From positions 1 to 64,000 of the forward strand of contig NZ_JALJRB010000010.1 of assembly GCF_022968795.1 (NCBI RefSeq): 64,000 nucleotides of DNA, written 5' to 3'. Of the stretch, positions 1 to 64,000 are shown one piece after another (within the stretch, counting starts at the first letter, position 1; each line of letters begins with the position of its first letter). Made by a program: the position numbers and the translations under genes. This DNA comes from Desulfatitalea alkaliphila (GTDB taxonomy: Bacteria; Desulfobacterota; Desulfobacteria; Desulfobacterales; Desulfosarcinaceae). The notes beneath the pieces were generated by a model that was not told where the DNA came from, did no database searches, and was given only the letters and a program-made list of their open reading frames with translations.

Positions 1-321
1 GACCGAAATTTCAACACCCTCTTCGCTGAGCAGCTCCACAATCTGTCCCGCGGAAAGCATCTGTTTGCGCCAGTCGACAATCTTGGTCCGAACTTGAGCC
101 GAAACGCGGCGACGCTGGACAGCCCCTTGCGCGACAGGCTCTGCAAGGTCAATTTTGCCGTGAACGAATTGATGCCGCAAAAGACGCGTGTACCCGGGAG
201 TGTACCCGAATTTATCCGCGACGACCTTGTGGGGCAGCCGATCCACGAACATTGCCCTCAGCGCCTCGTACCGGCGTTGCCACTCGAATCGGGGATGAAG
301 GAAAAATTTGGCATCACGCAT
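1..321 (-). CDS. Transposase, N-terminal part (runs off window edge)
   Basis: Reading the minus strand from an ATG at 321 gives an uninterrupted 107-codon frame that leaves the window at base 1. It begins MRDAKFFLHPRFEWQRRYEA and continues with a basic helix-turn-helix-like part ('DKFGYTPGYTRLLRHQF') and a second helical DNA-binding segment ('RRVSAQVRTKIVDWRKQML'). This style is typical of the amino-terminal DNA-binding region of large bacterial transposases. The family cannot be fixed without the catalytic part, which lies outside. The flank upstream (322-615) is strikingly AT-rich compared with the rest of the window, as expected near an insertion-sequence end. I saw no terminal inverted repeat. 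Confidence 0.6.
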   Translation of the reverse strand, partial: MRDAKFFLHPRFEWQRRYEALRAMFVDRLPHKVVADKFGYTPGYTRLLRHQFVHGKIDLAEPVAQGAVQRRRVSAQVRTKIVDWRKQMLSAGQIVELLSEEGVEISV

Positions 322-615
322 GCTTTGTGTTATATGGTATGACGTTTTACAAGTCAATAATAAATTACATAAAACATGATAACTTTTTTGCCTGTTTTCT
401 TCTAAGACAATGTTCGTCCATGGTTTTACATTTGATATTATTGCATTTTATATGTATTTTTAATTCGTTCAGCGATCCTCATACATCCAGACTTCATGTT
501 TTAACTATTACAATATAATAATGAAGCGTCATTGCATATAACATCATTTGCGTTCGACCCCCTGCCAGACGATTAAATTTCAATGTCGCAGGCTTGAATG
601 TGTGTTACGAAAATC
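322..615. other. AT-rich non-coding stretch upstream of the transposase
   Basis: This roughly 300-bp stretch is far richer in A and T than its surroundings and contains only short, unconvincing open frames. It probably holds the promoter of the transposase fragment and part of an insertion-sequence end or scar. No inverted repeat or target duplication could be assigned by eye. Confidence 0.4.
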
Positions 616-619
616 GGTG

Positions 620-713
620 TTAAAACTTAATACTTAACACTTAAAACTACCCATATTGCATCAAATTACAACAACCCCAACCAACCCAACCAACCCAAAC
701 AACTCAACAAACC
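620..713. repeat. Dispersed composite repeat, copy 1 (AT tract plus CAACCC microsatellite)
   Basis: The tract TTAAAACTTAATACTTAAC followed by ACTTAAAACT (620-650) is a member of the AT-rich arm of the dispersed intergenic repeat seen in about ten places in this window. It is followed by a microsatellite of CAACCC/CCAAC units (about 664-713) that ends just before the stop codon of the minus-strand gene at 716. This copy lacks the GC-rich palindrome. Confidence 0.6.
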
Positions 714-715
714 CC

Positions 716-1516
716 CTACCCCCTCCGCTTCTTCCTCTCCGCCTTCTTCCTCTGCGCCCTTTTCTTTTTCCGATTTTCCCGTTTCAGCCGCAACCGTTCG
801 GCTTGTTCGTGCATCTTTTCCTTGAAGACCTCTTTGTTGTGACGCATGCGGGCTTTCTGGACCGCGATTTTGTCTTTGAGGCGTTGCTGGTACTGAACCA
901 CGGCGGTGTAGGCCAGGTAGTAGCCGACGATGGCCAGGGGGATGCCGAGGATGATGCCGCCCAGGGTCATGGCGCCGAGGATTTCGGGGGCTTTCTTGAC
1001 GGCTTCGATCAGGGCGTTGAGGTTGGGTTCGCCCATCAGGTTGCGCAGGGTGTGCAGCCCCATCAATCTGGCGCCGATGAAGTAGGTCAATCCGTAGATG
1101 AAGGGGGCGCTGAGGGGGTTGGTGACCCACACGGCGATGGCGGCGGCCAGCTTGCTCCATTTGAGCAGGGCGGCCAGGAAGATGGCGATGGCCATCTGCA
1201 CCCCCATGGTGGGGGAGACGGCCACGAAGAGGCCCAGGGCGAACCCCAGGGCGATCTCGCGCGGTTCGCCCCGCAGCTTGAGAAACCGGATGTAGGTTCT
1301 CAGCAGCAGCCGGCGCAAAGGTGTGCCGCGCAGGGCTTGCACATTCTGCATCTTGGTGCGATGACGCGCCCCTGCGTCGGACGAGAGGGCCTCGGGATTG
1401 TCTCGATCCGGATCGTTCATAAAGACGTAACAGCACTCTATATGGTGGTCGCACCCCACCGGCGACCCATGCGTCGCACGGCCTCGCGGAACAGCTTTCT
1501 TTATCTCAAACGGCAT
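716..1516 (-). CDS. DUF2062 family membrane protein
   Basis: The core resembles DUF2062 proteins: 'RGEPREIALGFALGLFVAVS' followed by a proline/threonine-rich helix 'PTMGVQMAIAIFLAALLKW', then 'NPLSAPFIYGLTYFIGARL' and a final hydrophobic segment (about residues 180-205). The three to four hydrophobic helices indicate an inner-membrane protein of unknown function. The carboxyl end is a very basic, lysine/arginine-rich helix (about residues 215-266) that probably stays in the cytoplasm. The annotated start is the longest; internal ATGs at 1420 and 1351 are equally plausible because none has a strong ribosome-binding site, and the conserved part begins only after residue 56. The stop lies right beside copy 1 of the dispersed repeat. 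Confidence 0.75.
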   Translation of the reverse strand: MPFEIKKAVPRGRATHGSPVGCDHHIECCYVFMNDPDRDNPEALSSDAGARHRTKMQNVQALRGTPLRRLLLRTYIRFLKLRGEPREIALGFALGLFVAVSPTMGVQMAIAIFLAALLKWSKLAAAIAVWVTNPLSAPFIYGLTYFIGARLMGLHTLRNLMGEPNLNALIEAVKKAPEILGAMTLGGIILGIPLAIVGYYLAYTAVVQYQQRLKDKIAVQKARMRHNKEVFKEKMHEQAERLRLKRENRKKKRAQRKKAERKKRRG

Positions 1517-1529
1517 TGCATTGCAAAGG

Positions 1530-2351
1530 TTAGATCGCTTCCTGCGAATCGGCCAAGCCTTGTTCGTGCGCCAGGGCCAAACCTTGTCCCGTCAATTGTG
1601 CGATGACGGCCCATTTTTCCCGGGCGGGACCGGTTGGCGGCTGCACAGGGGCATCGATTTGCAGGTGTTGCTGGAGACTTGCGAACAACCAGGCCATGAC
1701 ACGGGCCGCGGCTTCGGCGATCACGGCGGGGGTTTGTCGACGCAGGGCATTTTTGAGACGCGCTTCCAGATCGGCGGCGGTGTCGTCGGGATGGCCGTCG
1801 GACGGGGTCAGGCGCAACTCCCTGAGCAACTGGTTGAGGCGCAACCGCTTGGCCACGGCCCGCCGCTCGCCGAGGTAGCCCAGCACCATGTGGGTCATGA
1901 AGGCGCCGCTCTGGATCAGGGTTTCCATGCGGCGGGTGGTTTCCAACAAGGGATGGTCGTCCGGCAGGGCCATGCGCACCAGGGTGATGTTGCCCCAGAC
2001 GGCCATCAGCAGGTTGTTGTAGCGGTGGGAGAGGAATCGGATCAGGGCACGGATGTCTTGAGTGCGGGAGATGGTCTGTGATCGACCGTGATCGGCCTCC
2101 CCTTTTCTGCGTGCCGGTTGATGCCGCGCGACCTCTTCTTGAGCCGCCGGGGGCGCCAGGGGCACGCGAAAAATCGACGGTCTTTCCGTGCCGCTCTTGG
2201 CGTCGGCCGGGACGGGGGCGCCCCCACCGGGAACGGCCGGGGGCGCGTCCCGCAGCCCTTCGATGAACAGGTCGGTCAGCAGGGGGATGATATTCCGCTC
2301 GGCGGTATCCGGCGGGCACGGGGTCTCGGCATCGACATTACCGGTCAGCAT
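1530..2351 (-). CDS. Histidine-kinase phosphoacceptor-like protein without ATPase domain
   Basis: The start at 2351 is chosen because it is preceded by GAGGAG at good spacing; longer frames upstream cross non-coding sequence. The 273-residue product has a disordered first third, then a helical stretch 'LIRFLSHRYNNLLMAVWGNI' about residues 125-145. This matches the HisKA box of hybrid kinases in this same window ('AHDFNNLLMGIQGNASLM'), keeping the candidate phospho-histidine and the NNLL signature. What follows resembles the second dimerisation helix ('RRMETLIQSGAFMTHMVLGY'), but no N, G1 or G2 ATP-binding box is present. The rest is helical and unrecognised. It may be a histidine phosphotransfer protein or a decayed kinase. 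The two response regulators downstream (3269, 4783) have no obvious kinase of their own nearby. Confidence 0.55.
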   Translation of the reverse strand: MLTGNVDAETPCPPDTAERNIIPLLTDLFIEGLRDAPPAVPGGGAPVPADAKSGTERPSIFRVPLAPPAAQEEVARHQPARRKGEADHGRSQTISRTQDIRALIRFLSHRYNNLLMAVWGNITLVRMALPDDHPLLETTRRMETLIQSGAFMTHMVLGYLGERRAVAKRLRLNQLLRELRLTPSDGHPDDTAADLEARLKNALRRQTPAVIAEAAARVMAWLFASLQQHLQIDAPVQPPTGPAREKWAVIAQLTGQGLALAHEQGLADSQEAI

Positions 2352-3268
2352 CGTTCTCTCCTCAGCAGGTGCATGCCAAAATCGACAAAAAAACACGATT
2401 ATTGGCATTAGCAATTCATGTGCCACATCCGAAGATGCCGGTTTTAGGTCATTTTTCAATGATTTCCAACGTGTTGGAGTCAATGATTTGACGGGTGACC
2501 TATTTGATGGGTGACGGGGAGATGACCGGCGGGTCATCATAGCGCGCCGGTAAACCAAGCATAATGTTGTTCGTCGGTATGGGTCGCGTTGTTGGAATTC
2601 AGGTGTCGGTTGTTGGGTGTGTTGCACAAACGCCGGCCCATCCACCGCCGTGGGGGCACGGGGTGTTGTACCCATGCAGGGTGATCGGTGCTCCCCGAGC
2701 ACGGCATGCCGTGCCCCTACGGGGGTGTATGCCTCAATGCGTGGCAGGCCCCATCTTCCCGACCACCCCCAAACACATATAATCGATAGAATTCATTAAC
2801 TTAAAACTTAACACTTAAAACTTAAAACTGCCCAACGGCGCCCAACCAGTCCCCCGACACCAACTTTTGCCTTAAACGTTCATCATTCCCAACCCGCCCA
2901 ACCAGCATCCTTGACACTCCCCCCATCCAATGGCATATGTAAACCTAATATCAAACGGTTGCGCTGGCGTTGCCTTTGGTGGCCATTTCGCTGCGAAGGG
3001 TTGTGAACAGTGATGCCGGATAGGCTGTTGTCGCTTTTTTTCCTTATTTTGACAATACATGGGATGGTGGTACGGACGCCGCGAGGGGTTGTGCCCACGG
3101 AATGACCGGCACGGGCGTTACCCGGGCCGCATCCATGGCAAGGCGATGTCGAAGCGGCCCGGCAGCGGAAGCGCGAAACGGGGTCGCCCACCGCCGTTTG
3201 CGGGGTGCAACGGTGCAATGCCGGCGCCGGCGGCGGTGGGCTGAGAGAGGGTTGGGGCATTAGGCTTT
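2352..3268. other. Long intergenic region with dispersed repeat and no convincing gene
   Basis: This 917-bp region separates the kinase-like gene (minus) from the NtrC-type regulator (plus). It contains copy 2 of the dispersed composite repeat (2699-2838). Open frames on both strands are short, GC-biased and without recognisable protein features. The part just upstream of 3269 must hold the regulator's promoter, but I see no clear consensus. Confidence 0.5.
2699..2838 (+). repeat. Dispersed composite repeat, copy 2 (palindrome plus AT tract)
   Basis: It starts with the palindrome GCACGGCATGCCGTGC (2699-2714) followed by CCCTACGG. It continues through 'CCCGACCACCCCCAAACAC' and 'ATAATCGATAGAATTCATTA', and ends in the AT tract of CTTAAAACTTAACACTT units (2797-2829) and CCCAAC units. 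The order of parts is the same as in the copies at 27934 and 35852. Confidence 0.75.
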
Positions 3269-4627
3269 ATGCAAGAATTTCCGATATTGTTCGTCGATGA
3301 CGATCAGCAGATCCTGGATGTGGTGGCCACCTACCTGGATCGCAACGGTTACCGGGTGGATGCTGCGGGGAACGGCAAGGCGGCCCTGGAAAAAATCAAG
3401 CAGCGGGATTATGCGGCCGTTTTCACCGATCTGATCATGCCCGACATCAGCGGGTTGGACCTGCTCAAGTCGATCAAGTCCATCAGCCCGGCCACGGAAG
3501 TGATCATCGTCACCGGCTACGGCACCATCGAGTCGGCCATCGAGGCGCTCAAGCTGGGCAGCTACGATTACTTGCAAAAACCCATCAACTTCGAGCGGCT
3601 CAAGCTTCTCATCGACCGCATCGCCGAAAAGCGCAAGCTGCAACTGGAAAACGTGCTGATCAAGCGGCGCCTGAAGGACCGCTACAATTACGACCAGTTG
3701 GTGGGCAAGAGCGGCAAGATGCAGCAGATTTACGAGGTGATCGACCGCATCAGCAGCGGCAGTCCCACGGTGCTGATCCAGGGCGAGAGCGGCACGGGCA
3801 AGGAGCTGGTGGCCAATGTGATCCACCAGAACAGCGTGCGCCGCGACAAGCCGTTCATTCCGGTCAACTGCGGGGCCATTTCCGAGGGATTGCTGGAAAG
3901 CGAGCTGTTCGGCCATGTGAAGGGGGCCTTTACCGGGGCGATCAAGGACAACATAGGGCTGTTCAAGGCGGCCGACGGCGGCACCATCTTCCTGGACGAG
4001 ATCGCCGAGGTGCCGCCCAGTTTGCAGGTCAAGCTGCTGCGGGCGCTGCAGGAGCGCAAGATCCGGCCGGTGGGCGACACCCGCGAGAGCGATGTGGATG
4101 TGCGGGTGATCGCCGCCACCAACAAGAACCTGGAGGAGGAGATCCGCAAAAAGACCTTCCGCGAGGATCTTTACTATCGGTTGAACGTGATCTTCATCCA
4201 GATGCCGCCCCTGCGCGAAATCAAGGACGACATCCCCCACCTGGTGCATCACTTCATGGCCAAGTTCAGCCGGGACAGCCACCGGGTGGTGGAGCGCATC
4301 TCCCCCGAAGCCCTGGACCTGTTGCTGGACTACGACTGGCCGGGCAATGTGCGCCAATTGGAAAATGTCATCGAACGGGCCTTCGCCCTGGGCATGGGCG
4401 ACACCATCCAGGTGGTCGACCTGCCGCCGGAGGTACGCAAAACGGGCGGCTCCAACAACATCGGCAACCAGACCCTCAACCTCAGCGAAAACGAAAAGCT
4501 GCTCATCGGCCGCGCCCTCAAGCAAACCAACGGCAACAAGGCCGAAGCCGCCAAGCTTCTGGGAATCAACTTGACAACCGTCTACCGAAAGATGGAAAAA
4601 TACAAAATGAACCACCAAAGCCGGTAA
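3269..4627 (+). CDS. NtrC/AtoC-type sigma-54-dependent response regulator
   Basis: The 452-residue protein has a receiver domain (residues 3-120; acidic D11-D12, phospho-acceptor D54, T82 and K104), then a sigma-54 AAA+ domain with Walker A GESGTGKE (172-179), the sigma-54-contacting GAFTGA loop (219-224) and Walker B 'GGTIFLDE' (237-244). A Fis-type helix-turn-helix closes the protein ('NKAEAAKLLGINLTTVYRKM'). Such proteins, when phosphorylated, form ring assemblies that open sigma-54 promoter complexes. No full sensor kinase is adjacent; the closest candidates are the ATPase-less kinase-like protein at 1530-2351 and distant hybrid kinases. A single-domain response regulator follows 156 bp downstream on the same strand. 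The target genes cannot be told from sequence. Confidence 0.93.
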   Translation: MQEFPILFVDDDQQILDVVATYLDRNGYRVDAAGNGKAALEKIKQRDYAAVFTDLIMPDISGLDLLKSIKSISPATEVIIVTGYGTIESAIEALKLGSYDYLQKPINFERLKLLIDRIAEKRKLQLENVLIKRRLKDRYNYDQLVGKSGKMQQIYEVIDRISSGSPTVLIQGESGTGKELVANVIHQNSVRRDKPFIPVNCGAISEGLLESELFGHVKGAFTGAIKDNIGLFKAADGGTIFLDEIAEVPPSLQVKLLRALQERKIRPVGDTRESDVDVRVIAATNKNLEEEIRKKTFREDLYYRLNVIFIQMPPLREIKDDIPHLVHHFMAKFSRDSHRVVERISPEALDLLLDYDWPGNVRQLENVIERAFALGMGDTIQVVDLPPEVRKTGGSNNIGNQTLNLSENEKLLIGRALKQTNGNKAEAAKLLGINLTTVYRKMEKYKMNHQSR

Positions 4628-4639
4628 CCCAAAAAAACC

Positions 4640-4768
4640 CCACATCCAATCGACAGAATTCCTTAACTTAAAACTTAACACTTAACACTTAAAACTCTAT
4701 TTTAACTCAACAAACCCAACAAACACAATAAACCCAACAAACTCAATAAACTCAATAAACTCAACAAA
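4640..4768 (+). repeat. Dispersed composite repeat, copy 3 (AT tract plus CAACAAAC microsatellite)
   Basis: Between the two response-regulator genes lies 'CCAATCGACAGAATTCC', the AT tract of CTTAAAACTTAACACTT units (4663-4694), and a run of AACAAACCC / AACTCAATA units (4697-4768). The GC-rich palindrome is missing. The microsatellite ends about 15 bp before the start of the next gene, directly ahead of its ribosome-binding site. Confidence 0.65.
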
Positions 4769-4782
4769 CGCTTGGAGGAACG

Positions 4783-5232
4783 ATGTCCGAAGGCCTGGAT
4801 GTAATCATCGTGGATGACGATCCCGCCGTGTGCGAGCTGATTGAAACCATCGTCAAGCGCTTCTACACTTGGGGCGATGTGTTGGCCTTCACCGATCCGG
4901 ATGAGGCGTTGCAGTATTGCCACGGCCGGGACATCGGGGTGGCCATTTTCATCGTGGATGTGTTCCTGGGCGGGGTGAGCGGCTTCCATTTTCTGGACTC
5001 GGTGGAGGCCAAGTTCCCCACGGCCCACTCAGACGCCATCATCATCACGGGCAATGCCAGCGACGACATCGTCAACATGTGCATCGCCTCGGACGTCAAC
5101 CACATGCTGGAAAAGCCGATCAAGCCCTACGCGCTGCAATTGGCGGTGCGCGCCATCGCCGAAAAGTACCTGAAGTTCGCCAAGAAGCTTTTCCAGGATC
5201 CGGAGTTTGCGCGCAACGTTTCCGGTTTGTGA
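4783..5232 (+). CDS. Single-domain response regulator (CheY-like receiver)
   Basis: A start codon 6 bp after GGAGG gives a 149-residue protein made almost only of a receiver domain. Acidic residues D11-D13, phospho-acceptor D59 ('FIVDVFLGG'), the T/S position in 'IIITGNAS' and K111 ('LEKPIKPY') are all present. A short helical tail of about 25 residues follows, without an output domain. Such proteins act as phosphorelay intermediates or allosteric switches. Its place behind an NtrC-type regulator suggests a shared signalling pathway, but the microsatellite between them may separate transcription. Confidence 0.88.
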   Translation: MSEGLDVIIVDDDPAVCELIETIVKRFYTWGDVLAFTDPDEALQYCHGRDIGVAIFIVDVFLGGVSGFHFLDSVEAKFPTAHSDAIIITGNASDDIVNMCIASDVNHMLEKPIKPYALQLAVRAIAEKYLKFAKKLFQDPEFARNVSGL

Positions 5233-5804
5233 TCTTCAGCGTCCCCCTTGCATTGCCGTTGCAAGGGCACGGCATGCCGTGCCCCTACGCCTGATGGGCA
5301 AGGCCGCTACGCTGTCGATTTCAAAATCGCTGCGGCCTTCCATTTTGGCCTGAAGACTTGGCCGAGACAATTGATCTGAACCCCAATTTGCCATTTCCGG
5401 ATGAACACTTTCTAGGCAACTTTTTCCTTGTGCGCTTTGCATAGGGCAATTCGTGCATTGCGGTGGTGGGTTGTGTCGATGGACCGGTCGTCGTGACGAG
5501 GCGTATCGGTGGTCGGGAGAGTGACAGGCGGCGGCGCACCGATTTTGTTGGATATCGGATCTGAATTGCCATTATCCTTTGGAATAATGGCATATTTTTG
5601 CTGGTTGGGCATGGAACGACGACCGGCGTGCATCGGTCGGTACGCGTCGCAAGGGGCGTTTTGGTTGGTTTTTTTTTGCGGCCGTTGTCTGCGTTGTGCA
5701 TGATACTTGCTTCGGATGGGATGAACGGGATTGAATGGGGTCGGGCCAAGGTGATGCGGGATGATGCGCCGCCGCCCGCCCCGGTACGATAATGAGAGGT
5801 TTTT
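5233..5804. other. Intergenic region with one palindrome copy and a small hairpin
   Basis: This 570-bp region contains copy 4 of the GC-rich palindrome (5265-5284) without its AT tract. It also contains an 8-bp inverted repeat GCCATTAT / ATAATGGC (5568-5575 and 5584-5591), followed by a T-rich run. That hairpin could be a weak terminator or an operator. Open frames here look spurious. Confidence 0.4.
5265..5284. repeat. GGGCACGGCATGCCGTGCCC palindrome, copy 4
   Basis: A perfect 20-bp palindrome located just after the response regulator stop codon (5232). It is the GC-rich half of the dispersed repeat and stands here without the AT tract. It could fold as a 3'-end hairpin in the transcript. 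Confidence 0.75.
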
Positions 5805-6254
5805 ATGAAGATTCATTGGAACGATCCGCTGCAGCAGGGCGCGACCACGCAAAAACCGGCCACACCGGCCAAGCCGGGGCAACCCGCTTTCGCCGATGTG
5901 CTGCGCAAGGCCGCCGATGGTGGGGCGGCGGCACCACAAAAACCGGCCGCCCCCTCCCCCGGCATGCGGATTGCGACCGCGCCCCCGGTGGCAGCGGCGG
6001 CGCCGACGCAGGTGCACGCGGCCACCGACCGGATGCTGGCGGCCATGGAGCGCTATCGCAATCTGCTGGGCGATGGCAGGGTCAGTTTGCGGCAGTTGGC
6101 GCCGGCCCTGCGGGAAGTGGAAGCCGAGCTGAACCGCCTTGAACCGCTGGCGGCGTCCCTGCCTGCCGATGACCCGGTCAAGCAGATCGCCGACAGCACG
6201 ATGGTGCTGGCCGGCAAGGAGATCGCGCGCTTCATGTCCGGGGCTTACGTTTAA
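5805..6254 (+). CDS. Conserved hypothetical protein with helical C-terminus
   Basis: The 149-residue protein starts after a GAGG ribosome-binding site. The first half (residues 1-75) is an alanine/proline-rich, probably disordered segment. The second half is a helical domain ('AMERYRNLLGDGRVSLRQLA' to 'EIARFMSGAYV') whose spacing recalls small proteins seen beside motility and signalling genes in Deltaproteobacteria. I cannot name the family with certainty. No signal peptide or membrane segment is present, so it should be cytoplasmic. It converges on the hydrolase gene that ends at 6273. Confidence 0.65.
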   Translation: MKIHWNDPLQQGATTQKPATPAKPGQPAFADVLRKAADGGAAAPQKPAAPSPGMRIATAPPVAAAAPTQVHAATDRMLAAMERYRNLLGDGRVSLRQLAPALREVEAELNRLEPLAASLPADDPVKQIADSTMVLAGKEIARFMSGAYV

Positions 6255-6272
6255 AAGGCGCCGGGCCTTCCA

Positions 6273-7190
6273 TCAGACCTCCACCACCATGCCTTCCTTG
6301 GCAAAGAAGACGGTGGTGTCCGGGGCGCCGGGGTCGGGCCGGCAGTAGCGCTCGGTGAAGGCGTCCAGCTGGTCGTCGGTGCGTTGGGGGTCGTGGTGGA
6401 ACAGGGCGAGCTGTTTGACCCGGTTGCGGCGGGCGATGTCGATGGCCTGCTCGATGGGAAAGTGGCCCCAGCCCACGCGGTCGGCCTGGTACTCCTGCCG
6501 GGTGTACTGGGTGTCGAAGACCAGCAGGTCGGCGTCCTGAACGAACTGTTCCAGGCGCAGGGTTTCCTCGGCCACCACCTGCTCGCCGCGGGCTTCCATG
6601 ACCGGATCGTAATCGGGATCGTCGGGGTCGCAGGCAAACAGGTTGACATAGGGTTCGGTGTCGTAGGCGGTGCAGAACACCTTGCCGTTGAATTCGAAGC
6701 GGTATCCCAGGCACAGCAGGGGGTGGTTGAGGAACTTGGTGCGCAGATGCAGGCCCTGTCCCAGGTCGTATTCCGACTCCTTGAGGTGCACATAGCGCAC
6801 GTTGGCGGAAAGATCTTCGTGGCGCACGGGAAAGTAGCGGTAGGTCCACTGGCCGCTGAGCACCTCCTTGAGGGGCTCTTCCTCGAAGGTGACCGGCCCG
6901 TGGATGGTCAGTTGCGAGCCGGGCAGGTAGATGGGGGCGAAAAAGGGAAACCCCATGATGTGGTCCCAGTGGGTGTGGGTCAGGAAGATCTCCGCGCGGA
7001 TGCCGCCGCTCCCGTGCCGGGACAGCATGTGATTGCCCAGCTCGCGAATGCCGGAGCCGGCGTCGATGATGATCCGCCGGTCGATTTCCGGCAGGTGGAG
7101 TTCCAGACAGGCGGTGTTGCCGCCGTAGCGCACCGTGGCCGGCCCCGGGCATGGAATGGAGCCCCGCACACCCCAGAAAGTGATCCGCAT
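6273..7190 (-). CDS. Metallo-beta-lactamase-fold hydrolase
   Basis: Starting from the ATG at 7190 (preceded by AAAGGATAGG), the 305-residue protein begins 'MRITFWGVRGSIPCPGP', the hallmark of a soluble group of metallo-beta-lactamase-fold phosphodiesterase-like hydrolases. The zinc-binding motif HTHWDH is at residues 72-77, and further metal ligands are supplied by 'FNHPLLCLGYRFE', 'CTAYDTE' and 'LFHHDPQRTDD'. Members of this group hydrolyse small phosphodiesters or are fused to signalling domains. The exact substrate is unknown. It lies 4 bp behind the HDOD gene and is surely co-transcribed with it, which suggests a role in a signalling pathway. Confidence 0.85.
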   Translation of the reverse strand: MRITFWGVRGSIPCPGPATVRYGGNTACLELHLPEIDRRIIIDAGSGIRELGNHMLSRHGSGGIRAEIFLTHTHWDHIMGFPFFAPIYLPGSQLTIHGPVTFEEEPLKEVLSGQWTYRYFPVRHEDLSANVRYVHLKESEYDLGQGLHLRTKFLNHPLLCLGYRFEFNGKVFCTAYDTEPYVNLFACDPDDPDYDPVMEARGEQVVAEETLRLEQFVQDADLLVFDTQYTRQEYQADRVGWGHFPIEQAIDIARRNRVKQLALFHHDPQRTDDQLDAFTERYCRPDPGAPDTTVFFAKEGMVVEV

Positions 7191-7194
7191 CACC

Positions 7195-8073
7195 CTATCC
7201 TTTGCGACTCTGTTTGAGAAACACCTTGGCTTTTTCCACCTCCGCCAGCACCCGCGGTTCCATGGCGGCCACCGTTGCCACATCGGTGCCGATGCGCTCG
7301 ACGAGTTCCTGGATCAGCAGCCGGTCCTGGTAATCGTCGCCCGCGGTGGCGATCCGGAACTGATGGGCCATCTGGTTGGCCAGGCTGACGAAAAGCAGCA
7401 GCCGGTCCGGCCGGCAGCCCTCCGCCAGGGGCTGGTGGTGGTGCACCACGGCATGCTGCATGGCCGCGTTGAGTTTCCACTTGGCGCCGATGAGCCATCC
7501 CACCTGGCAGTGATCGAACCCCACCTCCTGCCGTTCGGCCTTGAACAGCGGCACCTCCTGTTCCCGGCAGCGGCGCATGGCCCGCGAGTAGGCATCGGCA
7601 AAGCAGGCCGCCATGGGCAGCTTGCCCAGGTCGTGCAGCAGCCCGGCCACGAAATACTCCTCCTGCTCCATGGGCGGCACCCCGTCGAGCCGCGCGATCT
7701 CCTTGGTGGCGGCGCCCACGCAGAGGCTGTGGGCCCAGAAATCGTCGATGGCGAACAGGGCGTTCGCCTTGCTGCCTTTGAAGGCCGCCAGCACCGAGGT
7801 GGCCAGCACCAGGTTCTTGACCGTGTTGACGCCCAGCATGATGATGGCCCGGGTCAGGGATCCGATCCGGTTGGGCAGACTGTAATAGGCGGAATTGATC
7901 AGCTTGAGCACCTGGCCGGCCAGTACGGGGTCCAGGGAGATCACCCGGTTCAGCTCCTGGGGCGATGCGAAGGGATTGTTGCACACTTCCAGCACCTTGG
8001 CGACGGTGGTGGAAAGGCTGGGCATCCGCGCAATGTGGAGCTGAATGGTTTTTAAACGCGCCTCGGGGGTCAT
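7195..8073 (-). CDS. HDOD domain signalling protein
   Basis: The 292-residue protein is essentially one HDOD domain. It opens 'RLKTIQLHIARMPSLSTTVA', followed by the typical 'VISLDPVLAGQVLKLINSAY' and 'IGSLTRAIIMLGVNTVKNLV' segments, with 'LLHDLGK' at 145-151. HDOD proteins are non-hydrolytic relatives of HD phosphohydrolases and are thought to assemble signalling complexes in stress and motility control. The stop is 4 bp before the start of the metallo-hydrolase, so the two form an operon. No output or receiver domain is attached. Confidence 0.88.
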   Translation of the reverse strand: MTPEARLKTIQLHIARMPSLSTTVAKVLEVCNNPFASPQELNRVISLDPVLAGQVLKLINSAYYSLPNRIGSLTRAIIMLGVNTVKNLVLATSVLAAFKGSKANALFAIDDFWAHSLCVGAATKEIARLDGVPPMEQEEYFVAGLLHDLGKLPMAACFADAYSRAMRRCREQEVPLFKAERQEVGFDHCQVGWLIGAKWKLNAAMQHAVVHHHQPLAEGCRPDRLLLFVSLANQMAHQFRIATAGDDYQDRLLIQELVERIGTDVATVAAMEPRVLAEVEKAKVFLKQSRKG

Positions 8074-8251
8074 GGGGCGGTTACTTTCCGACCGACCTGC
8101 GGGGATGCGGGGTTGCCTCGGCCACGGCCAAGGCGTTGCGGCAAGGGATCTTCACCGACGCGCTGCCGTGCGACCGCTGGGGGCCGTGAAGGCGGGGGCG
8201 CTGTTGGGCGGACGCCAAAGGAAACGCCCGCCATGGTGCCCCCCCGATTCT

Positions 8252-8533
8252 TCAGGAATTGATCTTCTCGCGCAATTTGCCGGAACATTTGAACGTGACC
8301 ACCTTGCGCTGGGACAGGATCAGATCGTTGCCGGTGGCGGGGTTGCGGCCGCGCCGCTCCCGTTTGTTTTTGACGCAGAACTTTCCGAAGCCGCTGATCA
8401 GCACGTCTTCATTGTTTTCCAAAGTCCGTTTGATGATTTCAATCAACTCTTCGACAACTTCGGTGCTCTTGTTCTTGGGAAATGGCAGCTCTTCGTGAAT
8501 GATCTCCACAATCTGGGCTTTGGTCAGCGTCAT
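8252..8533 (-). CDS. ihfA: Integration host factor alpha / HU-family DNA-bending protein
   Basis: The 93-residue protein has the length and layout of the HU/IHF family. It opens 'MTLTKAQIVEIIHEEL' and has the conserved 'ISGFGKFCVKNK' turn and the DNA-inserting arm 'RRGRNPATGND' with its minor-groove proline, followed by 'VVTFKCSGKLREKIN'. The sequence is closer to IHF alpha than to HU. It binds and bends DNA as a dimer, helping sigma-54 promoters, recombination and phage integration, all of which occur in this window. A strong ribosome-binding site (AAGGAG) precedes the start. Confidence 0.85.
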   Translation of the reverse strand: MTLTKAQIVEIIHEELPFPKNKSTEVVEELIEIIKRTLENNEDVLISGFGKFCVKNKRERRGRNPATGNDLILSQRKVVTFKCSGKLREKINS

Positions 8534-8679
8534 GATACAACGGCTCCTTTATTGTCGTCTATCGTCCTGCTCGCGAATCCTCGCATGTCGTGTATCGCCT
8601 GCAATATCAATGATCTAATGTGATCCCTGTTTATTGTCAAGAAAATAAGTGCGTTATCCTTGAAAAAGTTGCCGGCCAA

Positions 8680-8714
8680 CAAAAAACGGGCTGCCCGAAA
8701 AAGGTGCAACCCGT
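8680..8714 (-). terminator. Intrinsic terminator of tRNA-Pro
   Basis: On the minus strand an 8-bp stem (8713-8706 pairing with 8694-8687; CGGGTTGC with GCAGCCCG, one G-U pair) is followed at once by six T residues (8686-8681). It lies 10 bp after the end of the tRNA gene, as expected for a Rho-independent terminator. Confidence 0.75.
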
Positions 8715-8723
8715 TGATTTCAT

Positions 8724-8800
8724 TGGTCGGGACAGCAGGATTTGAACCTGCGACCCCAGCGTCCCGAACGCTGTGCTCTACCAGACTGAGCCATGTCCCG
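8724..8800 (-). tRNA. tRNA-Pro (anticodon CGG), CCA encoded
   Basis: A complete 77-nt cloverleaf can be drawn. The acceptor stem pairs CGGGACA (8800-8794) with TGTCCCG (8734-8728), and the D-arm is GCTC...GAGC. The anticodon stem CAGCG/CGCTG carries loop TTCGGGA with anticodon CGG, and the T-arm is GCAGG TTCAAAT CCTGC. The discriminator A and CCA end are encoded in the DNA (8727-8724). Confidence 0.95.
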
Positions 8801-8915
8801 TTTAAAGCGCCGTTTTTACGCCATCATCATCCGCTTGTCAATCAAAAATAGAGGCCTCTGCCAGGGCAATCGCATGTTGAAATCATGTTGAATCAAGTGG
8901 AAAGGGTTTGCGGGC

Positions 8916-8963
8916 AGTTTTAAGTTTTAAGTGTTAAGTTTTAAGTTAATGAATTCTGTCGTT
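8916..8963 (-). repeat. Dispersed composite repeat, copy 5 (AT tract, reversed)
   Basis: The tract AGTTTTAAGTTTTAAGTG followed by TTAAGTTTTAAGTTAATGAA and TTCTGTC is the reverse complement of the AT-rich arm and its GAATTC neighbour. It lies in the spacer between tRNA-Pro and purA, on the far side of the purA 3' hairpin. Confidence 0.65.
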
Positions 8964-8996
8964 TAGATGTGTGTGTAAGGGGAAGTCGTGTGTTTC

Positions 8997-9034
8997 GGGG
9001 GTGGCACTGGCGACCAGTTGCCGGTGCCACCCCC
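8997..9034. terminator. Large GC-rich hairpin downstream of purA
   Basis: A 15-bp stem (GGGGGTGGCACTGGC, 8997-9011, with GCCGGTGCCACCCCC, 9020-9034; one G-T pair) encloses an 8-nt loop. It starts 38 bp after the purA stop codon (9072) in the direction of purA transcription. No run of T follows, so it is either a Rho-assisted or imperfect terminator, or a 3'-end stabilising hairpin. Confidence 0.5.
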
Positions 9035-9071
9035 GGTCCAGAGGCGGGGATGAAACCACGACGAAAGTTCG

Positions 9072-10364
<1,293 letters not shown>

Positions 10365-10554
10365 TTACTCCTTTTACCTTGCCGCGCTGCGCGCTAAGCG
10401 AAATCGGTCAAACGGTTGGTTCCTGCTCCGCTGCGAAGCGGCCGTCGGGCACACGGGGCGCCGCGACCACGAACATTAAAGTATTACATTAAAAAGACTG
10501 TCCAATGCACCATTATTAAATCGTAAACGAATCAGATAGAAAACACGACCGGCA

Positions 10555-11148
10555 TCATTCAAACGTGCCGCCAGGCACATCCCCCTCCTGATCCACGGCA
10601 CGGCCCGGCAGGGCCCGGCGCCGGACCTGAAAAAAGGCGCGCATCAACTCCCGGCACGCCTCGAGGCACACACCGCCCGTCACTTGCGGCCGATGGTTCA
10701 GCCGGATGTCCCCCGAAAAGTCATACAAAGAGCCCGCCGCTCCCCATTTGGGATCGGGGGCTCCATAAACCAGCCGGGCCACCCTGGCGTGAACGATGGC
10801 GCCCATGCACATCAGACAGGGCTCGACAGTAGCATATAAGGTGGTTGATAACAAACGATAGTTTCCCACCCGGCGGGCCCCCTCGCGGATCGCCAGCATC
10901 TCGGCATGGGCGCTGGGGTCGCACAGGCCGATGGTGCGATTGCGGGCAGCGGCCAGCAACTCCCCCCGCCCGTCCACCAGCACGGCCCCCACCGGCACCT
11001 CCCCCTCCGCCGCCGCCGCCCGCGCCTCGATCAGCGCCAACCCCATGAAACGGCGATCGGCATCCGCTGCCGTTTCCGCCCGCTCGTCCCGCTCTACCAA
11101 TGGCCCCGCCCCACCCTGACGAATTTCACAAAATCTCCAACAAACCAT
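10555..11148 (-). CDS. tadA: tRNA adenosine(34) deaminase
   Basis: The protein has the zinc-dependent cytidine-deaminase fold motifs of TadA: 'AEGEVPVGAVLVDGRGE', 'DPSAHAEMLAIREGARR' (HAE, catalytic glutamate) and 'TLYATVEPCLMCMGAIVHAR' (PCxxC zinc ligands). It deaminates the wobble adenosine of tRNA-Arg(ACG) to inosine. The conserved domain begins near the ATG that encodes 'MGLALIEARAAA', so the ATG at 11148 may be upstream of the true start. Strikingly, its only expected tRNA substrate is the divergent neighbouring gene (11204-11280), and the -35 box of that tRNA overlaps the proposed tadA start. Confidence 0.93.
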   Translation of the reverse strand: MVCWRFCEIRQGGAGPLVERDERAETAADADRRFMGLALIEARAAAAEGEVPVGAVLVDGRGELLAAARNRTIGLCDPSAHAEMLAIREGARRVGNYRLLSTTLYATVEPCLMCMGAIVHARVARLVYGAPDPKWGAAGSLYDFSGDIRLNHRPQVTGGVCLEACRELMRAFFQVRRRALPGRAVDQEGDVPGGTFE

Positions 11149-11176
11149 TGACAACCCGCCGACTATAGCTTAAACA
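11148..11176 (+). promoter_or_regulatory. Predicted promoter of tRNA-Arg
   Basis: A perfect TTGACA -35 box (11148-11153) is followed 17 bp later by TAAACA (11171-11176), 28 bp before the tRNA. The -10 match is poor and TATAGC at 11164 is an alternative, so only the -35 element is certain. Confidence 0.45.
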
Positions 11177-11203
11177 ATGCCCCGGTTTCAATCGCTTTCA
11201 TCC

Positions 11204-11280
11204 GCGCCCGTAGCTCAGCTGGATAGAGTGCCGGACTACGAATCCGTAGGTCGCAAGTTCGAATCTTGCCGGGCGCGCCA
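11204..11280 (+). tRNA. tRNA-Arg (anticodon ACG), CCA encoded; integration site
   Basis: A complete 77-nt cloverleaf: acceptor GCGCCCG with CGGGCGC, D-arm GCTC AGCTGGATA GAGT, anticodon stem CGGA/TCCG with loop CTACGAA (anticodon ACG), T-arm GCAAG TTCGAAT CTTGC, discriminator G and encoded CCA. Its adenosine 34 should be converted to inosine by TadA, encoded next door. The last 53 bp (11228-11280) are repeated perfectly at 20787-20839, showing that a mobile element integrated here and restored the gene with its own copy of the 3' part. Confidence 0.96.
11228..11280 (+). other. attL: 53-bp integration core, left copy
   Basis: The 53 bases from GTGCCGGACTACGAATCCG to the encoded CCA end are identical to 20787-20839. 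The bases just outside differ on both sides (A versus T before; ATAAAAACA versus TAAAAATCA after), which fixes the limits of identity. The repeat covers the anticodon loop and T-arm. Confidence 0.95.
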
Positions 11281-11290
11281 ATAAAAACAA

Positions 11291-11323
11291 GGGGTTACGC
11301 TAAAAACGTAACCCTCTTTTTTT
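11291..11323 (+). terminator. Terminator after tRNA-Arg (brought by the element)
   Basis: The 8-bp stem GGGTTACG / CGTAACCC (11292-11299 and 11307-11314) with an AT-rich loop is followed by TCTTTTTTT. A related but different terminator lies just after the right att copy, so the element has replaced the tRNA's terminator with its own. Confidence 0.85.
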
Positions 11324-11789
11324 GGAAAAATCGCCCGTGTAAGCGGTGGTGTAAGCATATCCGGTCAATGCCCTGGTAGTGCCCCCTCTTATTATATAAG
11401 GAGCGGCCCCCATGGCACCCACCAGGGCCCCCCACGGCCTTGCCCGTACTGGTCCCGGCATGCTTGGCGGCCTTGGTGCGGGTTTCACGTTCTCGCTCTC
11501 TGGCCTTGCGGTGGTCTTCGCAATCAGGGCATTGCTTTAGATTTACAGGGTAAACGCATCCGCAGTCGCAATGGTAATATCGAGGGGGCGCTGGACTTTC
11601 CGTCAAATTTGACGGAATGTTGTTTTTAAGGTCGGTTCGCTCTCCCTGCCGATTTTTCGCTTCAGCCTCATACAGCGCCTCGGCGGAAACGCCGGTTTGC
11701 GATGCTATTTTTTCGGCGGTGTCGGTGGAGGGTTCAATCAATTGCTCATTGTGAGCATTTGATTTTTCGCTTTTCCTGTCGCCCCCCAT
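11295..11789 (-). CDS. Hypothetical protein, probably a truncated HTH/zinc-motif remnant
   Basis: From the ATG at 11789 the product has about 164 residues. The early part ('GGDRKSEKSNAHNEQLIEPS' then 'TDTAEKIASQTGVSAEALYE') resembles the helix-turn-helix linker region of ParB-like phage and plasmid regulators. It is followed by a small cysteine cluster 'HCDCGCVYPVNLKQCPDC' and a glycine-rich tail that runs into the tRNA terminator. In-frame coding sequence extends upstream only through the terminator at 11845-11873, so the gene has probably lost its 5' part. It is the last gene before the left end. Confidence 0.4.
   Translation of the reverse strand: MGGDRKSEKSNAHNEQLIEPSTDTAEKIASQTGVSAEALYEAEAKNRQGERTDLKNNIPSNLTESPAPPRYYHCDCGCVYPVNLKQCPDCEDHRKARERERETRTKAAKHAGTSTGKAVGGPGGCHGGRSLYNKRGHYQGIDRICLHHRLHGRFFQKKRVTFLA
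11337..11356 (+). promoter_or_regulatory. Paired GTGTAAGC repeats, candidate integrase arm sites (left)
   Basis: GTGTAAGC occurs at 11337-11344 and again at 11349-11356, a 12-bp period. The same octamer recurs near the right end (20510-20526 and 20618-20636). Tyrosine integrases of this type use paired arm sites on both sides of the core, so these are good candidates. Confidence 0.5.
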
Positions 11790-11828
11790 ACCCTTCTTCG
11801 CCCGCTCATAAATCCGGCCACGGATGGT

Positions 11829-11844
11829 GTCTGCAATTGCAGAC
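11829..11844. promoter_or_regulatory. Perfect 16-bp palindrome GTCTGCAATTGCAGAC
   Basis: The palindrome directly adjoins the T-run of the terminator at 11845-11873. It could be a dimeric repressor site for the terminal gene. No second copy was seen in the element. Confidence 0.4.
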
Positions 11845-11873
11845 AAAAAAAGGGCCACCCCGAAGGGCGGCCC
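11845..11873 (-). terminator. Strong intrinsic terminator with UUCG tetraloop
   Basis: On the minus strand a 9-bp stem (GGGCCGCCC with GGGTGGCCC, one G-U pair) closes a TTCG tetraloop and is followed at once by seven T residues. It lies 22 bp after the stop of the gene ending at 11895 and probably ends the element's main transcript. Confidence 0.9.
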
Positions 11874-11894
11874 CGATGGTGCGGTTGTGGTCGG

Positions 11895-12299
11895 CTACCA
11901 ATCGCCGTTGGCGGCCCTCTTGGCTTTCCATTCCAGAAAGTCCACCACATTGGCCGGGCGTGATTTGTGCAGCCCACATGCAATCAGGCCCTGAATCAGG
12001 ATGCGGTTCGCATACAGGGTTTTTCTGGCTTGGGACAGCTGGGTCTGAAACCCCTTGATGCCGCCCTCGGTCAACGGCTCCCCCGTCCTCTTGTGAACAG
12101 GATTGCGCAGCCGCTGCTTTGCCTCTGTTAAGACGCACGCATGTATACGCTGGCGTCTAAGCGCCTCGGAAAACACCCTCTCGTCCCCTGCGACCGCCCG
12201 GTCAAAATCCCTGACCATAAAAAGGCCGTGAAAATGCTTAACCCCCAGCACCCGCCCCGACACTTTATCTCTCCAGAAAATGATTTTGTCCCTGTCCAT
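11895..12299 (-). CDS. Hypothetical protein of the integrated element
   Basis: A 134-residue basic protein starting 'MDRDKIIFWRDKVSGRVLGV'. No known domain is apparent. It has many arginine and lysine residues and predicted helices around residues 30-110, so nucleic-acid binding is possible. The start is preceded by a GGGGGTGG sequence. It is separated from the gene upstream by a long hairpin (12324-12389) and followed by a strong terminator, so it may have its own promoter. Confidence 0.55.
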   Translation of the reverse strand: MDRDKIIFWRDKVSGRVLGVKHFHGLFMVRDFDRAVAGDERVFSEALRRQRIHACVLTEAKQRLRNPVHKRTGEPLTEGGIKGFQTQLSQARKTLYANRILIQGLIACGLHKSRPANVVDFLEWKAKRAANGDW

Positions 12300-12323
12300 G
12301 TGACCACCCCCATAAAAACGAAA

Positions 12324-12400
12324 CGCGTCTGGATGTCCTACGGCTTATGACGGCCGCCGGGCCCTTGCGGGTTCCCGCATCCAGACGCGCTTGGTTTTTT
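12324..12400. terminator. Long inverted repeat, likely bidirectional terminator
   Basis: A perfect 12-bp inverted repeat (CGCGTCTGGATG at 12324-12335, CATCCAGACGCG at 12378-12389) encloses a 42-nt interior that contains a second hairpin, GCGGG TT CCCGC. Reading the minus strand, it is followed by TTTCGTTTTTA; on the plus strand TTTTTT follows after 4 bp. It lies between two minus-strand genes. Confidence 0.6.
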
Positions 12401-12507
12401 GGAAAGTCGGCATTGCGTAGTTCCCACGGTCATAATTTTTAGGATATTGTGACCATGCCACGGCCCCAACGCCCCGTCAAGCGAAAATCAACACACCAGG
12501 GGCGCAC

Positions 12508-12798
12508 CTACTCGACGAACGCCCCTTGGCCTATGCCTTGGTATGGGTTAAATTCACGCCATGGCCGGGGCCCACGCATGGCGCGCCGGATGGCATTAGG
12601 GTGGCGGCCCAGGACAAGCGCCAGCAGGGATAGCACCCCATGCAGCTCGTCAAGGGTCAGGGATGGTTCGGCGAGACGATAGCGGTCACAATCGACACAA
12701 CAGAAAAGGCAATCGGCATGGGCGGCAGCGGTCAAACAGGAATAGTAGTGGGCGCAATCGGGAAGGCGGGGTGGCAATGGTTCGTTGGGCAACAGCAT
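12508..12798 (-). CDS. Small cysteine-rich protein of the integrated element
   Basis: The ATG at 12798 is preceded by AAGGGGTG, giving a 96-residue protein. The first half holds many cysteines ('DCAHYYSCLTAAAHADC' followed by LFCCVDCDRY), which probably bind zinc. The second half is helical ('LTLDELHGVLSLLALVLGRH') and then basic. No family is recognised. It follows the capsid gene by about 150 bp. Confidence 0.5.
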   Translation of the reverse strand: MLLPNEPLPPRLPDCAHYYSCLTAAAHADCLFCCVDCDRYRLAEPSLTLDELHGVLSLLALVLGRHPNAIRRAMRGPRPWREFNPYQGIGQGAFVE

Positions 12799-12918
12799 CG
12801 GCACCCCTTTTGAGGAAGGAGCGGCCGCCCCACCCGAAGGTAAGGGCGGCCCCAAATGAAAACGTACCCAGTGCGCCCGTTATTCGGCAACTGCCCAGGA
12901 CACGGTACGCTGGTCCTG

Positions 12919-12937
12919 TCGCGGGACCGTCCCGCGA
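12919..12937. terminator. Hairpin 3' of the capsid gene
   Basis: TCGCGGGA and TCCCGCGA pair perfectly over 8 bp around a 3-nt loop, starting 10 bp after the capsid stop codon. There is no following T-run, so it is more likely an RNA 3'-end stabiliser or processing signal than a true terminator. Confidence 0.4.
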
Positions 12938-12946
12938 AACTGTATG

Positions 12947-14224
12947 CTAAGCGCTGCGGCTACCCGCCAAGCACACAAAATGACCAACATCGTTGGAGCC
13001 CTTGAACGGACTGATCGGCGCCGACAGCACCGGCTGACCATCAATCCGCATCACGAACCGGAAAACCGATTCATCGTAAACGAACCGAACGTGGATGCTC
13101 ATTGCAGCATCAATGCCGCCCTTCTCGGCCAGGATGTAGCCGTTGGAGAAGTCGCCGAGGATGATGTCGCCGGCGGTGTCGGGTGCCTGGCATTGCTCGA
13201 TGGGAATCACCGGGCGGCCGAAGATCGTGCCATAGGGGGCTTGAGACAGCCCCTGCGCGGGCATATACAAGGGCGCCACGCCGCCGGATGAACCTTCCAG
13301 GGTCAACAAATACAACTGCGGGAGTAATTCTTGATTTATCAGCCAAACAGCACTTTTTTGTGAAGCGGGAAGTAGGCGCGCCCACATTTTGACTATATTT
13401 TCAGGAACAAGGGTGCCGGCCGCTTGGCTTTCAGCGGCTTGGGTAACCAGACCGCCGCTGTTCAAGATGCCCAGCGGCTGGGTGGCACCGGTGCCGTTGA
13501 TGATGGCATCGTCCAGAGCAAAGGCCAGCTCATCGCGGGCCATGCGGCCGATGGCTTCGGTAAGCACGGTGCTGTCCTGCAACAGCTCGTCGGTGGCGTA
13601 AATCAGCACGGCCGACTTTTTCAACTCCAAGTCGATCTGGCGGAATTTGGGTTTGCTGGCGGTCTTCTCTTCGGCTTCACCAACCCAATAACTTCGCACG
13701 CCACCCCAACGGCTGCCGGTGGCACGGGACGTTTCGTCAAGGCCTGGAATCTTGATTCCATTGCTGTTGCCGCTGATTTGGATACGCCTGCACAATTTGG
13801 CAACTTGGCCGCTTTCGTAAACGTTTTGCAGCAGTTCGGCCGCGAATTGCTTCTCAATCAAAAACCCGCCATCGGAGGGCACGGTTTCGTTCAGACCAGA
13901 AGCAGAGTTGACCACCTGATGCAAGCGATTGTCCACGGGGCCGCCAGGGATACCGGCATCGCGGATGGCACGGAGCTGTTCGCCAAAAGAGTTGAACAGG
14001 GTGCGGTCGGTAGTACGGCCGCCGCCGAGTTGGACGGTCAACGCCCGCTGGGGCATGTGGTCCAGTTCGTTTTGCAGCTTCGCAATCGCTTCGTTGTACT
14101 CGGCCATCAAGGCCTGTTCAGGCTTGGTGAGTTGGCGACCATCGGCGGCCGCACGTTTACGCAGGGTTTCGACTTTGCTTTCGACAAATTCAATGTCGGA
14201 TTGTACTCCGTTTGCTGTCCTCAT
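12947..14224 (-). CDS. Phage major capsid protein, HK97 fold
   Basis: The 425-residue protein has the layout of HK97-type capsid proteins. Residues 1-60 form a helical coiled-coil scaffold ('SDIEFVESKVETLRKRAAAD' and following). Then come 'TVPSDGGFLIEKQFAAELLQ', the long spine helix region 'IGRMARDELAFALDDAIING', the family signature 'GTGATQPLGILNSGG', and a late 'GTIFGRPVIPIEQC' with 'DIILGDFSNGYILAEKGG'. In phages it assembles into the icosahedral shell, and its N-terminal scaffold is usually cut off by a protease encoded upstream. No protease or portal gene accompanies it here. Start is supported by AAAGGATAATCTACC. Upstream lies an array of structured GGA hairpins. Confidence 0.93.
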   Translation of the reverse strand: MRTANGVQSDIEFVESKVETLRKRAAADGRQLTKPEQALMAEYNEAIAKLQNELDHMPQRALTVQLGGGRTTDRTLFNSFGEQLRAIRDAGIPGGPVDNRLHQVVNSASGLNETVPSDGGFLIEKQFAAELLQNVYESGQVAKLCRRIQISGNSNGIKIPGLDETSRATGSRWGGVRSYWVGEAEEKTASKPKFRQIDLELKKSAVLIYATDELLQDSTVLTEAIGRMARDELAFALDDAIINGTGATQPLGILNSGGLVTQAAESQAAGTLVPENIVKMWARLLPASQKSAVWLINQELLPQLYLLTLEGSSGGVAPLYMPAQGLSQAPYGTIFGRPVIPIEQCQAPDTAGDIILGDFSNGYILAEKGGIDAAMSIHVRFVYDESVFRFVMRIDGQPVLSAPISPFKGSNDVGHFVCLAGSRSA

Positions 14225-14289
14225 GGTAGATTATCCTTTCGAATAGGAAGTGTTTGAATCGTGTGTTTTGCCTACTCCCATCCGAAGGT

Positions 14290-14493
14290 CAACATCCCGT
14301 TGAATTTCGAATCGGTTCCGCTGGAATCCTTGCCAACGTCCCGTATGGGTCCGGTTTCCAACTTCTCCGCGCAACGTCCCGTTGCACATCGCATCTTTAA
14401 GTGGTTGCCTATGGTGCTATACCCTTTCCGCGTCGGTCCTGTCAGCGTCCCGCTGAAGGCTTGTGCAGCGTCCCGCTGCAATAGCCTCGGACC
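14290..14493 (-). ncRNA. Five-hairpin GGA-triloop RNA array upstream of the capsid gene
   Basis: On the minus strand five short hairpins each expose GGA in the loop: 14480-14464 (TGCAGCG-GGA-CGCTGCA), 14456-14442 (TCAGCG-GGA-CGCTGA), 14385-14371 (GCAACG-GGA-CGTTGC), 14348-14333 (CCATACG-GGA-CGTTGG, one bulge) and 14302-14290 (CAACG-GGA-TGTTG). Stem bases differ between copies but pairing is kept. The first two hairpins sit inside a larger fold (GGTCC 14493-14489 with GGACC 14439-14435; AGGCT 14487-14483 with AGCCT 14461-14457). This matches how CsrA/RsmA-type proteins recognise RNA, but identity as a CsrA target or sponge is inference. Whether it is a separate RNA or part of the capsid mRNA leader is open. 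Confidence 0.55.
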
Positions 14494-14497
14494 TATA

Positions 14498-14770
14498 CTA
14501 TTCAAGTATCTCATCGACCACACCCATTGCCGCCGCACATTGCGTCACCGCATCGGCCAAGAGCGCCTTGGTCGCAACAGATATGCATTGCAGCCCCAGC
14601 ACATCGCCGGCGGCCGCCAGTTGAGTGCAGGCCACGCCCAAGTTGAGCAGCACATCGGCATAGCGTTTGCTGATTTCGTGGGCCTTTTGGTCCACTTGCT
14701 CGGCGGTGAGGGATTGTTTTGATTCGGGTGGGCCAAAATTCCATGATGCTTTTCCAAGTGAGTGTGCCAT
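14498..14770 (-). CDS. Small hypothetical protein of the integrated element
   Basis: A 90-residue protein with start supported by AGGAGAATAG. It is helical: 'LTAEQVDQKAHEISKRYADV' followed by 'LLNLGVACTQLAAAGDVLG'. No family is recognised. It lies between the terminase-like cluster and the capsid gene, a position where phages often encode head or decoration proteins, but the sequence itself does not show this. Its stop is immediately followed by the hairpin array. Confidence 0.5.
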   Translation of the reverse strand: MAHSLGKASWNFGPPESKQSLTAEQVDQKAHEISKRYADVLLNLGVACTQLAAAGDVLGLQCISVATKALLADAVTQCAAAMGVVDEILE

Positions 14771-14790
14771 TTTGCTATTCTCCTATAATA

Positions 14791-15246
14791 CTACGTTTGT
14801 GGGTTGAAAGCAATGATTTTATGCTTTTCCTTTTCCTGCAACAGTCCGTGTTTGTGTAGAAAAGCCGCTTGCTTCTCCGGCGTCCACCGTGACCGCCTCT
14901 GCGCCTGCGCAACGGCCTTTTGGTAGTGGTCAGGGTCACTGCCCTGGTCGGCAGGATTCGCCGCGTCTGGGGCGTCCCAGGTCCACCAGGGCAGCGGCCG
15001 CGTGCCGGGGTTTCTGGCGATGAATGCAGCCAGAAATTCGCCGCCGTATTCTTTCCACAGGTTAGACGGATGCCGCGCCTTGGCAGGGTCCAGCAGCGGC
15101 GGGCCTTCTCCGTCGAACAGGCGAAAGTAGTAACAGGCGGTCGGCCAGGGGGAAAAATCCTCATACGGCAGGCGCCGGCCATCGCTGGCCAGGTATCGCT
15201 CCTGCCATGCTTCCAGTGGTGCAATGCTTGCTTTCTTTATCGCCAT
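14791..15246 (-). CDS. Phage-type hypothetical protein next to small terminase
   Basis: Starting at the ATG preceded by GAGGTGA, the 151-residue protein contains 'NPGTRPLPWWTWDAP', a tryptophan-rich motif that is common in uncharacterised proteins lying beside terminase genes of prophages. The first half has a zinc-free, mixed alpha/beta look ('KEYGGEFLAAFIARNPGTRP'), and the tail is helical and basic ('RRSRWTPEKQAAFLHKHGLL'). The gene starts 5 bp after the P27-type small terminase stop, so both should be translated from one mRNA. Function unknown. Confidence 0.6.
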   Translation of the reverse strand: MAIKKASIAPLEAWQERYLASDGRRLPYEDFSPWPTACYYFRLFDGEGPPLLDPAKARHPSNLWKEYGGEFLAAFIARNPGTRPLPWWTWDAPDAANPADQGSDPDHYQKAVAQAQRRSRWTPEKQAAFLHKHGLLQEKEKHKIIAFNPQT

Positions 15247-15251
15247 CTTGT

Positions 15252-15587
15252 TCACCTCGCGAACTGCTTGCCGGGGCCCGGCGGTCGGCCCACGCCGCGC
15301 TTGGGGTCGGGTTCGGGTTGACAGATACCGAGCAAGCGGCACCCGGCGAGAAAACCAGCCCAGGCGTTTTTTGCTATTTCACACGCTGGATGCTTGCGGA
15401 CCAATCCGGCTTCGGTGACGAAGGTCATGCCCGCTTGCTCGATTTGGTCGGTAGCCTTCCAGAACAGGTCGAGGTTTTGACAGGTCGCCATCACAACCCG
15501 CTGCTCGTCGTCTGGGAACTGCCAGGTTTGGTGGAGGGTCTTGAAAAACTGCGTTGTCTCTTTATGCCATTTGGGATTCGGTTTCAT
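15252..15587 (-). CDS. Phage terminase small subunit, P27 family-like
   Basis: The 111-residue protein has the length and pattern of P27-type small terminases: 'TLHQTWQFPDDEQRVVMATC', a central helix 'FWKATDQIEQAGMTFVTEAG', then 'RKHPACEIAKNAWAGFLAGC' and a proline/arginine-rich tail ('RGVGRPPGPGKQFAR'). Small terminases recognise the packaging site and hand DNA to the large ATPase subunit. The large subunit would normally follow but is absent here, so packaging would need a helper phage motor. Start preceded by GAGGAAAGC. Confidence 0.7.
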   Translation of the reverse strand: MKPNPKWHKETTQFFKTLHQTWQFPDDEQRVVMATCQNLDLFWKATDQIEQAGMTFVTEAGLVRKHPACEIAKNAWAGFLAGCRLLGICQPEPDPKRGVGRPPGPGKQFAR

Positions 15588-15654
15588 GCTTTCCTCAAAA
15601 CAATTGTTTCGAATTATTTTCTAAAAATTGAGAGTCATGGGGCGGTTTCGGCGA

Positions 15655-15777
15655 CTAAGGGTTGTGAAGATTGAAACCGGCATACCCCCCAATTTTAATT
15701 CGCGTTATTGCGTGCGGGGGGCCAGGTCCGGTTGCAGTCCTGGCGGCCCATACGATATGGGTGGCCCCGGTGGTCAT
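15655..15777 (-). CDS. Possible 40-residue small protein
   Basis: A short frame begins at an ATG that overlaps the stop of the preceding gene as TGATG and ends with TAG at 15655. The predicted peptide starts 'MTTGATHIVWAARTATGPG'. The tight overlap is the main evidence. No family or domain is visible and chance cannot be ruled out. Confidence 0.25.
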   Translation of the reverse strand: MTTGATHIVWAARTATGPGPPHAITRIKIGGYAGFNLHNP

Positions 15778-16028
15778 CAGCACACCTCCCACACATCAGC
15801 CTTGGTAAACGTCAGCTTGTCTCCGCGCCGCAGACCATCACACGGGGTGTCTTCGATTTCGGCGACGAACACCTTCTCCTGTCGCCGATGCTCGGCGACG
15901 CGGCACCAGATGGCTGAACCGGTGCGGGCGTAGAGTTTGACAATCGAACCGGGACGAAGCCCATGCAGCTCATGCGGCTGAGGTCGAAGGTCCGGCGGCC
16001 ACATTGAATCGGGTTGTGATAACTCCAT
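15777..16028 (-). CDS. Small hypothetical protein coupled to the DnaC-like gene
   Basis: The ATG at 16028 overlaps the stop of the DnaC-like gene as TAATG, which fixes this start over longer alternatives. The 83-residue product has a beta-rich core ('GSIVKLYARTGSAIWCRVAE' followed by 'VFVAEIEDTPCDGLRRGDKL'), suggesting a small beta-barrel. A similar layout is found in uncharacterised phage proteins beside replication genes, but no name can be given. Confidence 0.55.
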   Translation of the reverse strand: MELSQPDSMWPPDLRPQPHELHGLRPGSIVKLYARTGSAIWCRVAEHRRQEKVFVAEIEDTPCDGLRRGDKLTFTKADVWEVC

Positions 16029-16891
16029 TACACACCCCCTTTCAGTCTTCTGTCCCGACCGTCCAACCTGATCACCGTGCACATCTCGGTTATACGGCTT
16101 GCAATCCGGTCGTTCAGATGTTCGGCCAGCTCGGCCAGGGACAAATTGGAAGTAAAGAACGTTCGCCGGTTGTCGCGGTATCGCCTATCCACTATCAGGT
16201 AGATCATGCCCAGCGCCCACTCGGTTGGCTTCTCCACCCCAACATCGTCCAGTAGGAGCAGCGGCACATCCGACACCTCTTCCAGGATCCCCTCTTCGGT
16301 ATCGCCACCCCTGGTGTTGTATGTGCCGCGCACCTCGTGAAGCACTTCCTGTATCGACGTCAGAAGCGGATAGCGATGAAATTCACGCAGTTGATATTCC
16401 CCCTTAGGGTCAGTGTAAATCGCTTTACCTACAGCCTCTGAGCGCATCACAGCGCACAATAAATGCGTCTTGCCACTACCCACCGGGCCATGGATATAAA
16501 CGCCACGATCATCGGGAATGGCGTCGATGATAGTCGCCGGAAAATCACCAAGCCGTGCATGGCGGTGGCGCTTCGGCATACCACGATCACGCAGCGTAAC
16601 ATCCATGTCCCGGTCCCTGGCCGCCACCAGAACGGCAAGCCTACACTGTTGACACTCCATGATCTCCCACATCTGCGCCCGCTGTGGAGTGAATGTCGCC
16701 ACCAAAGGCGCTCCGCAGTCTGTGCAAATTTTTTCCGGTGGGTACTGCCTCAACAGGTCAATCACATCGTCCGGCACCTTCGGGTAGAAGTTATGCCATA
16801 CGTCGCGGGAGACTTCGAACCAACCACCCACCTTCAACCTTTCTTCCAATGTCGCAAGGTCCATCTGTGTTTCCATCGGCTTTCCCTTCAT
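16028..16891 (-). CDS. DnaC-type helicase-loader ATPase
   Basis: A 287-residue AAA+ protein. The N-terminal part has two cysteine pairs (C56/C59 and C80/C83) that probably bind zinc. Then follow Walker A GPVGSGKT (135-142), Walker B 'VPLLLLDDVG' and a sensor region 'RTFFTSNLS'. The resemblance is to phage and bacterial DnaC/IstB-like loaders, which place DnaB helicase on DNA. Its start overlaps the stop of the upstream replication-type protein as ATGA, showing co-translation. It implies that the element can start its own DNA replication using host helicase. Confidence 0.85.
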   Translation of the reverse strand: MKGKPMETQMDLATLEERLKVGGWFEVSRDVWHNFYPKVPDDVIDLLRQYPPEKICTDCGAPLVATFTPQRAQMWEIMECQQCRLAVLVAARDRDMDVTLRDRGMPKRHRHARLGDFPATIIDAIPDDRGVYIHGPVGSGKTHLLCAVMRSEAVGKAIYTDPKGEYQLREFHRYPLLTSIQEVLHEVRGTYNTRGGDTEEGILEEVSDVPLLLLDDVGVEKPTEWALGMIYLIVDRRYRDNRRTFFTSNLSLAELAEHLNDRIASRITEMCTVIRLDGRDRRLKGGV

Positions 16892-17640
16892 TCCAGATTG
16901 AATGTGAACTGCTCTATATTGTCGTACTTGGACCGAATCGCCGCCCGATCCGTCCCACCGTTGTCCCTATGGTCCTTCGCCGCCCGCGCCATCCAGCCGT
17001 TGACGAAACGCATGGCGCCCTTCCGCGTCTTTCGCTTGTCTGGATTTGCAAAACACCAGGAACGGATTTTTTTCAACTCACTCTCGATATTGATACCAGG
17101 ATACGCGGTCTGTAATTCTTGCACTGCATCATCACCCACATGGAAGGTGTCGCCGTTTTTCAACAAAAAGGAATGGACGTTTTTGCTAATAGTTGGTTTG
17201 GTATTTGATTTGGTATCTGATTTGGTAGACTGAACCTCTTTCAGTGCCTTTATGTCGTCAGGTTCAGTGCCTTTTGCACCAGGTTCAGTGCCTTTTGCTT
17301 CAAGGTGCTGAACCTCTTTCAGTGCCTTTGGGATTGTTGGATGGTAACAGTGCCGCCGCCAACCCTGCCCGTTGTGTCCCGCAACGGCCTTGAACAGCCA
17401 TCCGGTTTCCACCGCGATATCCAGGTGCGTGCATACCGATCTTTCCGATATGCCGGCTGCCGTCGCTAAGGTGGCGGTCGATGGAAAGCAGTTGCCGCCG
17501 TCCGGATCCATAAACACGGTCAGGGCCAATAGCACCAACCGGGTTGTGGAATGCTCCGGCCCGTCCTTCGATGCTACGGCCCGCCGGTAGGCGAAGACAA
17601 AGCCTTGACCGCGCCCGCTATTTGCGTTATGATCAGTCAT
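16888..17640 (-). CDS. Helix-turn-helix replication-type protein
   Basis: The 250-residue protein opens with a winged-helix-like domain ('FPSTATLATAAGISERSVCT' and 'HLDIAVETGWLFKA'), as in phage replication initiators. A low-complexity linker has two copies of 'KALKEVQ' and two of 'KGTEP' (about residues 105-140). A C-terminal domain 'NPDKRKTRKGAMRFVNGWMA' is typical of proteins coupled to DnaC. By position and layout it probably recognises the origin and recruits the loader. The origin itself may lie within the linker repeats, as in lambda O, but this is not proven. Confidence 0.7.
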   Translation of the reverse strand: MTDHNANSGRGQGFVFAYRRAVASKDGPEHSTTRLVLLALTVFMDPDGGNCFPSTATLATAAGISERSVCTHLDIAVETGWLFKAVAGHNGQGWRRHCYHPTIPKALKEVQHLEAKGTEPGAKGTEPDDIKALKEVQSTKSDTKSNTKPTISKNVHSFLLKNGDTFHVGDDAVQELQTAYPGINIESELKKIRSWCFANPDKRKTRKGAMRFVNGWMARAAKDHRDNGGTDRAAIRSKYDNIEQFTFNLE

Positions 17641-17663
17641 TCATTCGGTTCCCTTCACTCTCG

Positions 17664-17698
17664 CCCCGGCCGCCGTCCACGGTCGGGGTTGTTTTTTT
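17664..17698 (+). terminator. Plus-strand intrinsic terminator opposing the element's genes
   Basis: CCCCGGCCG and CGGTCGGGG pair over 9 bp (one G-T pair) around a 7-nt loop, and TTGTTTTTTT follows. All genes around it are on the minus strand, so it would stop an antisense transcript or one from a plus-strand RNA in 17.3-17.6 kb. No plus-strand gene ends just before it. Confidence 0.6.
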
Positions 17699-17724
17699 GC
17701 TCCCACGGAGCAAGATGCGCCACC

Positions 17725-18309
17725 TCAAGTGCCCGGCGGTTGTGACTGTTCCGCAAGAAAGCCCAGGTACTTGCCAAGGGTGGTATGGAGGTCATAGACT
17801 TCGGACCAGGTTTGGGGCGCCACCTTGGTCAAGGGCGTTCCCGCATCGAGTAGGGCTTGTGCTGAAGAGACAAAATGCCGCCAAAACGCATCGGATTCAG
17901 CGTCAACCGGCACAGCTTCAAATGCTTCTTGTGCGGCCTTCAATTTTTCTGCTGCAACTTCGCGCCGGCACTCTGAGCACAGGCGGTCCTTTGCAGGGCG
18001 ATGCAGACTTGCATGGGAAACATCTTCGGTCTTACATTTTTTGCACTTCGGCCATTCCATTTTGGATGCAGTTGCATCCACTTCCGACTTTCCGCGCTGA
18101 ATCATTGCGCGAACCGTGTTGACCGGCTCGCCTGTTTCCTCTGCAATCTGCTGTGCCGCCGCCCTCTCGGACCTGACGGTCCCAGCCTCGACCAATGCGG
18201 CCGCCTGCTTGGCATAGGTGACGTTGCAACGGCCGGCGGCCTGCTCGGCCTTTTCGACAATCTGGGCGAAGTCGTTGGGGTCTGCGCAGTCGATAGTGAT
18301 TCGTGCCAT
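17725..18309 (-). CDS. Hypothetical HTH / zinc-motif protein
   Basis: The 194-residue protein starts after AAGGAGTAGGC. A HTH-like region 'ERAAAQQIAEETGEPVNTVR' lies around residues 48-70. Next come two cysteine pairs 'WPKCKKCKTEDV' and 'DRLCSECRREV' that could bind zinc, and a helical tail. The mixture suggests a DNA-binding regulator or replication accessory factor, but no family is recognised. It begins 6 bp after the AlpA-like gene. Confidence 0.55.
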   Translation of the reverse strand: MARITIDCADPNDFAQIVEKAEQAAGRCNVTYAKQAAALVEAGTVRSERAAAQQIAEETGEPVNTVRAMIQRGKSEVDATASKMEWPKCKKCKTEDVSHASLHRPAKDRLCSECRREVAAEKLKAAQEAFEAVPVDAESDAFWRHFVSSAQALLDAGTPLTKVAPQTWSEVYDLHTTLGKYLGFLAEQSQPPGT

Positions 18310-18314
18310 GGCGC

Positions 18315-18497
18315 CTACTCCTTTTCAAGCTGGAGTAGTTGCTCCACGGCTTTCGCCGGCCACATCAATCGCCCATTGGGCAGCTTGACCGGCCGCACGC
18401 CAAGGTAATGGCCCTTCACGCACAGCCCACGCCGCACGGAATCATTTTTTACGCCAAGGGATTCGGCAAATTTTGAAGTGGGAAGATACTGATTCAT
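18315..18497 (-). CDS. AlpA-like small helix-turn-helix protein
   Basis: A 60-residue protein ('MNQYLPTSKFAESLGVKNDS' and following) with an N-terminal MerR/AlpA-type helix-turn-helix and a final wing ('VKLPNGRLMWPAKAVEQLL'). Such proteins in satellites and phages act as excisionase-like or activator proteins that control integrase and excision. The start at 18497 is preferred over a TTG two codons upstream because AAAGGGG lies 6 bp ahead of it. Role inferred from size, fold and place near the integrase. Confidence 0.6.
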   Translation of the reverse strand: MNQYLPTSKFAESLGVKNDSVRRGLCVKGHYLGVRPVKLPNGRLMWPAKAVEQLLQLEKE

Positions 18498-18601
18498 GGA
18501 CAACCCCTTTCTTTATTGAGTTGTCCACAGAATAAGTCAGATGCTTGCGGCAATCAACGTTAAATCATTGATATTATTCAGAAAGTTGGCATCTAACCCG
18601 G

Positions 18602-19168
18602 CTAAGTGCCAACACGCTTTGATAGGATTGCGCGAATTGTCCGGGGCTTAAGGCAGTATTTGATGGCGTATTTTTCAGCGAAAGCACTGGCCGTCAGCCG
18701 ATGCCGAAGTCGCCCGTAGTGGTCAATGATGGCCTGGTTGCGCTTTTCACGCTCTTTAGGTGCCACTCCTTCGCGGGTTCGGGGCTTGCTGGCCCGTTTC
18801 CTTTGCGTGTCGCTGGCCGCCGCAATTTGCTGTTTAGATGCGCTTGCGTAGAAGTCCCGCCACGACCAGTTTATATCCGATATGGCATCGCGCAGGGCAT
18901 CAGGGTCGCCGATATGCTTGACGGTTGCGTTGACCACAATCAGCAGCGCCATAGCATCACCGTAGCATACTGTCAGGCCGTGGCGGTCCAGTTCATCCTT
19001 TATAAACGCTTCCAGGGGGTCGGCGATAACGAATCGGGTAAAGGATGGGATACGGTCCGGGGCTTCGGTCGCCAGGTTGTCGAGGTCCTGAAAAATCACC
19101 CCCCAGTCCGTGGGGTCCAACAGGGCCTTGATGCGGTCGGCCATCGGTGGTTTTCGTCGCTTGGTCAT
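18602..19168 (-). CDS. Hypothetical protein following integrase
   Basis: A 188-residue protein with start supported by AAAGGATAAGG and only 7 bp after the integrase stop. It is mostly helical; the C-terminal segment 'LTASAFAEKYAIKYCLKPRT' followed by IRAILSKR reads like a helix-turn-helix, preceded by a very basic linker ('RKRASKPRTREGVAPKERE'). It could be a regulator translated together with integrase. No known family is apparent. Confidence 0.55.
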   Translation of the reverse strand: MTKRRKPPMADRIKALLDPTDWGVIFQDLDNLATEAPDRIPSFTRFVIADPLEAFIKDELDRHGLTVCYGDAMALLIVVNATVKHIGDPDALRDAISDINWSWRDFYASASKQQIAAASDTQRKRASKPRTREGVAPKEREKRNQAIIDHYGRLRHRLTASAFAEKYAIKYCLKPRTIRAILSKRVGT

Positions 19169-19175
19169 GGCGTCC

Positions 19176-20495
19176 TTATCCTTTCACGACTTGCAGCCCG
19201 GTCGTAACCTCCGCTGGCTGTTCTATTCCAGCCTGTTCTAAAATCCACGCCTCGATTTTAACGTGCCACATCCGCAACAAATCAAGCGGCCGGCGCCGGT
19301 AATGTTTTTCGGCGGTCGCGCTCGGCTTGTGGCCCATCAGTTGGGCGACAACCCCGGCGGGCACCTCCACCCACTCGGAAAGGGTCCCGAAGGATCGCCG
19401 CAGACCGTGCAAGGTCAAGCCCTCGATGCCCGCAGCGGCCAATGCCCGGTTGTGCGGAATCCTTGGTTCCTCAAGGCGCCCTGACGCGGCCTTGGGGCTT
19501 GAGAACACCCACGCATTGCGCCGGGGCAATGGCGCCAGCAGGGCCTTAATATAAGGTGTCAACGGTAGGGTCCGTTCACCCTCCACCTTGTCGTGAATGG
19601 TCATGCTGTCCCATCGAAAATCCACGCCATCCCACTTCAGCCCGGCAAGCTCATTGCGCCTGGCGCCGGTCAATAGCAGGGTTTGAAGGTATGCGGCCAT
19701 CACCGGGTTCGATAGTCCGCGCACGGCCTTGAACCAAGCGCTTAACTGCTCCTTTTGCAAACAGTCGTCCTTGGCCCTACCCTTGGGTATGGTTTCGCGT
19801 TTGATGCGGGTTCCGCAGGCTTCCGGCGACACCAGGCCGGCATATTCAGGGTTGCGGTTGCACCAATTGACAAACGCGCGCAGTAAAGAAAAGGCAAGGC
19901 GGGTCCGCGTCCCACGCCGCCCGGCCTCTTTGGCGGCCCAGGCTTCGACCGTTGCCGGGGTCAGGTCAGCCAATTTCATGGGCATCAGTGACGCCAATGG
20001 TCCGGCCTTAATCTTGGTGCCCTTTTTCCCGCCGCGGGGCTTGACGGGTTCGCCGCCGGGCTTGGCAAGGTCCTGGTGGTCGAACAAGTGGCGCTCACTC
20101 CATTTGTGGGACCTGGCCTCGATATAGGCAGCCCATGCTTCGCCTACGGTAGCCGTTGCCCGCCGGGCTTCGGCCTGCTGCCGGGCGGTGTCGGCCACGG
20201 TTTGCTGTTTATCAATGCGGGGGTCAATACCCTTATCAATCAACCCCTGAAGGCGCCGCCCCTCCTGGCGCGCCCCTGGCGGGTCCGCTGAATCGATGGC
20301 CCAGGTCCGCACATCGCCTATTTTGACGCGGATGGATTTTCCGGCCAGACGGGATTGAAAAATGAACACCTTGGCGTTGGTGGTCGCCCGCACCCCCAGG
20401 CCAGGGACCACGCTGTCCCATAGAAAGGTTTGCTTGGTGTCGGCCGGGCATTGGAATTCCCGCACGCGGCCCGCTGTCAGTTTGACTTGTGCCAT
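19176..20495 (-). CDS. int: Tyrosine-type site-specific integrase
   Basis: The start at 20495 (MAQVKLTAGRVREFQ) has a perfect AGGAGG-type site upstream, whereas the longer frame crosses non-coding sequence. The 439-residue enzyme has the P4/DUF4102-type N-terminal arm-binding domain and a catalytic domain with R279 (TGARRNEL), H363 and R366 (LHGLRRSFGT), H389 (MGHKPSATAEKHY) and the nucleophile Y399. It recombines the 53-bp core in tRNA-Arg(ACG) to insert or excise the element. Two GCTTACAC boxes lie immediately upstream of its start and probably bind the integrase itself. Confidence 0.95.
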   Translation of the reverse strand: MAQVKLTAGRVREFQCPADTKQTFLWDSVVPGLGVRATTNAKVFIFQSRLAGKSIRVKIGDVRTWAIDSADPPGARQEGRRLQGLIDKGIDPRIDKQQTVADTARQQAEARRATATVGEAWAAYIEARSHKWSERHLFDHQDLAKPGGEPVKPRGGKKGTKIKAGPLASLMPMKLADLTPATVEAWAAKEAGRRGTRTRLAFSLLRAFVNWCNRNPEYAGLVSPEACGTRIKRETIPKGRAKDDCLQKEQLSAWFKAVRGLSNPVMAAYLQTLLLTGARRNELAGLKWDGVDFRWDSMTIHDKVEGERTLPLTPYIKALLAPLPRRNAWVFSSPKAASGRLEEPRIPHNRALAAAGIEGLTLHGLRRSFGTLSEWVEVPAGVVAQLMGHKPSATAEKHYRRRPLDLLRMWHVKIEAWILEQAGIEQPAEVTTGLQVVKG

Positions 20496-20509
20496 TTTAC
20501 CGCCCTCCT

Positions 20510-20636
20510 GCTTACACTGCTTACACGGGTTTGACCTTCGGACGTATAATCCGCATCTGGTTTGTGTGGCTCCCGGTTCAAAATCCGTCGGTCGGGTTGT
20601 CAAAAAGTGCCCATATCGTGTAAGCATCATGTAAGC
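20510..20636. promoter_or_regulatory. GTGTAAGC boxes at the right end, candidate integrase arm sites
   Basis: GCTTACAC occurs twice (20510-20517 and 20519-20526), and in inverted orientation GTGTAAGC (20618-20625) and ATGTAAGC (20629-20636). The left end has two copies of the same octamer. The first pair overlaps the likely integrase leader, so binding could also control integrase synthesis. The rest of the 290-bp leader holds no gene. Confidence 0.5.
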
Positions 20637-20786
20637 ACATTTTTACCATATTTGTCAATTGAAAAGTGTTGATTGGCGGTAGGCACCCCAGGTTTGGTAT
20701 GGCTTGTTTTTCGTGTTATTCCTTGGTATTGTCAATGATAATCAATGCGCTTCAACTCTTTACAAGGTGTGTAAAATTTACCCTAT

Positions 20787-20839
20787 GTGCCGGACTACGA
20801 ATCCGTAGGTCGCAAGTTCGAATCTTGCCGGGCGCGCCA
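20787..20839 (+). other. attR: 53-bp integration core, right copy (not a functional tRNA)
   Basis: Identical to 11228-11280. It holds only the 3' part of tRNA-Arg and lacks the acceptor 5' strand and D-arm, so it is not a tRNA gene. It marks the right boundary of the element and the original chromosomal 3' end of the tRNA. Confidence 0.95.
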
Positions 20840-20847
20840 TAAAAATC

Positions 20848-20882
20848 AAGGGGTTACAGACTTGGTGCTGTAACCCCTTTTT
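20848..20882. terminator. Bidirectional terminator at the right boundary
   Basis: A perfect 12-bp stem (AAGGGGTTACAG 20848-20859 and CTGTAACCCCTT 20868-20879) is followed by T-runs in both directions. It is probably the original terminator of tRNA-Arg before integration, and now also ends the toxin-antitoxin transcript from the opposite side. Confidence 0.85.
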
Positions 20883-20984
20883 GATAGGGAGCGGATGAGT
20901 GCATTCTCGATGTTGTCATCAAGGCCGTCAAGCACTTGCGATAACCTGCCCCTGACCGTCTCTTTTATCGCGTTGTTTTTCCAA

Positions 20985-21254
20985 TTAAGGAAGAAAGCGG
21001 TAGATTTGCCTTCGATGAAGTACACGGACAAAGGTGACTGTATCGTTTTCGATGATCATCCCTATCCGATATTCACCGGATCGGATACGATAGTAATCGC
21101 CCTGCGCTCTGAGTTTTTTCAGGTTTGGTATTTGACCAGTATCATCAACGCGTTCGAAATGAGCGATAATCTGCTTCACTCTTTCCAAGAGCTTGTGATC
21201 ATATGATATTTGCTTTAAATCCTTGGCAAAACGCTTTTTGAAGACGATCTTCAC
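20985..21254 (-). CDS. RelE/ParE-type toxin
   Basis: An 89-residue basic protein with the typical order of this fold: 'MKIVFKKRFAKDLKQIS', two helices, then 'NLKKLRAQGDYYRIRSGEYR' and 'GMIIENDTVTFVRVLHRRQI'. RelE-type members cut mRNA at the ribosome, ParE-type ones attack gyrase; sequence alone does not settle which. The start overlaps the antitoxin stop by 4 bp (ATGA). It lies just outside the right end of the mobile element. Confidence 0.85.
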   Translation of the reverse strand: MKIVFKKRFAKDLKQISYDHKLLERVKQIIAHFERVDDTGQIPNLKKLRAQGDYYRIRSGEYRIGMIIENDTVTFVRVLHRRQIYRFLP

Positions 21255-21457
21255 GTTGAGCCTTCCAGAATATCAAAAATTTCCTTCCTACTTACCGATG
21301 GCGAGTCTTCCCCTTGCCGGATGGCATTCTCAAGGGCAATATCCTCAACAGCCTCTACAACCAAATCATGCAAAACGCCTTTTTGTTCCTGCAATGCCTC
21401 GATAAAGGCCTCTTTCATCAATTGTTTAATTTTTTGTTCATCGATTAACGGTTGCAT
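21251..21457 (-). CDS. Antitoxin partner of the RelE/ParE-type toxin
   Basis: A 68-residue acidic helical protein ('KIKQLMKEAFIEALQEQKGV' then 'AVEDIALENAIRQGEDS') ending 'VSRKEIFDILEGST'. The acidic C-terminal 'ALENAIRQGEDSPSVSRKEI' type of motif is usual in antitoxins of this class and would wrap the toxin. It is encoded first and overlaps the toxin start by 4 bp. Start preceded by AAAGGAAAGAGAA. Confidence 0.8.
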   Translation of the reverse strand: MQPLIDEQKIKQLMKEAFIEALQEQKGVLHDLVVEAVEDIALENAIRQGEDSPSVSRKEIFDILEGST

Positions 21458-21682
21458 TTCTCTTTCCTTTCCTCAAATCCAACTGAACAGAATCGGAAAC
21501 AGCCTCAAGCTGAATTTTGCCGGATGCTCCGTTGTTAATTTTCATGAAATCTACCAAAGGGACTGTACTTGCACCGGCAGGCACGCGCCGAGGTAATTTT
21601 TAATGATAGCAACTTGAAAGGAAAAAATCCACATAGAATGCACTGATAAGACATCGCAATCGCATGTAGTTTTGGTAATGAC

Positions 21683-21718
21683 TCACGCTGTTTCCAGACA
21701 GAAGTGGACTTTCATCTC
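21683..21718 (-). pseudogene. Remnant of a hybrid histidine kinase 3' end
   Basis: The minus strand reads ...MKVHFCLETA then a TGA stop. This is nearly the same as the last residues of the intact kinase downstream ([11 protein letters not shown], stop at 21879). The DNA is clearly similar over roughly 30 bp and then diverges. It suggests that a related kinase gene was deleted or that the 3' end was duplicated. Confidence 0.4.
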
Positions 21719-21723
21719 TATCG

Positions 21724-21768
21724 GCAATGCGGGACGCGGGCAATGCGGGACGGCGGGCAATGCGGGAC
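21724..21768. repeat. Three direct repeats of GCAATGCGGGAC
   Basis: Identical 12-bp units start at 21724, 21740 and 21757 (spacing 16 and 17 bp). They lie directly beside the kinase remnant. Function unknown; they may mark an old recombination junction or bind a protein. Confidence 0.6.
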
Positions 21769-21878
21769 GTACCTAGAATATTCAGATTTTGTGGTTCCAA
21801 ACTGTGTACACACCCAATTGACGAAGCGGGATCCAAGCTACTGCCGGTCGAGAACTGGCCACTTCCGAATAAGATCGC

Positions 21879-24221
21879 TTACGCTGTTTCCAAACAGGCG
21901 CGGACTTTCAGCGCCAGGGCGTTGACGGAAAAGGGTTTCTGGATGAAGTGGACCCCCTCTTCGAGAACGCCGTGCTTGGCGATCACGTCGGCGGTGTAGC
22001 CGGACATGAAGAGACAGCGGATGGCGGGATGCAGGAGGCGCACTTGAGTCGCCAATTCGCGGCCGTTCATTGCGGGCATGACGACATCGGTCATAAGCAG
22101 GTGGATCGGGCCTTCGTGGGTGCGCGCCAGTTCCAGCGCCCGGTCGGGGCCGGCGGCAGCGAGCACCCGGTACCCTTTGCGGTGCAGGATCTGGGTGATC
22201 ATGTGCAGGATGGACGGCTCGTCCTCCACCAGCAGAATGGTATCACGGCCGGATGCCGGTCGCGGTGGTGGTTCGCTGGGAAGGCTGTGGTTCGCGGCCT
22301 CATGGTGCCGGGGGAAGTGCAGCGAGAAGGTGGTCCCCTCTCCCGGCCTGCTTTGCACCCGGATGAAGCCGCCGTTCTGCTTGACGATGCCGTACACCGT
22401 CGCCAGTCCCAGGCCGGTGCCCTGGCCGATGGGCTTGGTGGTGTAAAAGGGTTCGAACAGATGTTCGATGGTAGCCTCGTCCATGCCGGCGCCGTCGTCC
22501 TGAACGGTCAAGCGGACGAAATCGCCGGGCGGCGGGGCGTCCGGTTCATCGGAAACCGTTGTCTCCACGGTCGCATTTTCGGTGCCGATGACGATGGTGC
22601 CCGCGCCGTCGATGGCATCGCGCGCATTGACACACAGATTGGCCAGGATTTGATCGATCTGGGTGGTGTCGACTTTCACCGGCCAGAGTCGGGCGCCCGG
22701 ATGCCATGCCAGCTCGACCTCTTCGCCGATCAACCGGCGCAACATCTTGAGCATCCCTTCCACTGTCCGGTTCAGATCCAGCACCTTCGGCGCAACGGTT
22801 TGTTTGCGGGCGAAGGCGAGCAGCTGGCGGGTCAAATCGGCGCTGCGGCGAGCCGCCTTGCCGATCTCCTGCAAATCGTCGTAAACGGGCTGCGAAGGGG
22901 CGACTTGCTCCAGGGCCATCTCTGTGTGCCCCAGGATCACCCCCAGCATATTGTTGAAGTCGTGGGCCACCCCGCCGGCCAAACGCCCCACGGATTCCAT
23001 CTTCTGGGAGTGGCGCATCTGCGTTTCGAGCTTCTCCCGTTCCACTTCGGCCTGCTTGCGCTCGGTAATATCGTGGTAGTTGCCGAGAACGCCCTGAATA
23101 TCGGGGTCGTGCAGCAGGTTGGTACCGGTGAATTCGATCCACTTGTAATGCCCGTCCTTGCATCGATAGCGGAATTGGTCGGTGAGGGTGCGGTTGGGCG
23201 CTTGGAACAGTTGTCCCAGCGAATCGGTCGCCCTTTGGATGTCGTCGGGGTGGACGTTTTCCAGGGCGGGCCGGCCGATCAACTCTTCCGGTTGCCAGCC
23301 GAACCACTTTGCGATGTTGGGGCTCTTGTAGCGGTTGATGCCCTCCTGATCGATGATGACGATCACATCGCCGATGTTGGCGATCATTTTGGCATGCCGG
23401 GCCTCGGCTTGTTTGAGCCCCGCCTCAGCCCTGCGCCGCTCGGTGATGTCTTGAAAGATGCAGTGGGTGCGCTCGAAACGGCCGATGACGTCCCGTTGAA
23501 TTTTACCGTTGAAATAGACCAGGATGGTGCCGCCGTCCTTTTTGACCATCTCGAATTCCACGCCGAGCACTTCGCCCACCGCTTTGAAGCGCGGAAAGTT
23601 GGTTTTGAAGTGGTCCACCCAGTCGGGGTGCAGGATATCGCCGAAATACTTGCCGATCAGCTCCTCCCGCCGGTAGCCGAGGGTGTCCAGGAAGGCTTGA
23701 TTGACATCGATGAAGCGTCCCTCTTCGTCCAGGGACTGGTAGGGCATGGGGGCGTTTTGGAACATGAGGCGGAAACGGGCCTCGTTGGACTGTAGATCCT
23801 CTTCAGACCGGGTGCGGTCGGTGATGTCCCGGTCGGAGCCGTGGAAGCCGATCACCCGGCCGGCGTCGTCCAACACGGCCACCGCATTGCTCTCCAGCCA
23901 ACGAAAAGTACCGTCCTTGTGCCGCCAGCGCAGCACCAGGTTCCGCCATCCGGTCCGCTGCGCCATGCTTTTGCTCAAGGCATCCTTGACCTTGGCAACA
24001 TCTTCCGGATGCACCATTTGGTGCCATGCACTCCCTGTGATCTCTTCCGGCCGGCGGCCCAGTATCTTCTCGACAGCGGGATTGCTGAAAATGTGTTTTC
24101 CCGCGATATCGATGGACCAGATCCACTCCTGGCTGGTGGTCACGATGGCTTTGAACAGCCGGTCACTGTCCTTGAGCATCTCCGCCGCATTCGCACGGCC
24201 GGCAAAATCATCGTCTGTCAT
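21879..24221 (-). CDS. Hybrid sensor histidine kinase with three PAS domains and receiver
   Basis: The ATG at 24221 follows AGAGGTG and gives about 780 residues. Three PAS domains (about 20-130, 140-260, 270-390) each end in the PAC motif 'DITERxxAE'. They are followed by HisKA ('[20 protein letters not shown]', phospho-histidine in AHDFNN), HATPase ('[12 protein letters not shown]', 'DDGAGMD', '[18 protein letters not shown]') and a C-terminal receiver with '[13 protein letters not shown]' and KP of 'FIQKPFS'. No membrane segment is visible, so it senses an intracellular signal, possibly through a PAS-bound ligand. Its phosphate may pass to a separate output regulator. It is a close paralogue of the kinases at 47608 and 59556. 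Confidence 0.93.
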
Positions 24222-24592
24222 TGCAGACACCTCTTGAGCCTGAATTGGGTGGCGCCATTCGGCCGGTCCACCCCTGCCCCCATCCTATTGCGCACCCTCG
24301 CATCGCTTGCGATCCGATCCGATTTGATCCGATACGATTGCAACGGGAAGGCCACTCCATATATTGACAAAACGGACATAAAATCAATTTTAAAAACACA
24401 ATCCAGGTGGAGACGTCCGGTCCGCGCCACCGTTGCATCGTTGTGCCCTTGTCATCCGCTCAGCCTGACCGCCCCATCCCCGGCGCAACCCGCATCCCCC
24501 AGCGACCGACGCTCGCGACCCCGCGCATCCGGCAGCCGAGCCATCCCGCGGCGCCTCCCCCGCTGTCCATCTTGCATTGAAAGGAAAAGACA
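24222..24592. other. Divergent promoter region
   Basis: This 370-bp spacer separates the hybrid kinase from the FAD oxidase and should hold both promoters. A short run of GATCCGAT-like units occurs at about 24307-24337. Frames within it are short and have no recognisable product. Confidence 0.4.
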
Positions 24593-25999
24593 ATGAACCC
24601 ATCATCCATTGACAACAATAGTATGAACACTTTCAAGGCCGCTTTCTCCGGGCCGGTGATCACACCCGGCAATGCCGAATATGAGCACGCCCGCAGGGTG
24701 TGGAACCACATGATCGATCGCCGACCGGCTGTCATCGCCCAGTGCCGAACGCCGTCGGACGTGGCGGCGGCCATCGGCTTCGCCAGGGAGAACGGCCTCG
24801 TGATCGCGGTGCGCGGCGGCGGCCACAATGTGGCCGGTTATGCCGTCTGCGACGACGGATTGGTCATCGACATGTCCCTGATGCGGGAGGTGACGGTGGA
24901 CCCCGAAAGCCGCAGGGCGCGGGTGGCGGCCGGTGCGCGTTGGGCCGATGTGGACCGGGCGACCCAGCCCCACGGCCTGGCCACGCCGGGCGGCGAGGTG
25001 TCCGAAACCGGCGTGGCCGGCCTGACCCTGGGCGGCGGCGTGGGGTACCTGCGCCGCAAATACGGCATGAGCAGCGACAACCTGTTGTCCGTGGGTCTGG
25101 TGACGGCGGACGGCCATACGCTCACGGCCAGCGCCAACCAGAACCAGGACCTGTTCTGGGCCTTGCGCGGCGGCGGAGGCAATTTCGGCGTTGTGACCGC
25201 CTTCGAGTTTCAACTGCACCCCGTCGGCCCGGAGGTGTACTCCGTCAACCCGTTCTATCCCTTGGACCAGGCGGAGTGGCTGTTTCGCACCTGGCGCGCC
25301 TTCACTGCCGAGGCGCCGGATGAAGCATCCACCGCATTCGCCATCTGGTCCATACCGACCCACCCGGATATCCCGGCCCACCTGCACGGTACCGATGCCT
25401 GCCTGCTGGACGGTATGTATTCGGGGCCTCCGGAAGGCGGCGAAGCGCTGTTTCGCACGATGCGGGATCTGGACGGCAAGTTGCTGGACTTCAGCGGGCG
25501 TGCAACTTATCTCGAAGCACAACAGGCCTTCGACGCGTTTCTGCCGGAAGGCGGTCTGTACTATTGGAAATCGCTTTTCATGGATCGGATCAGCGACGAG
25601 GCGCTGCACACCATCGTTTCCATGTCTGCCAAGCGGCCCAGCCCCGGCATCCTAGTCATCATCCGCCACCTGGGCGGGGCCATCGAACGGGTGGCCCCCG
25701 ATGCCACCGCTGTCCGCAACCGCGCCGCCCAATACATGCTCAGCATCGACGGCGGCTGGACCGACCCGGCCGAATCGACGGACAACATCGCCTGGATCCG
25801 ACACTTCTGGGAAGAGATGCGGCCCTTCTCCAACGGCGGTGTCTATATGAATTTCCCCGGATTCGCCGAGGACGAGGGCGATCCCTGGCCCACCAGCCAC
25901 GGCTCCAACTACCAGCGGCTGGCGGAGGTGAAACGCAAATACGACCCCACGAACCTCTTTCGCATGAACCAGAACATCCGGCCGGCGGAGGGGCCGTAA
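24593..25999 (+). CDS. FAD-linked oxidase (berberine-bridge-enzyme-like)
   Basis: The 468-residue protein has an N-terminal FAD-binding PCMH domain with 'VIAVRGGGHNVAGYAVCDDG', whose histidine normally forms the covalent bond to FAD, and 'GEVSETGVAGLTLGGGVGYL'. It ends with a berberine-like C-terminal motif ('EVKRKYDPTNLFRMNQNIRP'). Enzymes of this family oxidise alcohols, sugars or alkaloid-like compounds using oxygen or another acceptor. The substrate here is unknown. No signal peptide is visible. Start after AAAGGAAAAGAC. The halohydrin dehalogenase gene converges on its 3' end. Confidence 0.88.
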   Translation: MNPSSIDNNSMNTFKAAFSGPVITPGNAEYEHARRVWNHMIDRRPAVIAQCRTPSDVAAAIGFARENGLVIAVRGGGHNVAGYAVCDDGLVIDMSLMREVTVDPESRRARVAAGARWADVDRATQPHGLATPGGEVSETGVAGLTLGGGVGYLRRKYGMSSDNLLSVGLVTADGHTLTASANQNQDLFWALRGGGGNFGVVTAFEFQLHPVGPEVYSVNPFYPLDQAEWLFRTWRAFTAEAPDEASTAFAIWSIPTHPDIPAHLHGTDACLLDGMYSGPPEGGEALFRTMRDLDGKLLDFSGRATYLEAQQAFDAFLPEGGLYYWKSLFMDRISDEALHTIVSMSAKRPSPGILVIIRHLGGAIERVAPDATAVRNRAAQYMLSIDGGWTDPAESTDNIAWIRHFWEEMRPFSNGGVYMNFPGFAEDEGDPWPTSHGSNYQRLAEVKRKYDPTNLFRMNQNIRPAEGP

Positions 26000-26044
26000 G
26001 GCGTGCCCGAATCCCTTTTGGGGACACGTGTCGTTTCTACCCGG

Positions 26045-26725
26045 TCAAGCGGCCCAGCCGCCGCACACCGGAAACACCTGGCCCACGAAACAGTCGGCGG
26101 CCGGACTGCACAGGTAGGCGGCAAGGAGGGCGTCCTCGCGTCCCGACACCAGCCGCCCCAGGGGCACCTCGCGCTTGAGCCGCTCCTGAAAGGCGGGATT
26201 GGCCTGGATTTCGGGTGGAAAGTAGGTCGGGTTGTCCACGAAATTCTGGGCGATGGCGTTGACCTGGATGTTGTGGGGCGCCACCTCCACCCCCACCGCC
26301 CGAATATAGGCCAGTTGCGCCCCGCGGGCCGCGCTGTATGTGGAAGCCCGTTTCATGCCGCGCAACGGGGCGGCGCTGCCGATGAGCAGCACCTTGCCCG
26401 ATCGACGCTGGATCATGGCCGGCAAAACGGCGCGCAGCAATCGCGGCAGGGGGTGAACCAAGTGGTCGAACACCGTTTGCCATTCGGCCTCGGTGGTCTC
26501 CTGCGCGTGGGAGCGCGGCGCGGCGACGGCCAAGTGAGCGATCAGGATGTCCACAGGGCCGGCATCGGCGACGATGCGCTCTGGCAGCTGCGGCTCCACC
26601 AGTGGACGCCGGTCGGCGATCACCGCAGCCCCCAGCGCCGCGAACACCTCCTGCAAGGCCGGCCCCATGAAGGTGTCGGCCTGGGTGAGCAGGACCCGTT
26701 TGCCCTTCAAATCGAGCATGTCCAT
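26045..26725 (-). CDS. Halohydrin dehalogenase (SDR superfamily)
   Basis: From the ATG at 26725 (preceded by GAGGAGG) the protein has 226 residues. It has the SDR fold but not the NAD-binding glycine motif: in its place is T14-x4-F19-x-G21, and the catalytic triad is S117-x12-Y130-x3-R134, with arginine instead of the SDR lysine. Both patterns are the published diagnostic motifs of halohydrin dehalogenases, which form the halide pocket instead of binding cofactor. The stretch 'NAIAQNFVDNPTYFPPE' and the end 'GQVFPVCGGWAA' also match this family. The enzyme closes vicinal halohydrins to epoxides and releases halide, or opens epoxides with azide, cyanide or other anions. Natural substrate in this organism is unknown. 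Confidence 0.85.
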   Translation of the reverse strand: MDMLDLKGKRVLLTQADTFMGPALQEVFAALGAAVIADRRPLVEPQLPERIVADAGPVDILIAHLAVAAPRSHAQETTEAEWQTVFDHLVHPLPRLLRAVLPAMIQRRSGKVLLIGSAAPLRGMKRASTYSAARGAQLAYIRAVGVEVAPHNIQVNAIAQNFVDNPTYFPPEIQANPAFQERLKREVPLGRLVSGREDALLAAYLCSPAADCFVGQVFPVCGGWAA

Positions 26726-26949
26726 CAATGCCTCCTCGATGATTGATAAATGGATCGGTGCACAAAAGCCGTTTGTCCACCTCTTCCCTCTTCAATACAT
26801 TCACCAAGGCAGTCGCCAAAGTCAAACACCGAATCCGATCCAATGGCAGGATTCCCCTCCCATTGTCACGCCATTCCTTTCCCATTGCCTATTCCCATTG
26901 AATGGCGAGCATTTGAATTCAGACAATATAAATCCAAAGGAGGCAAAAG

Positions 26950-27285
26950 ATGGATGAACGCCTATCGAAAGTGTTAAATGTGATCGAAGAGACCTACCGC
27001 GATGTATTGCAAAAGGGGGGGCGCCACTACATGGAGGTGAACGTGGGGCAGCAAGCCGACCGTTTGGGGTTCACGGATCTGAAGCAGGCCTATGAGCACA
27101 CATTTGCCATCGTACCGCTCAAGGCACCCCGCGCCGGCATGAAGGTGCGGATCGACGGACGCACCTTTGTCCATTATGCGGAATTGAATTCCGGCGTTGC
27201 GGTGCCGGGATACCTTGCCAAAGCGACCGGTGGCGGCTATAAACCATATGTACCGCTGGACAGCATGGTGTGCAACTTCGCCTGA
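26950..27285 (+). CDS. Conserved hypothetical protein
   Basis: A 111-residue soluble protein with an ideal ribosome-binding site (AAAGGAGG). It mixes helical ('LSKVLNVIEETYRDVLQKGG') and beta segments, ending 'GGGYKPYVPLDSMVCNFA'. No domain is recognised. It has no signal peptide. It lies just upstream of the PsiE-like gene and may be co-transcribed with it. Confidence 0.6.
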   Translation: MDERLSKVLNVIEETYRDVLQKGGRHYMEVNVGQQADRLGFTDLKQAYEHTFAIVPLKAPRAGMKVRIDGRTFVHYAELNSGVAVPGYLAKATGGGYKPYVPLDSMVCNFA

Positions 27286-27334
27286 AACCCCGGGCATCAA
27301 CTTCGGGGGCAAGGCAGAACACACCGTGCCGCTG

Positions 27335-27883
27335 ATGTGCGACCCATCATCGAAACGGGAGCGACCCTTGGACGACCTTGCCAATCCCAAAGAACCGTTG
27401 ATGCAAAAACTGCGGATCATCATCCGCTTTGCCGTCCGCTGCCTGGCGGCATTGATGACCCTGGTGATCTTATGGGGTGTGGTGGACGTGGGCTGGGTGA
27501 TCTACCAGAAACTCAATACGCCACCCTTCCTGATGCTGACCATCAGCGACATGCTCGCCACCTTCGGCGCCTTCATGGCGGTTTTGATCGCCATTGAAAT
27601 TTTCATCAACATCACCATCTACCTCAGGGATGATGTGATCCATGTCAAAATCGTGATGGCGACCGCCCTGATGGCCATCGCGCGAAAAGTGATCATCCTG
27701 GACTACGCCACCACCACCCCCGACTACATCTGGGCCACGGCGGCGGTGGTTCTGGCCATGAGCGTCGGCTACTACCTGATCGTCAAACACGGCGAGGGAA
27801 CCACCGTGGATTGCCGACCATCATTTGCAGAAGGCGGCGAAAGCCCTTTCCAGGAAACAAAACCCGACAAGGAAAAGGAATAA
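27335..27883 (+). CDS. psiE: PsiE-like inner-membrane protein
   Basis: Four hydrophobic helices are visible, starting 'FAVRCLAALMTLVILWGVVD', then 'LMLTISDMLATFGAFMAVLI', 'IVMATALMAIARKVIILDY' and 'IWATAAVVLAMSVGYYLIVK'. This order and the motif 'RHVIHVKIVMATALMAIARK' (here RDDVIHVKIVMATALM...) match the phosphate-starvation-inducible PsiE family, whose function is not known. Start codon is uncertain: ATG at 27335, TTG at 27368 (after CGGGAG) and ATG at 27401 are possible. The C-terminal tail is acidic and charged. Confidence 0.7.
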   Translation: MCDPSSKRERPLDDLANPKEPLMQKLRIIIRFAVRCLAALMTLVILWGVVDVGWVIYQKLNTPPFLMLTISDMLATFGAFMAVLIAIEIFINITIYLRDDVIHVKIVMATALMAIARKVIILDYATTTPDYIWATAAVVLAMSVGYYLIVKHGEGTTVDCRPSFAEGGESPFQETKPDKEKE

Positions 27884-27933
27884 AAACCAAACCTATCCAA
27901 TCCTATGTTCAGGCGAGTGGAGCTGGGCTACCC

Positions 27934-28052
27934 GGGCACGGCGTGCCGTGCCCCTACGGGTTGGTGGAAGGGCCCATCGGTTCGACCACCCCCAACCCCC
28001 TATAATCGATAGAATTCATTAACTTAAAACTTAACACTTAAAACTTAAAACT
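27934..28052 (+). repeat. Dispersed composite repeat, copy 6 (complete)
   Basis: It has the palindrome GGGCACGGCGTGCCGTGCCC (27934-27953), 'GGTTGGTGGAAGGGCCC', 'ATCGGTTCGACCACCCCCAA', 'CCCCCTATAATCGATAGAAT' and then the AT tract. It is nearly identical over its full length to the copy at 35852 and so probably spread recently. Location is the end-to-end gap between psiE and the TRAP binding-protein gene. Confidence 0.85.
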
Positions 28053-28072
28053 TTTTTATATCAACAACTTAT

Positions 28073-29143
28073 CTATCTAGCCACCTTTGGCACAGGCAGC
28101 CCCTTCTCTTCCATAAATCTTAACACCCCCGGATGGACGTCTTCGGGATCCGCGCCAATGGGATAGGGCGTGCGGGGCATGTAATTGAGAAAATCGGCAT
28201 ATTTCCCGAATTCGGCCCTGTGTTCATGCCACACGCGCACGATCTCCATGACAATATCGTCGGGTATGGCGGCATCCCCGATAAAGCAGTTGGGGCCCGC
28301 CCGCCCGAACAGATCTTGATCCAGTCCTTCGAAGGCGTTTTTGCGGAAGACAATGGGGTGCTGCACCAAAGCGCCGGGAATATCGCGGATTTTGCCGAGC
28401 AATTCCGGCGGCATCGGGATGAAATGGACCTTGCGGCCGCTGTTGAGCACCTCCAAAGTAGCCGGACCGCCGGAGGCGCGCGGTGTCGTCATCATGCCCT
28501 GATCGTCGATCTCCACCATCCCCATGAAACGTAAGGGCAACGCATCCACCGCGTTGTTGAGGAAAGCATCCTTGCACCCCACACTCCCCAGGAAGGACCA
28601 GCGAATGTCGTCATAGATACCCAGCAAGCTGAAAAGCGGCTTGTCGAGCAAGATCCCCTGAAAGGGTCTCGAGCGTTCGCCGGTGCACACTTTTTTACCT
28701 TCCAATTGCCGCAATGTCCGGATTTCGGGGTCAAAGGTGGCATAGACCCCCATGACGGACGGATTGGGCACCACCGCTTTGACACCGGGCCATCGCACCT
28801 TTTCGAAGGGCGGCCGTGCCTCCAGTAGAAACGGCAGCAGGTCCGGCGCTCCCATCACCAGGGTGTGGGGCGCCTCCCCCTTTTTCATCTTCTCCAGGTT
28901 TTCGACAACATAACGGTACATGTACATGGCGCCGGGCGTTTCCTGGTGTTTCACGCGCACCCAGGATCCGGCCTTTTTGAACACCTGCTCGGCGGCGGCG
29001 CCGCTGGCGTACATGTGCGTGCCGAAAGGCGTGGTCATGAACACCACGTCCACCGGTTCCCGCTGGGCGGCGGCCAGGCCGGGACCCCCCAGCATGGCGA
29101 TCAGGGCCATCAGTGACACGATAATCAACAAACTGCGTTTCAT
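28073..29143 (-). CDS. TRAP transporter binding protein, TAXI family
   Basis: A 356-residue protein with a signal peptide (residues 1-27, cleavage near 'GLAAAQR') and the TAXI-type periplasmic binding-protein layout ('MTTPFGTHMYASGAAAEQVF' and 'RTLRQLEGKKVCTGE'). It would catch a substrate, usually a carboxylate or sulfonate-type anion, in the periplasm and pass it to the fused permease encoded 13 bp upstream. It is the last gene of the sigma-54-preceded operon. TAXI substrates are poorly known, and sequence alone gives no ligand. Confidence 0.85.
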   Translation of the reverse strand: MKRSLLIIVSLMALIAMLGGPGLAAAQREPVDVVFMTTPFGTHMYASGAAAEQVFKKAGSWVRVKHQETPGAMYMYRYVVENLEKMKKGEAPHTLVMGAPDLLPFLLEARPPFEKVRWPGVKAVVPNPSVMGVYATFDPEIRTLRQLEGKKVCTGERSRPFQGILLDKPLFSLLGIYDDIRWSFLGSVGCKDAFLNNAVDALPLRFMGMVEIDDQGMMTTPRASGGPATLEVLNSGRKVHFIPMPPELLGKIRDIPGALVQHPIVFRKNAFEGLDQDLFGRAGPNCFIGDAAIPDDIVMEIVRVWHEHRAEFGKYADFLNYMPRTPYPIGADPEDVHPGVLRFMEEKGLPVPKVAR

Positions 29144-29156
29144 GTGGTACCTCCCC

Positions 29157-31082
29157 TTATGAAGGTGTGTTGGACGATGGGGCCGCCCCGGTAAAACGGG
29201 GTAGGATAACGGATCGACGGCGCTTGCGGAACTGGACCGTCAGAAAACCGACGGCGACGATCAGCGAAAAGACCATTGCGGCGGACGAGTGATAGAAACC
29301 ACCGATGGTAGCGGCGATCACAGCCACCGCGACGACGGCGGCATCTTTACCGCCCAGTTTAACCAAGCAGAAGCGTTGGGCCAGACACATTATGCCGAAC
29401 ATGGCCACCGTCAGCCCGCACAGGGCCATGACGGCCTGGTGCAAAGGCTGGGCCTCCAGCAGGATGACCGGATTGCGGACCATGAAGAAAGGCAGAATGT
29501 AAAAAGGTCCGACCAGTTTGAAGCTTTCCCAGGCGCTCTTTAAATAGTCGGCCCGCGCGATCTGGCTGCCCACCATGGCCGCACCTGCCACCGGCGGCGT
29601 TACGGTTGCCAACACCGCATAATAGAAAACGAAGAAATGGGCCACCGTCTGATCGACCCCCAACTCCGTGAGCACCGGTGCAGCCAAAAAGGCCACCACG
29701 ACATAGGCGATGACGGTGGGGGTGGAGGCGCTCAGAAAAATGGAAAGCACCATCACCATGACCAGCGTGGGCAGCAGGGATTGACCGGCGACTGCAGTGA
29801 TCACCATGCTCAATTTGGTGGCCAACCCGGTGAAGGTCATGCATTTGACCAGGATGCCGATGCAGGCCGTGGCCACGGCAAAAGTGGCGGCCAGCACCGC
29901 TCCGCCTTCCAGTTGTTGCAGCAGATCGCGCCATGCAGGCCTTGTGGCACGACGCGCACACGAGACCGCAAGCAAGGTGATAATACTCCACACCGCGGCT
30001 TTGCCGACAGTGTGATGCATGAAGAGCATTCCGGTCAGAACGGCCATGGGCAGCAGGAAGACAGGTGCACCCCGCCGCAACATCGACCAATCCACCGCCG
30101 CCGTGGAGAGGGGAATACCGCGCCGGGAGGCGATGAGCATGACCCCCAACACTGCTATGGCATAATAGGCCAGGGCCGGCACGAGCGCCTTGGACATCAG
30201 CTGGGCGTAGGAGATGCCGAGAAAATTGGCCATGATGAAAACGGCGATCCCCATGATCGGCGGGGTGAGCTGCCCACCGGTGGAGGCCATGGCTTCGATG
30301 GCCGCCGCCTGTTCTCCGGAAAAACCCGATTTTTTCATCACCGGAATGGTGTAGGCGCCGGTGATGGCGACGTTGGCCGCGGCCACCCCGTTGACCATGC
30401 CCACGAAGGAACTGGAGAAGACGGCGGTTTGCCCGGCGCCGCCGCGCAGATGGCGGCTCAACAACGTACCGAACGTCATGAAGAATTGGGTGACGCCGGT
30501 GGCGCCGAAGATGGCGCCGAAAATGACCAGCAGGAAAATCACGTTGACGGAAACGCTGAGCAGCATGCCGTAGATGCCCTGAAACCCTACCGACAGATTT
30601 GAAACCACGAAATCCAATTTCAGCGGGGGATGCCCCATGATGCCGGGCAGGTGGTGGCCCCACAGGGCATACGCGATGCCGGCCATTACCAGCGCGGGAA
30701 AGATGGCACCGAAAGTGCGCCAGGTCAGGGCGATCACCAGGGTGATCAAGGCGATGCCCACCAGCACATCCCGGAATTCGGGAAAACCGGCGTACATATC
30801 CAACCGCTCATACTCCACGGCCATGTATATCACCAGGAACAGGGACAGCAGCGCCCCCATGACATAGGCGGCCCGCCACCACCAACGGCCCGCCCAGCGC
30901 GCCAGATGCAGCATCACGAGCACCAGGGCGAATCCCAGATGGGTGTTCTGGCTCATCAACTCGCCGAAAACCGGATGCTGGACGATCATCACGTGGTAGG
31001 CGATCATGGCCAGCGCCGTGATTGTTATCAGGATGGAAAGCAGGCGAATATCCCATCCGGAACTGCGAGGCGGTGTGGTCAT
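29157..31082 (-). CDS. TRAP transporter fused permease (small and large subunits)
   Basis: The 641-residue protein has about 16-18 hydrophobic helices. The early part ('LSILITITALAMIAYHVMIV') corresponds to the small (DctQ-like) subunit and the rest to the large (DctM-like) transporter, with motifs 'GAFTIPVMKKSGFSGEQAAA' (here GAYTIPVMKKSGF...) and 'EAMASTGGQLTPPIMGIAVF'. It uses the sodium or proton gradient to import the ligand brought by the TAXI protein. It sits between the metallo-hydrolase and the TAXI gene in the same operon. Confidence 0.93.
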   Translation of the reverse strand: MTTPPRSSGWDIRLLSILITITALAMIAYHVMIVQHPVFGELMSQNTHLGFALVLVMLHLARWAGRWWWRAAYVMGALLSLFLVIYMAVEYERLDMYAGFPEFRDVLVGIALITLVIALTWRTFGAIFPALVMAGIAYALWGHHLPGIMGHPPLKLDFVVSNLSVGFQGIYGMLLSVSVNVIFLLVIFGAIFGATGVTQFFMTFGTLLSRHLRGGAGQTAVFSSSFVGMVNGVAAANVAITGAYTIPVMKKSGFSGEQAAAIEAMASTGGQLTPPIMGIAVFIMANFLGISYAQLMSKALVPALAYYAIAVLGVMLIASRRGIPLSTAAVDWSMLRRGAPVFLLPMAVLTGMLFMHHTVGKAAVWSIITLLAVSCARRATRPAWRDLLQQLEGGAVLAATFAVATACIGILVKCMTFTGLATKLSMVITAVAGQSLLPTLVMVMVLSIFLSASTPTVIAYVVVAFLAAPVLTELGVDQTVAHFFVFYYAVLATVTPPVAGAAMVGSQIARADYLKSAWESFKLVGPFYILPFFMVRNPVILLEAQPLHQAVMALCGLTVAMFGIMCLAQRFCLVKLGGKDAAVVAVAVIAATIGGFYHSSAAMVFSLIVAVGFLTVQFRKRRRSVILPRFTGAAPSSNTPS

Positions 31083-31109
31083 GGGGTAGACGTCCTTTTA
31101 AGGTTGCAT

Positions 31110-32438
31110 TCAAATTTTTTGGAACGGACCCCTTTCACATTGGGCCATGATGATCCGGCCGGCCGCCAGGTGGCCTTCCGGCAGCTGCGCGCCGAGTCGC
31201 GCCGCCTCGGCCAGAAAAATGCCCATGGCCATGGTGGACGGCTCCTGCAGTGCGCGATCGAGGTATATCCGGCCGGCCGCCGACCGCACCGCATCGTCTT
31301 CGGGTGCGGCCAGCACGGCCCAATCGGCCAATTGGCAGGCCAGGCGATGGTTGCCGTCGCGGGAACAGGACAAGGCTTTCTCCATCACCAACGACACCCC
31401 GCCGGCCAGTTCGGCGACGACGTTGGCTTGTTCCCTCTGGGGCGCCGGTTTGAGATGGCTGGGTTGCCCGTCATACCATGCGCCGTAGAGGCGATAGATA
31501 TTGCGCACGATGAACTCCGACTCGTCGTAGACCGGCTGTAAATAGGGCAAATCGGCCAGATCCGGCGGCACCGCAACGGCGTTCAGGATACGATCCAGGT
31601 CGGCCCCTTCGTTCATCAGCCGCACCGTCTCGCTGTCCAGGTGTTCCAGCAGCCGGGCGGTGTTCAGCAGCGCCTCGGCAACCCGTTCGCGGCCCACGAT
31701 GGGAAAGCCGTGCCCGGGCAGCAGGTACTCGGGGGCAAGGGCCGCCATGCGTTTCAAGCCATCGGCCCACTCCCCGGCGAACCGCTGCACCTTCTGCGGA
31801 TTGCCGGCGTTGGGCACGGCGTATATGAACAGATCTCCGGTACACAGCACCTTTTGCGAGGGGAAGAACACCCAACTGTGGTCATCGGTTTCCCCGCGGC
31901 AATGGCGCACCTGGATGGGCTGATCGCCGACCGTGAAATCCAGGGCGCCCTCGTAGAGCAAATCCGGCCACCAGTAGCGGGTGGGCCAGGCCACCTTTTC
32001 GACACCGCCCCTGAACTGCCTGGAATTGAGCGCACTGTTCCAACCGGCGGTGCGGATGTAGCGCCTCAAGCGCTCCGGCAGCAGCCGGTGGGCCACCACC
32101 CGTGGCGGCGCCGTTCCGTTGCGGGCATTTTCAGCGGCATAGTCGTCCACGCCGAAGACATGGTCCACATGGCCATGGGTAAAAATGGCGGTGTGCAATG
32201 GTGCCTGCAGCACCTTGCGAATGGCGGGATATTTCATGGTCACATCCACCATGCCCGCGGGATCCACGATCACCAGTCCCGCATCGGTCTCCAACACAAT
32301 GGTGTTGGCAAAACCCTTGAAGAAATAGACGCCGTCGCAAACTTTCTCCAATCCGTAGGGCGGGCCGAAGGGGTGGTGGGTGTAGGTGGTGGTTTTGCCT
32401 GTCCACAGGTTTTCGGCGATGCCATATATGGTTTCCAT
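31110..32438 (-). CDS. Alkylsulfatase-like metallo-beta-lactamase-fold hydrolase
   Basis: The 442-residue protein starts after AAAGGGGAG. Its zinc site is formed by 'IFTHGHVDHVFGVDDY' (HxHxDH), 'GETDDHSWVFFPSQKVLCTG' and 'LLPGHGFPI'. Then comes a helical dimerisation domain with 'NIYRLYGAWYDGQPSHLKP', which is distinctive of type III alkylsulfatases (SdsA/BDS1-like). The C-terminal SCP2-like substrate domain of those enzymes is missing. No secretion signal is visible, so it acts in the cytoplasm, after import by the TRAP system. Activity on a sulfate ester is likely but not certain. Confidence 0.8.
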   Translation of the reverse strand: METIYGIAENLWTGKTTTYTHHPFGPPYGLEKVCDGVYFFKGFANTIVLETDAGLVIVDPAGMVDVTMKYPAIRKVLQAPLHTAIFTHGHVDHVFGVDDYAAENARNGTAPPRVVAHRLLPERLRRYIRTAGWNSALNSRQFRGGVEKVAWPTRYWWPDLLYEGALDFTVGDQPIQVRHCRGETDDHSWVFFPSQKVLCTGDLFIYAVPNAGNPQKVQRFAGEWADGLKRMAALAPEYLLPGHGFPIVGRERVAEALLNTARLLEHLDSETVRLMNEGADLDRILNAVAVPPDLADLPYLQPVYDESEFIVRNIYRLYGAWYDGQPSHLKPAPQREQANVVAELAGGVSLVMEKALSCSRDGNHRLACQLADWAVLAAPEDDAVRSAAGRIYLDRALQEPSTMAMGIFLAEAARLGAQLPEGHLAAGRIIMAQCERGPFQKI

Positions 32439-32470
32439 GTATTTCTCCCCTTTGCGTTGCGCCGACGATC

Positions 32471-33937
32471 CTATTCTTCGGCTTTGAGCGATCGCATGAA
32501 ATCGAAAAGCATGCGGTTCAAATCGGTGGCCGTGCCGCTGTCGGCACCCAGCAGGTTGTCTTGCTGAAACGGGTCCTTGCGGCGATCGTACAATTCATCG
32601 GACCGCGGCAGTTGCGCCTCACTGCCGGGGGTGCAGGTCCACACGTGGGTATTCTCCTGGTAATCGTGCAAACCCACCGCGGCGGCGGCCTTCAATGGAT
32701 TCTCCTTGAAATGCTTCTCCTCCAGCCAGTGGATGTAAGACCAATCTTCAGTGATCATGCTCCATGAAAAGTTGTAATACCCGGCAATGGCAAAATCGCG
32801 CACGCTGTCTTTCTCCCCACGGATCAGGGGCAGCAGGTTCTTGCCCTGCATGCGGGCGCCCCGTTCCGTGATGCCGAGAAAAGACAGAATGGTGGGGGCG
32901 ATGTCCACGGTCTGCACAAAAGAAGCGACCCGCCGCGGCGCGGCGTCCGGGCAGTGGATGATCAGCGGGATGTGGACCAATTCTTCATAGGGCCACGGTC
33001 GGCATTTGCGCATAATACCGTGCCCGTGAACGCCGCGCCCCAGGGGTTGTCCGTGGTCGGACAAGAAGACGACAAGGGTGTCGTCCATCAATCTCTCTTG
33101 CGCCAATGTGTCGAGCACTTTTCCCAACCACTTGTCCACGAGGGTGATCTTCTCGGCATAGAGCATCCGGATATGGTGCTCCTCGGCCTCGGTCAGGTAG
33201 CCTTCAGCGTAAGTGGGCACGGGATTGATGATTTCCATCCCCGTGTATTCCGGATCGTAGGGGCAACATAGATCGGGATCCCACACCGAGGGCGGGTCCC
33301 ACGGTTCATGGGGATCGAAACTGTCGATCCAGAGGAAAAAAGGTCTGCTCTTGTCCCGCTGCTGCAAATAAGCAATGGCTTCGCCGGCCACCCGCGCCAC
33401 CATCTGGTCCTCTTCGCCGCGCCAATGTTGGCGCTGGGGCAGATAATCCAACAGCTCCTGGCGACAGTAGCGACTGGCAAGCAGTTCTTCGCGTCCCTTG
33501 CCCGGCACATCGCGGTAAACCGGCTTGTGAAAACGGTCGGGGTCCAGATTGCACTGATCGTGACTGTAGAAGTGATCGAACTCCTGCCCACGGAAAAAGC
33601 GGACGGTATCGAAACCGCGGCCATACCCGAAGCGGGGCAGGTGCATGGGGCTGGTGTCGTAAATCAAAGCCGTGCGAATGGCCTCATGCCACATTATGTC
33701 GGTAAGGGTCTGGTCACGGGTGCCGAGGGGCATCCACCCGCCGTAAGGCAAGGTGTAGCGCCCGGTCATCAGGGCGCGCCGGGTTGGCACCGTCGGACAA
33801 CCCTCGGCATAGGCATTTTCGAAAACTGTGGACATGCCGGCCAGGCGATCGATGTTGGGGGTATTAATCCAGGAATTGCCGTAGCACCCGAGGTAGTTGA
33901 ATTGCCAAGTGTCGGCGACGATGACGACAACGTTCAT
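32471..33937 (-). CDS. Sulfatase-family enzyme without the formylglycine cysteine
   Basis: The 488-residue protein has the alkaline phosphatase/sulfatase fold: metal-binding start 'VVIVADTWQFNYLGCYG', 'WIDSFDPHEPWDPP' and 'DTLVVFLSDHGQPLGRGVHG' (DHG metal site). In the signature C/S-x-P-S/T-R the first position is threonine (T49-V50-P51-T52-R53), and the nearest cysteine, C47, is two residues too early. It therefore cannot be matured in the usual way to formylglycine. It may use threonine as nucleophile, as phosphodiesterases and phosphonate hydrolases of this fold do. It is the first gene of the operon and lies behind a sigma-54 promoter. Confidence 0.85.
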   Translation of the reverse strand: MNVVVIVADTWQFNYLGCYGNSWINTPNIDRLAGMSTVFENAYAEGCPTVPTRRALMTGRYTLPYGGWMPLGTRDQTLTDIMWHEAIRTALIYDTSPMHLPRFGYGRGFDTVRFFRGQEFDHFYSHDQCNLDPDRFHKPVYRDVPGKGREELLASRYCRQELLDYLPQRQHWRGEEDQMVARVAGEAIAYLQQRDKSRPFFLWIDSFDPHEPWDPPSVWDPDLCCPYDPEYTGMEIINPVPTYAEGYLTEAEEHHIRMLYAEKITLVDKWLGKVLDTLAQERLMDDTLVVFLSDHGQPLGRGVHGHGIMRKCRPWPYEELVHIPLIIHCPDAAPRRVASFVQTVDIAPTILSFLGITERGARMQGKNLLPLIRGEKDSVRDFAIAGYYNFSWSMITEDWSYIHWLEEKHFKENPLKAAAAVGLHDYQENTHVWTCTPGSEAQLPRSDELYDRRKDPFQQDNLLGADSGTATDLNRMLFDFMRSLKAEE

Positions 33938-33994
33938 GGGAACTCCTTACAAAAGGGTCGAAAAAGAGCTGGGAGATGGAATGGCAAGAAATAC

Positions 33995-34010
33995 AGCAAA
34001 AGCTGTACCA
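33995..34010 (-). promoter_or_regulatory. Predicted sigma-54 promoter of the sulfatase-TRAP operon
   Basis: On the minus strand TGGTACAGCTTTTGCT matches the consensus TGGCACR-N4-TTGCW at all but one base. GG and GC are separated by the required 12 bp. The start point would be near 33984, about 47 bp upstream of the sulfatase ATG. A sigma-54 activator gene diverges from the same spacer. Confidence 0.75.
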
Positions 34011-34070
34011 ATAATTTTTGAGTAGTGATTATAATGGTTTATGAAATAATGAACAAAAAAATCCGAATAT

Positions 34071-34086
34071 CCGCCAATATTGGCGG
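34071..34086. promoter_or_regulatory. Palindromic activator site CCGCCAATATTGGCGG
   Basis: A perfect 16-bp palindrome located about 90-100 bp upstream of the predicted sigma-54 start point, the usual distance for activator binding. It is a likely target of the divergent Fis-type regulator. Confidence 0.6.
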
Positions 34087-34211
34087 TTATAACTATAAAT
34101 ATTGACGGATCGATCAAATACTGCGAAATATGATAGAAATGTCTCTGGAAAAAACCCTGATGCGGGGACAAATGTTAGCGAATCGGATTTTTGAATAACG
34201 GGAGCCGCACC

Positions 34212-35801
34212 ATGCCCATTTCCGACAACGAGTTTTTCCGTGAGGTCACCCTGCGTATCTGCGGCAGTCTGGATATCGAACAAGCGCTTTACCAAAGTTT
34301 TCTTTTCATCCAGCACCATATGCCCGCCGACCGCATGACCCTGGGATATTTCGACCCGCAGGAAGGGGCCATCATCATTTACGCCTCGGCCACTCTGGAT
34401 GGCGGCACCCGCACCAATGTGGCCATCCCCATCTCTGAAGATCAACAAATGAGTCTTCAATCTCCGGAATTTCCCGATATCCTGTTGCTCAACAGTGTGG
34501 CGCCGCGCTCCATCGCCGCTCTCGTCATGGAACGGCTCGGCCATCCGGTGGCCTCCATAGTTTCTCTGCGCATGCGGCTTCAAGGTGAATTGCAGGGCAA
34601 TCTCACGGTTATCGCCAACGGCCGCGATCGTTTCACCCGACCCCACGTCGAGCGCTTGGCGCAAATCAACGATCCTTTCGCCATCGCCCTTTCCAACAGC
34701 CGGCGCTACCAGGAACTGACCCGACTCAAGGATCTGCTGGTGGACGACAACCGTTACCTGCAAGAAGAACTGCGCCAAATGGCCGGCGATCAAATTATCG
34801 GTGACAGTCCACAGATGCAAAGGGTCCTTTTCCTGGTGCGCCAAGTGGCGCCCCGCAACAGCCCCGTGCTGGTGCTGGGAGAGACGGGAACGGGCAAGGA
34901 ACTGGTCGCCCGGGCGGTGCACGACGCCTCGCCACGTCGCGAGGGGCCTTTTATCAAGGTGAATTGCGGTGCCGTGCCGCCGTCGCTGATGGACAGCGAA
35001 CTTTTCGGTCACGAAAAAGGTGCCTTCACCGGCGCCACCGCCATGCACCGCGGAAGGTTCGAGCGGGCCCACAACGGCACCATTTTTCTGGACGAGGTGG
35101 GCGAATTGAGTCCCGAGGCACAAGTGCGGTTGTTGCGGGTACTGCAGGAGAAGGAGATCGAGCGGGTCGGGGGCACCCGCTCCATTGCGCTGAACATCCG
35201 CGTCGTGGCCGCGACGAATCGTCCTTTGAAGGAGATGGTGGCAAGCGGCCGATTCCGTGAAGATCTTTATTATCGACTGAATGTGTTTCCCATAGAGATC
35301 CCGCCCCTGAGGGAACGCATCGCGGATATCGAACAGTTAACCCGATACTTTCTGCAGCGGCAGGCAAAGGAGATGCGTCTGCCCCACATCCCATCGATGG
35401 CCCCGATAGCCCTGGAAAAATTGCGCCTTTATGCCTGGCCGGGAAATGTCAGGGAGCTGGCCCACGTGGTGGAGCGGTCGCTGATCCTGAACCGGGGGGA
35501 GTCATTGACCTTCGACGAACTCTCCGTGCCGGGCAGCCCGGCGACACGACATCCCGGTCGGACATCGGACGACGAACCGTTGTTGCTGGACACGGTCATG
35601 GACAACCACATCCGCAAAGTACTGGCCGCCAGCGGCGGCCGCGTCGAAGGCCGCGAGGGCGCGGCCCGCAAACTGGGCATGAAACCGGGCACTCTTCGCT
35701 ACCGCATGAAAAAACTCGGCATCCCCTTCGGCCGAAAAACCCACTCACATCCAATCGGTAGGATAGCTCAAATTAAGACTGAAAACCTGTCTAATACTTA
35801 A
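34212..35801 (+). CDS. Sigma-54-dependent activator with GAF sensor domain
   Basis: The ATG at 34212 follows GGGAG and is preferred over an upstream TTG. The 529-residue protein has an N-terminal GAF-like sensor domain (about 10-165), a short coiled linker, an AAA+ domain with GETGTGKE (223-230), GAFTGA (270-275) and 'GTIFLDEVGEL', and a Fis-type helix-turn-helix at the end ('REGAARKLGMKPGTLRYRMK'). This layout is that of FhlA/NorR/DmpR-type activators that respond to a small molecule rather than phosphorylation. It almost certainly controls the divergent sulfatase-TRAP operon. Downstream is a dispersed repeat, so it probably forms its own transcript. Confidence 0.92.
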   Translation: MPISDNEFFREVTLRICGSLDIEQALYQSFLFIQHHMPADRMTLGYFDPQEGAIIIYASATLDGGTRTNVAIPISEDQQMSLQSPEFPDILLLNSVAPRSIAALVMERLGHPVASIVSLRMRLQGELQGNLTVIANGRDRFTRPHVERLAQINDPFAIALSNSRRYQELTRLKDLLVDDNRYLQEELRQMAGDQIIGDSPQMQRVLFLVRQVAPRNSPVLVLGETGTGKELVARAVHDASPRREGPFIKVNCGAVPPSLMDSELFGHEKGAFTGATAMHRGRFERAHNGTIFLDEVGELSPEAQVRLLRVLQEKEIERVGGTRSIALNIRVVAATNRPLKEMVASGRFREDLYYRLNVFPIEIPPLRERIADIEQLTRYFLQRQAKEMRLPHIPSMAPIALEKLRLYAWPGNVRELAHVVERSLILNRGESLTFDELSVPGSPATRHPGRTSDDEPLLLDTVMDNHIRKVLAASGGRVEGREGAARKLGMKPGTLRYRMKKLGIPFGRKTHSHPIGRIAQIKTENLSNT

Positions 35802-35851
35802 AAATGCCCGCCAGGGCATCCTATATTCATGCGAATGGATCGGGGCTACCC

Positions 35852-35970
35852 GGGCACGGCATGCCGTGCCCCTAATGGTTGGTGGCAGGGCCCATCGGTT
35901 CGACCACCCCCAACCCCCTATAATCGATAGAATTCCTCAACTTAAAACTTAACACTTAAAACTTAAAACT
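35852..35970 (+). repeat. Dispersed composite repeat, copy 7 (complete)
   Basis: The palindrome GGGCACGGCATGCCGTGCCC (35852-35871) is followed by 'GGTTGGTGGCAGGGCCC', 'ATCGGTTCGACCACCCCCAA', 'CCCCCTATAATCGATAGAAT' and the AT tract. Only a few bases differ from the copy at 27934. It lies between two convergent genes. Confidence 0.85.
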
Positions 35971-36006
35971 TTCTCTCATAATTTCCTACGACCTCAATCC
36001 ATTCCA

Positions 36007-37428
<1,422 letters not shown>

Positions 37429-37546
37429 GGTTGCTCTCCGTGGATGGTGGTGAAAAGTGGCCGATGCATTGCCGCGCGTTGTCATGGAAGCCGGCGGTTG
37501 CGCCCCTCTGTTGCGCATTCCCCCTATTGCGCCGGCTGCTTGCGGT

Positions 37547-38977
37547 TCAACCGCCCATGAAAAGGTGCATGGGCTGCGCCAGGCTTTCGCAGATGAAGCG
37601 CAAAAAGCGGGCGGCGTCGGCGCCGTCGTTGAGGCGGTGGTCGTAGGACAAAGCCAGGGGCAACAGGGTGCGGGGAACGAAGCCGCCATCGCGGTAAACC
37701 GGCGCGACGGCGGCACGGCTCATGCCCAGAATGGCGGACTGGGGCCACATCACGATGGGGGTGAACTGGGTGCCGCCGATGCCGCCTTGATTGGAGATGG
37801 TGAAGGTGCCGCCCTCCATTTCGTCCGGCTTGATTTTCTTGTTGCGCGAGCGCTCGGCCAGATCGGCGACGGCGGCCGCCAATTGGTCTATGGTCTGCCC
37901 ATCGGCATTGCGCACCACCGGCACCAGCAGGCCCCGGTCGGTGGCGACGGCCATGCCGATGTGCACATACTTTTTGTAAATGATGCGTTCCTGTGCCGGA
38001 TCGATGCTGGCGTTGAAACGGGGAAAGCGCTGCAGGGCCAAGGCGACCACTTTCAGGACGACGGCGGTGACGGTGAGTTTCACCCCTTCCTTTTTGAGGC
38101 GCGACGCCTCCTTCTGAATGAAGTTCTCCAGGTCGGTGATGTCGGCCTGATCGAACTGGGTAACGTGGGGCACGGTGCGCCAGGAAATGGCGGTGCTGCG
38201 GGCGGTCAGACGCCGCACGCCGGACAGTTCTTCCGTCTCGATATCGCCCCAGCGACGGAAGTCGGGCATCTCCGGCGCGCCGTCCGCGGCCGTGGCCGCG
38301 TCGGCGGCGGGTTTGCGTTCCTGTAGCGTCTCCCGCGCCGCCGTCTTGACATCATCGGCGGTGATGCGATCGCCGGGGCCGGTGCCCCGCACCCTGCGGA
38401 TCGCCACGCCCAGTTCACGGGCCAGTCGCCGCACGGAAGGCGCCGCGGCCACCGGCGGTGCCTTGTCATCGTCGCCTTCGGACGGCGCTTCGGCCTTCTT
38501 CGGTTCGGCGGATGCTTTCTTTTGCTCTTTTTCATCCGCTGATGGCGTTTTCGTTTCTTTGGCGGCCCGGCCTGACGACGTATCCTTCGTATCGGTATCC
38601 GGCTTACTTTCCTCCTGGTCCGGCGCACTTTCCTCCTGGTCCGATTCTCTTTCCTCCGGACCCGGCGCGCTTTCCTTCTTTTCCGGCGCGGCGTCCTCCG
38701 AAGATGCCGCCTCGGCCCCCTCTTCCGCTTGTGCTTCCTTATCCGTTTCCACCTTGGCGATCACCTCGCCCACCTGCATCTCCCGGCCCTCCTCGGCGAG
38801 CAACTCGACAATGACCCCCGCCGCGGTGGAGGGAATCTCCACCAGCGCCTTTTCCGTCTCGAATTCGATGAGGATGTCGTCGACGGCCACCGTGTCCCCT
38901 TTCTTGACCAGGACTTTGACCACCTTGCCGCTGGTGACGTTTTCGCTGATTTCGGGGATTTTGATCTCCTCGATCAT
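37547..38977 (-). CDS. aceF: Dihydrolipoamide acetyltransferase (E2 of pyruvate dehydrogenase)
   Basis: The 476-residue protein has one lipoyl domain with the lipoyl-lysine at K43 ('FETEKALVEIPS'). A very acidic, repetitive linker follows (about residues 90-165, with repeats such as 'SDQEESAPDQEESKPD'). Next is a peripheral-subunit-binding domain ('APSVRRLARELGVAIRRVRG') and the catalytic acetyltransferase domain, ending with the active-site 'SYDHRLNDGADAARF'. It transfers the acetyl group from E1 to coenzyme A and forms the core of the complex. The linker is longer and more charged than in E. coli E2. Confidence 0.95.
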   Translation of the reverse strand: MIEEIKIPEISENVTSGKVVKVLVKKGDTVAVDDILIEFETEKALVEIPSTAAGVIVELLAEEGREMQVGEVIAKVETDKEAQAEEGAEAASSEDAAPEKKESAPGPEERESDQEESAPDQEESKPDTDTKDTSSGRAAKETKTPSADEKEQKKASAEPKKAEAPSEGDDDKAPPVAAAPSVRRLARELGVAIRRVRGTGPGDRITADDVKTAARETLQERKPAADAATAADGAPEMPDFRRWGDIETEELSGVRRLTARSTAISWRTVPHVTQFDQADITDLENFIQKEASRLKKEGVKLTVTAVVLKVVALALQRFPRFNASIDPAQERIIYKKYVHIGMAVATDRGLLVPVVRNADGQTIDQLAAAVADLAERSRNKKIKPDEMEGGTFTISNQGGIGGTQFTPIVMWPQSAILGMSRAAVAPVYRDGGFVPRTLLPLALSYDHRLNDGADAARFLRFICESLAQPMHLFMGG

Positions 38978-38990
38978 GTCACTGCTCTCC

Positions 38991-41678
38991 TTATGCCCAC
39001 ATGGGGTTGGTTTTGTTCGGATCGATGGCCAATTTTTTGGCGGCCTTTTTGGCCATGGCCGCCGTCACTTTCTTTTCCCGGGCCAGGGTGGCGATGGCGG
39101 CGTAGGCGATGTGGCGTGCGTCCACCTCGAAAAAATCCCGCAGCGCTTCCCGCGATTCGCTGCGGCCGTAGCCGTCGGTGCCCAACAATGTCAGCGGACC
39201 CGGCACCCATTTGGCGATGCCGGCGGGCAGCGCCTTGACATAATCCCCGGCGGCCACGAAAACCCCTTGGGCGTCGCCCAGTTGGCGCTGCAGAAAGTTG
39301 GCGCGGGGTCGTTCGCCGATCCGGCGCAGGTTGTGCCGTTCGGTGTCGATGGCGTCCTGGTAGAGTTTCTTGTAGCTGGTCACGCTCCACACATCGGCGG
39401 CGATCTGATAGTCGTTTTCCAAAATTGCCGCTGCCTCAAGCACTTCGCCCAGGATGGCGCCGCTGCCCAGCAGATGGGCTGTGTGTTTGGGCTTTTCAAG
39501 GGGCGAACGCCGATAGCGGTAGATGCCCCCGAGTATGCCTTGATCCACGCCCTCGGGTTTTTGCGGCATGGCGTAGAGGGCGTTGGCAATGGTCAGGTAG
39601 TAGATGATGTTCTCTCCCTCCTCCAGCATGCGCCGCAGCCCTTCACGCACGATGACGGCGATTTCGAAGGCGAAGGCCGGGTCGTAGGCTTCCAGACCGG
39701 GATTGGGATAGGCCAGCAGATGGCTGTGGCCGTCCTGGTGCTGCAACCCCTCGCCGGCCAGGGTGGTCCGCCCGGAAGTGGCGCCCAGCAGAAAACCGCG
39801 GGCCTGGGCGTCGCCGGCGGCCCAGATCAAATCGCCGATGCGCTGAAAGCCGAACATGGAGTAGAAGAAGAAAAAGGGGACCATGTTGATGCCGTGGGTC
39901 GAGTAGGACGTGCCGGCGGCGATGAAAGAGGAGATGGCGCCGGCCTCGGTGATGCCCTCTTCCAGAATCTGGCCGTCGGTGGCCTCCCGGTAGTAGAGCA
40001 GGCTCTCCTTGTCCACCGGTTCATAGTTCTGCCCCGCATGGGAGTAAATGCCGATGCCGCGGAACAGGGACTCCATGCCGAAGGTGCGCGCCTCATCCGG
40101 CACGATGGGCACGATGACGGGCCCCAGCTGCTTGTCCTTGAGCAATTTGCCCAACAGATGCACCATCACCATGGTGGTGGCCAGCTCCCGGTCGCCGCTG
40201 CCTTTCATGAATTCAGCATAAAGCGCTTCGCCCGGCGGGCGAAAGGCGGGCACGGACCAGCTGCGGGCCGGCAGGAAGCCGCCCAGCCGCCGCCGGCGCT
40301 CCAATAGATAGCGCATCTCTTCACTGTCCGGCGCCGGACGGTAGAAGGGCATCTCCTTGATCTGCGCATCGGAGATGGGGATGCCGAAGCGACTGCGGAA
40401 GCGCCGCAGCTCCTCGTCGTTGAGCTTTTTCTGCTGGTGGGTGATGTTGCGCCCTTCACCCGCCTCGCCCAGGCCGTACCCCTTGATGGTTTTGGCCAGA
40501 ATCACCGTGGGCGCGCCCTCATGGCGCACGGCGGCCTGGTAGGCGGCGTACACCTTCTCGGGGTCGTGGCCGCCCCGGCGCAGCTTGAACAGTTGCTCGT
40601 CGGTGAGCTTGGCCGCCATCTCTTCCAAGGCAGGGTAGGCGCCGAAGAAATCCTTGCGAATGTAGTCGCCGCCGGCCACGGAGTACTTCTGATACTGTCC
40701 GTCGGGCACCTCTTCCATGCGCTTGACCAGCCACCCCTCATCATCGGCGGCCAACAGCGGATCCCAGTCGCCGCCCCAGATCACCTTGATGACGTTCCAA
40801 CCGGCGCCCCGGAAGGCCGCCTCCAGCTCCTGAATGATCTTGCCGTTGCCGCGCACCGGACCGTCCAGGCGCTGCAGGTTGCAATTGACGACGAAAATCA
40901 GGTTGTCCAGCCGCTCCCGGGCGGCCAGGGTGATGGCGCCCAACGATTCGGGTTCATCCGTCTCGCCGTCGCCCAGAAAGGCCCACACCTTCTGATCGGA
41001 CTTTTCCTTCAGGCCGCGATCCTCCAGGTAGCGGTTGAAACGGGCCTGGTAGATGGCCATCAAAGGCGAAAGTCCCATGGAAACCGTTGGTAATTGCCAA
41101 AAATCGGGCATCAGGTAAGGGTGGGGATAGGAGGAGAGTCCGCCGCCCGGCTGTAGCTCGCGGCGGAAATTTTCCATTTGGCGACGGCCGATACGGCCTT
41201 CCAAAAATGCGCGGGCGTAAACCCCCGGCGCGGCGTGCCCCTGAAAATAGACGATGTCGCCCGGATGTTCGGCGTTGCGCGCCCTGAAAAAGTGGTTGAA
41301 GCCGATTTCGAAAAGCGTGGCGCAGGAGGCGTAGGTGGAGATATGGCCGCCGATTCCGCTGCTGAGGCGGTTGGCGCGCACCACCATGGCCATGGCGTTC
41401 CAGCGGATGATGCTCTTGATGCGCCGCTCCACTTCGCGGCTGCCGGGAAAGCGGGACTGTTGGTCCGCGGCGATGGTATTGATGTAGGGAGTGTTGGCGG
41501 CATAGGGCGGTTCGATGCCGCGTTTGCGGGCCTCGCCCTGCAACAAGCGCAGCAGCTCGCGCACCCGGTCGGGGCCCTGGCTGCGGCGCACATATTCAAG
41601 GGATTCGATCCACTCGCGGTTTTCGTAGGCGATGGTAGTCTGATCGGTGGCGGTGGGTGGTTTGTTGTTTTGCGGCAT
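38991..41678 (-). CDS. aceE: Pyruvate dehydrogenase E1, homodimeric type
   Basis: The 895-residue protein matches the single-chain AceE family. It opens 'ENREWIESLEYVRRSQGPDR', then 'GIGGHISTYASCATLFEIGF', the thiamine-diphosphate motif 'FLGDGETDEPESLGAITLAA' and 'NCNLQRLDGPVRGNGKII' in the cofactor-binding site, with later 'GITEAGAISSFIAAGTSYST'. It oxidatively decarboxylates pyruvate and passes the acetyl group to E2. The three genes lie 13 and 118 bp apart and form one operon. Presence of this complex in a likely anaerobe is unusual but not unknown; pyruvate:ferredoxin oxidoreductase is more common there. Confidence 0.96.
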   Translation of the reverse strand: MPQNNKPPTATDQTTIAYENREWIESLEYVRRSQGPDRVRELLRLLQGEARKRGIEPPYAANTPYINTIAADQQSRFPGSREVERRIKSIIRWNAMAMVVRANRLSSGIGGHISTYASCATLFEIGFNHFFRARNAEHPGDIVYFQGHAAPGVYARAFLEGRIGRRQMENFRRELQPGGGLSSYPHPYLMPDFWQLPTVSMGLSPLMAIYQARFNRYLEDRGLKEKSDQKVWAFLGDGETDEPESLGAITLAARERLDNLIFVVNCNLQRLDGPVRGNGKIIQELEAAFRGAGWNVIKVIWGGDWDPLLAADDEGWLVKRMEEVPDGQYQKYSVAGGDYIRKDFFGAYPALEEMAAKLTDEQLFKLRRGGHDPEKVYAAYQAAVRHEGAPTVILAKTIKGYGLGEAGEGRNITHQQKKLNDEELRRFRSRFGIPISDAQIKEMPFYRPAPDSEEMRYLLERRRRLGGFLPARSWSVPAFRPPGEALYAEFMKGSGDRELATTMVMVHLLGKLLKDKQLGPVIVPIVPDEARTFGMESLFRGIGIYSHAGQNYEPVDKESLLYYREATDGQILEEGITEAGAISSFIAAGTSYSTHGINMVPFFFFYSMFGFQRIGDLIWAAGDAQARGFLLGATSGRTTLAGEGLQHQDGHSHLLAYPNPGLEAYDPAFAFEIAVIVREGLRRMLEEGENIIYYLTIANALYAMPQKPEGVDQGILGGIYRYRRSPLEKPKHTAHLLGSGAILGEVLEAAAILENDYQIAADVWSVTSYKKLYQDAIDTERHNLRRIGERPRANFLQRQLGDAQGVFVAAGDYVKALPAGIAKWVPGPLTLLGTDGYGRSESREALRDFFEVDARHIAYAAIATLAREKKVTAAMAKKAAKKLAIDPNKTNPMWA

Positions 41679-41748
41679 AGGCTTATCTCCGAGCAGGGGG
41701 TGATTGTATTTAAATTAAGCAGCAATCGACGAGGGATGTCAAAGGGAG

Positions 41749-41875
41749 TTTAAAGTTTTAAGTTTTAAGTTTAAAGTTAAGGTATTCTATCTGTTGGATT
41801 TGGTAGGGTGGTTGAGATGGTTGGGGTTGGTGGTTGATGGGGGGGTGGGGGGTGGTTTATAGTGGGGGGCGGTGA
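41749..41875 (-). repeat. Dispersed composite repeat, copy 8 (reversed) with G-rich tail
   Basis: The AT tract (AAAGTTTTAAGTTTTAAGTTT and following, 41752-41780) lies in reverse orientation, followed by 'GGTATTCTATCTG' and a long GGTT/GGGGTGG-rich tail to 41875. That tail is the reverse complement of the CCCAAC microsatellite in copies 1 and 3. It has several runs of four or more G and could fold as a G-quadruplex. It lies between aceE and pgm. Confidence 0.65.
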
Positions 41876-41920
41876 TGGTTTGGATGATTGGATAAACCTT
41901 TGATGAGGGGGAGATTTATA

Positions 41921-43558
41921 ATGGGTGTTCATCCGATGGCCGGGAAGCCGGTCGATGCCGGTCGCTTGGTGCATATTCCAGGTCTGATTACCGCTTATTT
42001 CGCCCGACGTCCGGATCCGGACGATCCGGGGCAGCGGGTTTCTTTCGGCACTTCGGGCCATCGCGGCTCTTCTTTGAAAGGCAGTTTCAACGAGGACCAT
42101 ATCTTGGCCGTCAGCCAGGCCATTTGTCATTATCGCCGCTCGCAGGACATCGACGGCCCTCTCTTTCTGGGGTTGGACACCCACGCCCTGTCCACCCCGG
42201 CGAGCGTGACCGCCCTGGAGGTGCTGGCGGCCAACGGGGTGACGGTGATGATGGCGGACGATGGTGTCTACACCCCCACGCCGGCCATCTCCCACGCCAT
42301 TTTGTGCCACAACCGCGGACGTGCGTCGGGATGGGCCGACGGGATCGTTATCACGCCTTCCCACAATCCGCCGGAAGACGGTGGTTTCAAATACAATCCG
42401 CCCAACGGCGGCCCGGCCGGCAGCGACATCACCGGCTGGATCGAAAAGGAGGCCAACGCCATTCTGGCCGACGGTTTGCGGGCGGTCAAGCGCATGTCCT
42501 ATGAGCAGGCCCTGCGGGCCGGGACCACCCAGCGGCACGACTTCATCCGGGCCTATGTGGAGGATCTGGACCAAGTCATCGACATGGCGCTGATCCGTGA
42601 GTCCGGCGTCTCCCTGGGCGTGGACCCCCTGGGCGGGGCCGGGATCGGTTACTGGCCGGCCGTGGTGGATCGCTACGGCATCGATTTAACCCTGGTGGAC
42701 GACACGGTGGATCCCACTTTCCGGTTCATGACCCTGGACTGGGACGGCCGTATCCGCATGGACCCCTCTTCCAGCTACACCATGCAGCGGCTGATCGCCC
42801 TCAAGGACCGTTTCCAGGTGGCCTGGGGCTGCGATACCGATTTCGACCGCCACGGCATCGTCACCCGCAGCGGCGGACTGCTGCCGCCCAACCACTACCT
42901 GGCGGTGTGCGTGGACTACCTGTTTCGCAACCGACCCCAATGGCCGGCGGCGGCGGCAGTGGGCAAAACCCTGGTCAGCTCGGCGATCATCGACCGGGTG
43001 GCCGCCGGACTGGAGCGGCGGTTGTACGAGGTGCCGGTGGGGTTCAAATGGTTCGTCGAGGGGCTGCTGGACGGCTCCTTGGGGTTTGGCGGCGAGGAGA
43101 GCGCCGGGGCATCGTTTTTGCGATTGGATGGTTCGGCCTGGTCCACGGACAAGGACGGCCTGATCGCCGGTTTGCTGGCCGCCGAAATCACGGCCCGCCT
43201 GGAGCGCGACCCGGCCGAGGTGTACGAGGAGCTGACCCGGCGCTACGGCGCGCCGGTCTACGCCCGCATCGATGCACCGGCCACACCGGCACAGAAAGCG
43301 GCATTGGCCAAGCTGTCACCCGACCGCATCGCCGTGCAGAAAATGGCCGGGGACAAGATCGAGGCGGCCCTGACCCACGCACCGGGCAACGGCGCGCCCA
43401 TCGGTGGCCTGAAGATCGTGACGGCCAACGGCTGGTTCGCCGCCCGCCCTTCCGGCACCGAGGATATCTACAAGATTTATGCGGAGAGCTTCAAGGACGA
43501 GGCGCACCTGCGCCGCATCCAGGAAGAGGCCCGGGAGATCGTTGCCAAGGCGGTTTAA
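41921..43558 (+). CDS. pgm: Phosphoglucomutase (alpha-D-glucose specific)
   Basis: The start at 41921 follows GGGGGAG; a TTG frame upstream is less likely. The 545-residue enzyme has the family signature: 'VSFGTSGHRGSSLKGSFNED', the phosphoserine loop 'IVITPSHNPPEDGGFKYNPP', the magnesium site 'GCDTDFDRHGIVTRSGG' and the sugar-binding 'GGEESAGASFLRLDG', then 'RPSGTEDIYKIYAESF'. It interconverts glucose-1-phosphate and glucose-6-phosphate, linking glycogen or cell-envelope sugars with glycolysis. Its length matches E. coli Pgm. Confidence 0.96.
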   Translation: MGVHPMAGKPVDAGRLVHIPGLITAYFARRPDPDDPGQRVSFGTSGHRGSSLKGSFNEDHILAVSQAICHYRRSQDIDGPLFLGLDTHALSTPASVTALEVLAANGVTVMMADDGVYTPTPAISHAILCHNRGRASGWADGIVITPSHNPPEDGGFKYNPPNGGPAGSDITGWIEKEANAILADGLRAVKRMSYEQALRAGTTQRHDFIRAYVEDLDQVIDMALIRESGVSLGVDPLGGAGIGYWPAVVDRYGIDLTLVDDTVDPTFRFMTLDWDGRIRMDPSSSYTMQRLIALKDRFQVAWGCDTDFDRHGIVTRSGGLLPPNHYLAVCVDYLFRNRPQWPAAAAVGKTLVSSAIIDRVAAGLERRLYEVPVGFKWFVEGLLDGSLGFGGEESAGASFLRLDGSAWSTDKDGLIAGLLAAEITARLERDPAEVYEELTRRYGAPVYARIDAPATPAQKAALAKLSPDRIAVQKMAGDKIEAALTHAPGNGAPIGGLKIVTANGWFAARPSGTEDIYKIYAESFKDEAHLRRIQEEAREIVAKAV

Positions 43559-43598
43559 CGGGTCGGATGCAAGCTATTAAGGGTTTCTGCCGCCGCAC

Positions 43599-46178
43599 CT
43601 ATTCCGTTAAACGTTGGCGCAGAGCGTTGTAGGCCTCTTCCAGGGAACGTTCCATCACCACGGCCTGCCCCTCGCTCATGATAATCCGCTGCAGTTCGGG
43701 GATGGTGACCCGGGCGGTGGACTTGAGATAGACCGGCTGGATGAACAGGATGCTGTCCTCCACCGGCATGATGATCATCTTGCCGCGCACCACCGAAGAG
43801 CCGGCCTGGCTCCACAGTGAAAACTGCTGCGATATGTCCGGATCCTGATTGATGAGGGCATCGATCTGGGCCGGTCCATGGGCCAGTTCCCCCTTGGGGA
43901 AGTCGTAAACGATGACTTTGCCGTAATTGGCAGGATCGCAACCCACCACCGCCATGGATCGCAGGTTGTCCCGCCCCTTGGGAAACATGGGTTGCAGCAG
44001 CATGAAATCCAGCTTACCGGTCTCGATCAGATCCAGGGTCAGGTAGTAAGGCTTGAGGGGCACGGCGGTGTCGCCCACCATTGTTTGGGCGAAGGTCCAG
44101 AGATCCTCCTGCTGATAAAAGACCCGTGGATCGGTCTGGTGGTATTTGGCATAGATCTGCATCTGGATGTCGAAAAGGTCCTTGGGATACCGCATCTGGT
44201 TTTGCAGTTCGGCGGGCATGCTCGCTTTGTCTTTGAGCAGGCCGGGATAGATGCGACTGTAGGCCCGGGCGATGGGGTCCCGTTCGTCGAAAAGGTAGAA
44301 GTCCACATCGCCGTGGTAAGCGTCCACCACGATCTTGATGCTGTTGCGGATGTAGTTGAGGTGCAGGCCGTCATTGTCGAAAGGCGCGGCGGCCGGATAC
44401 CATGGGGAGGTGGTGAAGGCATCCATCACCCAATAGACCCCCTCGGAGGTCACCGTTACGTAAGGCGTCTGGTCCAGGGTGAGGAAGGGAGCGATGCGGT
44501 GCACCCGCTCTTCGACGTTGCGACGGAACAGAATCTTGCTCTGCTTGTTGATTTTGGTGGAAAAGAAGATGTTCTTGTTGTCGAAATGATAAGCGAAAAG
44601 AAAACGGCGGAAAAAGGACGAAATGGGGACGCCCCCTCGCCCGTCGTAGTCGTGCAGGGCGTTGCTTTCGCCCTGGGGATAATCCATCTCGCCGGCCTGG
44701 TTGGGGGCGATGGCATAGGGGGTGTTTCCAAGGCCGAAGTAGATACGGGGCTGCGCGATATTCATCCCGAAACGCGATTCAGGTGGAATGTTGTGAATGT
44801 ACCAGGTCATGGCACTGCCGCTGCCCTGGCTGGCGGGCGTCATCACCACGCCGTGGCCGTGGGTGTAGCTCAGGTGACGGTTGATCCAGTTTTGGGCGCC
44901 GGCCGGCAGGTTATCGTAATCGATTTCGCGGGGGGCGACGAACACCTGCTGGTAATCGCCTTGCACGGTGTGGCGGCCGACGCTGACCAGGGGAAATGTG
45001 TAGTAAGGCCGCAGCACTTGCAGTTGCAGGAATACGTCCGTGAGGGTTTCGGCATCCCACACGGGGATGTTGCGCAGCACATCGCGCACCTGACCGCCGG
45101 CCGCCCGGCCGGGCATCTGCTCGTGCCGGAACTGGCGGGTCTCCACGTTCTTTAAGTCGTAGGCGTCCAGGGTAGCCGCGATGTGGCGCTCGATATAGGG
45201 GCGTTCCTTTTCGATCTCATTGGGGCGCACCATGTAATTGTCCACCAATTGGGGCAGAAACGGGGTGAATTTGGCCAGCAAGGCGACGGCCAGCAACCCG
45301 CCGACCAAGAACAACACTTTTTTGCCCCGCCGGGTGTGCAGGTAGAAGAGCAATACGACGCTGGTCGCCGCCAACGCCGCCATGGCGCCATATTTGATGG
45401 GAATGACGACATTCAACTGCACATATCCCGGACCGTAAAAGAGCGGCTCGTGCATGGTGCTGTATAGCAGCGCGTAGCTTTGCAGGTAGAGACTCCACAA
45501 CACCACGACCACCAGTGCAGCCGTCAGCAGCGTCAAGTGCCATTTGGCGCCTTGGCCCAAACGGAGCAGTTTCCCGCTGTGCATGCGGCTTTTGACGGCG
45601 TAGAGCAGAAAAATGCCGACCAGCAGCGCCGCAAGGGCGATGAGCAGGGGCTGCTGCATCATGGCGTGGATGGGATAGGAAAAGAGGTAGTAAGAGACAT
45701 CCTTGCCGAAAAAAGGATCCTTGACGCCCATGTCGGGACCGAAGATATAAAAGAGAAATTGCTCCCAGTTGCGATACAACGGCAGCGTCAAGGGGATGCT
45801 CAACAAAAAGGACAACGGCACGTAGAACAAGAGCGATCCCGACTGAAAAGCCTTGATCACCTTGCCGGGATCCTTGGGTTCGGCGGCCCCCTCCGGCGCC
45901 TTGCAACTTTTCAGGCAACGGGCGGCGACCCAGAAATTGACCAGGAAAATGAGAAAGAAAAGCAGGAGCGCCCCGCCAAAAACGATGTATTGATAGAACA
46001 TGCGCTGCAGGTAGAAAAATTGGTATCCCAGGGCATCGAACCACCAGTAGTTCACCAGTTCCTTGGCGCCGATGATGCTGACGGCCAGCAAAAAGGCCAG
46101 GAAGGCGACGATGAGTCCCAGCCCGACGATCAGTCGTCTGGCCGTTCGGTTCGGAGATCGATCTTTCTGCATATTCAT
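43599..46178 (-). CDS. UPF0182 family large membrane protein
   Basis: The 859-residue protein has seven predicted hydrophobic helices in the first 310 residues ('LIVGLGLIVAFLAFLLAVSI' and others, with 'VNYWWFDALGYQFFYLQRMF'). A large extracytoplasmic domain follows with typical motifs 'YVERHIAATLDAYDLKNVE' (here PYIERHIAATL...), 'YTHGHGVVMTPASQ', 'PRIYFGLGNTPYAI' and 'RNSIKIVVDAYHGDVDFY'. Its length and order match UPF0182 (COG1615). Function is not known. It is a single-gene unit converging on pgm. Confidence 0.93.
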   Translation of the reverse strand: MNMQKDRSPNRTARRLIVGLGLIVAFLAFLLAVSIIGAKELVNYWWFDALGYQFFYLQRMFYQYIVFGGALLLFFLIFLVNFWVAARCLKSCKAPEGAAEPKDPGKVIKAFQSGSLLFYVPLSFLLSIPLTLPLYRNWEQFLFYIFGPDMGVKDPFFGKDVSYYLFSYPIHAMMQQPLLIALAALLVGIFLLYAVKSRMHSGKLLRLGQGAKWHLTLLTAALVVVVLWSLYLQSYALLYSTMHEPLFYGPGYVQLNVVIPIKYGAMAALAATSVVLLFYLHTRRGKKVLFLVGGLLAVALLAKFTPFLPQLVDNYMVRPNEIEKERPYIERHIAATLDAYDLKNVETRQFRHEQMPGRAAGGQVRDVLRNIPVWDAETLTDVFLQLQVLRPYYTFPLVSVGRHTVQGDYQQVFVAPREIDYDNLPAGAQNWINRHLSYTHGHGVVMTPASQGSGSAMTWYIHNIPPESRFGMNIAQPRIYFGLGNTPYAIAPNQAGEMDYPQGESNALHDYDGRGGVPISSFFRRFLFAYHFDNKNIFFSTKINKQSKILFRRNVEERVHRIAPFLTLDQTPYVTVTSEGVYWVMDAFTTSPWYPAAAPFDNDGLHLNYIRNSIKIVVDAYHGDVDFYLFDERDPIARAYSRIYPGLLKDKASMPAELQNQMRYPKDLFDIQMQIYAKYHQTDPRVFYQQEDLWTFAQTMVGDTAVPLKPYYLTLDLIETGKLDFMLLQPMFPKGRDNLRSMAVVGCDPANYGKVIVYDFPKGELAHGPAQIDALINQDPDISQQFSLWSQAGSSVVRGKMIIMPVEDSILFIQPVYLKSTARVTIPELQRIIMSEGQAVVMERSLEEAYNALRQRLTE

Positions 46179-46478
46179 AAGCGCTTTGTTGTGTCATCGG
46201 ATGGCGGCACCGACATGGCGGCGGATGTTCATCCTGTGGGTGGTCCGCCTTTCGCTTGTGTCGGGCCAATCAGGTTGTCGCGAGCGCCATCCTTTCGCTC
46301 GCCACTTACCGACCTATCGACGGTATCGCCCTCTTTTACCAACTTTTTGCCGCATACTTCAATAGGTAATTCGGGCCACATATCCGGTTGATCCGCCCCG
46401 CAAATATTGTTATGACGCCCTTTCGGCCCGGCCCGCGGCACCTGCGGCGGGTCAACGACGAACCGAACCGGGGTAGTC
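46179..46478. other. Divergent promoter region between UPF0182 and methyltransferase genes
   Basis: This 300-bp region must hold the promoters of both genes. No gene, repeat or clear consensus promoter is visible. Confidence 0.4.
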
Positions 46479-47621
46479 ATGGAAACCCATCATCGCATAT
46501 GCATCGGGGACGCCGCGGACATGACGCAGGTCGCGGACCAAAGCGTCGACCTGGTGGTCACCTCGCCACCCTACCCCATGATCGAGATGTGGGACGACCT
46601 GTTTCGCGCCGCCGATCCGGCCATCGCAAAAGCCCTCGCCCGATGCGATGCCGATGACGCTTTCCAGCGCATGCATGCCGTTTTGGACAAGGTGTGGCGG
46701 GAGTTGCGGCGGGTGATGAAACCCGGCGCCCTGGCCTGCATCAACATCGGTGACGCCACCCGCACCATCGACGGCGATTTCCAGCTGTTCGCCAATCATG
46801 CGCGCATCATCACCGCCTTCCGACAGTTGGGTTTCGGGCAGTTGCCGACCATCCTGTGGCGCAAGACCACCAACGCGCCCAACAAGTTCATGGGTTCGGG
46901 CATGTTGCCGGCAGGGGCCTATGTCACCCTGGAGCACGAATACGTGCTGATTTTCCGGCTCAACGGCAAGCGGCCGTTTCCAAACGATGCGCTCAAGGCG
47001 GCCCGCCGCCGCAGCGCCTTTTTCTGGGAAGAGCGCAACGAATGGTTTTCGGATGTGTGGTTCGATCTCACGGGTACCCGGCAAGCCATGGGCAACGCCA
47101 AATCCCGAACGCGCAGCGGCGCCTTCCCCCTGGCCCTGCCCTATCGGTTGATCCAGATGTTCTCCGTCAAAGAGGACCTGGTGCTGGACCCCTTTCTCGG
47201 CACCGGGACCACCCTGCTGGCCGCCATGTGCAGCGGGCGGCACTGCGTCGGCGTTGAGTTGGATGCCGCCTTCAAGACGGTGGTATTGGAACAGGTGGCC
47301 GATGTGCCCCGCATGGCCAACCGATTGATCGAAACCCGGCTGGAAGACCATGTCCGCTTCATCGAAGATCGCATCCAGCGCAAAGGACCCGTGCGCTACA
47401 CCAATCGCCACTATCGCTTTCCGGTGGTCACCGCTCAAGAGGTGGATCTGGTCCTCGATCCGGTGCACCACATCCAATTCGTGGACAGCGACCGCATCAA
47501 GGTGATCCACAGCGATCCGGGGATTGCCCCGCCGCGGTCCGAAGGGGCGGCCCCCGCAACCGTGGAAGAACCGGCCCCGCGGCGACCCGGCAAGAAAGGG
47601 CGCCAACTCAAACTCTTTTAG
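46479..47621 (+). CDS. Orphan DNA methyltransferase (N4-cytosine/N6-adenine type)
   Basis: The 380-residue protein has catalytic motif IV TSPPYPM at residues 28-34 near the start, and the S-adenosylmethionine-binding motif I DPFLGTGTT at 237-245. This is the beta-class order, with the target-recognition part between them. The TSPPY form is typical of N4-cytosine methyltransferases. The C-terminal 80 residues are basic and unmatched. No restriction enzyme gene is next to it, so it is probably a solitary methyltransferase with a role in gene regulation or in protecting DNA. Its last 14 bp overlap the 3' end of the convergent kinase gene. Confidence 0.85.
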   Translation: METHHRICIGDAADMTQVADQSVDLVVTSPPYPMIEMWDDLFRAADPAIAKALARCDADDAFQRMHAVLDKVWRELRRVMKPGALACINIGDATRTIDGDFQLFANHARIITAFRQLGFGQLPTILWRKTTNAPNKFMGSGMLPAGAYVTLEHEYVLIFRLNGKRPFPNDALKAARRRSAFFWEERNEWFSDVWFDLTGTRQAMGNAKSRTRSGAFPLALPYRLIQMFSVKEDLVLDPFLGTGTTLLAAMCSGRHCVGVELDAAFKTVVLEQVADVPRMANRLIETRLEDHVRFIEDRIQRKGPVRYTNRHYRFPVVTAQEVDLVLDPVHHIQFVDSDRIKVIHSDPGIAPPRSEGAAPATVEEPAPRRPGKKGRQLKLF

Positions 47622-49797
47622 CGGCCTGCGCCTCCCGGCCCTCACCTTCGGATCCACCGAGCATGCGGCGAATCTTGACGGACAACTGGTGCATGTTGAA
47701 AGGCTTTTGCAGAAAATCGGTGTGCCCTTGACGCAGGAGTTCATCGGCCTGATCCATCAGGTAGTAGCCACTGGCAAAGAGCACCTTGATATCGGGATTG
47801 ATGGCCCGCAACGCCTTGAACACCGCCTCGCCATCCAGATCCGGCATGACCATGTCCAGCACAACGAGATCGATGGACGCCTGGTGTTCGGTGAACAGAT
47901 CGATGGCGGTGCGGCCATGGTCGGCGACCAGCAACCGGTACCCCAGCCCTTCGAGCATCAAACGGGCCACATCGATGATGTAATCTTCGTCGTCCACCAG
48001 CAAAATGGTTTCCGATCCGGTCTCCACCGACTGCAACGACAGCGCATCCGACCCGGGCGCCTGATCCGAAGCGGGCAGGAACAGTTCGAAGGTCGTGCCC
48101 ATTCCCGGTCGGCTTTGAACGGTGATGATGCCGCTGTGGTTTTTGATGATGCCGAAGACCGAGGCCAGGCCCAGGCCGGTGCCGCGTCCCGGTTCGTGGG
48201 TGGTAAAAAAGGGTTCGAAGATCCGCCGTTGGGTCAATTCATCCATGCCGGCGCCGGTATCGGTCACATTGACGCGCACGTAGCGGCCCGGGGGCACCTC
48301 GAAGGGCGCCACGAAGGCCTCCTCGAGCACCACGTTGTTGGTGCTTAAATAGAGGTTGCCGGTACCTTGCATCGCCTGCCAGGCATTGAGGTACAGATTG
48401 ACCAGCACCTGCTCGATCTGACTGCGGTCCGCCATCACCGTCCAGAGATTGGACTGGTAGTTGCCGTGGACCTTGATCGCCTTGCGCGTGCGCCCGAACA
48501 TTTCGGCGGAATGGCGCAGCACCTGGTTCATGTCCATGGGCTTGACCACATACTTGCCGCCCCGGGCGAACCCCAGCAGCTGCTTGGTCAAACGCGAGCC
48601 GCTGTCCACGCAATCTTCGATGTTTTTCAGCTTTTCCGTCAAGGAGGGGTTGTCCTCCACCTCGAGCCACATCAAGGATGCATTGCCCTGAATGCCCATC
48701 AACAGATTGTTGAAGTCGTGGGCGATGCCCCCCGCCAGGGTGCCCAAGGAATCCATTCGCTGGGCTTCCTGGAAGCGGCGTTCCAGTAGTTTGCTTTGAG
48801 TGATGTCCCGCAGGAAATTCAGGGTCGCCGGCCGTTGCTGCCAGGTGATGTTGACGGTGTTCAACTCGACCCATATCAGCTCGTCATCGGCGTCGACCAA
48901 CCGGAACGAGAGGGCCGCCGGTTTGGGGTCCCGGCCATTGAGCCGAAGGGCGTAGTAATCGTCGTCATGGGCCTTGTCCGGCGGGTGGATCAAACGGTGC
49001 AGGGGCTTGCGCAGGGCTTGCAGCCCCAGTCGCCGGGCCATTTCCCGGGCGCGCCGGTTTGAAAAAACGAAACGACCGTCCTGGAAGATGAAGATGGCTT
49101 CGTTGGCGTTCTCCACCAAGGTACGATACTTCTCTTCCGATTCCATCAATGACATTTCGCTGCGCTTGAGATCCGTGATGTCGCGCCAATGTTCGACGAT
49201 TCGGAACAAGCGCCCATCCATGTCCAGAATCGGATAGGCCCGGATGTCCATCCAGATGCCTCTGGTGTCGATGTATTTCTCTAGCTGGGCCGGCTCGTTG
49301 GTTTCCAGAATCCTGCGGGTCACGCAATGGTCGCAGGGGGCCCCCTGGTCAATCAATTCGTAACAGCGCTTGCCGATCACCTCCGTCTCGTCCATGTTGA
49401 AGAATTGGTATCCGGCTTTGTTGAAGCGGATGATGCGGTGGTTGCCGTCCTGGACGCCGATGATGTCCGGAATGGCGTCGAGCATGGTTTCCAGCATCAG
49501 CGAGGCTTCACGATATTGATCCTCGAAGGCGCGCCGCGCCCGTTCGGCCAACCGTCGCTCGCGATTTTCGCGCATCAGATGCTCGTTGGTGCGCATCAGC
49601 TCCGCGGTCCGGTTGGACACCAGGGATTCGAAGTGATCGCGATAGCGCACCAATTCGGTTTCCAACCGTTTGTGATCGGCGACAACCGTGCGGATCCGCT
49701 CCTCGAGAGTGGCGCGGGCCGCTTGTTCCCGGCGCAATCGGCGCTGCAACTGTTCAACAAGCGCCCTTTCGGGCGTTTCGGATGGATCGGTGGACAT
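47608..49797 (-). CDS. Hybrid sensor histidine kinase with two PAS domains and receiver
   Basis: From the ATG at 49797 the product has about 729 residues. A coiled-coil N-terminus (about 10-90) leads to two PAS domains, the first with a cysteine pair 'CYELIDQGAPCDHCV' that could sense redox or bind metal. Then follow HisKA ('GGIAHDFNNLLMGIQGNASL'), HATPase ('VNLYLNAWQAMQG', 'GTGLGLASVFGIIKNHSG') and a receiver ('LVVLDMVMPDLDGE', 'FLQKPFN'). It is probably cytoplasmic. A GTG four codons upstream is another possible start. It is convergent with the methyltransferase gene. Confidence 0.9.
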   Translation of the reverse strand: MSTDPSETPERALVEQLQRRLRREQAARATLEERIRTVVADHKRLETELVRYRDHFESLVSNRTAELMRTNEHLMRENRERRLAERARRAFEDQYREASLMLETMLDAIPDIIGVQDGNHRIIRFNKAGYQFFNMDETEVIGKRCYELIDQGAPCDHCVTRRILETNEPAQLEKYIDTRGIWMDIRAYPILDMDGRLFRIVEHWRDITDLKRSEMSLMESEEKYRTLVENANEAIFIFQDGRFVFSNRRAREMARRLGLQALRKPLHRLIHPPDKAHDDDYYALRLNGRDPKPAALSFRLVDADDELIWVELNTVNITWQQRPATLNFLRDITQSKLLERRFQEAQRMDSLGTLAGGIAHDFNNLLMGIQGNASLMWLEVEDNPSLTEKLKNIEDCVDSGSRLTKQLLGFARGGKYVVKPMDMNQVLRHSAEMFGRTRKAIKVHGNYQSNLWTVMADRSQIEQVLVNLYLNAWQAMQGTGNLYLSTNNVVLEEAFVAPFEVPPGRYVRVNVTDTGAGMDELTQRRIFEPFFTTHEPGRGTGLGLASVFGIIKNHSGIITVQSRPGMGTTFELFLPASDQAPGSDALSLQSVETGSETILLVDDEDYIIDVARLMLEGLGYRLLVADHGRTAIDLFTEHQASIDLVVLDMVMPDLDGEAVFKALRAINPDIKVLFASGYYLMDQADELLRQGHTDFLQKPFNMHQLSVKIRRMLGGSEGEGREAQAAKRV

Positions 49798-49980
49798 GGA
49801 CGACGACACACCCCTGCGACGATTCAACTGCACTGCAAACCCTGAACGATCAGCGCGGCGACGCTGATTTTGAATCATTGATTGTAGTTGAAAACGACAC
49901 GAATCACAAGGTTGATCAGAGCCACTGTCAGAGCCACCCGCGGAGGCCTTTGCGGTTAGTTTAAAGGCCCTTGCGGGCCA

Positions 49981-50044
49981 GTTTTAAGTCTAAAGTATTA
50001 AGTTTTAAGTTGCGGTGCAGGGCACGGCATGCCGTGCCCCTACG
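49981..50044 (-). repeat. Dispersed composite repeat, copy 9 (reversed AT tract next to palindrome)
   Basis: The AT tract (AGTTTTAAGTCTAAAGTATT and following, 49980-50011) lies directly before the palindrome GGGCACGGCATGCCGTGCCC (50020-50039). Order and orientation of the AT tract are reversed compared with copies 6 and 7. It sits in the 425-bp spacer 49798-50222, where no gene is otherwise visible. Confidence 0.7.
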
Positions 50045-50222
50045 GAGGGGGTATTCATTCGAATACGTGCAAATTTTTAAAGTTTCAGGCAAAATTGTCG
50101 ATATGACGAAATATGAGGGGGGGTGAGCCGGCCGCATTGGCCGATCCCGACGGACGCCGGTCCCGCTGAAGGGCCGAATATTACATGCTACATCGAATGA
50201 TCCGGAAACCAGAGAATATGCC

Positions 50223-52598
50223 ATGAGCGAAGCCGAACAAGACAAGCGCCCCGAACCCGAGTCCGTGGAAACGGATGACGAGCTGGAGAGCCTCAGCCCA
50301 GAGGAGAAGGCCGCTTTCGAAAAAATCATGGCCGAAATCAGCGCGGCCAACGGCGGCGACGACGAACCGGAAAAAGCACCGGACGAAACAGACGCACTTG
50401 CGCCGGCGGCGTCATCATCCGATGAAATCGCACCCTCCGCCGAAAACGAGACCCCGTCTTTAAGCGACGAGGGGTCGGCGGTTGGTGAAGACGGTCTCTC
50501 CGAGGACCAAAGCGACCAACTCGATAAGATCATGGCCGAAATCGAAGGCAAGGGAAAAGGCCAGGCGGGTCCGACGGCGCATGATGATCGACAGAAGGAG
50601 GAGGAGAATAAGAAGAACGAGGAGGAGGAGGAAAAGGAAGAAGAAGATGGGTCCCTGAACGAGGACCAGCAGGCCGCCATGGACAAGATCATGGCCGAAA
50701 TCGAAGGCAAGCGCAAAACCGATCATGACACGGACGACACCGACGACGACGCTGCCGCGGAAGCCGAAGAGGCCATGTCCGAAGATCAGCAGGCCGCCTT
50801 GGACAAGATCATGGCGGAGATCGAAGGCAAGCGCAAAGCCGATCGTGACACGGACGACACCGACGACGACGCTGCCGCGGAAGCCGAAGAGGCCATGTCC
50901 GAAGATCAGCAGGCCGCCTTGGACAAGATCATGGCGGAGATCGGGTCCAAGCGATCACGGGAAGCCGAGGGGTCTTTGGATGCGCAAGCGGATGAGGAGG
51001 AGGCGGCAGCGGAAGCGGCCCCATCGCAAAGTCCCAACAATTTGAGCATGGACGAGTTCGACGACGAGCTCAACAACCTCCTCCAGAACGCCGAATCAAC
51101 CACCGCGTCCCCCGCCAAGCAGACCCCCAAAAAGGCCGAGGCGCCGGCAGGCTTCGCCAAGGACAAGGAAATCAACGCGGCCTTGAAAAAGATCGTCGGT
51201 CAAACCGGAGACGAAACCCGGGACGAAACGTCCGCAGCCGCGGACGACCATCAGCCGGAGGTCGCAACCGATGCTTATCCCATCCTGCATGAGGTACCGG
51301 CGGACGGCCTGCAAGGCAAGGCGGCCCGTGTTCCGTCCCCACGTAAGACGTCCGCCAAAAGCGGCATGCGAACCGCCCGCCGGCCGCGCCGATGGCTGCG
51401 CGCGGCAATGGTTGCTTCGACGGTATTGGCGATGTTGTCGGGTGTGGGGTACTGGGGGTATGATCGCTATGTGAAAGCGGCGCCCACCCCGTCCAACGAA
51501 ACAGCGGCGGCGCCTGTGTCCGCTCCCCGGGAAACCGCCCCCGCTCCGGCACCCGGCCGGCAACCGGCGGAACCCGTCGCTGCGCCGGTCGCCCCCAACC
51601 CACCTGCCTTGCCCCCTCCGCAAGCAGCTGTTGCCCTGAAACGCCATGCGGAGGCCTCCTTCGGCCAATTGCAGCGGGAGCTGGCAGCCGTGCGCAGCGA
51701 TCTTCAGAACCGGATTTCCGACATTCAGCAATTGAAAAGCTACTATGCGGCCGGCATTGCAGAGGAGATCGAAAAAATCGAAAACGCCCTGCAAAGCGAC
51801 CGCATCCCCGGTCTGGAGCAGGGCTTGGGCAACACCCAGATCGAGTTGGCCCTGCGCGCCATCCAACGTCGCGACAATTACATCGCCAAGCTGGACAAAC
51901 CCTTGGCCCGGTTGTCGATCATGTCCGAAGAACTGCTGTTCATGGAACGACGGGCCCGCATCCATGAAATCCTGGAACGGGGCATCCACGGTTTGCCACT
52001 GGACCGCTTGCGCCAGGAAGCCAGGACCGCCATGGCCGATTACGAAAAATTCTCCGCCGAAATCTCCATCGACACCATCGAGCTGCCACCTAAACCGTTG
52101 GCGGCTTTGTGGAAAGAGGTGACCGCCGAATTGACCAAACGGGCGACCCGGCTTGCCCAGCGCACACCTTTGAACCGCGCCGTCAGTGCCGAAATCTGCA
52201 ACGGCAACTTTGATCGCAAGTACATGCTCACGGCCTTGTCGGTGGAGACCGCCGGCTGCCTGGTGCGGTGGACCGGCAAGGATCTCTATCTGAACGAGTT
52301 GACCGAACTGACACCGGAAGCGGCCGAAGTGCTGACCCAATGGCCCGGCGAATGGCTCAGCCTCAACGGCATCAAGGAACTGTCGGCCGAAACGGCCCGT
52401 CACCTGGCCCAATGGCCGGGCAAACGTCTTTCGCTCAACGGCTTGACGGTGTTGTCGCCTGAAGCCACCACAGAACTTTCCCAATGGCAGGGAGATCAGC
52501 TTGAAATGGTGGGGTTGACCCGCATCGGGCGCTGGCAGAATTACGGCACCCGGCTCTATCTGTCGGAACAACTGAAACGGCGCTTGGAGGCGCAATAG
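50223..52598 (+). CDS. Repeat-rich single-pass membrane protein with WPG-type C-terminal repeats
   Basis: The 791-residue protein has three parts. Residues 1-385 are very acidic and repetitive, with five copies of the heptamer '(x)KIMAEI' and two almost identical 40-residue units (about 160-239). One transmembrane helix follows at about 393-413 ('AAMVASTVLAMLSGVGYWGY'). Then comes a proline/alanine-rich hinge, a coiled-coil section (about 475-640), and a C-terminal region with repeats of about 23 residues, such as 'QWPGEWLSLNGIKELSAETA' and 'QWPGKRLSLNGLTVLSPEAT'. Those look like short leucine-rich repeats. The topology suggests a cytoplasmic acidic arm and a periplasmic ligand-binding end. 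It is translationally linked with the next gene (4 bp apart). No function can be assigned. Confidence 0.75.
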   Translation: MSEAEQDKRPEPESVETDDELESLSPEEKAAFEKIMAEISAANGGDDEPEKAPDETDALAPAASSSDEIAPSAENETPSLSDEGSAVGEDGLSEDQSDQLDKIMAEIEGKGKGQAGPTAHDDRQKEEENKKNEEEEEKEEEDGSLNEDQQAAMDKIMAEIEGKRKTDHDTDDTDDDAAAEAEEAMSEDQQAALDKIMAEIEGKRKADRDTDDTDDDAAAEAEEAMSEDQQAALDKIMAEIGSKRSREAEGSLDAQADEEEAAAEAAPSQSPNNLSMDEFDDELNNLLQNAESTTASPAKQTPKKAEAPAGFAKDKEINAALKKIVGQTGDETRDETSAAADDHQPEVATDAYPILHEVPADGLQGKAARVPSPRKTSAKSGMRTARRPRRWLRAAMVASTVLAMLSGVGYWGYDRYVKAAPTPSNETAAAPVSAPRETAPAPAPGRQPAEPVAAPVAPNPPALPPPQAAVALKRHAEASFGQLQRELAAVRSDLQNRISDIQQLKSYYAAGIAEEIEKIENALQSDRIPGLEQGLGNTQIELALRAIQRRDNYIAKLDKPLARLSIMSEELLFMERRARIHEILERGIHGLPLDRLRQEARTAMADYEKFSAEISIDTIELPPKPLAALWKEVTAELTKRATRLAQRTPLNRAVSAEICNGNFDRKYMLTALSVETAGCLVRWTGKDLYLNELTELTPEAAEVLTQWPGEWLSLNGIKELSAETARHLAQWPGKRLSLNGLTVLSPEATTELSQWQGDQLEMVGLTRIGRWQNYGTRLYLSEQLKRRLEAQ
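50701..50940 (+). repeat. Two 120-bp tandem copies inside the membrane protein gene
   Basis: 50701-50820 and 50821-50940 are the same length and differ at two positions only. They encode two nearly identical 40-residue acidic units. The similarity points to a recent duplication, so copy number may vary between strains. Confidence 0.9.
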
Positions 52599-52601
52599 AC
52601 C

Positions 52602-53192
52602 ATGGTATCCTTCGCCCATCGCACTGTGAAAGGCGCAACCTTGCTGCTGGCGGTGGCCCTGTTGCTCTCATCGGGCCTGGCACCCCTCGCCGGCGCCAAC
52701 ACCAAAGGCGCCCAGCTGGAACAGATCGTCGCCGACATCGATCTGCTGCAACAACAGTTGAAAGATCGTATCGATCAGGCCGGCATGTTGCACGCCGCCC
52801 TGGCCGAGCAGCGCACCACGCTCAACGCGGAAATCCAGGTACTGCTCAGAAGCCTGAAGATCAAGGAGTTGCGCCAGACCAACGATCATCCGCGGCTGCG
52901 CCACAACCTGGAACTGCTGCGCACGATCCACACTTACATGGACGAATTGGAAGCCAAGCAGGTCCTCTACCGCACCGGGCGCGACCGTTTGAGCTACTTG
53001 CGCCAATTGGCCCGGGACGATATCCGCATGATCCGGACCGTCAGTGATCTGAAAATCGATGCCCTGACCACCCAGATCTCCATGGTGATCAACCGCTACC
53101 TGCCCGAAGCCCACACCATTCAGATCGACCCACAGAAAGTGAGCCTGCTGCCCATCGAGTCGGTGTGGCAACGGGTCAAAGAGAATCGATAG
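52602..53192 (+). CDS. Periplasmic coiled-coil protein
   Basis: A 196-residue protein with an N-terminal signal peptide ('ATLLLAVALLLSSGLAPLAGA', cleavage probably near residue 32), followed by a long coiled-coil ('QLEQIVADIDLLQQQLKDRI' and 'LHAALAEQRTTLNAEIQVLL'). It is likely to be periplasmic. It starts 4 bp after the repeat-rich membrane protein stop, so the two proteins may work together. Its end overlaps the convergent gltX gene by 17 bp. No named family. Confidence 0.65.
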   Translation: MVSFAHRTVKGATLLLAVALLLSSGLAPLAGANTKGAQLEQIVADIDLLQQQLKDRIDQAGMLHAALAEQRTTLNAEIQVLLRSLKIKELRQTNDHPRLRHNLELLRTIHTYMDELEAKQVLYRTGRDRLSYLRQLARDDIRMIRTVSDLKIDALTTQISMVINRYLPEAHTIQIDPQKVSLLPIESVWQRVKENR

Positions 53193-54651
53193 CGCGCCGC
53201 AATCGCGTCACCACCCTTTCGCGGCCGATGCAGACCAGCACCTGGATCAAATCGGGCCCCACGGCTTGACCGGTTACCGCGGTGCGCACCCCATTGACCA
53301 ATTGCCCCGGCTTGATGCCCCACTGCCCCAGGAAAGCGCGCAGCGCCGCCTCCACTGACGCGGCGTCGAAAGGTTCGACCCCCACCAGGGTATCGGCCAG
53401 GGCCGGCATCCAGCGGGCCGCGTCGGGCTGTTGCTGCAGGTGCCGGGCCACGGCATCCGGATCCATGGCATAGGCGTCGTCGAAATAGGCGCGGCCGTAT
53501 GTCGCAAAATCGGTCAGGCGATGAAAGCGGGCCCGGATCAGATCCACGGTCTGATCGAACCACTCCCGGCGCGCGCCGTCGAAGTCCGCCTGCCACAGCC
53601 CTTCCGCCGTCAAGCGGGCCTTCACATGGGGCCGCAGCGCCGCTATGGGCATGCTGCGCAGATAGTGGGCGTTGATGCTGAGCAATTTGGGGTCGGTGAT
53701 GAACTTGGGATCGTCGGGTTGGATATGGAACACCGAATTGGTGCGGCCGATGCCTTCCAGGTCGAAGGCAGCCACCAGTTCCTGCGGCGTGAACAGTTCG
53801 CGGGCGTCCGTGGTGGCCCAGCCCAGCAGCACCAGGAAATTGACCATGGCCCACGGCAGAAACCCTTGCTCCCGATAGTAGTGGATGGCCACGTGTTCAC
53901 CGTGACGCCGTTTGGAAATTTTGGCCTTCTGCGGATCCAGGGTCAGGGACATGTGGGCGAAAACCGGCAACGAAGCGCCCAACGCCTGGTAGATCAACAC
54001 CTGCTTGGGGGTGTTGGCCAGACCGTCCTGGCCCCGGATCACGTGGGTGACGCCGTCGCGGATGTCGTCCACCGCATTGGCCAGCACATAGAGCGGTTGG
54101 CCGTTGGTGCGCATCAGCACGAAATCCTCGATATCGTCCAACCGTTTGACCACCCGGCCGTAGACGCGATCGTCAAAGGCGACCGCCCCGTCGCCGCGCG
54201 GCACCTTGAACCGCACCACATGCGCTCGCCCCTCAGCCGTCAGGGCTGCGATACGATCCGCCGTCAGCCGGCGGCAGGCGCCGTCGTAGCGATAGGTTTG
54301 CTTGGCCGCGCGGGCCGCCTCCCGCTTCGCTTCCAGCGCCTCGCGAGCGCAGAAACAGCGATAGGCGTGTCCTCTCGCCAACAACCGTTCCACCGCGGCC
54401 CGGTGGTCGTCCAGGTGACGGCTCTGGAAAAAGGGACCGGCATCCCAGTCGAGCCCCAGCCAGCGTAAACCGTCCAGGATGCCCTGGACCGAGGCTTCGC
54501 TGGAACGGGTCGCATCGGTGTCCTCGATGCGCAGAATGAACCGACCGCCGTGCTTGCGCGCATAAAGCCAGTTGAAAATCGCCGTACGCGCCCCGCCGAT
54601 GTGCAAATACCCGCTGGGACTGGGCGCAAACCGCACCACACAAGAATCCAT
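53176..54651 (-). CDS. gltX: Glutamyl-tRNA synthetase
   Basis: The 491-residue class I synthetase starts after AGGAGG. It has the nucleotide-binding HIGG motif ('RFAPSPSGYLHIGGARTA', residues 7-24), 'RIEDTD', and the KMSKS-like loop KISKR. It lacks the zinc cysteine cluster found in some homologues. It charges tRNA-Glu with glutamate; some bacteria with one GluRS also charge tRNA-Gln. The two segments 'ALRAFLGQWGIKPGQLVNGV' and 'VLVCIGRERVVTRL' form the C-terminal anticodon-binding domain. Convergent overlap with the preceding gene is 17 bp. Confidence 0.97.
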   Translation of the reverse strand: MDSCVVRFAPSPSGYLHIGGARTAIFNWLYARKHGGRFILRIEDTDATRSSEASVQGILDGLRWLGLDWDAGPFFQSRHLDDHRAAVERLLARGHAYRCFCAREALEAKREAARAAKQTYRYDGACRRLTADRIAALTAEGRAHVVRFKVPRGDGAVAFDDRVYGRVVKRLDDIEDFVLMRTNGQPLYVLANAVDDIRDGVTHVIRGQDGLANTPKQVLIYQALGASLPVFAHMSLTLDPQKAKISKRRHGEHVAIHYYREQGFLPWAMVNFLVLLGWATTDARELFTPQELVAAFDLEGIGRTNSVFHIQPDDPKFITDPKLLSINAHYLRSMPIAALRPHVKARLTAEGLWQADFDGARREWFDQTVDLIRARFHRLTDFATYGRAYFDDAYAMDPDAVARHLQQQPDAARWMPALADTLVGVEPFDAASVEAALRAFLGQWGIKPGQLVNGVRTAVTGQAVGPDLIQVLVCIGRERVVTRLRRAIDSL

Positions 54652-54775
54652 GGAAACCTTCCTCCTGCATTCGATCGAAGTCGATGCACCACAAAACCGT
54701 CACAATTGCCAGGACGCCGCAACATCTGTTGACCCGAGAGCCGCCCGCGGCATATACATCCAGCGCAATCGAATT

Positions 54776-54895
54776 ACCGAATCGGGAGCGAAATCGAAAT
54801 CGGTTCAGTTCCGTTTCGCGTCTCGGTTCGCTTCGATTTCGACAGCGATAACCATTTCGATTTCGCGTTCCAACGGGGCATGCCCCGTCTCGGGC
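54776..54895. repeat. Inverted CGAAATCG/CGATTTCG region with palindrome
   Basis: GAAATCGAAATCGG (about 54789-54802) and further CGATTTCG and CATTTCGATTTCGCG copies (about 54825-54870) form an imperfect inverted repeat, followed by ACGGGGCATGCCCCGT (54875-54890). It lies in the spacer between gltX and the pseudouridine synthase gene. It differs from the main dispersed repeat but has the same style of AT-rich and GC palindrome modules. Confidence 0.5.
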
Positions 54896-54933
54896 TTTGT
54901 AGATGACCGCGTAACTTCTTGGAATTGATCACC

Positions 54934-55752
54934 ATGCCGCCGCAAATGCACCGTATCTCCGTCACCCACCCGGTACCCGACTCGGCCTGCGCGGCCGTGG
55001 CGGCGGGGGCCGGGATATCGAAAGGTGCGGCCAAGCGCGCCATGAACCAGGGGGCGGTTTGGCTGCAACGCGGCCGGCGCAAAATGCAGCGGTTGCGCCG
55101 TGCGACCAGCGCCCTGCGCCCCGGCGATCTGCTGCTGTTTTACCACGATCCGGCCATTCTCGCCCTTTCCCCGCCGGCGGCCCGTTGCGAAAAGGATTGC
55201 CGGGATTACAGCATCTGGTTCAAGCCGGCGGGACTGTTGACCCAGGGGACCCGCTTCGGCGACCACTGCGCCTTGTTGCGCCAGGTGGAACGCCATTTCA
55301 ACGGCCGGCGGCCGGCACTGCCGGTGCATCGCCTGGACCGGGAAGCAGCGGGTCTCGTGCTGGTGGCGCACCACAGCAAAGCCGCGGCCCGCCTGTCCGA
55401 CCTGCTCCGCTTCCGCGCGATTGTAAAAACCTATCGCATTCAAGTCCTCGGCCGCCTGGGGGATCGGGGTGCGACAGGATCCATCGACCTGGCCCTGGAC
55501 GGCAAAGCGGCCGGCACCGACTACACCGTTCTGGAATACGACCCCCACACGGATCGGACAACGGCGCGAATCATTTTGCAGACCGGCCGCCTGCACCAGA
55601 TCCGACGCCACCTGGCCGCCATCGGTCACCCGGTCATGGGCGATTCCCGCTACGGCCAGGGCAACCGGCACCCGGACGGTTTGCAATTGGTGGCCGACCG
55701 CCTGGCCTTCGATTGTCCCTTCGGCCACGGGCCCATCGACATCGCGATTTAA
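54934..55752 (+). CDS. RluA-family pseudouridine synthase
   Basis: The 272-residue enzyme has the RluA signature 'LPVHRLDREAAGLVLVAHHS' with the catalytic aspartate, plus 'YRIQVLGRL' and 'ILQTGRLHQIRRHLAAIGHP' with the conserved arginine. It isomerises uridine to pseudouridine in rRNA or tRNA; exact position is not inferable. The N-terminal part lacks a clear S4 domain. The ATG at 54934 is chosen; a TTG five codons upstream is possible. Its stop overlaps the end of the convergent glycosylase gene by 4 bp. Confidence 0.88.
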   Translation: MPPQMHRISVTHPVPDSACAAVAAGAGISKGAAKRAMNQGAVWLQRGRRKMQRLRRATSALRPGDLLLFYHDPAILALSPPAARCEKDCRDYSIWFKPAGLLTQGTRFGDHCALLRQVERHFNGRRPALPVHRLDREAAGLVLVAHHSKAAARLSDLLRFRAIVKTYRIQVLGRLGDRGATGSIDLALDGKAAGTDYTVLEYDPHTDRTTARIILQTGRLHQIRRHLAAIGHPVMGDSRYGQGNRHPDGLQLVADRLAFDCPFGHGPIDIAI

Positions 55753-56456
55753 CCCAAGACCACCCCCATGGCGGCCAACTCCTTTTCGATCAGGTCGGCC
55801 CAACCGGCATTGGCCTTTGGATTGGCCGGGCTGGGGTGAGCGATCCGCCCCACCGGGAGATTTAGGTGGGCCAGCGCCTTGGCGGCCTGCTGGGCGGCGA
55901 AGGCGCCCACGCCGACCACCCTGCGGGGTTTGAACAAGGCCACGGTTTCCGCCAAGGCCGCATCGCAGGCCGCCAGCAGCGGTTCCCGTTCCGCCGGCGG
56001 CAGTTTGTCGGGGGTGCGGTTGCGGCCGCTCTCCTCCATGAACACCAAGGGGCAGTAATTGGCCACCCAGAAACGGCCGAAAAAACGCTCCGGCGTGCCG
56101 AAACGCGATTTTGCCCAGCCCCACAACCGTTGCCCGCTGACCTCCCCCCGCCGGCACGCGAAGCCTTCGATGGGCCGTTTGGGATGGGGCCTGGCCGGTT
56201 GCCCGACCGCCGCCCGAATATCCAGCCAGCGGGTGACCATCTCCACGTCACCGAAGGGTATCCCGGTCTGGGCCATGCCCCACGGCCCCGGATTCATTCC
56301 CAGCAGCAACACTTCCCGGCCCTCCCCCGCATAGCGTGCGGCATAGGCCAGGTGGGCCTCACGGGCGTAGGTCAGCGGATTGTACACGCTGTGGACCGGC
56401 GGCGCGAAACGCAAAGGGGCCAATCGGGCCGTCAAGCGATCGATAATGGTGGCCAT
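55749..56456 (-). CDS. SMUG1-like uracil-DNA glycosylase
   Basis: The protein has the SMUG1-type active-site motif 'LLLGMNPGPWGMAQTGIPFG' and the second motif HPSPAN near the end ('VGRIAHPSPANPKANAG'). These enzymes remove uracil and oxidised pyrimidines such as 5-hydroxymethyluracil from DNA. Length is about 235 residues. A TTG at 56477 preceded by AGGGA is another possible start. The MutM gene is 400 bp further on the same strand. Confidence 0.88.
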   Translation of the reverse strand: MATIIDRLTARLAPLRFAPPVHSVYNPLTYAREAHLAYAARYAGEGREVLLLGMNPGPWGMAQTGIPFGDVEMVTRWLDIRAAVGQPARPHPKRPIEGFACRRGEVSGQRLWGWAKSRFGTPERFFGRFWVANYCPLVFMEESGRNRTPDKLPPAEREPLLAACDAALAETVALFKPRRVVGVGAFAAQQAAKALAHLNLPVGRIAHPSPANPKANAGWADLIEKELAAMGVVLG

Positions 56457-56577
56457 GGTGTCGGGTCGCAATGGCAAATGTCCCTAAACTTTTAAGGTTG
56501 GTGTGACGATAGATATAGCAGCGGCGTCCGTCGTCATCAGCCTCGGATCGCCGCAATTTCGCCCCAGAGGGATATTT

Positions 56578-56886
56578 ATGATGACTGAAACAGAACGCCA
56601 CCGGCGCCCCCAAACCGTGGACGAAGCCGCGCAGCGCTTGATTTCGGATCTTTTGGTCCAGCAGCTCAAGGCCTTGTCCCGCATGGACGAAGCCGCGTTT
56701 GACGACCTCTGTGACACCGTGACGCCGACCCTGTTGGACGAGTTCGAAATCTGGGAAGGCAACGATGCCCTGCTCTCCTCCTGCTACCAGCGCTGCGCCG
56801 ATGACTGCGCCGATCCGGCCCGCATCATTCTTAACAGGGTCAAGGAGATCCTGCGCGACTTCAACGGCTACCTGGTGATTTCCTGA
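56578..56886 (+). CDS. Conserved hypothetical helical protein
   Basis: The ATG at 56578 follows AGAGGGA, giving about 102 residues. It is acidic and helical ('TVDEAAQRLISDLLVQQLKA' and 'NDALLSSCYQRCADDCADPA'), ending 'ILRDFNGYLVIS'. Similar small proteins seem common in Deltaproteobacteria, but no function is known. Its 3' end overlaps the convergent mutM gene by 19 bp. Confidence 0.65.
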   Translation: MMTETERHRRPQTVDEAAQRLISDLLVQQLKALSRMDEAAFDDLCDTVTPTLLDEFEIWEGNDALLSSCYQRCADDCADPARIILNRVKEILRDFNGYLVIS

Positions 56887-57710
56887 GGTTGACACCGCCT
56901 GCAGAGGTGGGTGCTGCGCTGGGCGACTTGCATCCGCTCGATGGTCCCGCCGCAGCGGGGGCAGGGCCGGCCGGTGCGGCGAAACACCTTCAATTGATCC
57001 GCATTGCGGCCCGCGCCGCCCACCGGCGAATGGAAATTGGTCTGCCCGCTGCCCAGGGTGGTGCCGCCGTTGCGCACCCCTTGGCGCAAAACCCGCCGCA
57101 TGGCGCGATGCAAGGCGCGAATCTGCGCCGGTGACAAGGTGTGCGCCGCGCACAGAGGATGGATGCGCGCCGCCCACAGGGTCTCGTCCACGTATATGTT
57201 CCCCAGTCCGGCCACCACGCTCTGATCCAACAACAACGGCTTGATGGCGCGCCGCCGCCCGGCCAAGGCCTCGGCCAATCGCCGGGCGGTGAAGTCGTTC
57301 GCCAAAGGCTCGGGCCCAAGCCGCGCCAGCAAAGGGGCCGGATCCTGCAGCAGGTAAAAGCGACCGAATTTGCGGGTGTCGTGAAACCACAGCCGGCGAC
57401 CGTCATCCAGAAGCAACACCACATGGACATGCTTGCCGGCAGTACGGTTGTCCGCGATCACCTCGAAGCGCCCGGTCATGCGCAGATGCACGGCCAGCAC
57501 CCTGCCCTGGTCCAGCTCCCACAGAATGAACTTGGCCCGCCGCCGGATGGCCCGGATGGTGCGCCCGACCACGCGGCGTTTGAACTGTTCGGGAGAGAGG
57601 TCGGCAATGGTGGCGGGCCAGCGCACCCGCACCCCGGTAATCCGCCGTCCGACCAATCGGGCCGCGCACAGATCCCGCACCACGGTTTCGACTTCGGGCA
57701 GTTCGGGCAC
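56868..57710 (-). CDS. mutM: Formamidopyrimidine-DNA glycosylase
   Basis: The 280-residue enzyme begins MPELPEVETV, with the catalytic proline and glutamate at positions 2-3 of the mature protein, and has the conserved 'GLGNIYVDETLWAARIHPL' and a C-terminal zinc finger 'CPRCGGTIERM' with 'HLCRRC'. It removes 8-oxoguanine and other oxidised purines and cuts the DNA backbone. It lies 6 bp after the DUF1015 gene and should be co-transcribed with it. Confidence 0.96.
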   Translation of the reverse strand: MPELPEVETVVRDLCAARLVGRRITGVRVRWPATIADLSPEQFKRRVVGRTIRAIRRRAKFILWELDQGRVLAVHLRMTGRFEVIADNRTAGKHVHVVLLLDDGRRLWFHDTRKFGRFYLLQDPAPLLARLGPEPLANDFTARRLAEALAGRRRAIKPLLLDQSVVAGLGNIYVDETLWAARIHPLCAAHTLSPAQIRALHRAMRRVLRQGVRNGGTTLGSGQTNFHSPVGGAGRNADQLKVFRRTGRPCPRCGGTIERMQVAQRSTHLCRRCQPQEITR

Positions 57711-57715
57711 GAGGG

Positions 57716-59038
57716 CTACCGCAACCTGTTGAAGACCAACCCGCTGATCACCTTGGGGTAGAAGTAGGTGGATTTGCGCGGCATGATCAAACCGCTTTCC
57801 GCCACCCGCCGCACCTGCTCGATGCGCGTCGGATTGAGAATGAACGCCACCGCCGCCTCGCCCCGGTCCACGGCCTGAAGGGCATCCCGGTTGCTGGTGC
57901 GGTAGATGATGCGGGTGGCATCGTCCATGTATGCTTGATCGAAACCCATCAAGTGCATCAAGATCAAATGGGTCAACACGGTCACATCCAAATCGCGCAA
58001 CGCCGATGGCGGATCGTCACCGAACAGCTGCTCCATGACCCCCTCTTTCAACGCCATCACCTGGAATACAGCGGGGCGCTTGGTGTAGAAACCGATGGCA
58101 TGCCGGTGGGCCATCTCGGGCAAAAGAGTGTTGAATCGCGCCAGGGCAGCGTCGATGCCGCCGGCGAGATCCACGGGCAACAGATCGAAATATTGCGGCG
58201 CCTTGGCCAGCAAATCGGCCACCGCGCCCTCCGGCACCTCCCTGATCAGCCGGTGGGCGGGCAAAATAGTCATGCCCGGGTCCTCCATGCTGCTCAAGCT
58301 CATCATGACGAAATTGGACGGATGATCGTCAGTGAAGTCCGGCTGGGTCTCGCGAACCCACTGGCGGTAGTTCAAGGCGGTTTCATAGCGATGGTGGCCG
58401 TCGGCGATGTAAATGCGCTTGTCGGCGAAGAAACGGGAAGCGGCGCTGATCACGGCCGGGTCGCCGACATGCCACAAACGATGGCGGTGGCCGCTGTCAT
58501 CCACCAGATCGACATCCGGACGCTGCCCGTCGGCGATCGCTCCCAAGCGGTCCAGCAGGGATTTTCCTTGGGTGAACAGGCCGAACACCGGGCTGAAATT
58601 GGCATGGCAGGCCTTACGCAACAGCAGCCGCTCGCTCTTGACCTTGGAAAAAGTGCGCTCGTGTGGCAGAATGATGCCCTTGTCGAAGGGTTCCAAACGC
58701 ACCCGGCCGATCAGCCCGAAACGCCGCAAAGTGCGCCCCTCCACTTCATAGTCAACGGTGGTCAGGTAGAACCCCTTTTCGCTGTCCTCGATCAACACCC
58801 CTTCCGACTGCCATTGCCGGAAGTCACGGGCGGCGCGCAACCGCACATTGTCCCTATCGTCATCCTGCGGCCGGGCAAGCCCCAGCACCAGGCGAATCAC
58901 GTTGTTGGGATGGCGCCGGTAGAACCCTTCCTGCGCCTCGGGGGATATCACATCGTAGGGCGGTGCAACCACATCGGCCATATCGCCGATCCGCCGCGGA
59001 TTATAGCGAATACCCTGAAAGGGAACCACTTCTGCCAT
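57716..59038 (-). CDS. DUF1015 family protein
   Basis: The start at 59038 (MAEVVPFQGIRYNPR) follows AAAGGATCG; upstream codons are repeat-derived. The 440-residue protein has the family motifs 'VVAPPYDVISPEAQEGFYRR', 'NPNNVIRLVLGL' (here HPNNVIRLVLG), 'IILPHERTFSKVKSERLLLR', 'IADGHHRYETALNYRQWVRE' and 'RKSTYFYPKVISGLVFNRL'. Its biochemical function is not established. It is often found near amino-acid or cofactor genes. The gene is transcribed with mutM. Confidence 0.92.
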   Translation of the reverse strand: MAEVVPFQGIRYNPRRIGDMADVVAPPYDVISPEAQEGFYRRHPNNVIRLVLGLARPQDDDRDNVRLRAARDFRQWQSEGVLIEDSEKGFYLTTVDYEVEGRTLRRFGLIGRVRLEPFDKGIILPHERTFSKVKSERLLLRKACHANFSPVFGLFTQGKSLLDRLGAIADGQRPDVDLVDDSGHRHRLWHVGDPAVISAASRFFADKRIYIADGHHRYETALNYRQWVRETQPDFTDDHPSNFVMMSLSSMEDPGMTILPAHRLIREVPEGAVADLLAKAPQYFDLLPVDLAGGIDAALARFNTLLPEMAHRHAIGFYTKRPAVFQVMALKEGVMEQLFGDDPPSALRDLDVTVLTHLILMHLMGFDQAYMDDATRIIYRTSNRDALQAVDRGEAAVAFILNPTRIEQVRRVAESGLIMPRKSTYFYPKVISGLVFNRLR

Positions 59039-59555
59039 GGATCGATCCTTTGTTCGTTGGTAAAAAGGCAGCTTGCACGCTGTTGAAAGCTGCCGATGCG
59101 CTGCCGTACCGCCCCGTCGCGGCCCCGACGGCCCTGATGCAAACCTGCGCCCCGCGTCCACGCAAACATGGAAAATACCGTCGTGCAGCACGCCTGGCCG
59201 AAGACCGGCGGCCGGCCCGAAGTCGAGCTGGGCAATATCAGTATTGGTACACCAAGTCAAATGGCGGGCGCCCCGGCAAAGGATGACCGACGGACGGCAC
59301 TGCACGCCGTGGACCAGCACGGCCGGCAATCCCACGCAGGGGCACGGCATGCCGTGTCCTGGTGCAAACGCCCACCCTTTTCGCCAACCTCGCTCACCGG
59401 GAACGGCGTGCCGTGCCCCTGCGTGGCGTTGAAAGAGCTATCTGTTCGCCCACCCCCAGCCTCCTAAAATCGATCGAAGTACTTGATCGTCCATCTTTCA
59501 TGTTGCTCGAGATCCCGTGCTGCCGGTTTCCGCCGGGTCAACCGCTGGGCGGCGA
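59039..59555. other. Intergenic region holding two palindrome copies
   Basis: No gene is visible between the DUF1015 start and the kinase stop. It contains copy 10 of the dispersed repeat (59340-59480) and the DUF1015 promoter. Small frames here are repeat-derived. Confidence 0.45.
59340..59480 (+). repeat. Dispersed composite repeat, copy 10 (two diverged palindromes)
   Basis: GGGCACGGCATGCCGTGTCC (59340-59359) and GGGAACGGCGTGCCGTGCCC (about 59399-59418) are two degenerate palindromes about 60 bp apart. They are followed by 'TTCGCCCACCCCCAGCCTCC' and 'TAAAATCGATCGAAGTA', clearly related to the central part of copies 6 and 7. The AT tract is lost. Confidence 0.65.
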
Positions 59556-62024
59556 TCAGCTCCTCACTTCACCTTCCAAGGCCCGGCGCACCCAATGGGC
59601 CAACTTTTGCAGTGAAAATGGTTTCTGAATGAAGGAAACCCCTGCCTCCAGCACGCCTTGGTGTGCGATCACATCGGCCGTGTAGCCGGACATGAAAAGG
59701 CGTCGCATTTCCGGGTAAAGGGACAGCAGGTGTTCGGCCAGATCGCGGCCGTTCATCTCCGGCATCACCACGTCGGTCATCAGCAGGTCGATCCGCCCGG
59801 CATGCGCCCGCGCCTGCTCGATGGCCGCCCCCGGCGTGCCGGCCGGTAAAACGGTGTACCCCAAGCGCTGCAGCATGAGGGTGGTCATGCGCAGAACGGA
59901 TGGTTCGTCTTCCACCAGCAGAATGGTCTCCCGGCCGTCGCCGGGATCCGCCTTGGGCTGCACCGCCGCAGCCGGCCGATCCGGCGTTGTGCAGCGGGGC
60001 AGGTGGATCGCCAGGGTGGCCCCCTGCCCCGGCGCGCTGTGCACCTGGATGAAACCGCTGTTCTGCTTGACTACGCCGTACACCGTGGCCAAGCCCAGAC
60101 CGGTGCCCAGGCCCACCGGCTTGGTGGTGAAAAAGGGATCGAAAAGGTTGTCGATGGTGGCCCGATCCATGCCGCAACCGTCGTCCCGCACGGACAAGCG
60201 CACGAAATCGCCGAAAAGGGGCACTTCCGGATCCGCGGAGGGTTCCCCGTCCAGGGTCACATTCTCGGTCGTGATGGTGATGGTGCCCAGCCCGTCGATG
60301 GCATCACGGGCATTGACACACAGATTGGCCAGCACCTGGTCGATCTGGGTCGGATCCACCTTGACCGGCCACAGCCCGCCGGCCGGGTGCCATTCGAGGG
60401 CGATCGCCTCGCCGATCAGGCGGCGCAACATTTTAAGGGCCGCCTCCACCACGGCATTGAGATCCAACACCCTGGGGCGCACCGTCTGTTTGCGCGCAAA
60501 GGTCAGCAACTGGCGTGTCAGTTCGGCACTGCGGCCGGCGGCGGCATGAATCTCCGTCAGGTCTTCATGGATCGGTTCACCTGGCGCCGTTCGGCTCATG
60601 GCCAATTCCGCATGGCCGAGGATGACCCCCAGCATGTTGTTGAAATCGTGGGCCACGCCGCCTGCCAGCCGCCCCACGGATTCCAGTTTCTGCACCTGGA
60701 GCAACTGGGCCTGGAGCCGCTCCTTTTCCGTTTCCGCCCGCTTGCGCTCGGTTTCGTCGTAAATCAGGGAGAGCATCACCGGGCGGCCGTCGAGGGTGAT
60801 GGTCTCTGTGGACCACAGCGCATGAATACGTTCTCCGGATTTGCTCACAAATTGCACCGGCGCCTCCTTGATCGCCCCCTTTTGGCGTAGCAGCGCCACC
60901 ATCCGGTCCCGGTCGGCGGGATCGGCCCAAATACCCACCTCCTTGGAGGTATGTCCCAGCAGTTCCTCGCGGCTATGGCCCAACATCCGCACCCAGCAAT
61001 CGTTGACGTCGATGAAGCGGCCGGAATCGATCTCTGAAATCACCAAGGGCGCCGGACTGGACAGGAAGGCCTTGGCAAAGCGGGCCTGGCTCTCCCGCAA
61101 GGCCTGCTCCACCCGCTTGGTGCGGATGATTTTCCACAAACCGTCCATCAACAAGGTCAACTGCTGGACATCGCTTTCGTCGTAGGGAGCCGGCTTGTTG
61201 CCCACCCCGGCTACAAGGACGATCCGCCCCTCCTCCAGCACGGGTAGGTTCATGTGGCGCGATATCGGCAGATGGCCTTCAGGATACCCTTTTTTAAACG
61301 CATTGGGCGCGGCGTAATCATTGGTGATGACGGGTTTGCGTTGCCGGATCGCCTCGCCCCATAGACCGGTTTCGGCCACCTTGTAGTGGACCTTCTTGTC
61401 CAGGGCGTTGCAAGTCTGCATGGCTTCGCGGGACCAGGAGTACATGGTCATCACCGTCTCGTCTTCGTTGACGAAAGCCAGATAGCCGATCCGGCTGTTG
61501 GTGAGCGCCACCGCCTGTTCCAGGGCAAAGTCGGTGATCACGTTTTCCGGCTGGTCGGTCATTTGCGACAAGGCGAGCAAACCGGCCGTGCGCTGCTCGT
61601 TGGTGCGCCGCTCGCGGGCGGCTACCAGCCGTTCGCCGATGTCCGTGAAAACAACCACATGCAGCGTATCCGTGGCGGCCATGCGAAATTCGATCTCGCG
61701 CATGCCGCCATCCTTGCACCGCACCGGGAAAATCATCGGCGGTGTTTCGGAACGGTTGCGCTGCGCCTCGGCGGCGGCCGCGGCCCATTGCCGCCGCGCG
61801 TCCACGCGCAGACCGGCGTCGGGATAGGCGGCCGGCCACCAGGCCTCCTGGTCCGGAATATCCTCGATGGTGTAGCCGAAGAGATCGACGAACTTGCGGT
61901 TGACGTAGAGGGTCCGCCCCCGGGTGTCCCCGAGCAGAATGCCCACCGGAATCGTTTCCAGAATCGTCTTCAACGCATCGTACCCGACATCAAGGTCGTG
62001 GGTGGATGGATCGCCTGGGTGCAT
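59556..62024 (-). CDS. Hybrid sensor histidine kinase with PAS, GAF, PAS and receiver
   Basis: The start at 62024 (MHPGDPSTHDLDVGYDALK) follows AAAGGGGATC; the longer frame is an overlap of the next gene in another frame. About 822 residues: PAS (20-120), a GAF domain of the second type (about 150-310, 'NSRIGYLAFVNEDETVMTMY' and 'SRHMNLPVLEEGRIVLVAGV'), PAS (320-430), HisKA ('[20 protein letters not shown]'), HATPase ('[12 protein letters not shown]', '[18 protein letters not shown]') and a receiver ('[14 protein letters not shown]', 'FIQKPFS'). The kinase and receiver sections closely resemble those of the kinase at 21879, showing paralogy. It is 18 bp behind the HAD-AIRS fusion gene and probably co-transcribed with it. 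Confidence 0.93.
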   Translation of the reverse strand: MHPGDPSTHDLDVGYDALKTILETIPVGILLGDTRGRTLYVNRKFVDLFGYTIEDIPDQEAWWPAAYPDAGLRVDARRQWAAAAAEAQRNRSETPPMIFPVRCKDGGMREIEFRMAATDTLHVVVFTDIGERLVAARERRTNEQRTAGLLALSQMTDQPENVITDFALEQAVALTNSRIGYLAFVNEDETVMTMYSWSREAMQTCNALDKKVHYKVAETGLWGEAIRQRKPVITNDYAAPNAFKKGYPEGHLPISRHMNLPVLEEGRIVLVAGVGNKPAPYDESDVQQLTLLMDGLWKIIRTKRVEQALRESQARFAKAFLSSPAPLVISEIDSGRFIDVNDCWVRMLGHSREELLGHTSKEVGIWADPADRDRMVALLRQKGAIKEAPVQFVSKSGERIHALWSTETITLDGRPVMLSLIYDETERKRAETEKERLQAQLLQVQKLESVGRLAGGVAHDFNNMLGVILGHAELAMSRTAPGEPIHEDLTEIHAAAGRSAELTRQLLTFARKQTVRPRVLDLNAVVEAALKMLRRLIGEAIALEWHPAGGLWPVKVDPTQIDQVLANLCVNARDAIDGLGTITITTENVTLDGEPSADPEVPLFGDFVRLSVRDDGCGMDRATIDNLFDPFFTTKPVGLGTGLGLATVYGVVKQNSGFIQVHSAPGQGATLAIHLPRCTTPDRPAAAVQPKADPGDGRETILLVEDEPSVLRMTTLMLQRLGYTVLPAGTPGAAIEQARAHAGRIDLLMTDVVMPEMNGRDLAEHLLSLYPEMRRLFMSGYTADVIAHQGVLEAGVSFIQKPFSLQKLAHWVRRALEGEVRS

Positions 62025-62041
62025 GCCGATCCCCTTTCGGA

Positions 62042-63703
62042 TCAGATCGTCGTGAATAAGCGGGCAATCTCGTCGGTCTCGAACCGCGGCCAGCGGACGG
62101 GCTCTTCCATGCGGCAGGCCGTGATGCCCGGCGGTGCCGCCAGCACCTCGCCGATGTGCTCGACGGCGACCTTTTCGGCACGCAGCCGGGCCAGCAACCG
62201 TGGGCCGTCGGCCGCGCGGCAGGCGATCAGCAGGCTGCCCGAACCGATCACCCCGAGGGGATCCAGGCCCAGGGCGGCACAAAAGCGGCGCGTCAAATCC
62301 AGGACCGGAATGCGGTCCATGTCGACCCGAATGCCGTGCCCACCGGCGATGCTCAACTCTTCCAGGGCCGTGGCCAAGCCGCCTTCGGTCACATCGTGCA
62401 TGGCCGTGGCCAAGCCGCCTTGCGCCGCGATCCGCGCTTCGGCCAGAATTCCAATTTGGTCCAGCAAATCCCGCCCGGCGGCGATATCCGCCGCGGCGAT
62501 GCCGGCCTGCGCCAGGTAGGGCCCGAACTCGCGGGCCATGATGGCCGTGCCTTCCACGGCCACCCCCTTGGTCAGCAACACCCAATCGCCGGGTTGCATC
62601 CGTTGTTTGTCGATCAGGTCGGCCCGACGCACCGTGCCGGCCATCATGCCCACCACCACGAGCCGCTGCACCGCGTCACTGATCTCGGTGTGCCCGCCGC
62701 AGAGCGTGATGCCCAATTCGCGGCAGGTGGCGCCCAAGGCCTGCATGGTGGATCGCACCCGGGAAGGCGTAGTGCCGACGGGCCACAACAGGGTGGTGAG
62801 CAGCCAGCGCGGCTGCGCGCCGGCGGTGGCGATATCGTTGGCGTTGACCAGCACCGCATACCGGCCGATGGCATCGTTGGCGAAGGTAATGGGGTCCGAT
62901 TTGAGGATCAACACCTCATCGGCGGGCATTTCGACGGCGGCGATGTCCTCCCCCACACCCGGCTGGATCAACACCGATGGGTCCGCGCATCGGATGTCCG
63001 CCAGATATTCACCCAGCATGTGGTTGGGCAGCTTGCCCGGCGGCAAGGGCAATCCGTCGCTGACGATGGGCCAAAGTTCATCCAGGTGTCTTATCCGATA
63101 ATCGCAGGCGACATCCTTCAAACGCGGGTCGTCTTGTGAATCCAGCAAGACGGTTAGGGCGCCGGCGGCTTGACCGGCCGCCATATCGAGGTAAAAATCC
63201 CCCACCACCAACACCTCGTGGGGCGCCACGTTGAACCGTTCGGCCGCATGGCGAACGCCGTCGCCGGCCGGCTTGGGCGCGACGGGGTCGTCGCGGGTCA
63301 GCACCAAGTCGAAATCGGCGCAGGTCAATCCAGTGAAGTTGTCCAGGGCGCGCAACACCGCCTCGCGGCTGTTGCGTGTCAAAACGGCGACCTTCAACCC
63401 GCGCGCCTTGAGCCAATGGACCAGTTCTTCCGCCTTGTCATTGGGACGGGAAGCGGCCGCGCCGTCCGCTTCGAAGCGATCCAGCGCCGCACGCGCCGTT
63501 TGCCGTTGTCGGGCATCCGTCAGTCCGGCGATGAATTCCAGGACCGGCATGCCCTCCGGGCAGCCGATCTGCTTGCGAATCACCTTGAAATCCAGCGCCC
63601 CCGGCCGGGTGATGGTGCCGTCGAAATCCAAAACCACAAGCCGCAGGCGATACCCCCCCGCGACGCTCACCGTCCGCACCCGGCCGGGCATAGTCGTGCG
63701 CAC
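62042..63703 (-). CDS. HAD phosphatase-AIR synthase-like fusion protein
   Basis: The 553-residue protein is two enzymes in one chain. Residues about 18-215 are a HAD-type phosphatase of the phosphoglycolate phosphatase kind ('RLVVLDFDGTITRPG' with catalytic D26 and D28, 'VAVLTRNSREAV', 'VLVVGDFYLDMAAGQAAGAL'). Residues about 225-553 are an AIR synthase/HypE-related ATP-binding domain ('GVGEDIAAVEMPADEVLILK', 'NANDIATAGAQPRWLLTTLL', 'HDVTEGGLATALEELSIAGG'). Such C-terminal domains usually work with ATP on small phosphorylated or carbamoylated substrates. GTG at 63703 directly follows the TAG of the upstream gene; an ATG at 63691 is another start. Function unknown. Confidence 0.85.
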   Translation of the reverse strand: MRTTMPGRVRTVSVAGGYRLRLVVLDFDGTITRPGALDFKVIRKQIGCPEGMPVLEFIAGLTDARQRQTARAALDRFEADGAAASRPNDKAEELVHWLKARGLKVAVLTRNSREAVLRALDNFTGLTCADFDLVLTRDDPVAPKPAGDGVRHAAERFNVAPHEVLVVGDFYLDMAAGQAAGALTVLLDSQDDPRLKDVACDYRIRHLDELWPIVSDGLPLPPGKLPNHMLGEYLADIRCADPSVLIQPGVGEDIAAVEMPADEVLILKSDPITFANDAIGRYAVLVNANDIATAGAQPRWLLTTLLWPVGTTPSRVRSTMQALGATCRELGITLCGGHTEISDAVQRLVVVGMMAGTVRRADLIDKQRMQPGDWVLLTKGVAVEGTAIMAREFGPYLAQAGIAAADIAAGRDLLDQIGILAEARIAAQGGLATAMHDVTEGGLATALEELSIAGGHGIRVDMDRIPVLDLTRRFCAALGLDPLGVIGSGSLLIACRAADGPRLLARLRAEKVAVEHIGEVLAAPPGITACRMEEPVRWPRFETDEIARLFTTI

Positions 63704-63916
63704 CTAGCGAATGGTGCGAAATTTATCGTGCCAGGCGCAGGCATTGCAGAAGGTCTCCGTACCATCGTTGATTTCCGGACAGTTCTCCAAATCCATCTCC
63801 GCATCGAAACAAACCTCTCCATCCCGGCATTCGAATTCATAAATATCGTAGACATCGTCCGGGTGTTTCACATAAAAACGCCGGCAGCCGCAAAGCGGGC
63901 ATTTGGCATCCGCCAT
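63704..63916 (-). CDS. Small zinc-ribbon protein
   Basis: A 70-residue protein with start after GGAGGTGCG. It has two cysteine pairs at the ends, 'KCPLCGCRRFYVKHPDD' and 'FCNACAWHDKFR', with cysteines in between ('FECRDGEVCFDAEMDLENC'), so a zinc ribbon or rubredoxin-like knuckle is likely. It is immediately followed (TAG next to GTG) by the HAD-AIRS fusion gene and probably forms an operon with it. No family name can be given. Confidence 0.7.
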   Translation of the reverse strand: MADAKCPLCGCRRFYVKHPDDVYDIYEFECRDGEVCFDAEMDLENCPEINDGTETFCNACAWHDKFRTIR

Positions 63917-64000
63917 ATCGCACCTCCAACCTGTTGGATGATCTTGAACCCCTGAAAAAGTTCCCGCATGAGATGCATACTAGCGGAAACCCAATTGGAC
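63917..64000. other. Window edge, probable promoter region
   Basis: These last 84 bp lie upstream of the zinc-ribbon gene and should contain its promoter. Nothing else is recognisable before the sequence ends. Confidence 0.3.

Follow-up and report, generated by a model that had tools for sequence, protein, structure and literature searches.

P4-like satellites carry sid, psu and alpha primase genes, and tycheposons integrate at tRNA genes. Closest to the locus described here are satellites that encode a capsid homolog. The staphylococcal element SaPIbov5 has one such homolog, Ccm, which redirects the capsid size of the helper phi12 (PMC5052747, PMC8569155) and is 24% identical to the phi12 CP (PMC8569155). 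The Gram-negative PICIs of one study, from Gammaproteobacteria and typically 12-15 kb long, carry int, alpA and a replication module in one direction, with terS in some and a capsid homolog in some (PMC6092414). EcCICFT073 and PmCI172 both encode capsid homologs, the former without TerS, and deletion of the EcCICFT073 capsid gene, c1499, left interference and transfer both unchanged (PMC6092414). The cf-PICIs combine their own HK97-type capsid protein with a protease, portal, connectors and both terminase subunits (PMC10690885). Tycheposons and VEIMEs are families of marine satellites (PMC11389934, PMC10803314). Lone-capsid satellites are already known in SaPIbov5 and PmCI172, and the premise of a preliminary description of our locus, that every known satellite with a capsid gene has further head genes too, is wrong in the light of Ccm and the capsid homologs of PmCI172 and EcCICFT073 (PMC5052747, PMC8569155, PMC6092414).

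The window, a stretch of 64,000 nucleotides from Desulfatitalea alkaliphila, contains an element of 9,559 bp between identical 53-bp repeats (Table 1). A longer alignment of both end repeats is 96% identical over 71 bp; as a measure of chance, a 1.0 x 1.4 kb pair from the related element L022 was shuffled 200 times and gave exact repeats no longer than 16 bp. Fourteen ORFs, picked by hand from a mechanical ORF list, all lie on the minus strand with gaps of at most about 290 bp. The preliminary description had seen the perfect repeats, the left one completing tRNA-Arg(ACG), and a single-direction set of about 14 genes, and ARAGORN, the repeat coordinates and the ORFs bear it out. Its gene identities stand on family matches for the integrase, initiator, DnaC-type loader, P27 TerS and HK97 capsid protein; the AlpA-like ORF has no Pfam match and is called from similarity to its L121 counterpart and from reading by eye. 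Similarity to the L121 integrase begins at residue 43, so the integrase probably starts near 20495, and the 22-bp repeats inside the initiator gene are possible origin iterons. The 150-aa ORF is linked to an ORF of L031 via L113, and the structure model of its protein is too poor for use (pLDDT 48). Likewise in agreement with the earlier account, neither tblastn with proteins of four records (one of which supplied the tail probes) nor profile searches for TerL, portal and two protease types found a gene in the window for TerL, portal, protease or, in the case of tblastn, tail. General family scans of the ORFs named no lysis or repressor gene. A first S78 protease profile, which was contaminated, matched only the capsid ORF.

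Table 1. Features of the element and its integration site (positions in the window)
Feature	Position	Strand	Evidence
tRNA-Arg(ACG), integration site	11204..11280	+	ARAGORN
attL, 53-bp repeat, 3' part of tRNA-Arg	11228..11280	+	repeat comparison
ORF, 187 aa	11295..11858	-	no confident family match
ORF, 134 aa	11895..12299	-	no family match
ORF, 115 aa, relatives among ORFs of L121, L122, L138	12508..12855	-	similarity
HK97-type capsid protein, 425 aa	12947..14224	-	PF05065 5.8e-51; HK97-fold model
ORF, 90 aa	14498..14770	-	no family match
ORF, 150 aa, PGTRPLPWW motif	14791..15243	-	similarity to ORFs adjoining TerS in L036, L113
TerS, P27 type, 111 aa	15252..15587	-	PF05119 1e-6 (over cut-off); tree
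ORF, 101 aa, relatives in L121, L177	15777..16082	-	similarity
DnaC-like helicase loader	16028..16891	-	phrog_50 2.4e-44
O-like replication initiator	16888..17640	-	HTH_36 4.9e-11; phrog_391 4.1e-11
three 22-bp repeats within initiator gene	17230..17329	.	repeat search
ORF, 194 aa, possible HTH and zinc-ribbon protein (by eye)	17725..18309	-	sub-cut-off matches only
AlpA-like regulator, 62 aa	18315..18503	-	similar to L121 3717-3971, 7e-21
ORF, 188 aa	18602..19168	-	no family match
tyrosine integrase	19176..20630	-	PF00589 2.6e-13
attR, 53-bp repeat	20787..20839	+	repeat comparison

The element shares with the Gram-negative PICIs an integrase, a replication module and an alpA/merR-type regulator (here the AlpA call just described) in conserved order and a single direction of transcription, but at 9,559 bp it lies outside their size range, and unlike EcCICFT073 it has a TerS. 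It also has a capsid gene, and PMC6092414 reports capsid homologs in some PICIs too. PICI att sites are described as never used by prophages; the tRNA-Arg site is single-copy in seven and occupied in two of the nine genus genomes where it was located, and in all nine it is empty or filled by a satellite. The resemblance to SaPIbov5 and other cos SaPIs with Ccm lies in a lone HK97-type capsid homolog, with no further head genes described (PMC5052747, PMC8569155), although SaPIbov5 is of cos type and from Staphylococcus whereas the 9.6-kb element has its own P27 TerS and comes from another phylum. A lone HK97-type homolog in a satellite is what a redirector of the Ccm type presents, together with a delta domain shorter than the helper's and a pentamer position forcing a small shell. 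Taken as a pair, the TerS of pac SaPIs and the Ccm of SaPIbov5 are published parallels (PMC5052747, PMC8569155). The cf-PICIs are alike in their own HK97-type capsid protein, and our capsid model has the EcCI2 capsid as one of its fold matches, but portal, TerL and protease were not found in the window.

The search of related genomes for the same set and att type that had been proposed earlier yielded five further elements of 8.9-10.0 kb with tRNA repeats of 48-53 bp. All six (the element in the window, L121, L138, L022, L032 and L133) have TerS and capsid without a TerL or portal match within these repeats. One of the five, from the same genus, occupies this very tRNA-Arg site; its integrase is related to ours, whereas its replication module and capsid gene are different. 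Across the class, TerS is present and TerL and portal are absent at 12 of 40 capsid places. Some relatives lack a capsid gene, and this gene is not essential, since only one of seven short-TerS places outside the profile has capsid gene fragments (five have no capsid gene and one is a phage). A coiled-coil scaffold-like protein is found in L175 and L181 and a tail tape measure in L183; L027 is a decayed related locus. Pattern scans with the capsid protein gave no match in genome contigs and two loci only, both complete phage heads, in viral contigs, where scans with the loader and with TerS had no match; nor did the TerS pattern match the phage collection.

The short TerS proteins (n=13) form a single clade with support of 98/98 and no sampled phage TerS inside, in a tree without the repeat loci L068, L069, L078, L081 and L089, L106 and loci with too short a model match, and with a contig-edge fragment as the L034 row. 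The capsid proteins of the 12 clade members having one do not form one clade (AU p 2e-46). TerS is therefore the core of these elements, and the capsid gene is exchanged. In the capsid tree, which has the same omissions except L106, 15 of 107 rows are unclassed and 'satellite' denotes TerS found and TerL/portal not found in the fetched stretch, so defined as to take in the short contigs L025 and L034 and also L096, which has a tape-measure gene. In this tree the closest relatives of the window's capsid protein come from complete phages. Its delta domain has 116 residues versus 130-131 in five near phages; between satellites and phages there is no overall difference in delta-domain length (p 0.80, with some ORF starts, e.g. 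L044 and L046, too far upstream), and a shorter delta domain was not found as a general satellite mark.

We consider it likely, with a probability of roughly 0.72, that the element is an integrated phage satellite, still intact and built like a PICI, for which we infer the helper, the induction and the part played in the particle. The features in hand are the tRNA duplication at both ends, the integrase, regulator and replication genes, and TerS and capsid as the sole recognisable particle genes. A helper phage would trigger the element, perhaps via the AlpA-like regulator, upon which it would excise and replicate using the initiator and loader that it encodes. The TerS of the element would bind element DNA and recruit the helper TerL, and its capsid protein would enter or replace the helper's HK97-type shell, giving heads that fit about 9-10 kb, and may change capsid size; portal, protease, TerL, tail and lysis would come from the helper. 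The capsid slot is proposed to change because the capsid protein must fit the helper shell. The EcCICFT073 c1499 result counts against this explanation, as do the short-TerS places that have no capsid gene and the lack of an overall difference in delta-domain length. So does the failure to find, anywhere in the host genome, a PF03354 TerL or a second PF05065 gene. A second PF05119 TerS is likewise missing from it, and a resident helper is set aside; the helper prophage with a matching capsid protein that had been suggested was not found there. The single portal match in the host genome, below the cut-off, is on contig 5 (L139), amid ORFs that look phage-like by eye. What is supported of the preliminary interpretation is a compact element that encodes a TerS and a shell protein, has no motor, portal or tail that could be recognised, and is more than a prophage after a simple deletion; its premise about head genes is not supported.

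A variant of this reading, possible but on balance unlikely, is that the satellite's capsid protein builds the whole shell by itself, as in a cf-PICI stripped of other head genes, with portal, protease, TerL and tail coming from the helper. This full-length protein is 60% identical over 322 columns to phage capsid proteins, against the 24% between Ccm and the phi12 CP, and among the related loci a ClpP-type protease is encoded in L031, and protease and capsid are fused in L117; the element itself, however, shows neither protease nor portal, and Ccm, the sole lone homolog studied, cannot form capsids by itself. It is improbable that the capsid gene is an anti-phage weapon that poisons head assembly in an element not carried in particles: expression of Ccm lowers the phi12 titre 10^3- to 10^4-fold (PMC5052747) and no matching resident helper was found in the host genome, but replication genes and a TerS of its own point to packaging of the element's DNA, and PADLOC found no match in the eight unassigned ORFs. 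The alternative offered earlier, a prophage that decayed and happened to keep TerS and capsid, is very improbable. In its favour are the kinship of the capsid protein to those of complete phages and the decay of some related loci (L027); against it stand the clean ends, the sizes of 9-10 kb, the recurrence of such elements, the exchange of modules at one site and a TerS lineage separate from the phage TerS sampled. A simple deletion is set aside because clean-ended elements with the same set occur repeatedly, in one case at this site in a member of the genus.

No family carrying TerS plus capsid only is described in the literature searched (outside the original tycheposon and VEIME papers, figures and supplements), including the available portions of PMC11389934, PMC10803314, PMC10690885, PMC4936722, PMC6092414, PMC8569155 and PMC5052747. 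As far as these searches show, the TerS and capsid pair as a recurrent type, and a shared TerS with swapped capsid genes, are new. Whether these satellites make up a distinct family is in our view an even call. Such a family would keep a constant short P27 TerS on tRNA-targeted integrase/regulator backbones, with a slot beside TerS for a geometry part that is swapped to follow changing helpers while the packaging key is kept; the slot would hold an HK97 capsid gene, acquired on repeated occasions from different phages, a scaffold-like coiled-coil protein or a tail tape measure. The search rule gained here (short TerS, no TerL, tRNA ends) is aimed at elements that may be dismissed as prophage remnants. 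Piracy by a lone capsid homolog, so far studied in a few cases, thus becomes a design that recurs within one bacterial order, and the capsid swaps on a common TerS core form a natural series in which one can test how the capsid protein of a satellite reshapes a helper head and how satellites track changing helpers.

The 53-bp end repeats, the left one completing tRNA-Arg(ACG), were first read from the sequence by eye and are confirmed by a perfect second copy of the end of that gene, and from repeat start to repeat start the element measures 9,559 bp. All 14 ORFs assigned to it lie on the minus strand, in agreement with the gene set of the preliminary description. Family models match the integrase, an O-like initiator, a DnaC-like loader, a P27 small terminase (TerS) and an HK97 capsid protein; the AlpA-like label comes from the resemblance of this gene to its counterpart in a related element. 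The same description reported no large terminase (TerL), portal, protease or tail genes. This is borne out by tblastn and profiles: TerL, portal and protease gave no match in the element with proteins of four phage/plasmid records or profiles grown from them, nor did tail proteins in tblastn with probes from one such record. The capsid gene and TerS were the sole matches of the head and packaging searches, and the gaps between ORFs leave insufficient room for a complete TerL or portal. Three 22-bp repeats within the initiator gene could be origin iterons.

Coordinates of features in the window and in fetched loci (L-numbers; G-numbers are genomes of the class sample, G000 being the window's own)
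Locus	Feature	Position	Remark
Window	tRNA-Arg(ACG)	11204-11280	left limit of element
Window	second, perfect copy of last 53 bp of tRNA-Arg	20787-20839	right limit of element
Window	22-bp inverted repeat	12314-12399	91% complementary, arms 42 nt apart, between 134-aa and 115-aa ORFs
Window	ParE-type toxin, RelB-like antitoxin	20985-21457	immediately beyond attR
L171	second integrase	G000:C32:367-1803	77% identical to window's; two in-frame TGA; contig start
L139	ORFs resembling a large phage's terminase, portal, MuF-like protein	G000:C5:48001-68000	by eye; portal match under cut-off
L175 (G199)	242-aa protein adjoining short TerS	7733-8461	
L181 (G120)	222-aa protein adjoining short TerS	7573-8241	
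L183 (G068)	element at tRNA-Arg TCT	2751-15985	13,175 bp, 60-bp repeats
L096 (Nitrospira MAG)	capsid, TerS, tape-measure protein	9860-14667	phrog_8462 2e-42
L117	capsid fused to S78-type protease	2883-4823	
L031	separate ClpP-type protease	8658-9362	
L114	viral contig	1-9309	

The window element is unlikely to be a simple prophage remnant. A search for kin elements with the same att type, as had been proposed, found in G001, a genome of the same genus, an element at the identical site, tRNA-Arg(ACG) adjoining deaminase and purA-like genes. It is 9,932 bp long between 51-bp identical repeats, its integrase is 78% identical to the window's, and relatives of the AlpA-like, 101-aa and 115-aa proteins are present. 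Its replication protein is of the primase/helicase type (phrog_239 1.3e-26), its capsid protein falls in a different part of the capsid tree and its TerS shows distant kinship to that of the window (5e-6); TerL, portal and protease profiles had no match in it. The tRNA-Arg site was found in 9 of 11 genomes of the genus, occupied in two and with a single-copy tRNA in seven, including G004, where the contig is too short for certainty. The integrase locus L171 is perhaps a decayed sister element. Relatives of the window integrase (E <= 1e-60) occur in 9 of 340 genomes: in G000 and G001 with TerS and capsid, in G199 with TerS and a coiled-coil-like protein, and in G006 with an initiator and helicase and no TerS or capsid match; the remaining loci are ended by contig limits or of unclear content.

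Across the class, PF05065 scored above cut-off at 40 places in 34 of 340 genomes, and all 40 neighbourhoods were inspected and classed with our own profiles. TerS and capsid occur without TerL or portal at 12 places (G000, G001:C115, two in G093, G120, G138, G194, G264, G085, G261, G242 and G334), those in G242 and G334 being contigs of 5.4 and 5.6 kb and that in G261 adding a ClpP-type protease. Portal or TerL is present at 14, and 14 are unclassed, because the contig is short, the genes are broken, or the capsid is of another type and has no recognised neighbour. The Pfam portal and TerL_ATPase models, searched in these 34 genomes, had no match at the twelve loci; the TerS of L022 and L032 lie under the Pfam cut-off (3.6e-4 and 1.6e-4). 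Six of the twelve are elements of 8.9-10.0 kb with exact 48-53-bp repeats at tRNA genes: Arg ACG (the window and L121, the G001 element), Arg TCG (L138), Val CAC (L022), Val GAC (L032) and Asp (L133). L036 has a 19-bp repeat only and L035 no notable repeat. The large ORFs of the six encode integrase (in L022 called by eye and because the protein resembles other integrases), primase/helicase or initiator, and capsid, and the largest ORF noted as unassigned has 242 aa. Contig 16 of G093 holds two TerS and capsid elements, L122 and L138, with related TerS and different capsid proteins. Five viral contigs found via a second capsid type (L113-L117, 7.7-9.7 kb) also carry TerS and capsid, with no TerL or portal match in any. 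L117 and L031, each with a protease and still no TerL or portal match, are variants carrying additional head functions. L114 has two copies of TerS, a capsid gene and no integrase that we could see by eye. It is probably a circle, because a replication-type ORF stays open in frame across the contig ends for 977 codons, whereas reading with an offset of 1 or 2 runs into a stop after 8 or 17 codons.

The short-TerS profile (A6) found 18 places, spread over 16 of the 340 genomes; 11 of these places contributed to the profile and so match by construction. Eleven places have a capsid gene but neither TerL nor portal (the one in G329 with capsid fragments at a contig edge), six have none of the three, and the weakest match (G176) is a phage with TerL and portal. 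Outside the profile the seven places comprise one with capsid fragments, five with no capsid and the phage. The capsid gene is thus common yet optional in short-TerS elements. Two elements that lack it and have tRNA repeats, L175 (8,566 bp) and L181 (8,403 bp), encode beside TerS related proteins (1.5e-28) that look coiled-coil-like by eye and are possible scaffold proteins. L183, with a short TerS and no capsid, TerL or portal match, encodes a protein of 1,202 aa that resembles tape-measure proteins (phrog_31409 2.5e-6), and L096 has a tape-measure protein as well. We know of no precedent for a satellite that sets tail length.

Tree comparisons indicate that TerS is the shared core of these elements and that their capsid genes have been swapped. 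In a tree of 43 rows, a single clade (support 98/98) unites thirteen short TerS (103-116 aa) and includes none of the 22 phage TerS, an exclusivity that holds for this sample, drawn via capsid relatives. Twenty of the 22 are 124-205 aa long, the others 90 and 315 aa. Seven further satellite-classed TerS (TerS found, TerL and portal not found) lie outside the clade, L025, L034, L117 and L096 among phage TerS. Weak relatives occur in 61 phage records (E 0.01 or better), mostly of Gordonia and Moraxella phages, with identity near 30% among the matches listed, and plasmid pMNOD03 has a relative at 36.5% beside a P4-type primase, with no annotated TerL within the 18.3 kb shown. The capsid tree has 107 rows, of which 74 are phage, 18 satellite and 15 unclassed. 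On it the satellite label changes 11 times, at least six forced by starred branches, against a shuffled mean of 17, and monophyly of the capsid proteins from the 12 capsid-bearing short-TerS satellites is rejected (p-AU 2e-46). The exact positions of L121, L133 and L138 are unsure because their branches are long. One capsid clade (L033-L036, L113-L117) comprises eight satellite rows and one unclassed.

The structural model of the window capsid protein (mean pLDDT 73, pTM 0.63) matches HK97-type folds, namely GTA 6tb9 (3e-14), cf-PICI EcCI2 9gyi (1.2e-11) and HK97 8fqk (2.9e-11), with query TM-scores of about 0.4-0.46, and its two long N-terminal helices are compatible with a delta domain. Delta-domain length does not differ overall between satellites and phages (medians 137.5 vs 131, p 0.80). 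Within the window's capsid clade it is 111-116 residues in the window, L022 and L025 and 130-131 in the phages L023, L024, L043, L062, L064 and L066 (L044 and L046 excluded, their ORFs being upstream-extended), a difference that is at most suggestive.

In pac SaPIs, a satellite-encoded TerS steers the helper's TerL, and Ccm, the lone capsid homolog of SaPIbov5, occupies pentamers and forces a small shell (PMC5052747, PMC8569155). The window element seems to unite the two strategies, SaPI-type TerS steering and Ccm-type capsid redirection, in a scheme that would include a helper phage, induction, a packaging site and a particle. Alternatively, the capsid protein may build the entire shell. Deletion of the EcCICFT073 capsid gene left interference and transfer unaltered (PMC6092414), which counts against a Ccm-like role as a general rule. 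The premise that capsid-bearing satellites always have more head genes does not hold, and this kind of element is already known, since the same paper describes lone capsid homologs in PICIs. cf-PICIs own a full head set (PMC10690885), whereas TerS and capsid are the only head and packaging genes recognised in the window element. Because it departs from two PICI criteria, the lack of structural genes and a size typically of 12-15 kb, we do not file the element as a PICI, yet it seems to work like one. As far as our searches show, in a literature that lies apart from the original tycheposon and VEIME descriptions, what is new is the recurrence of the TerS and capsid pair as a type of its own, how it is spread over the class sample, the exchange of modules at the same site, and a shared TerS with swapped capsid genes.
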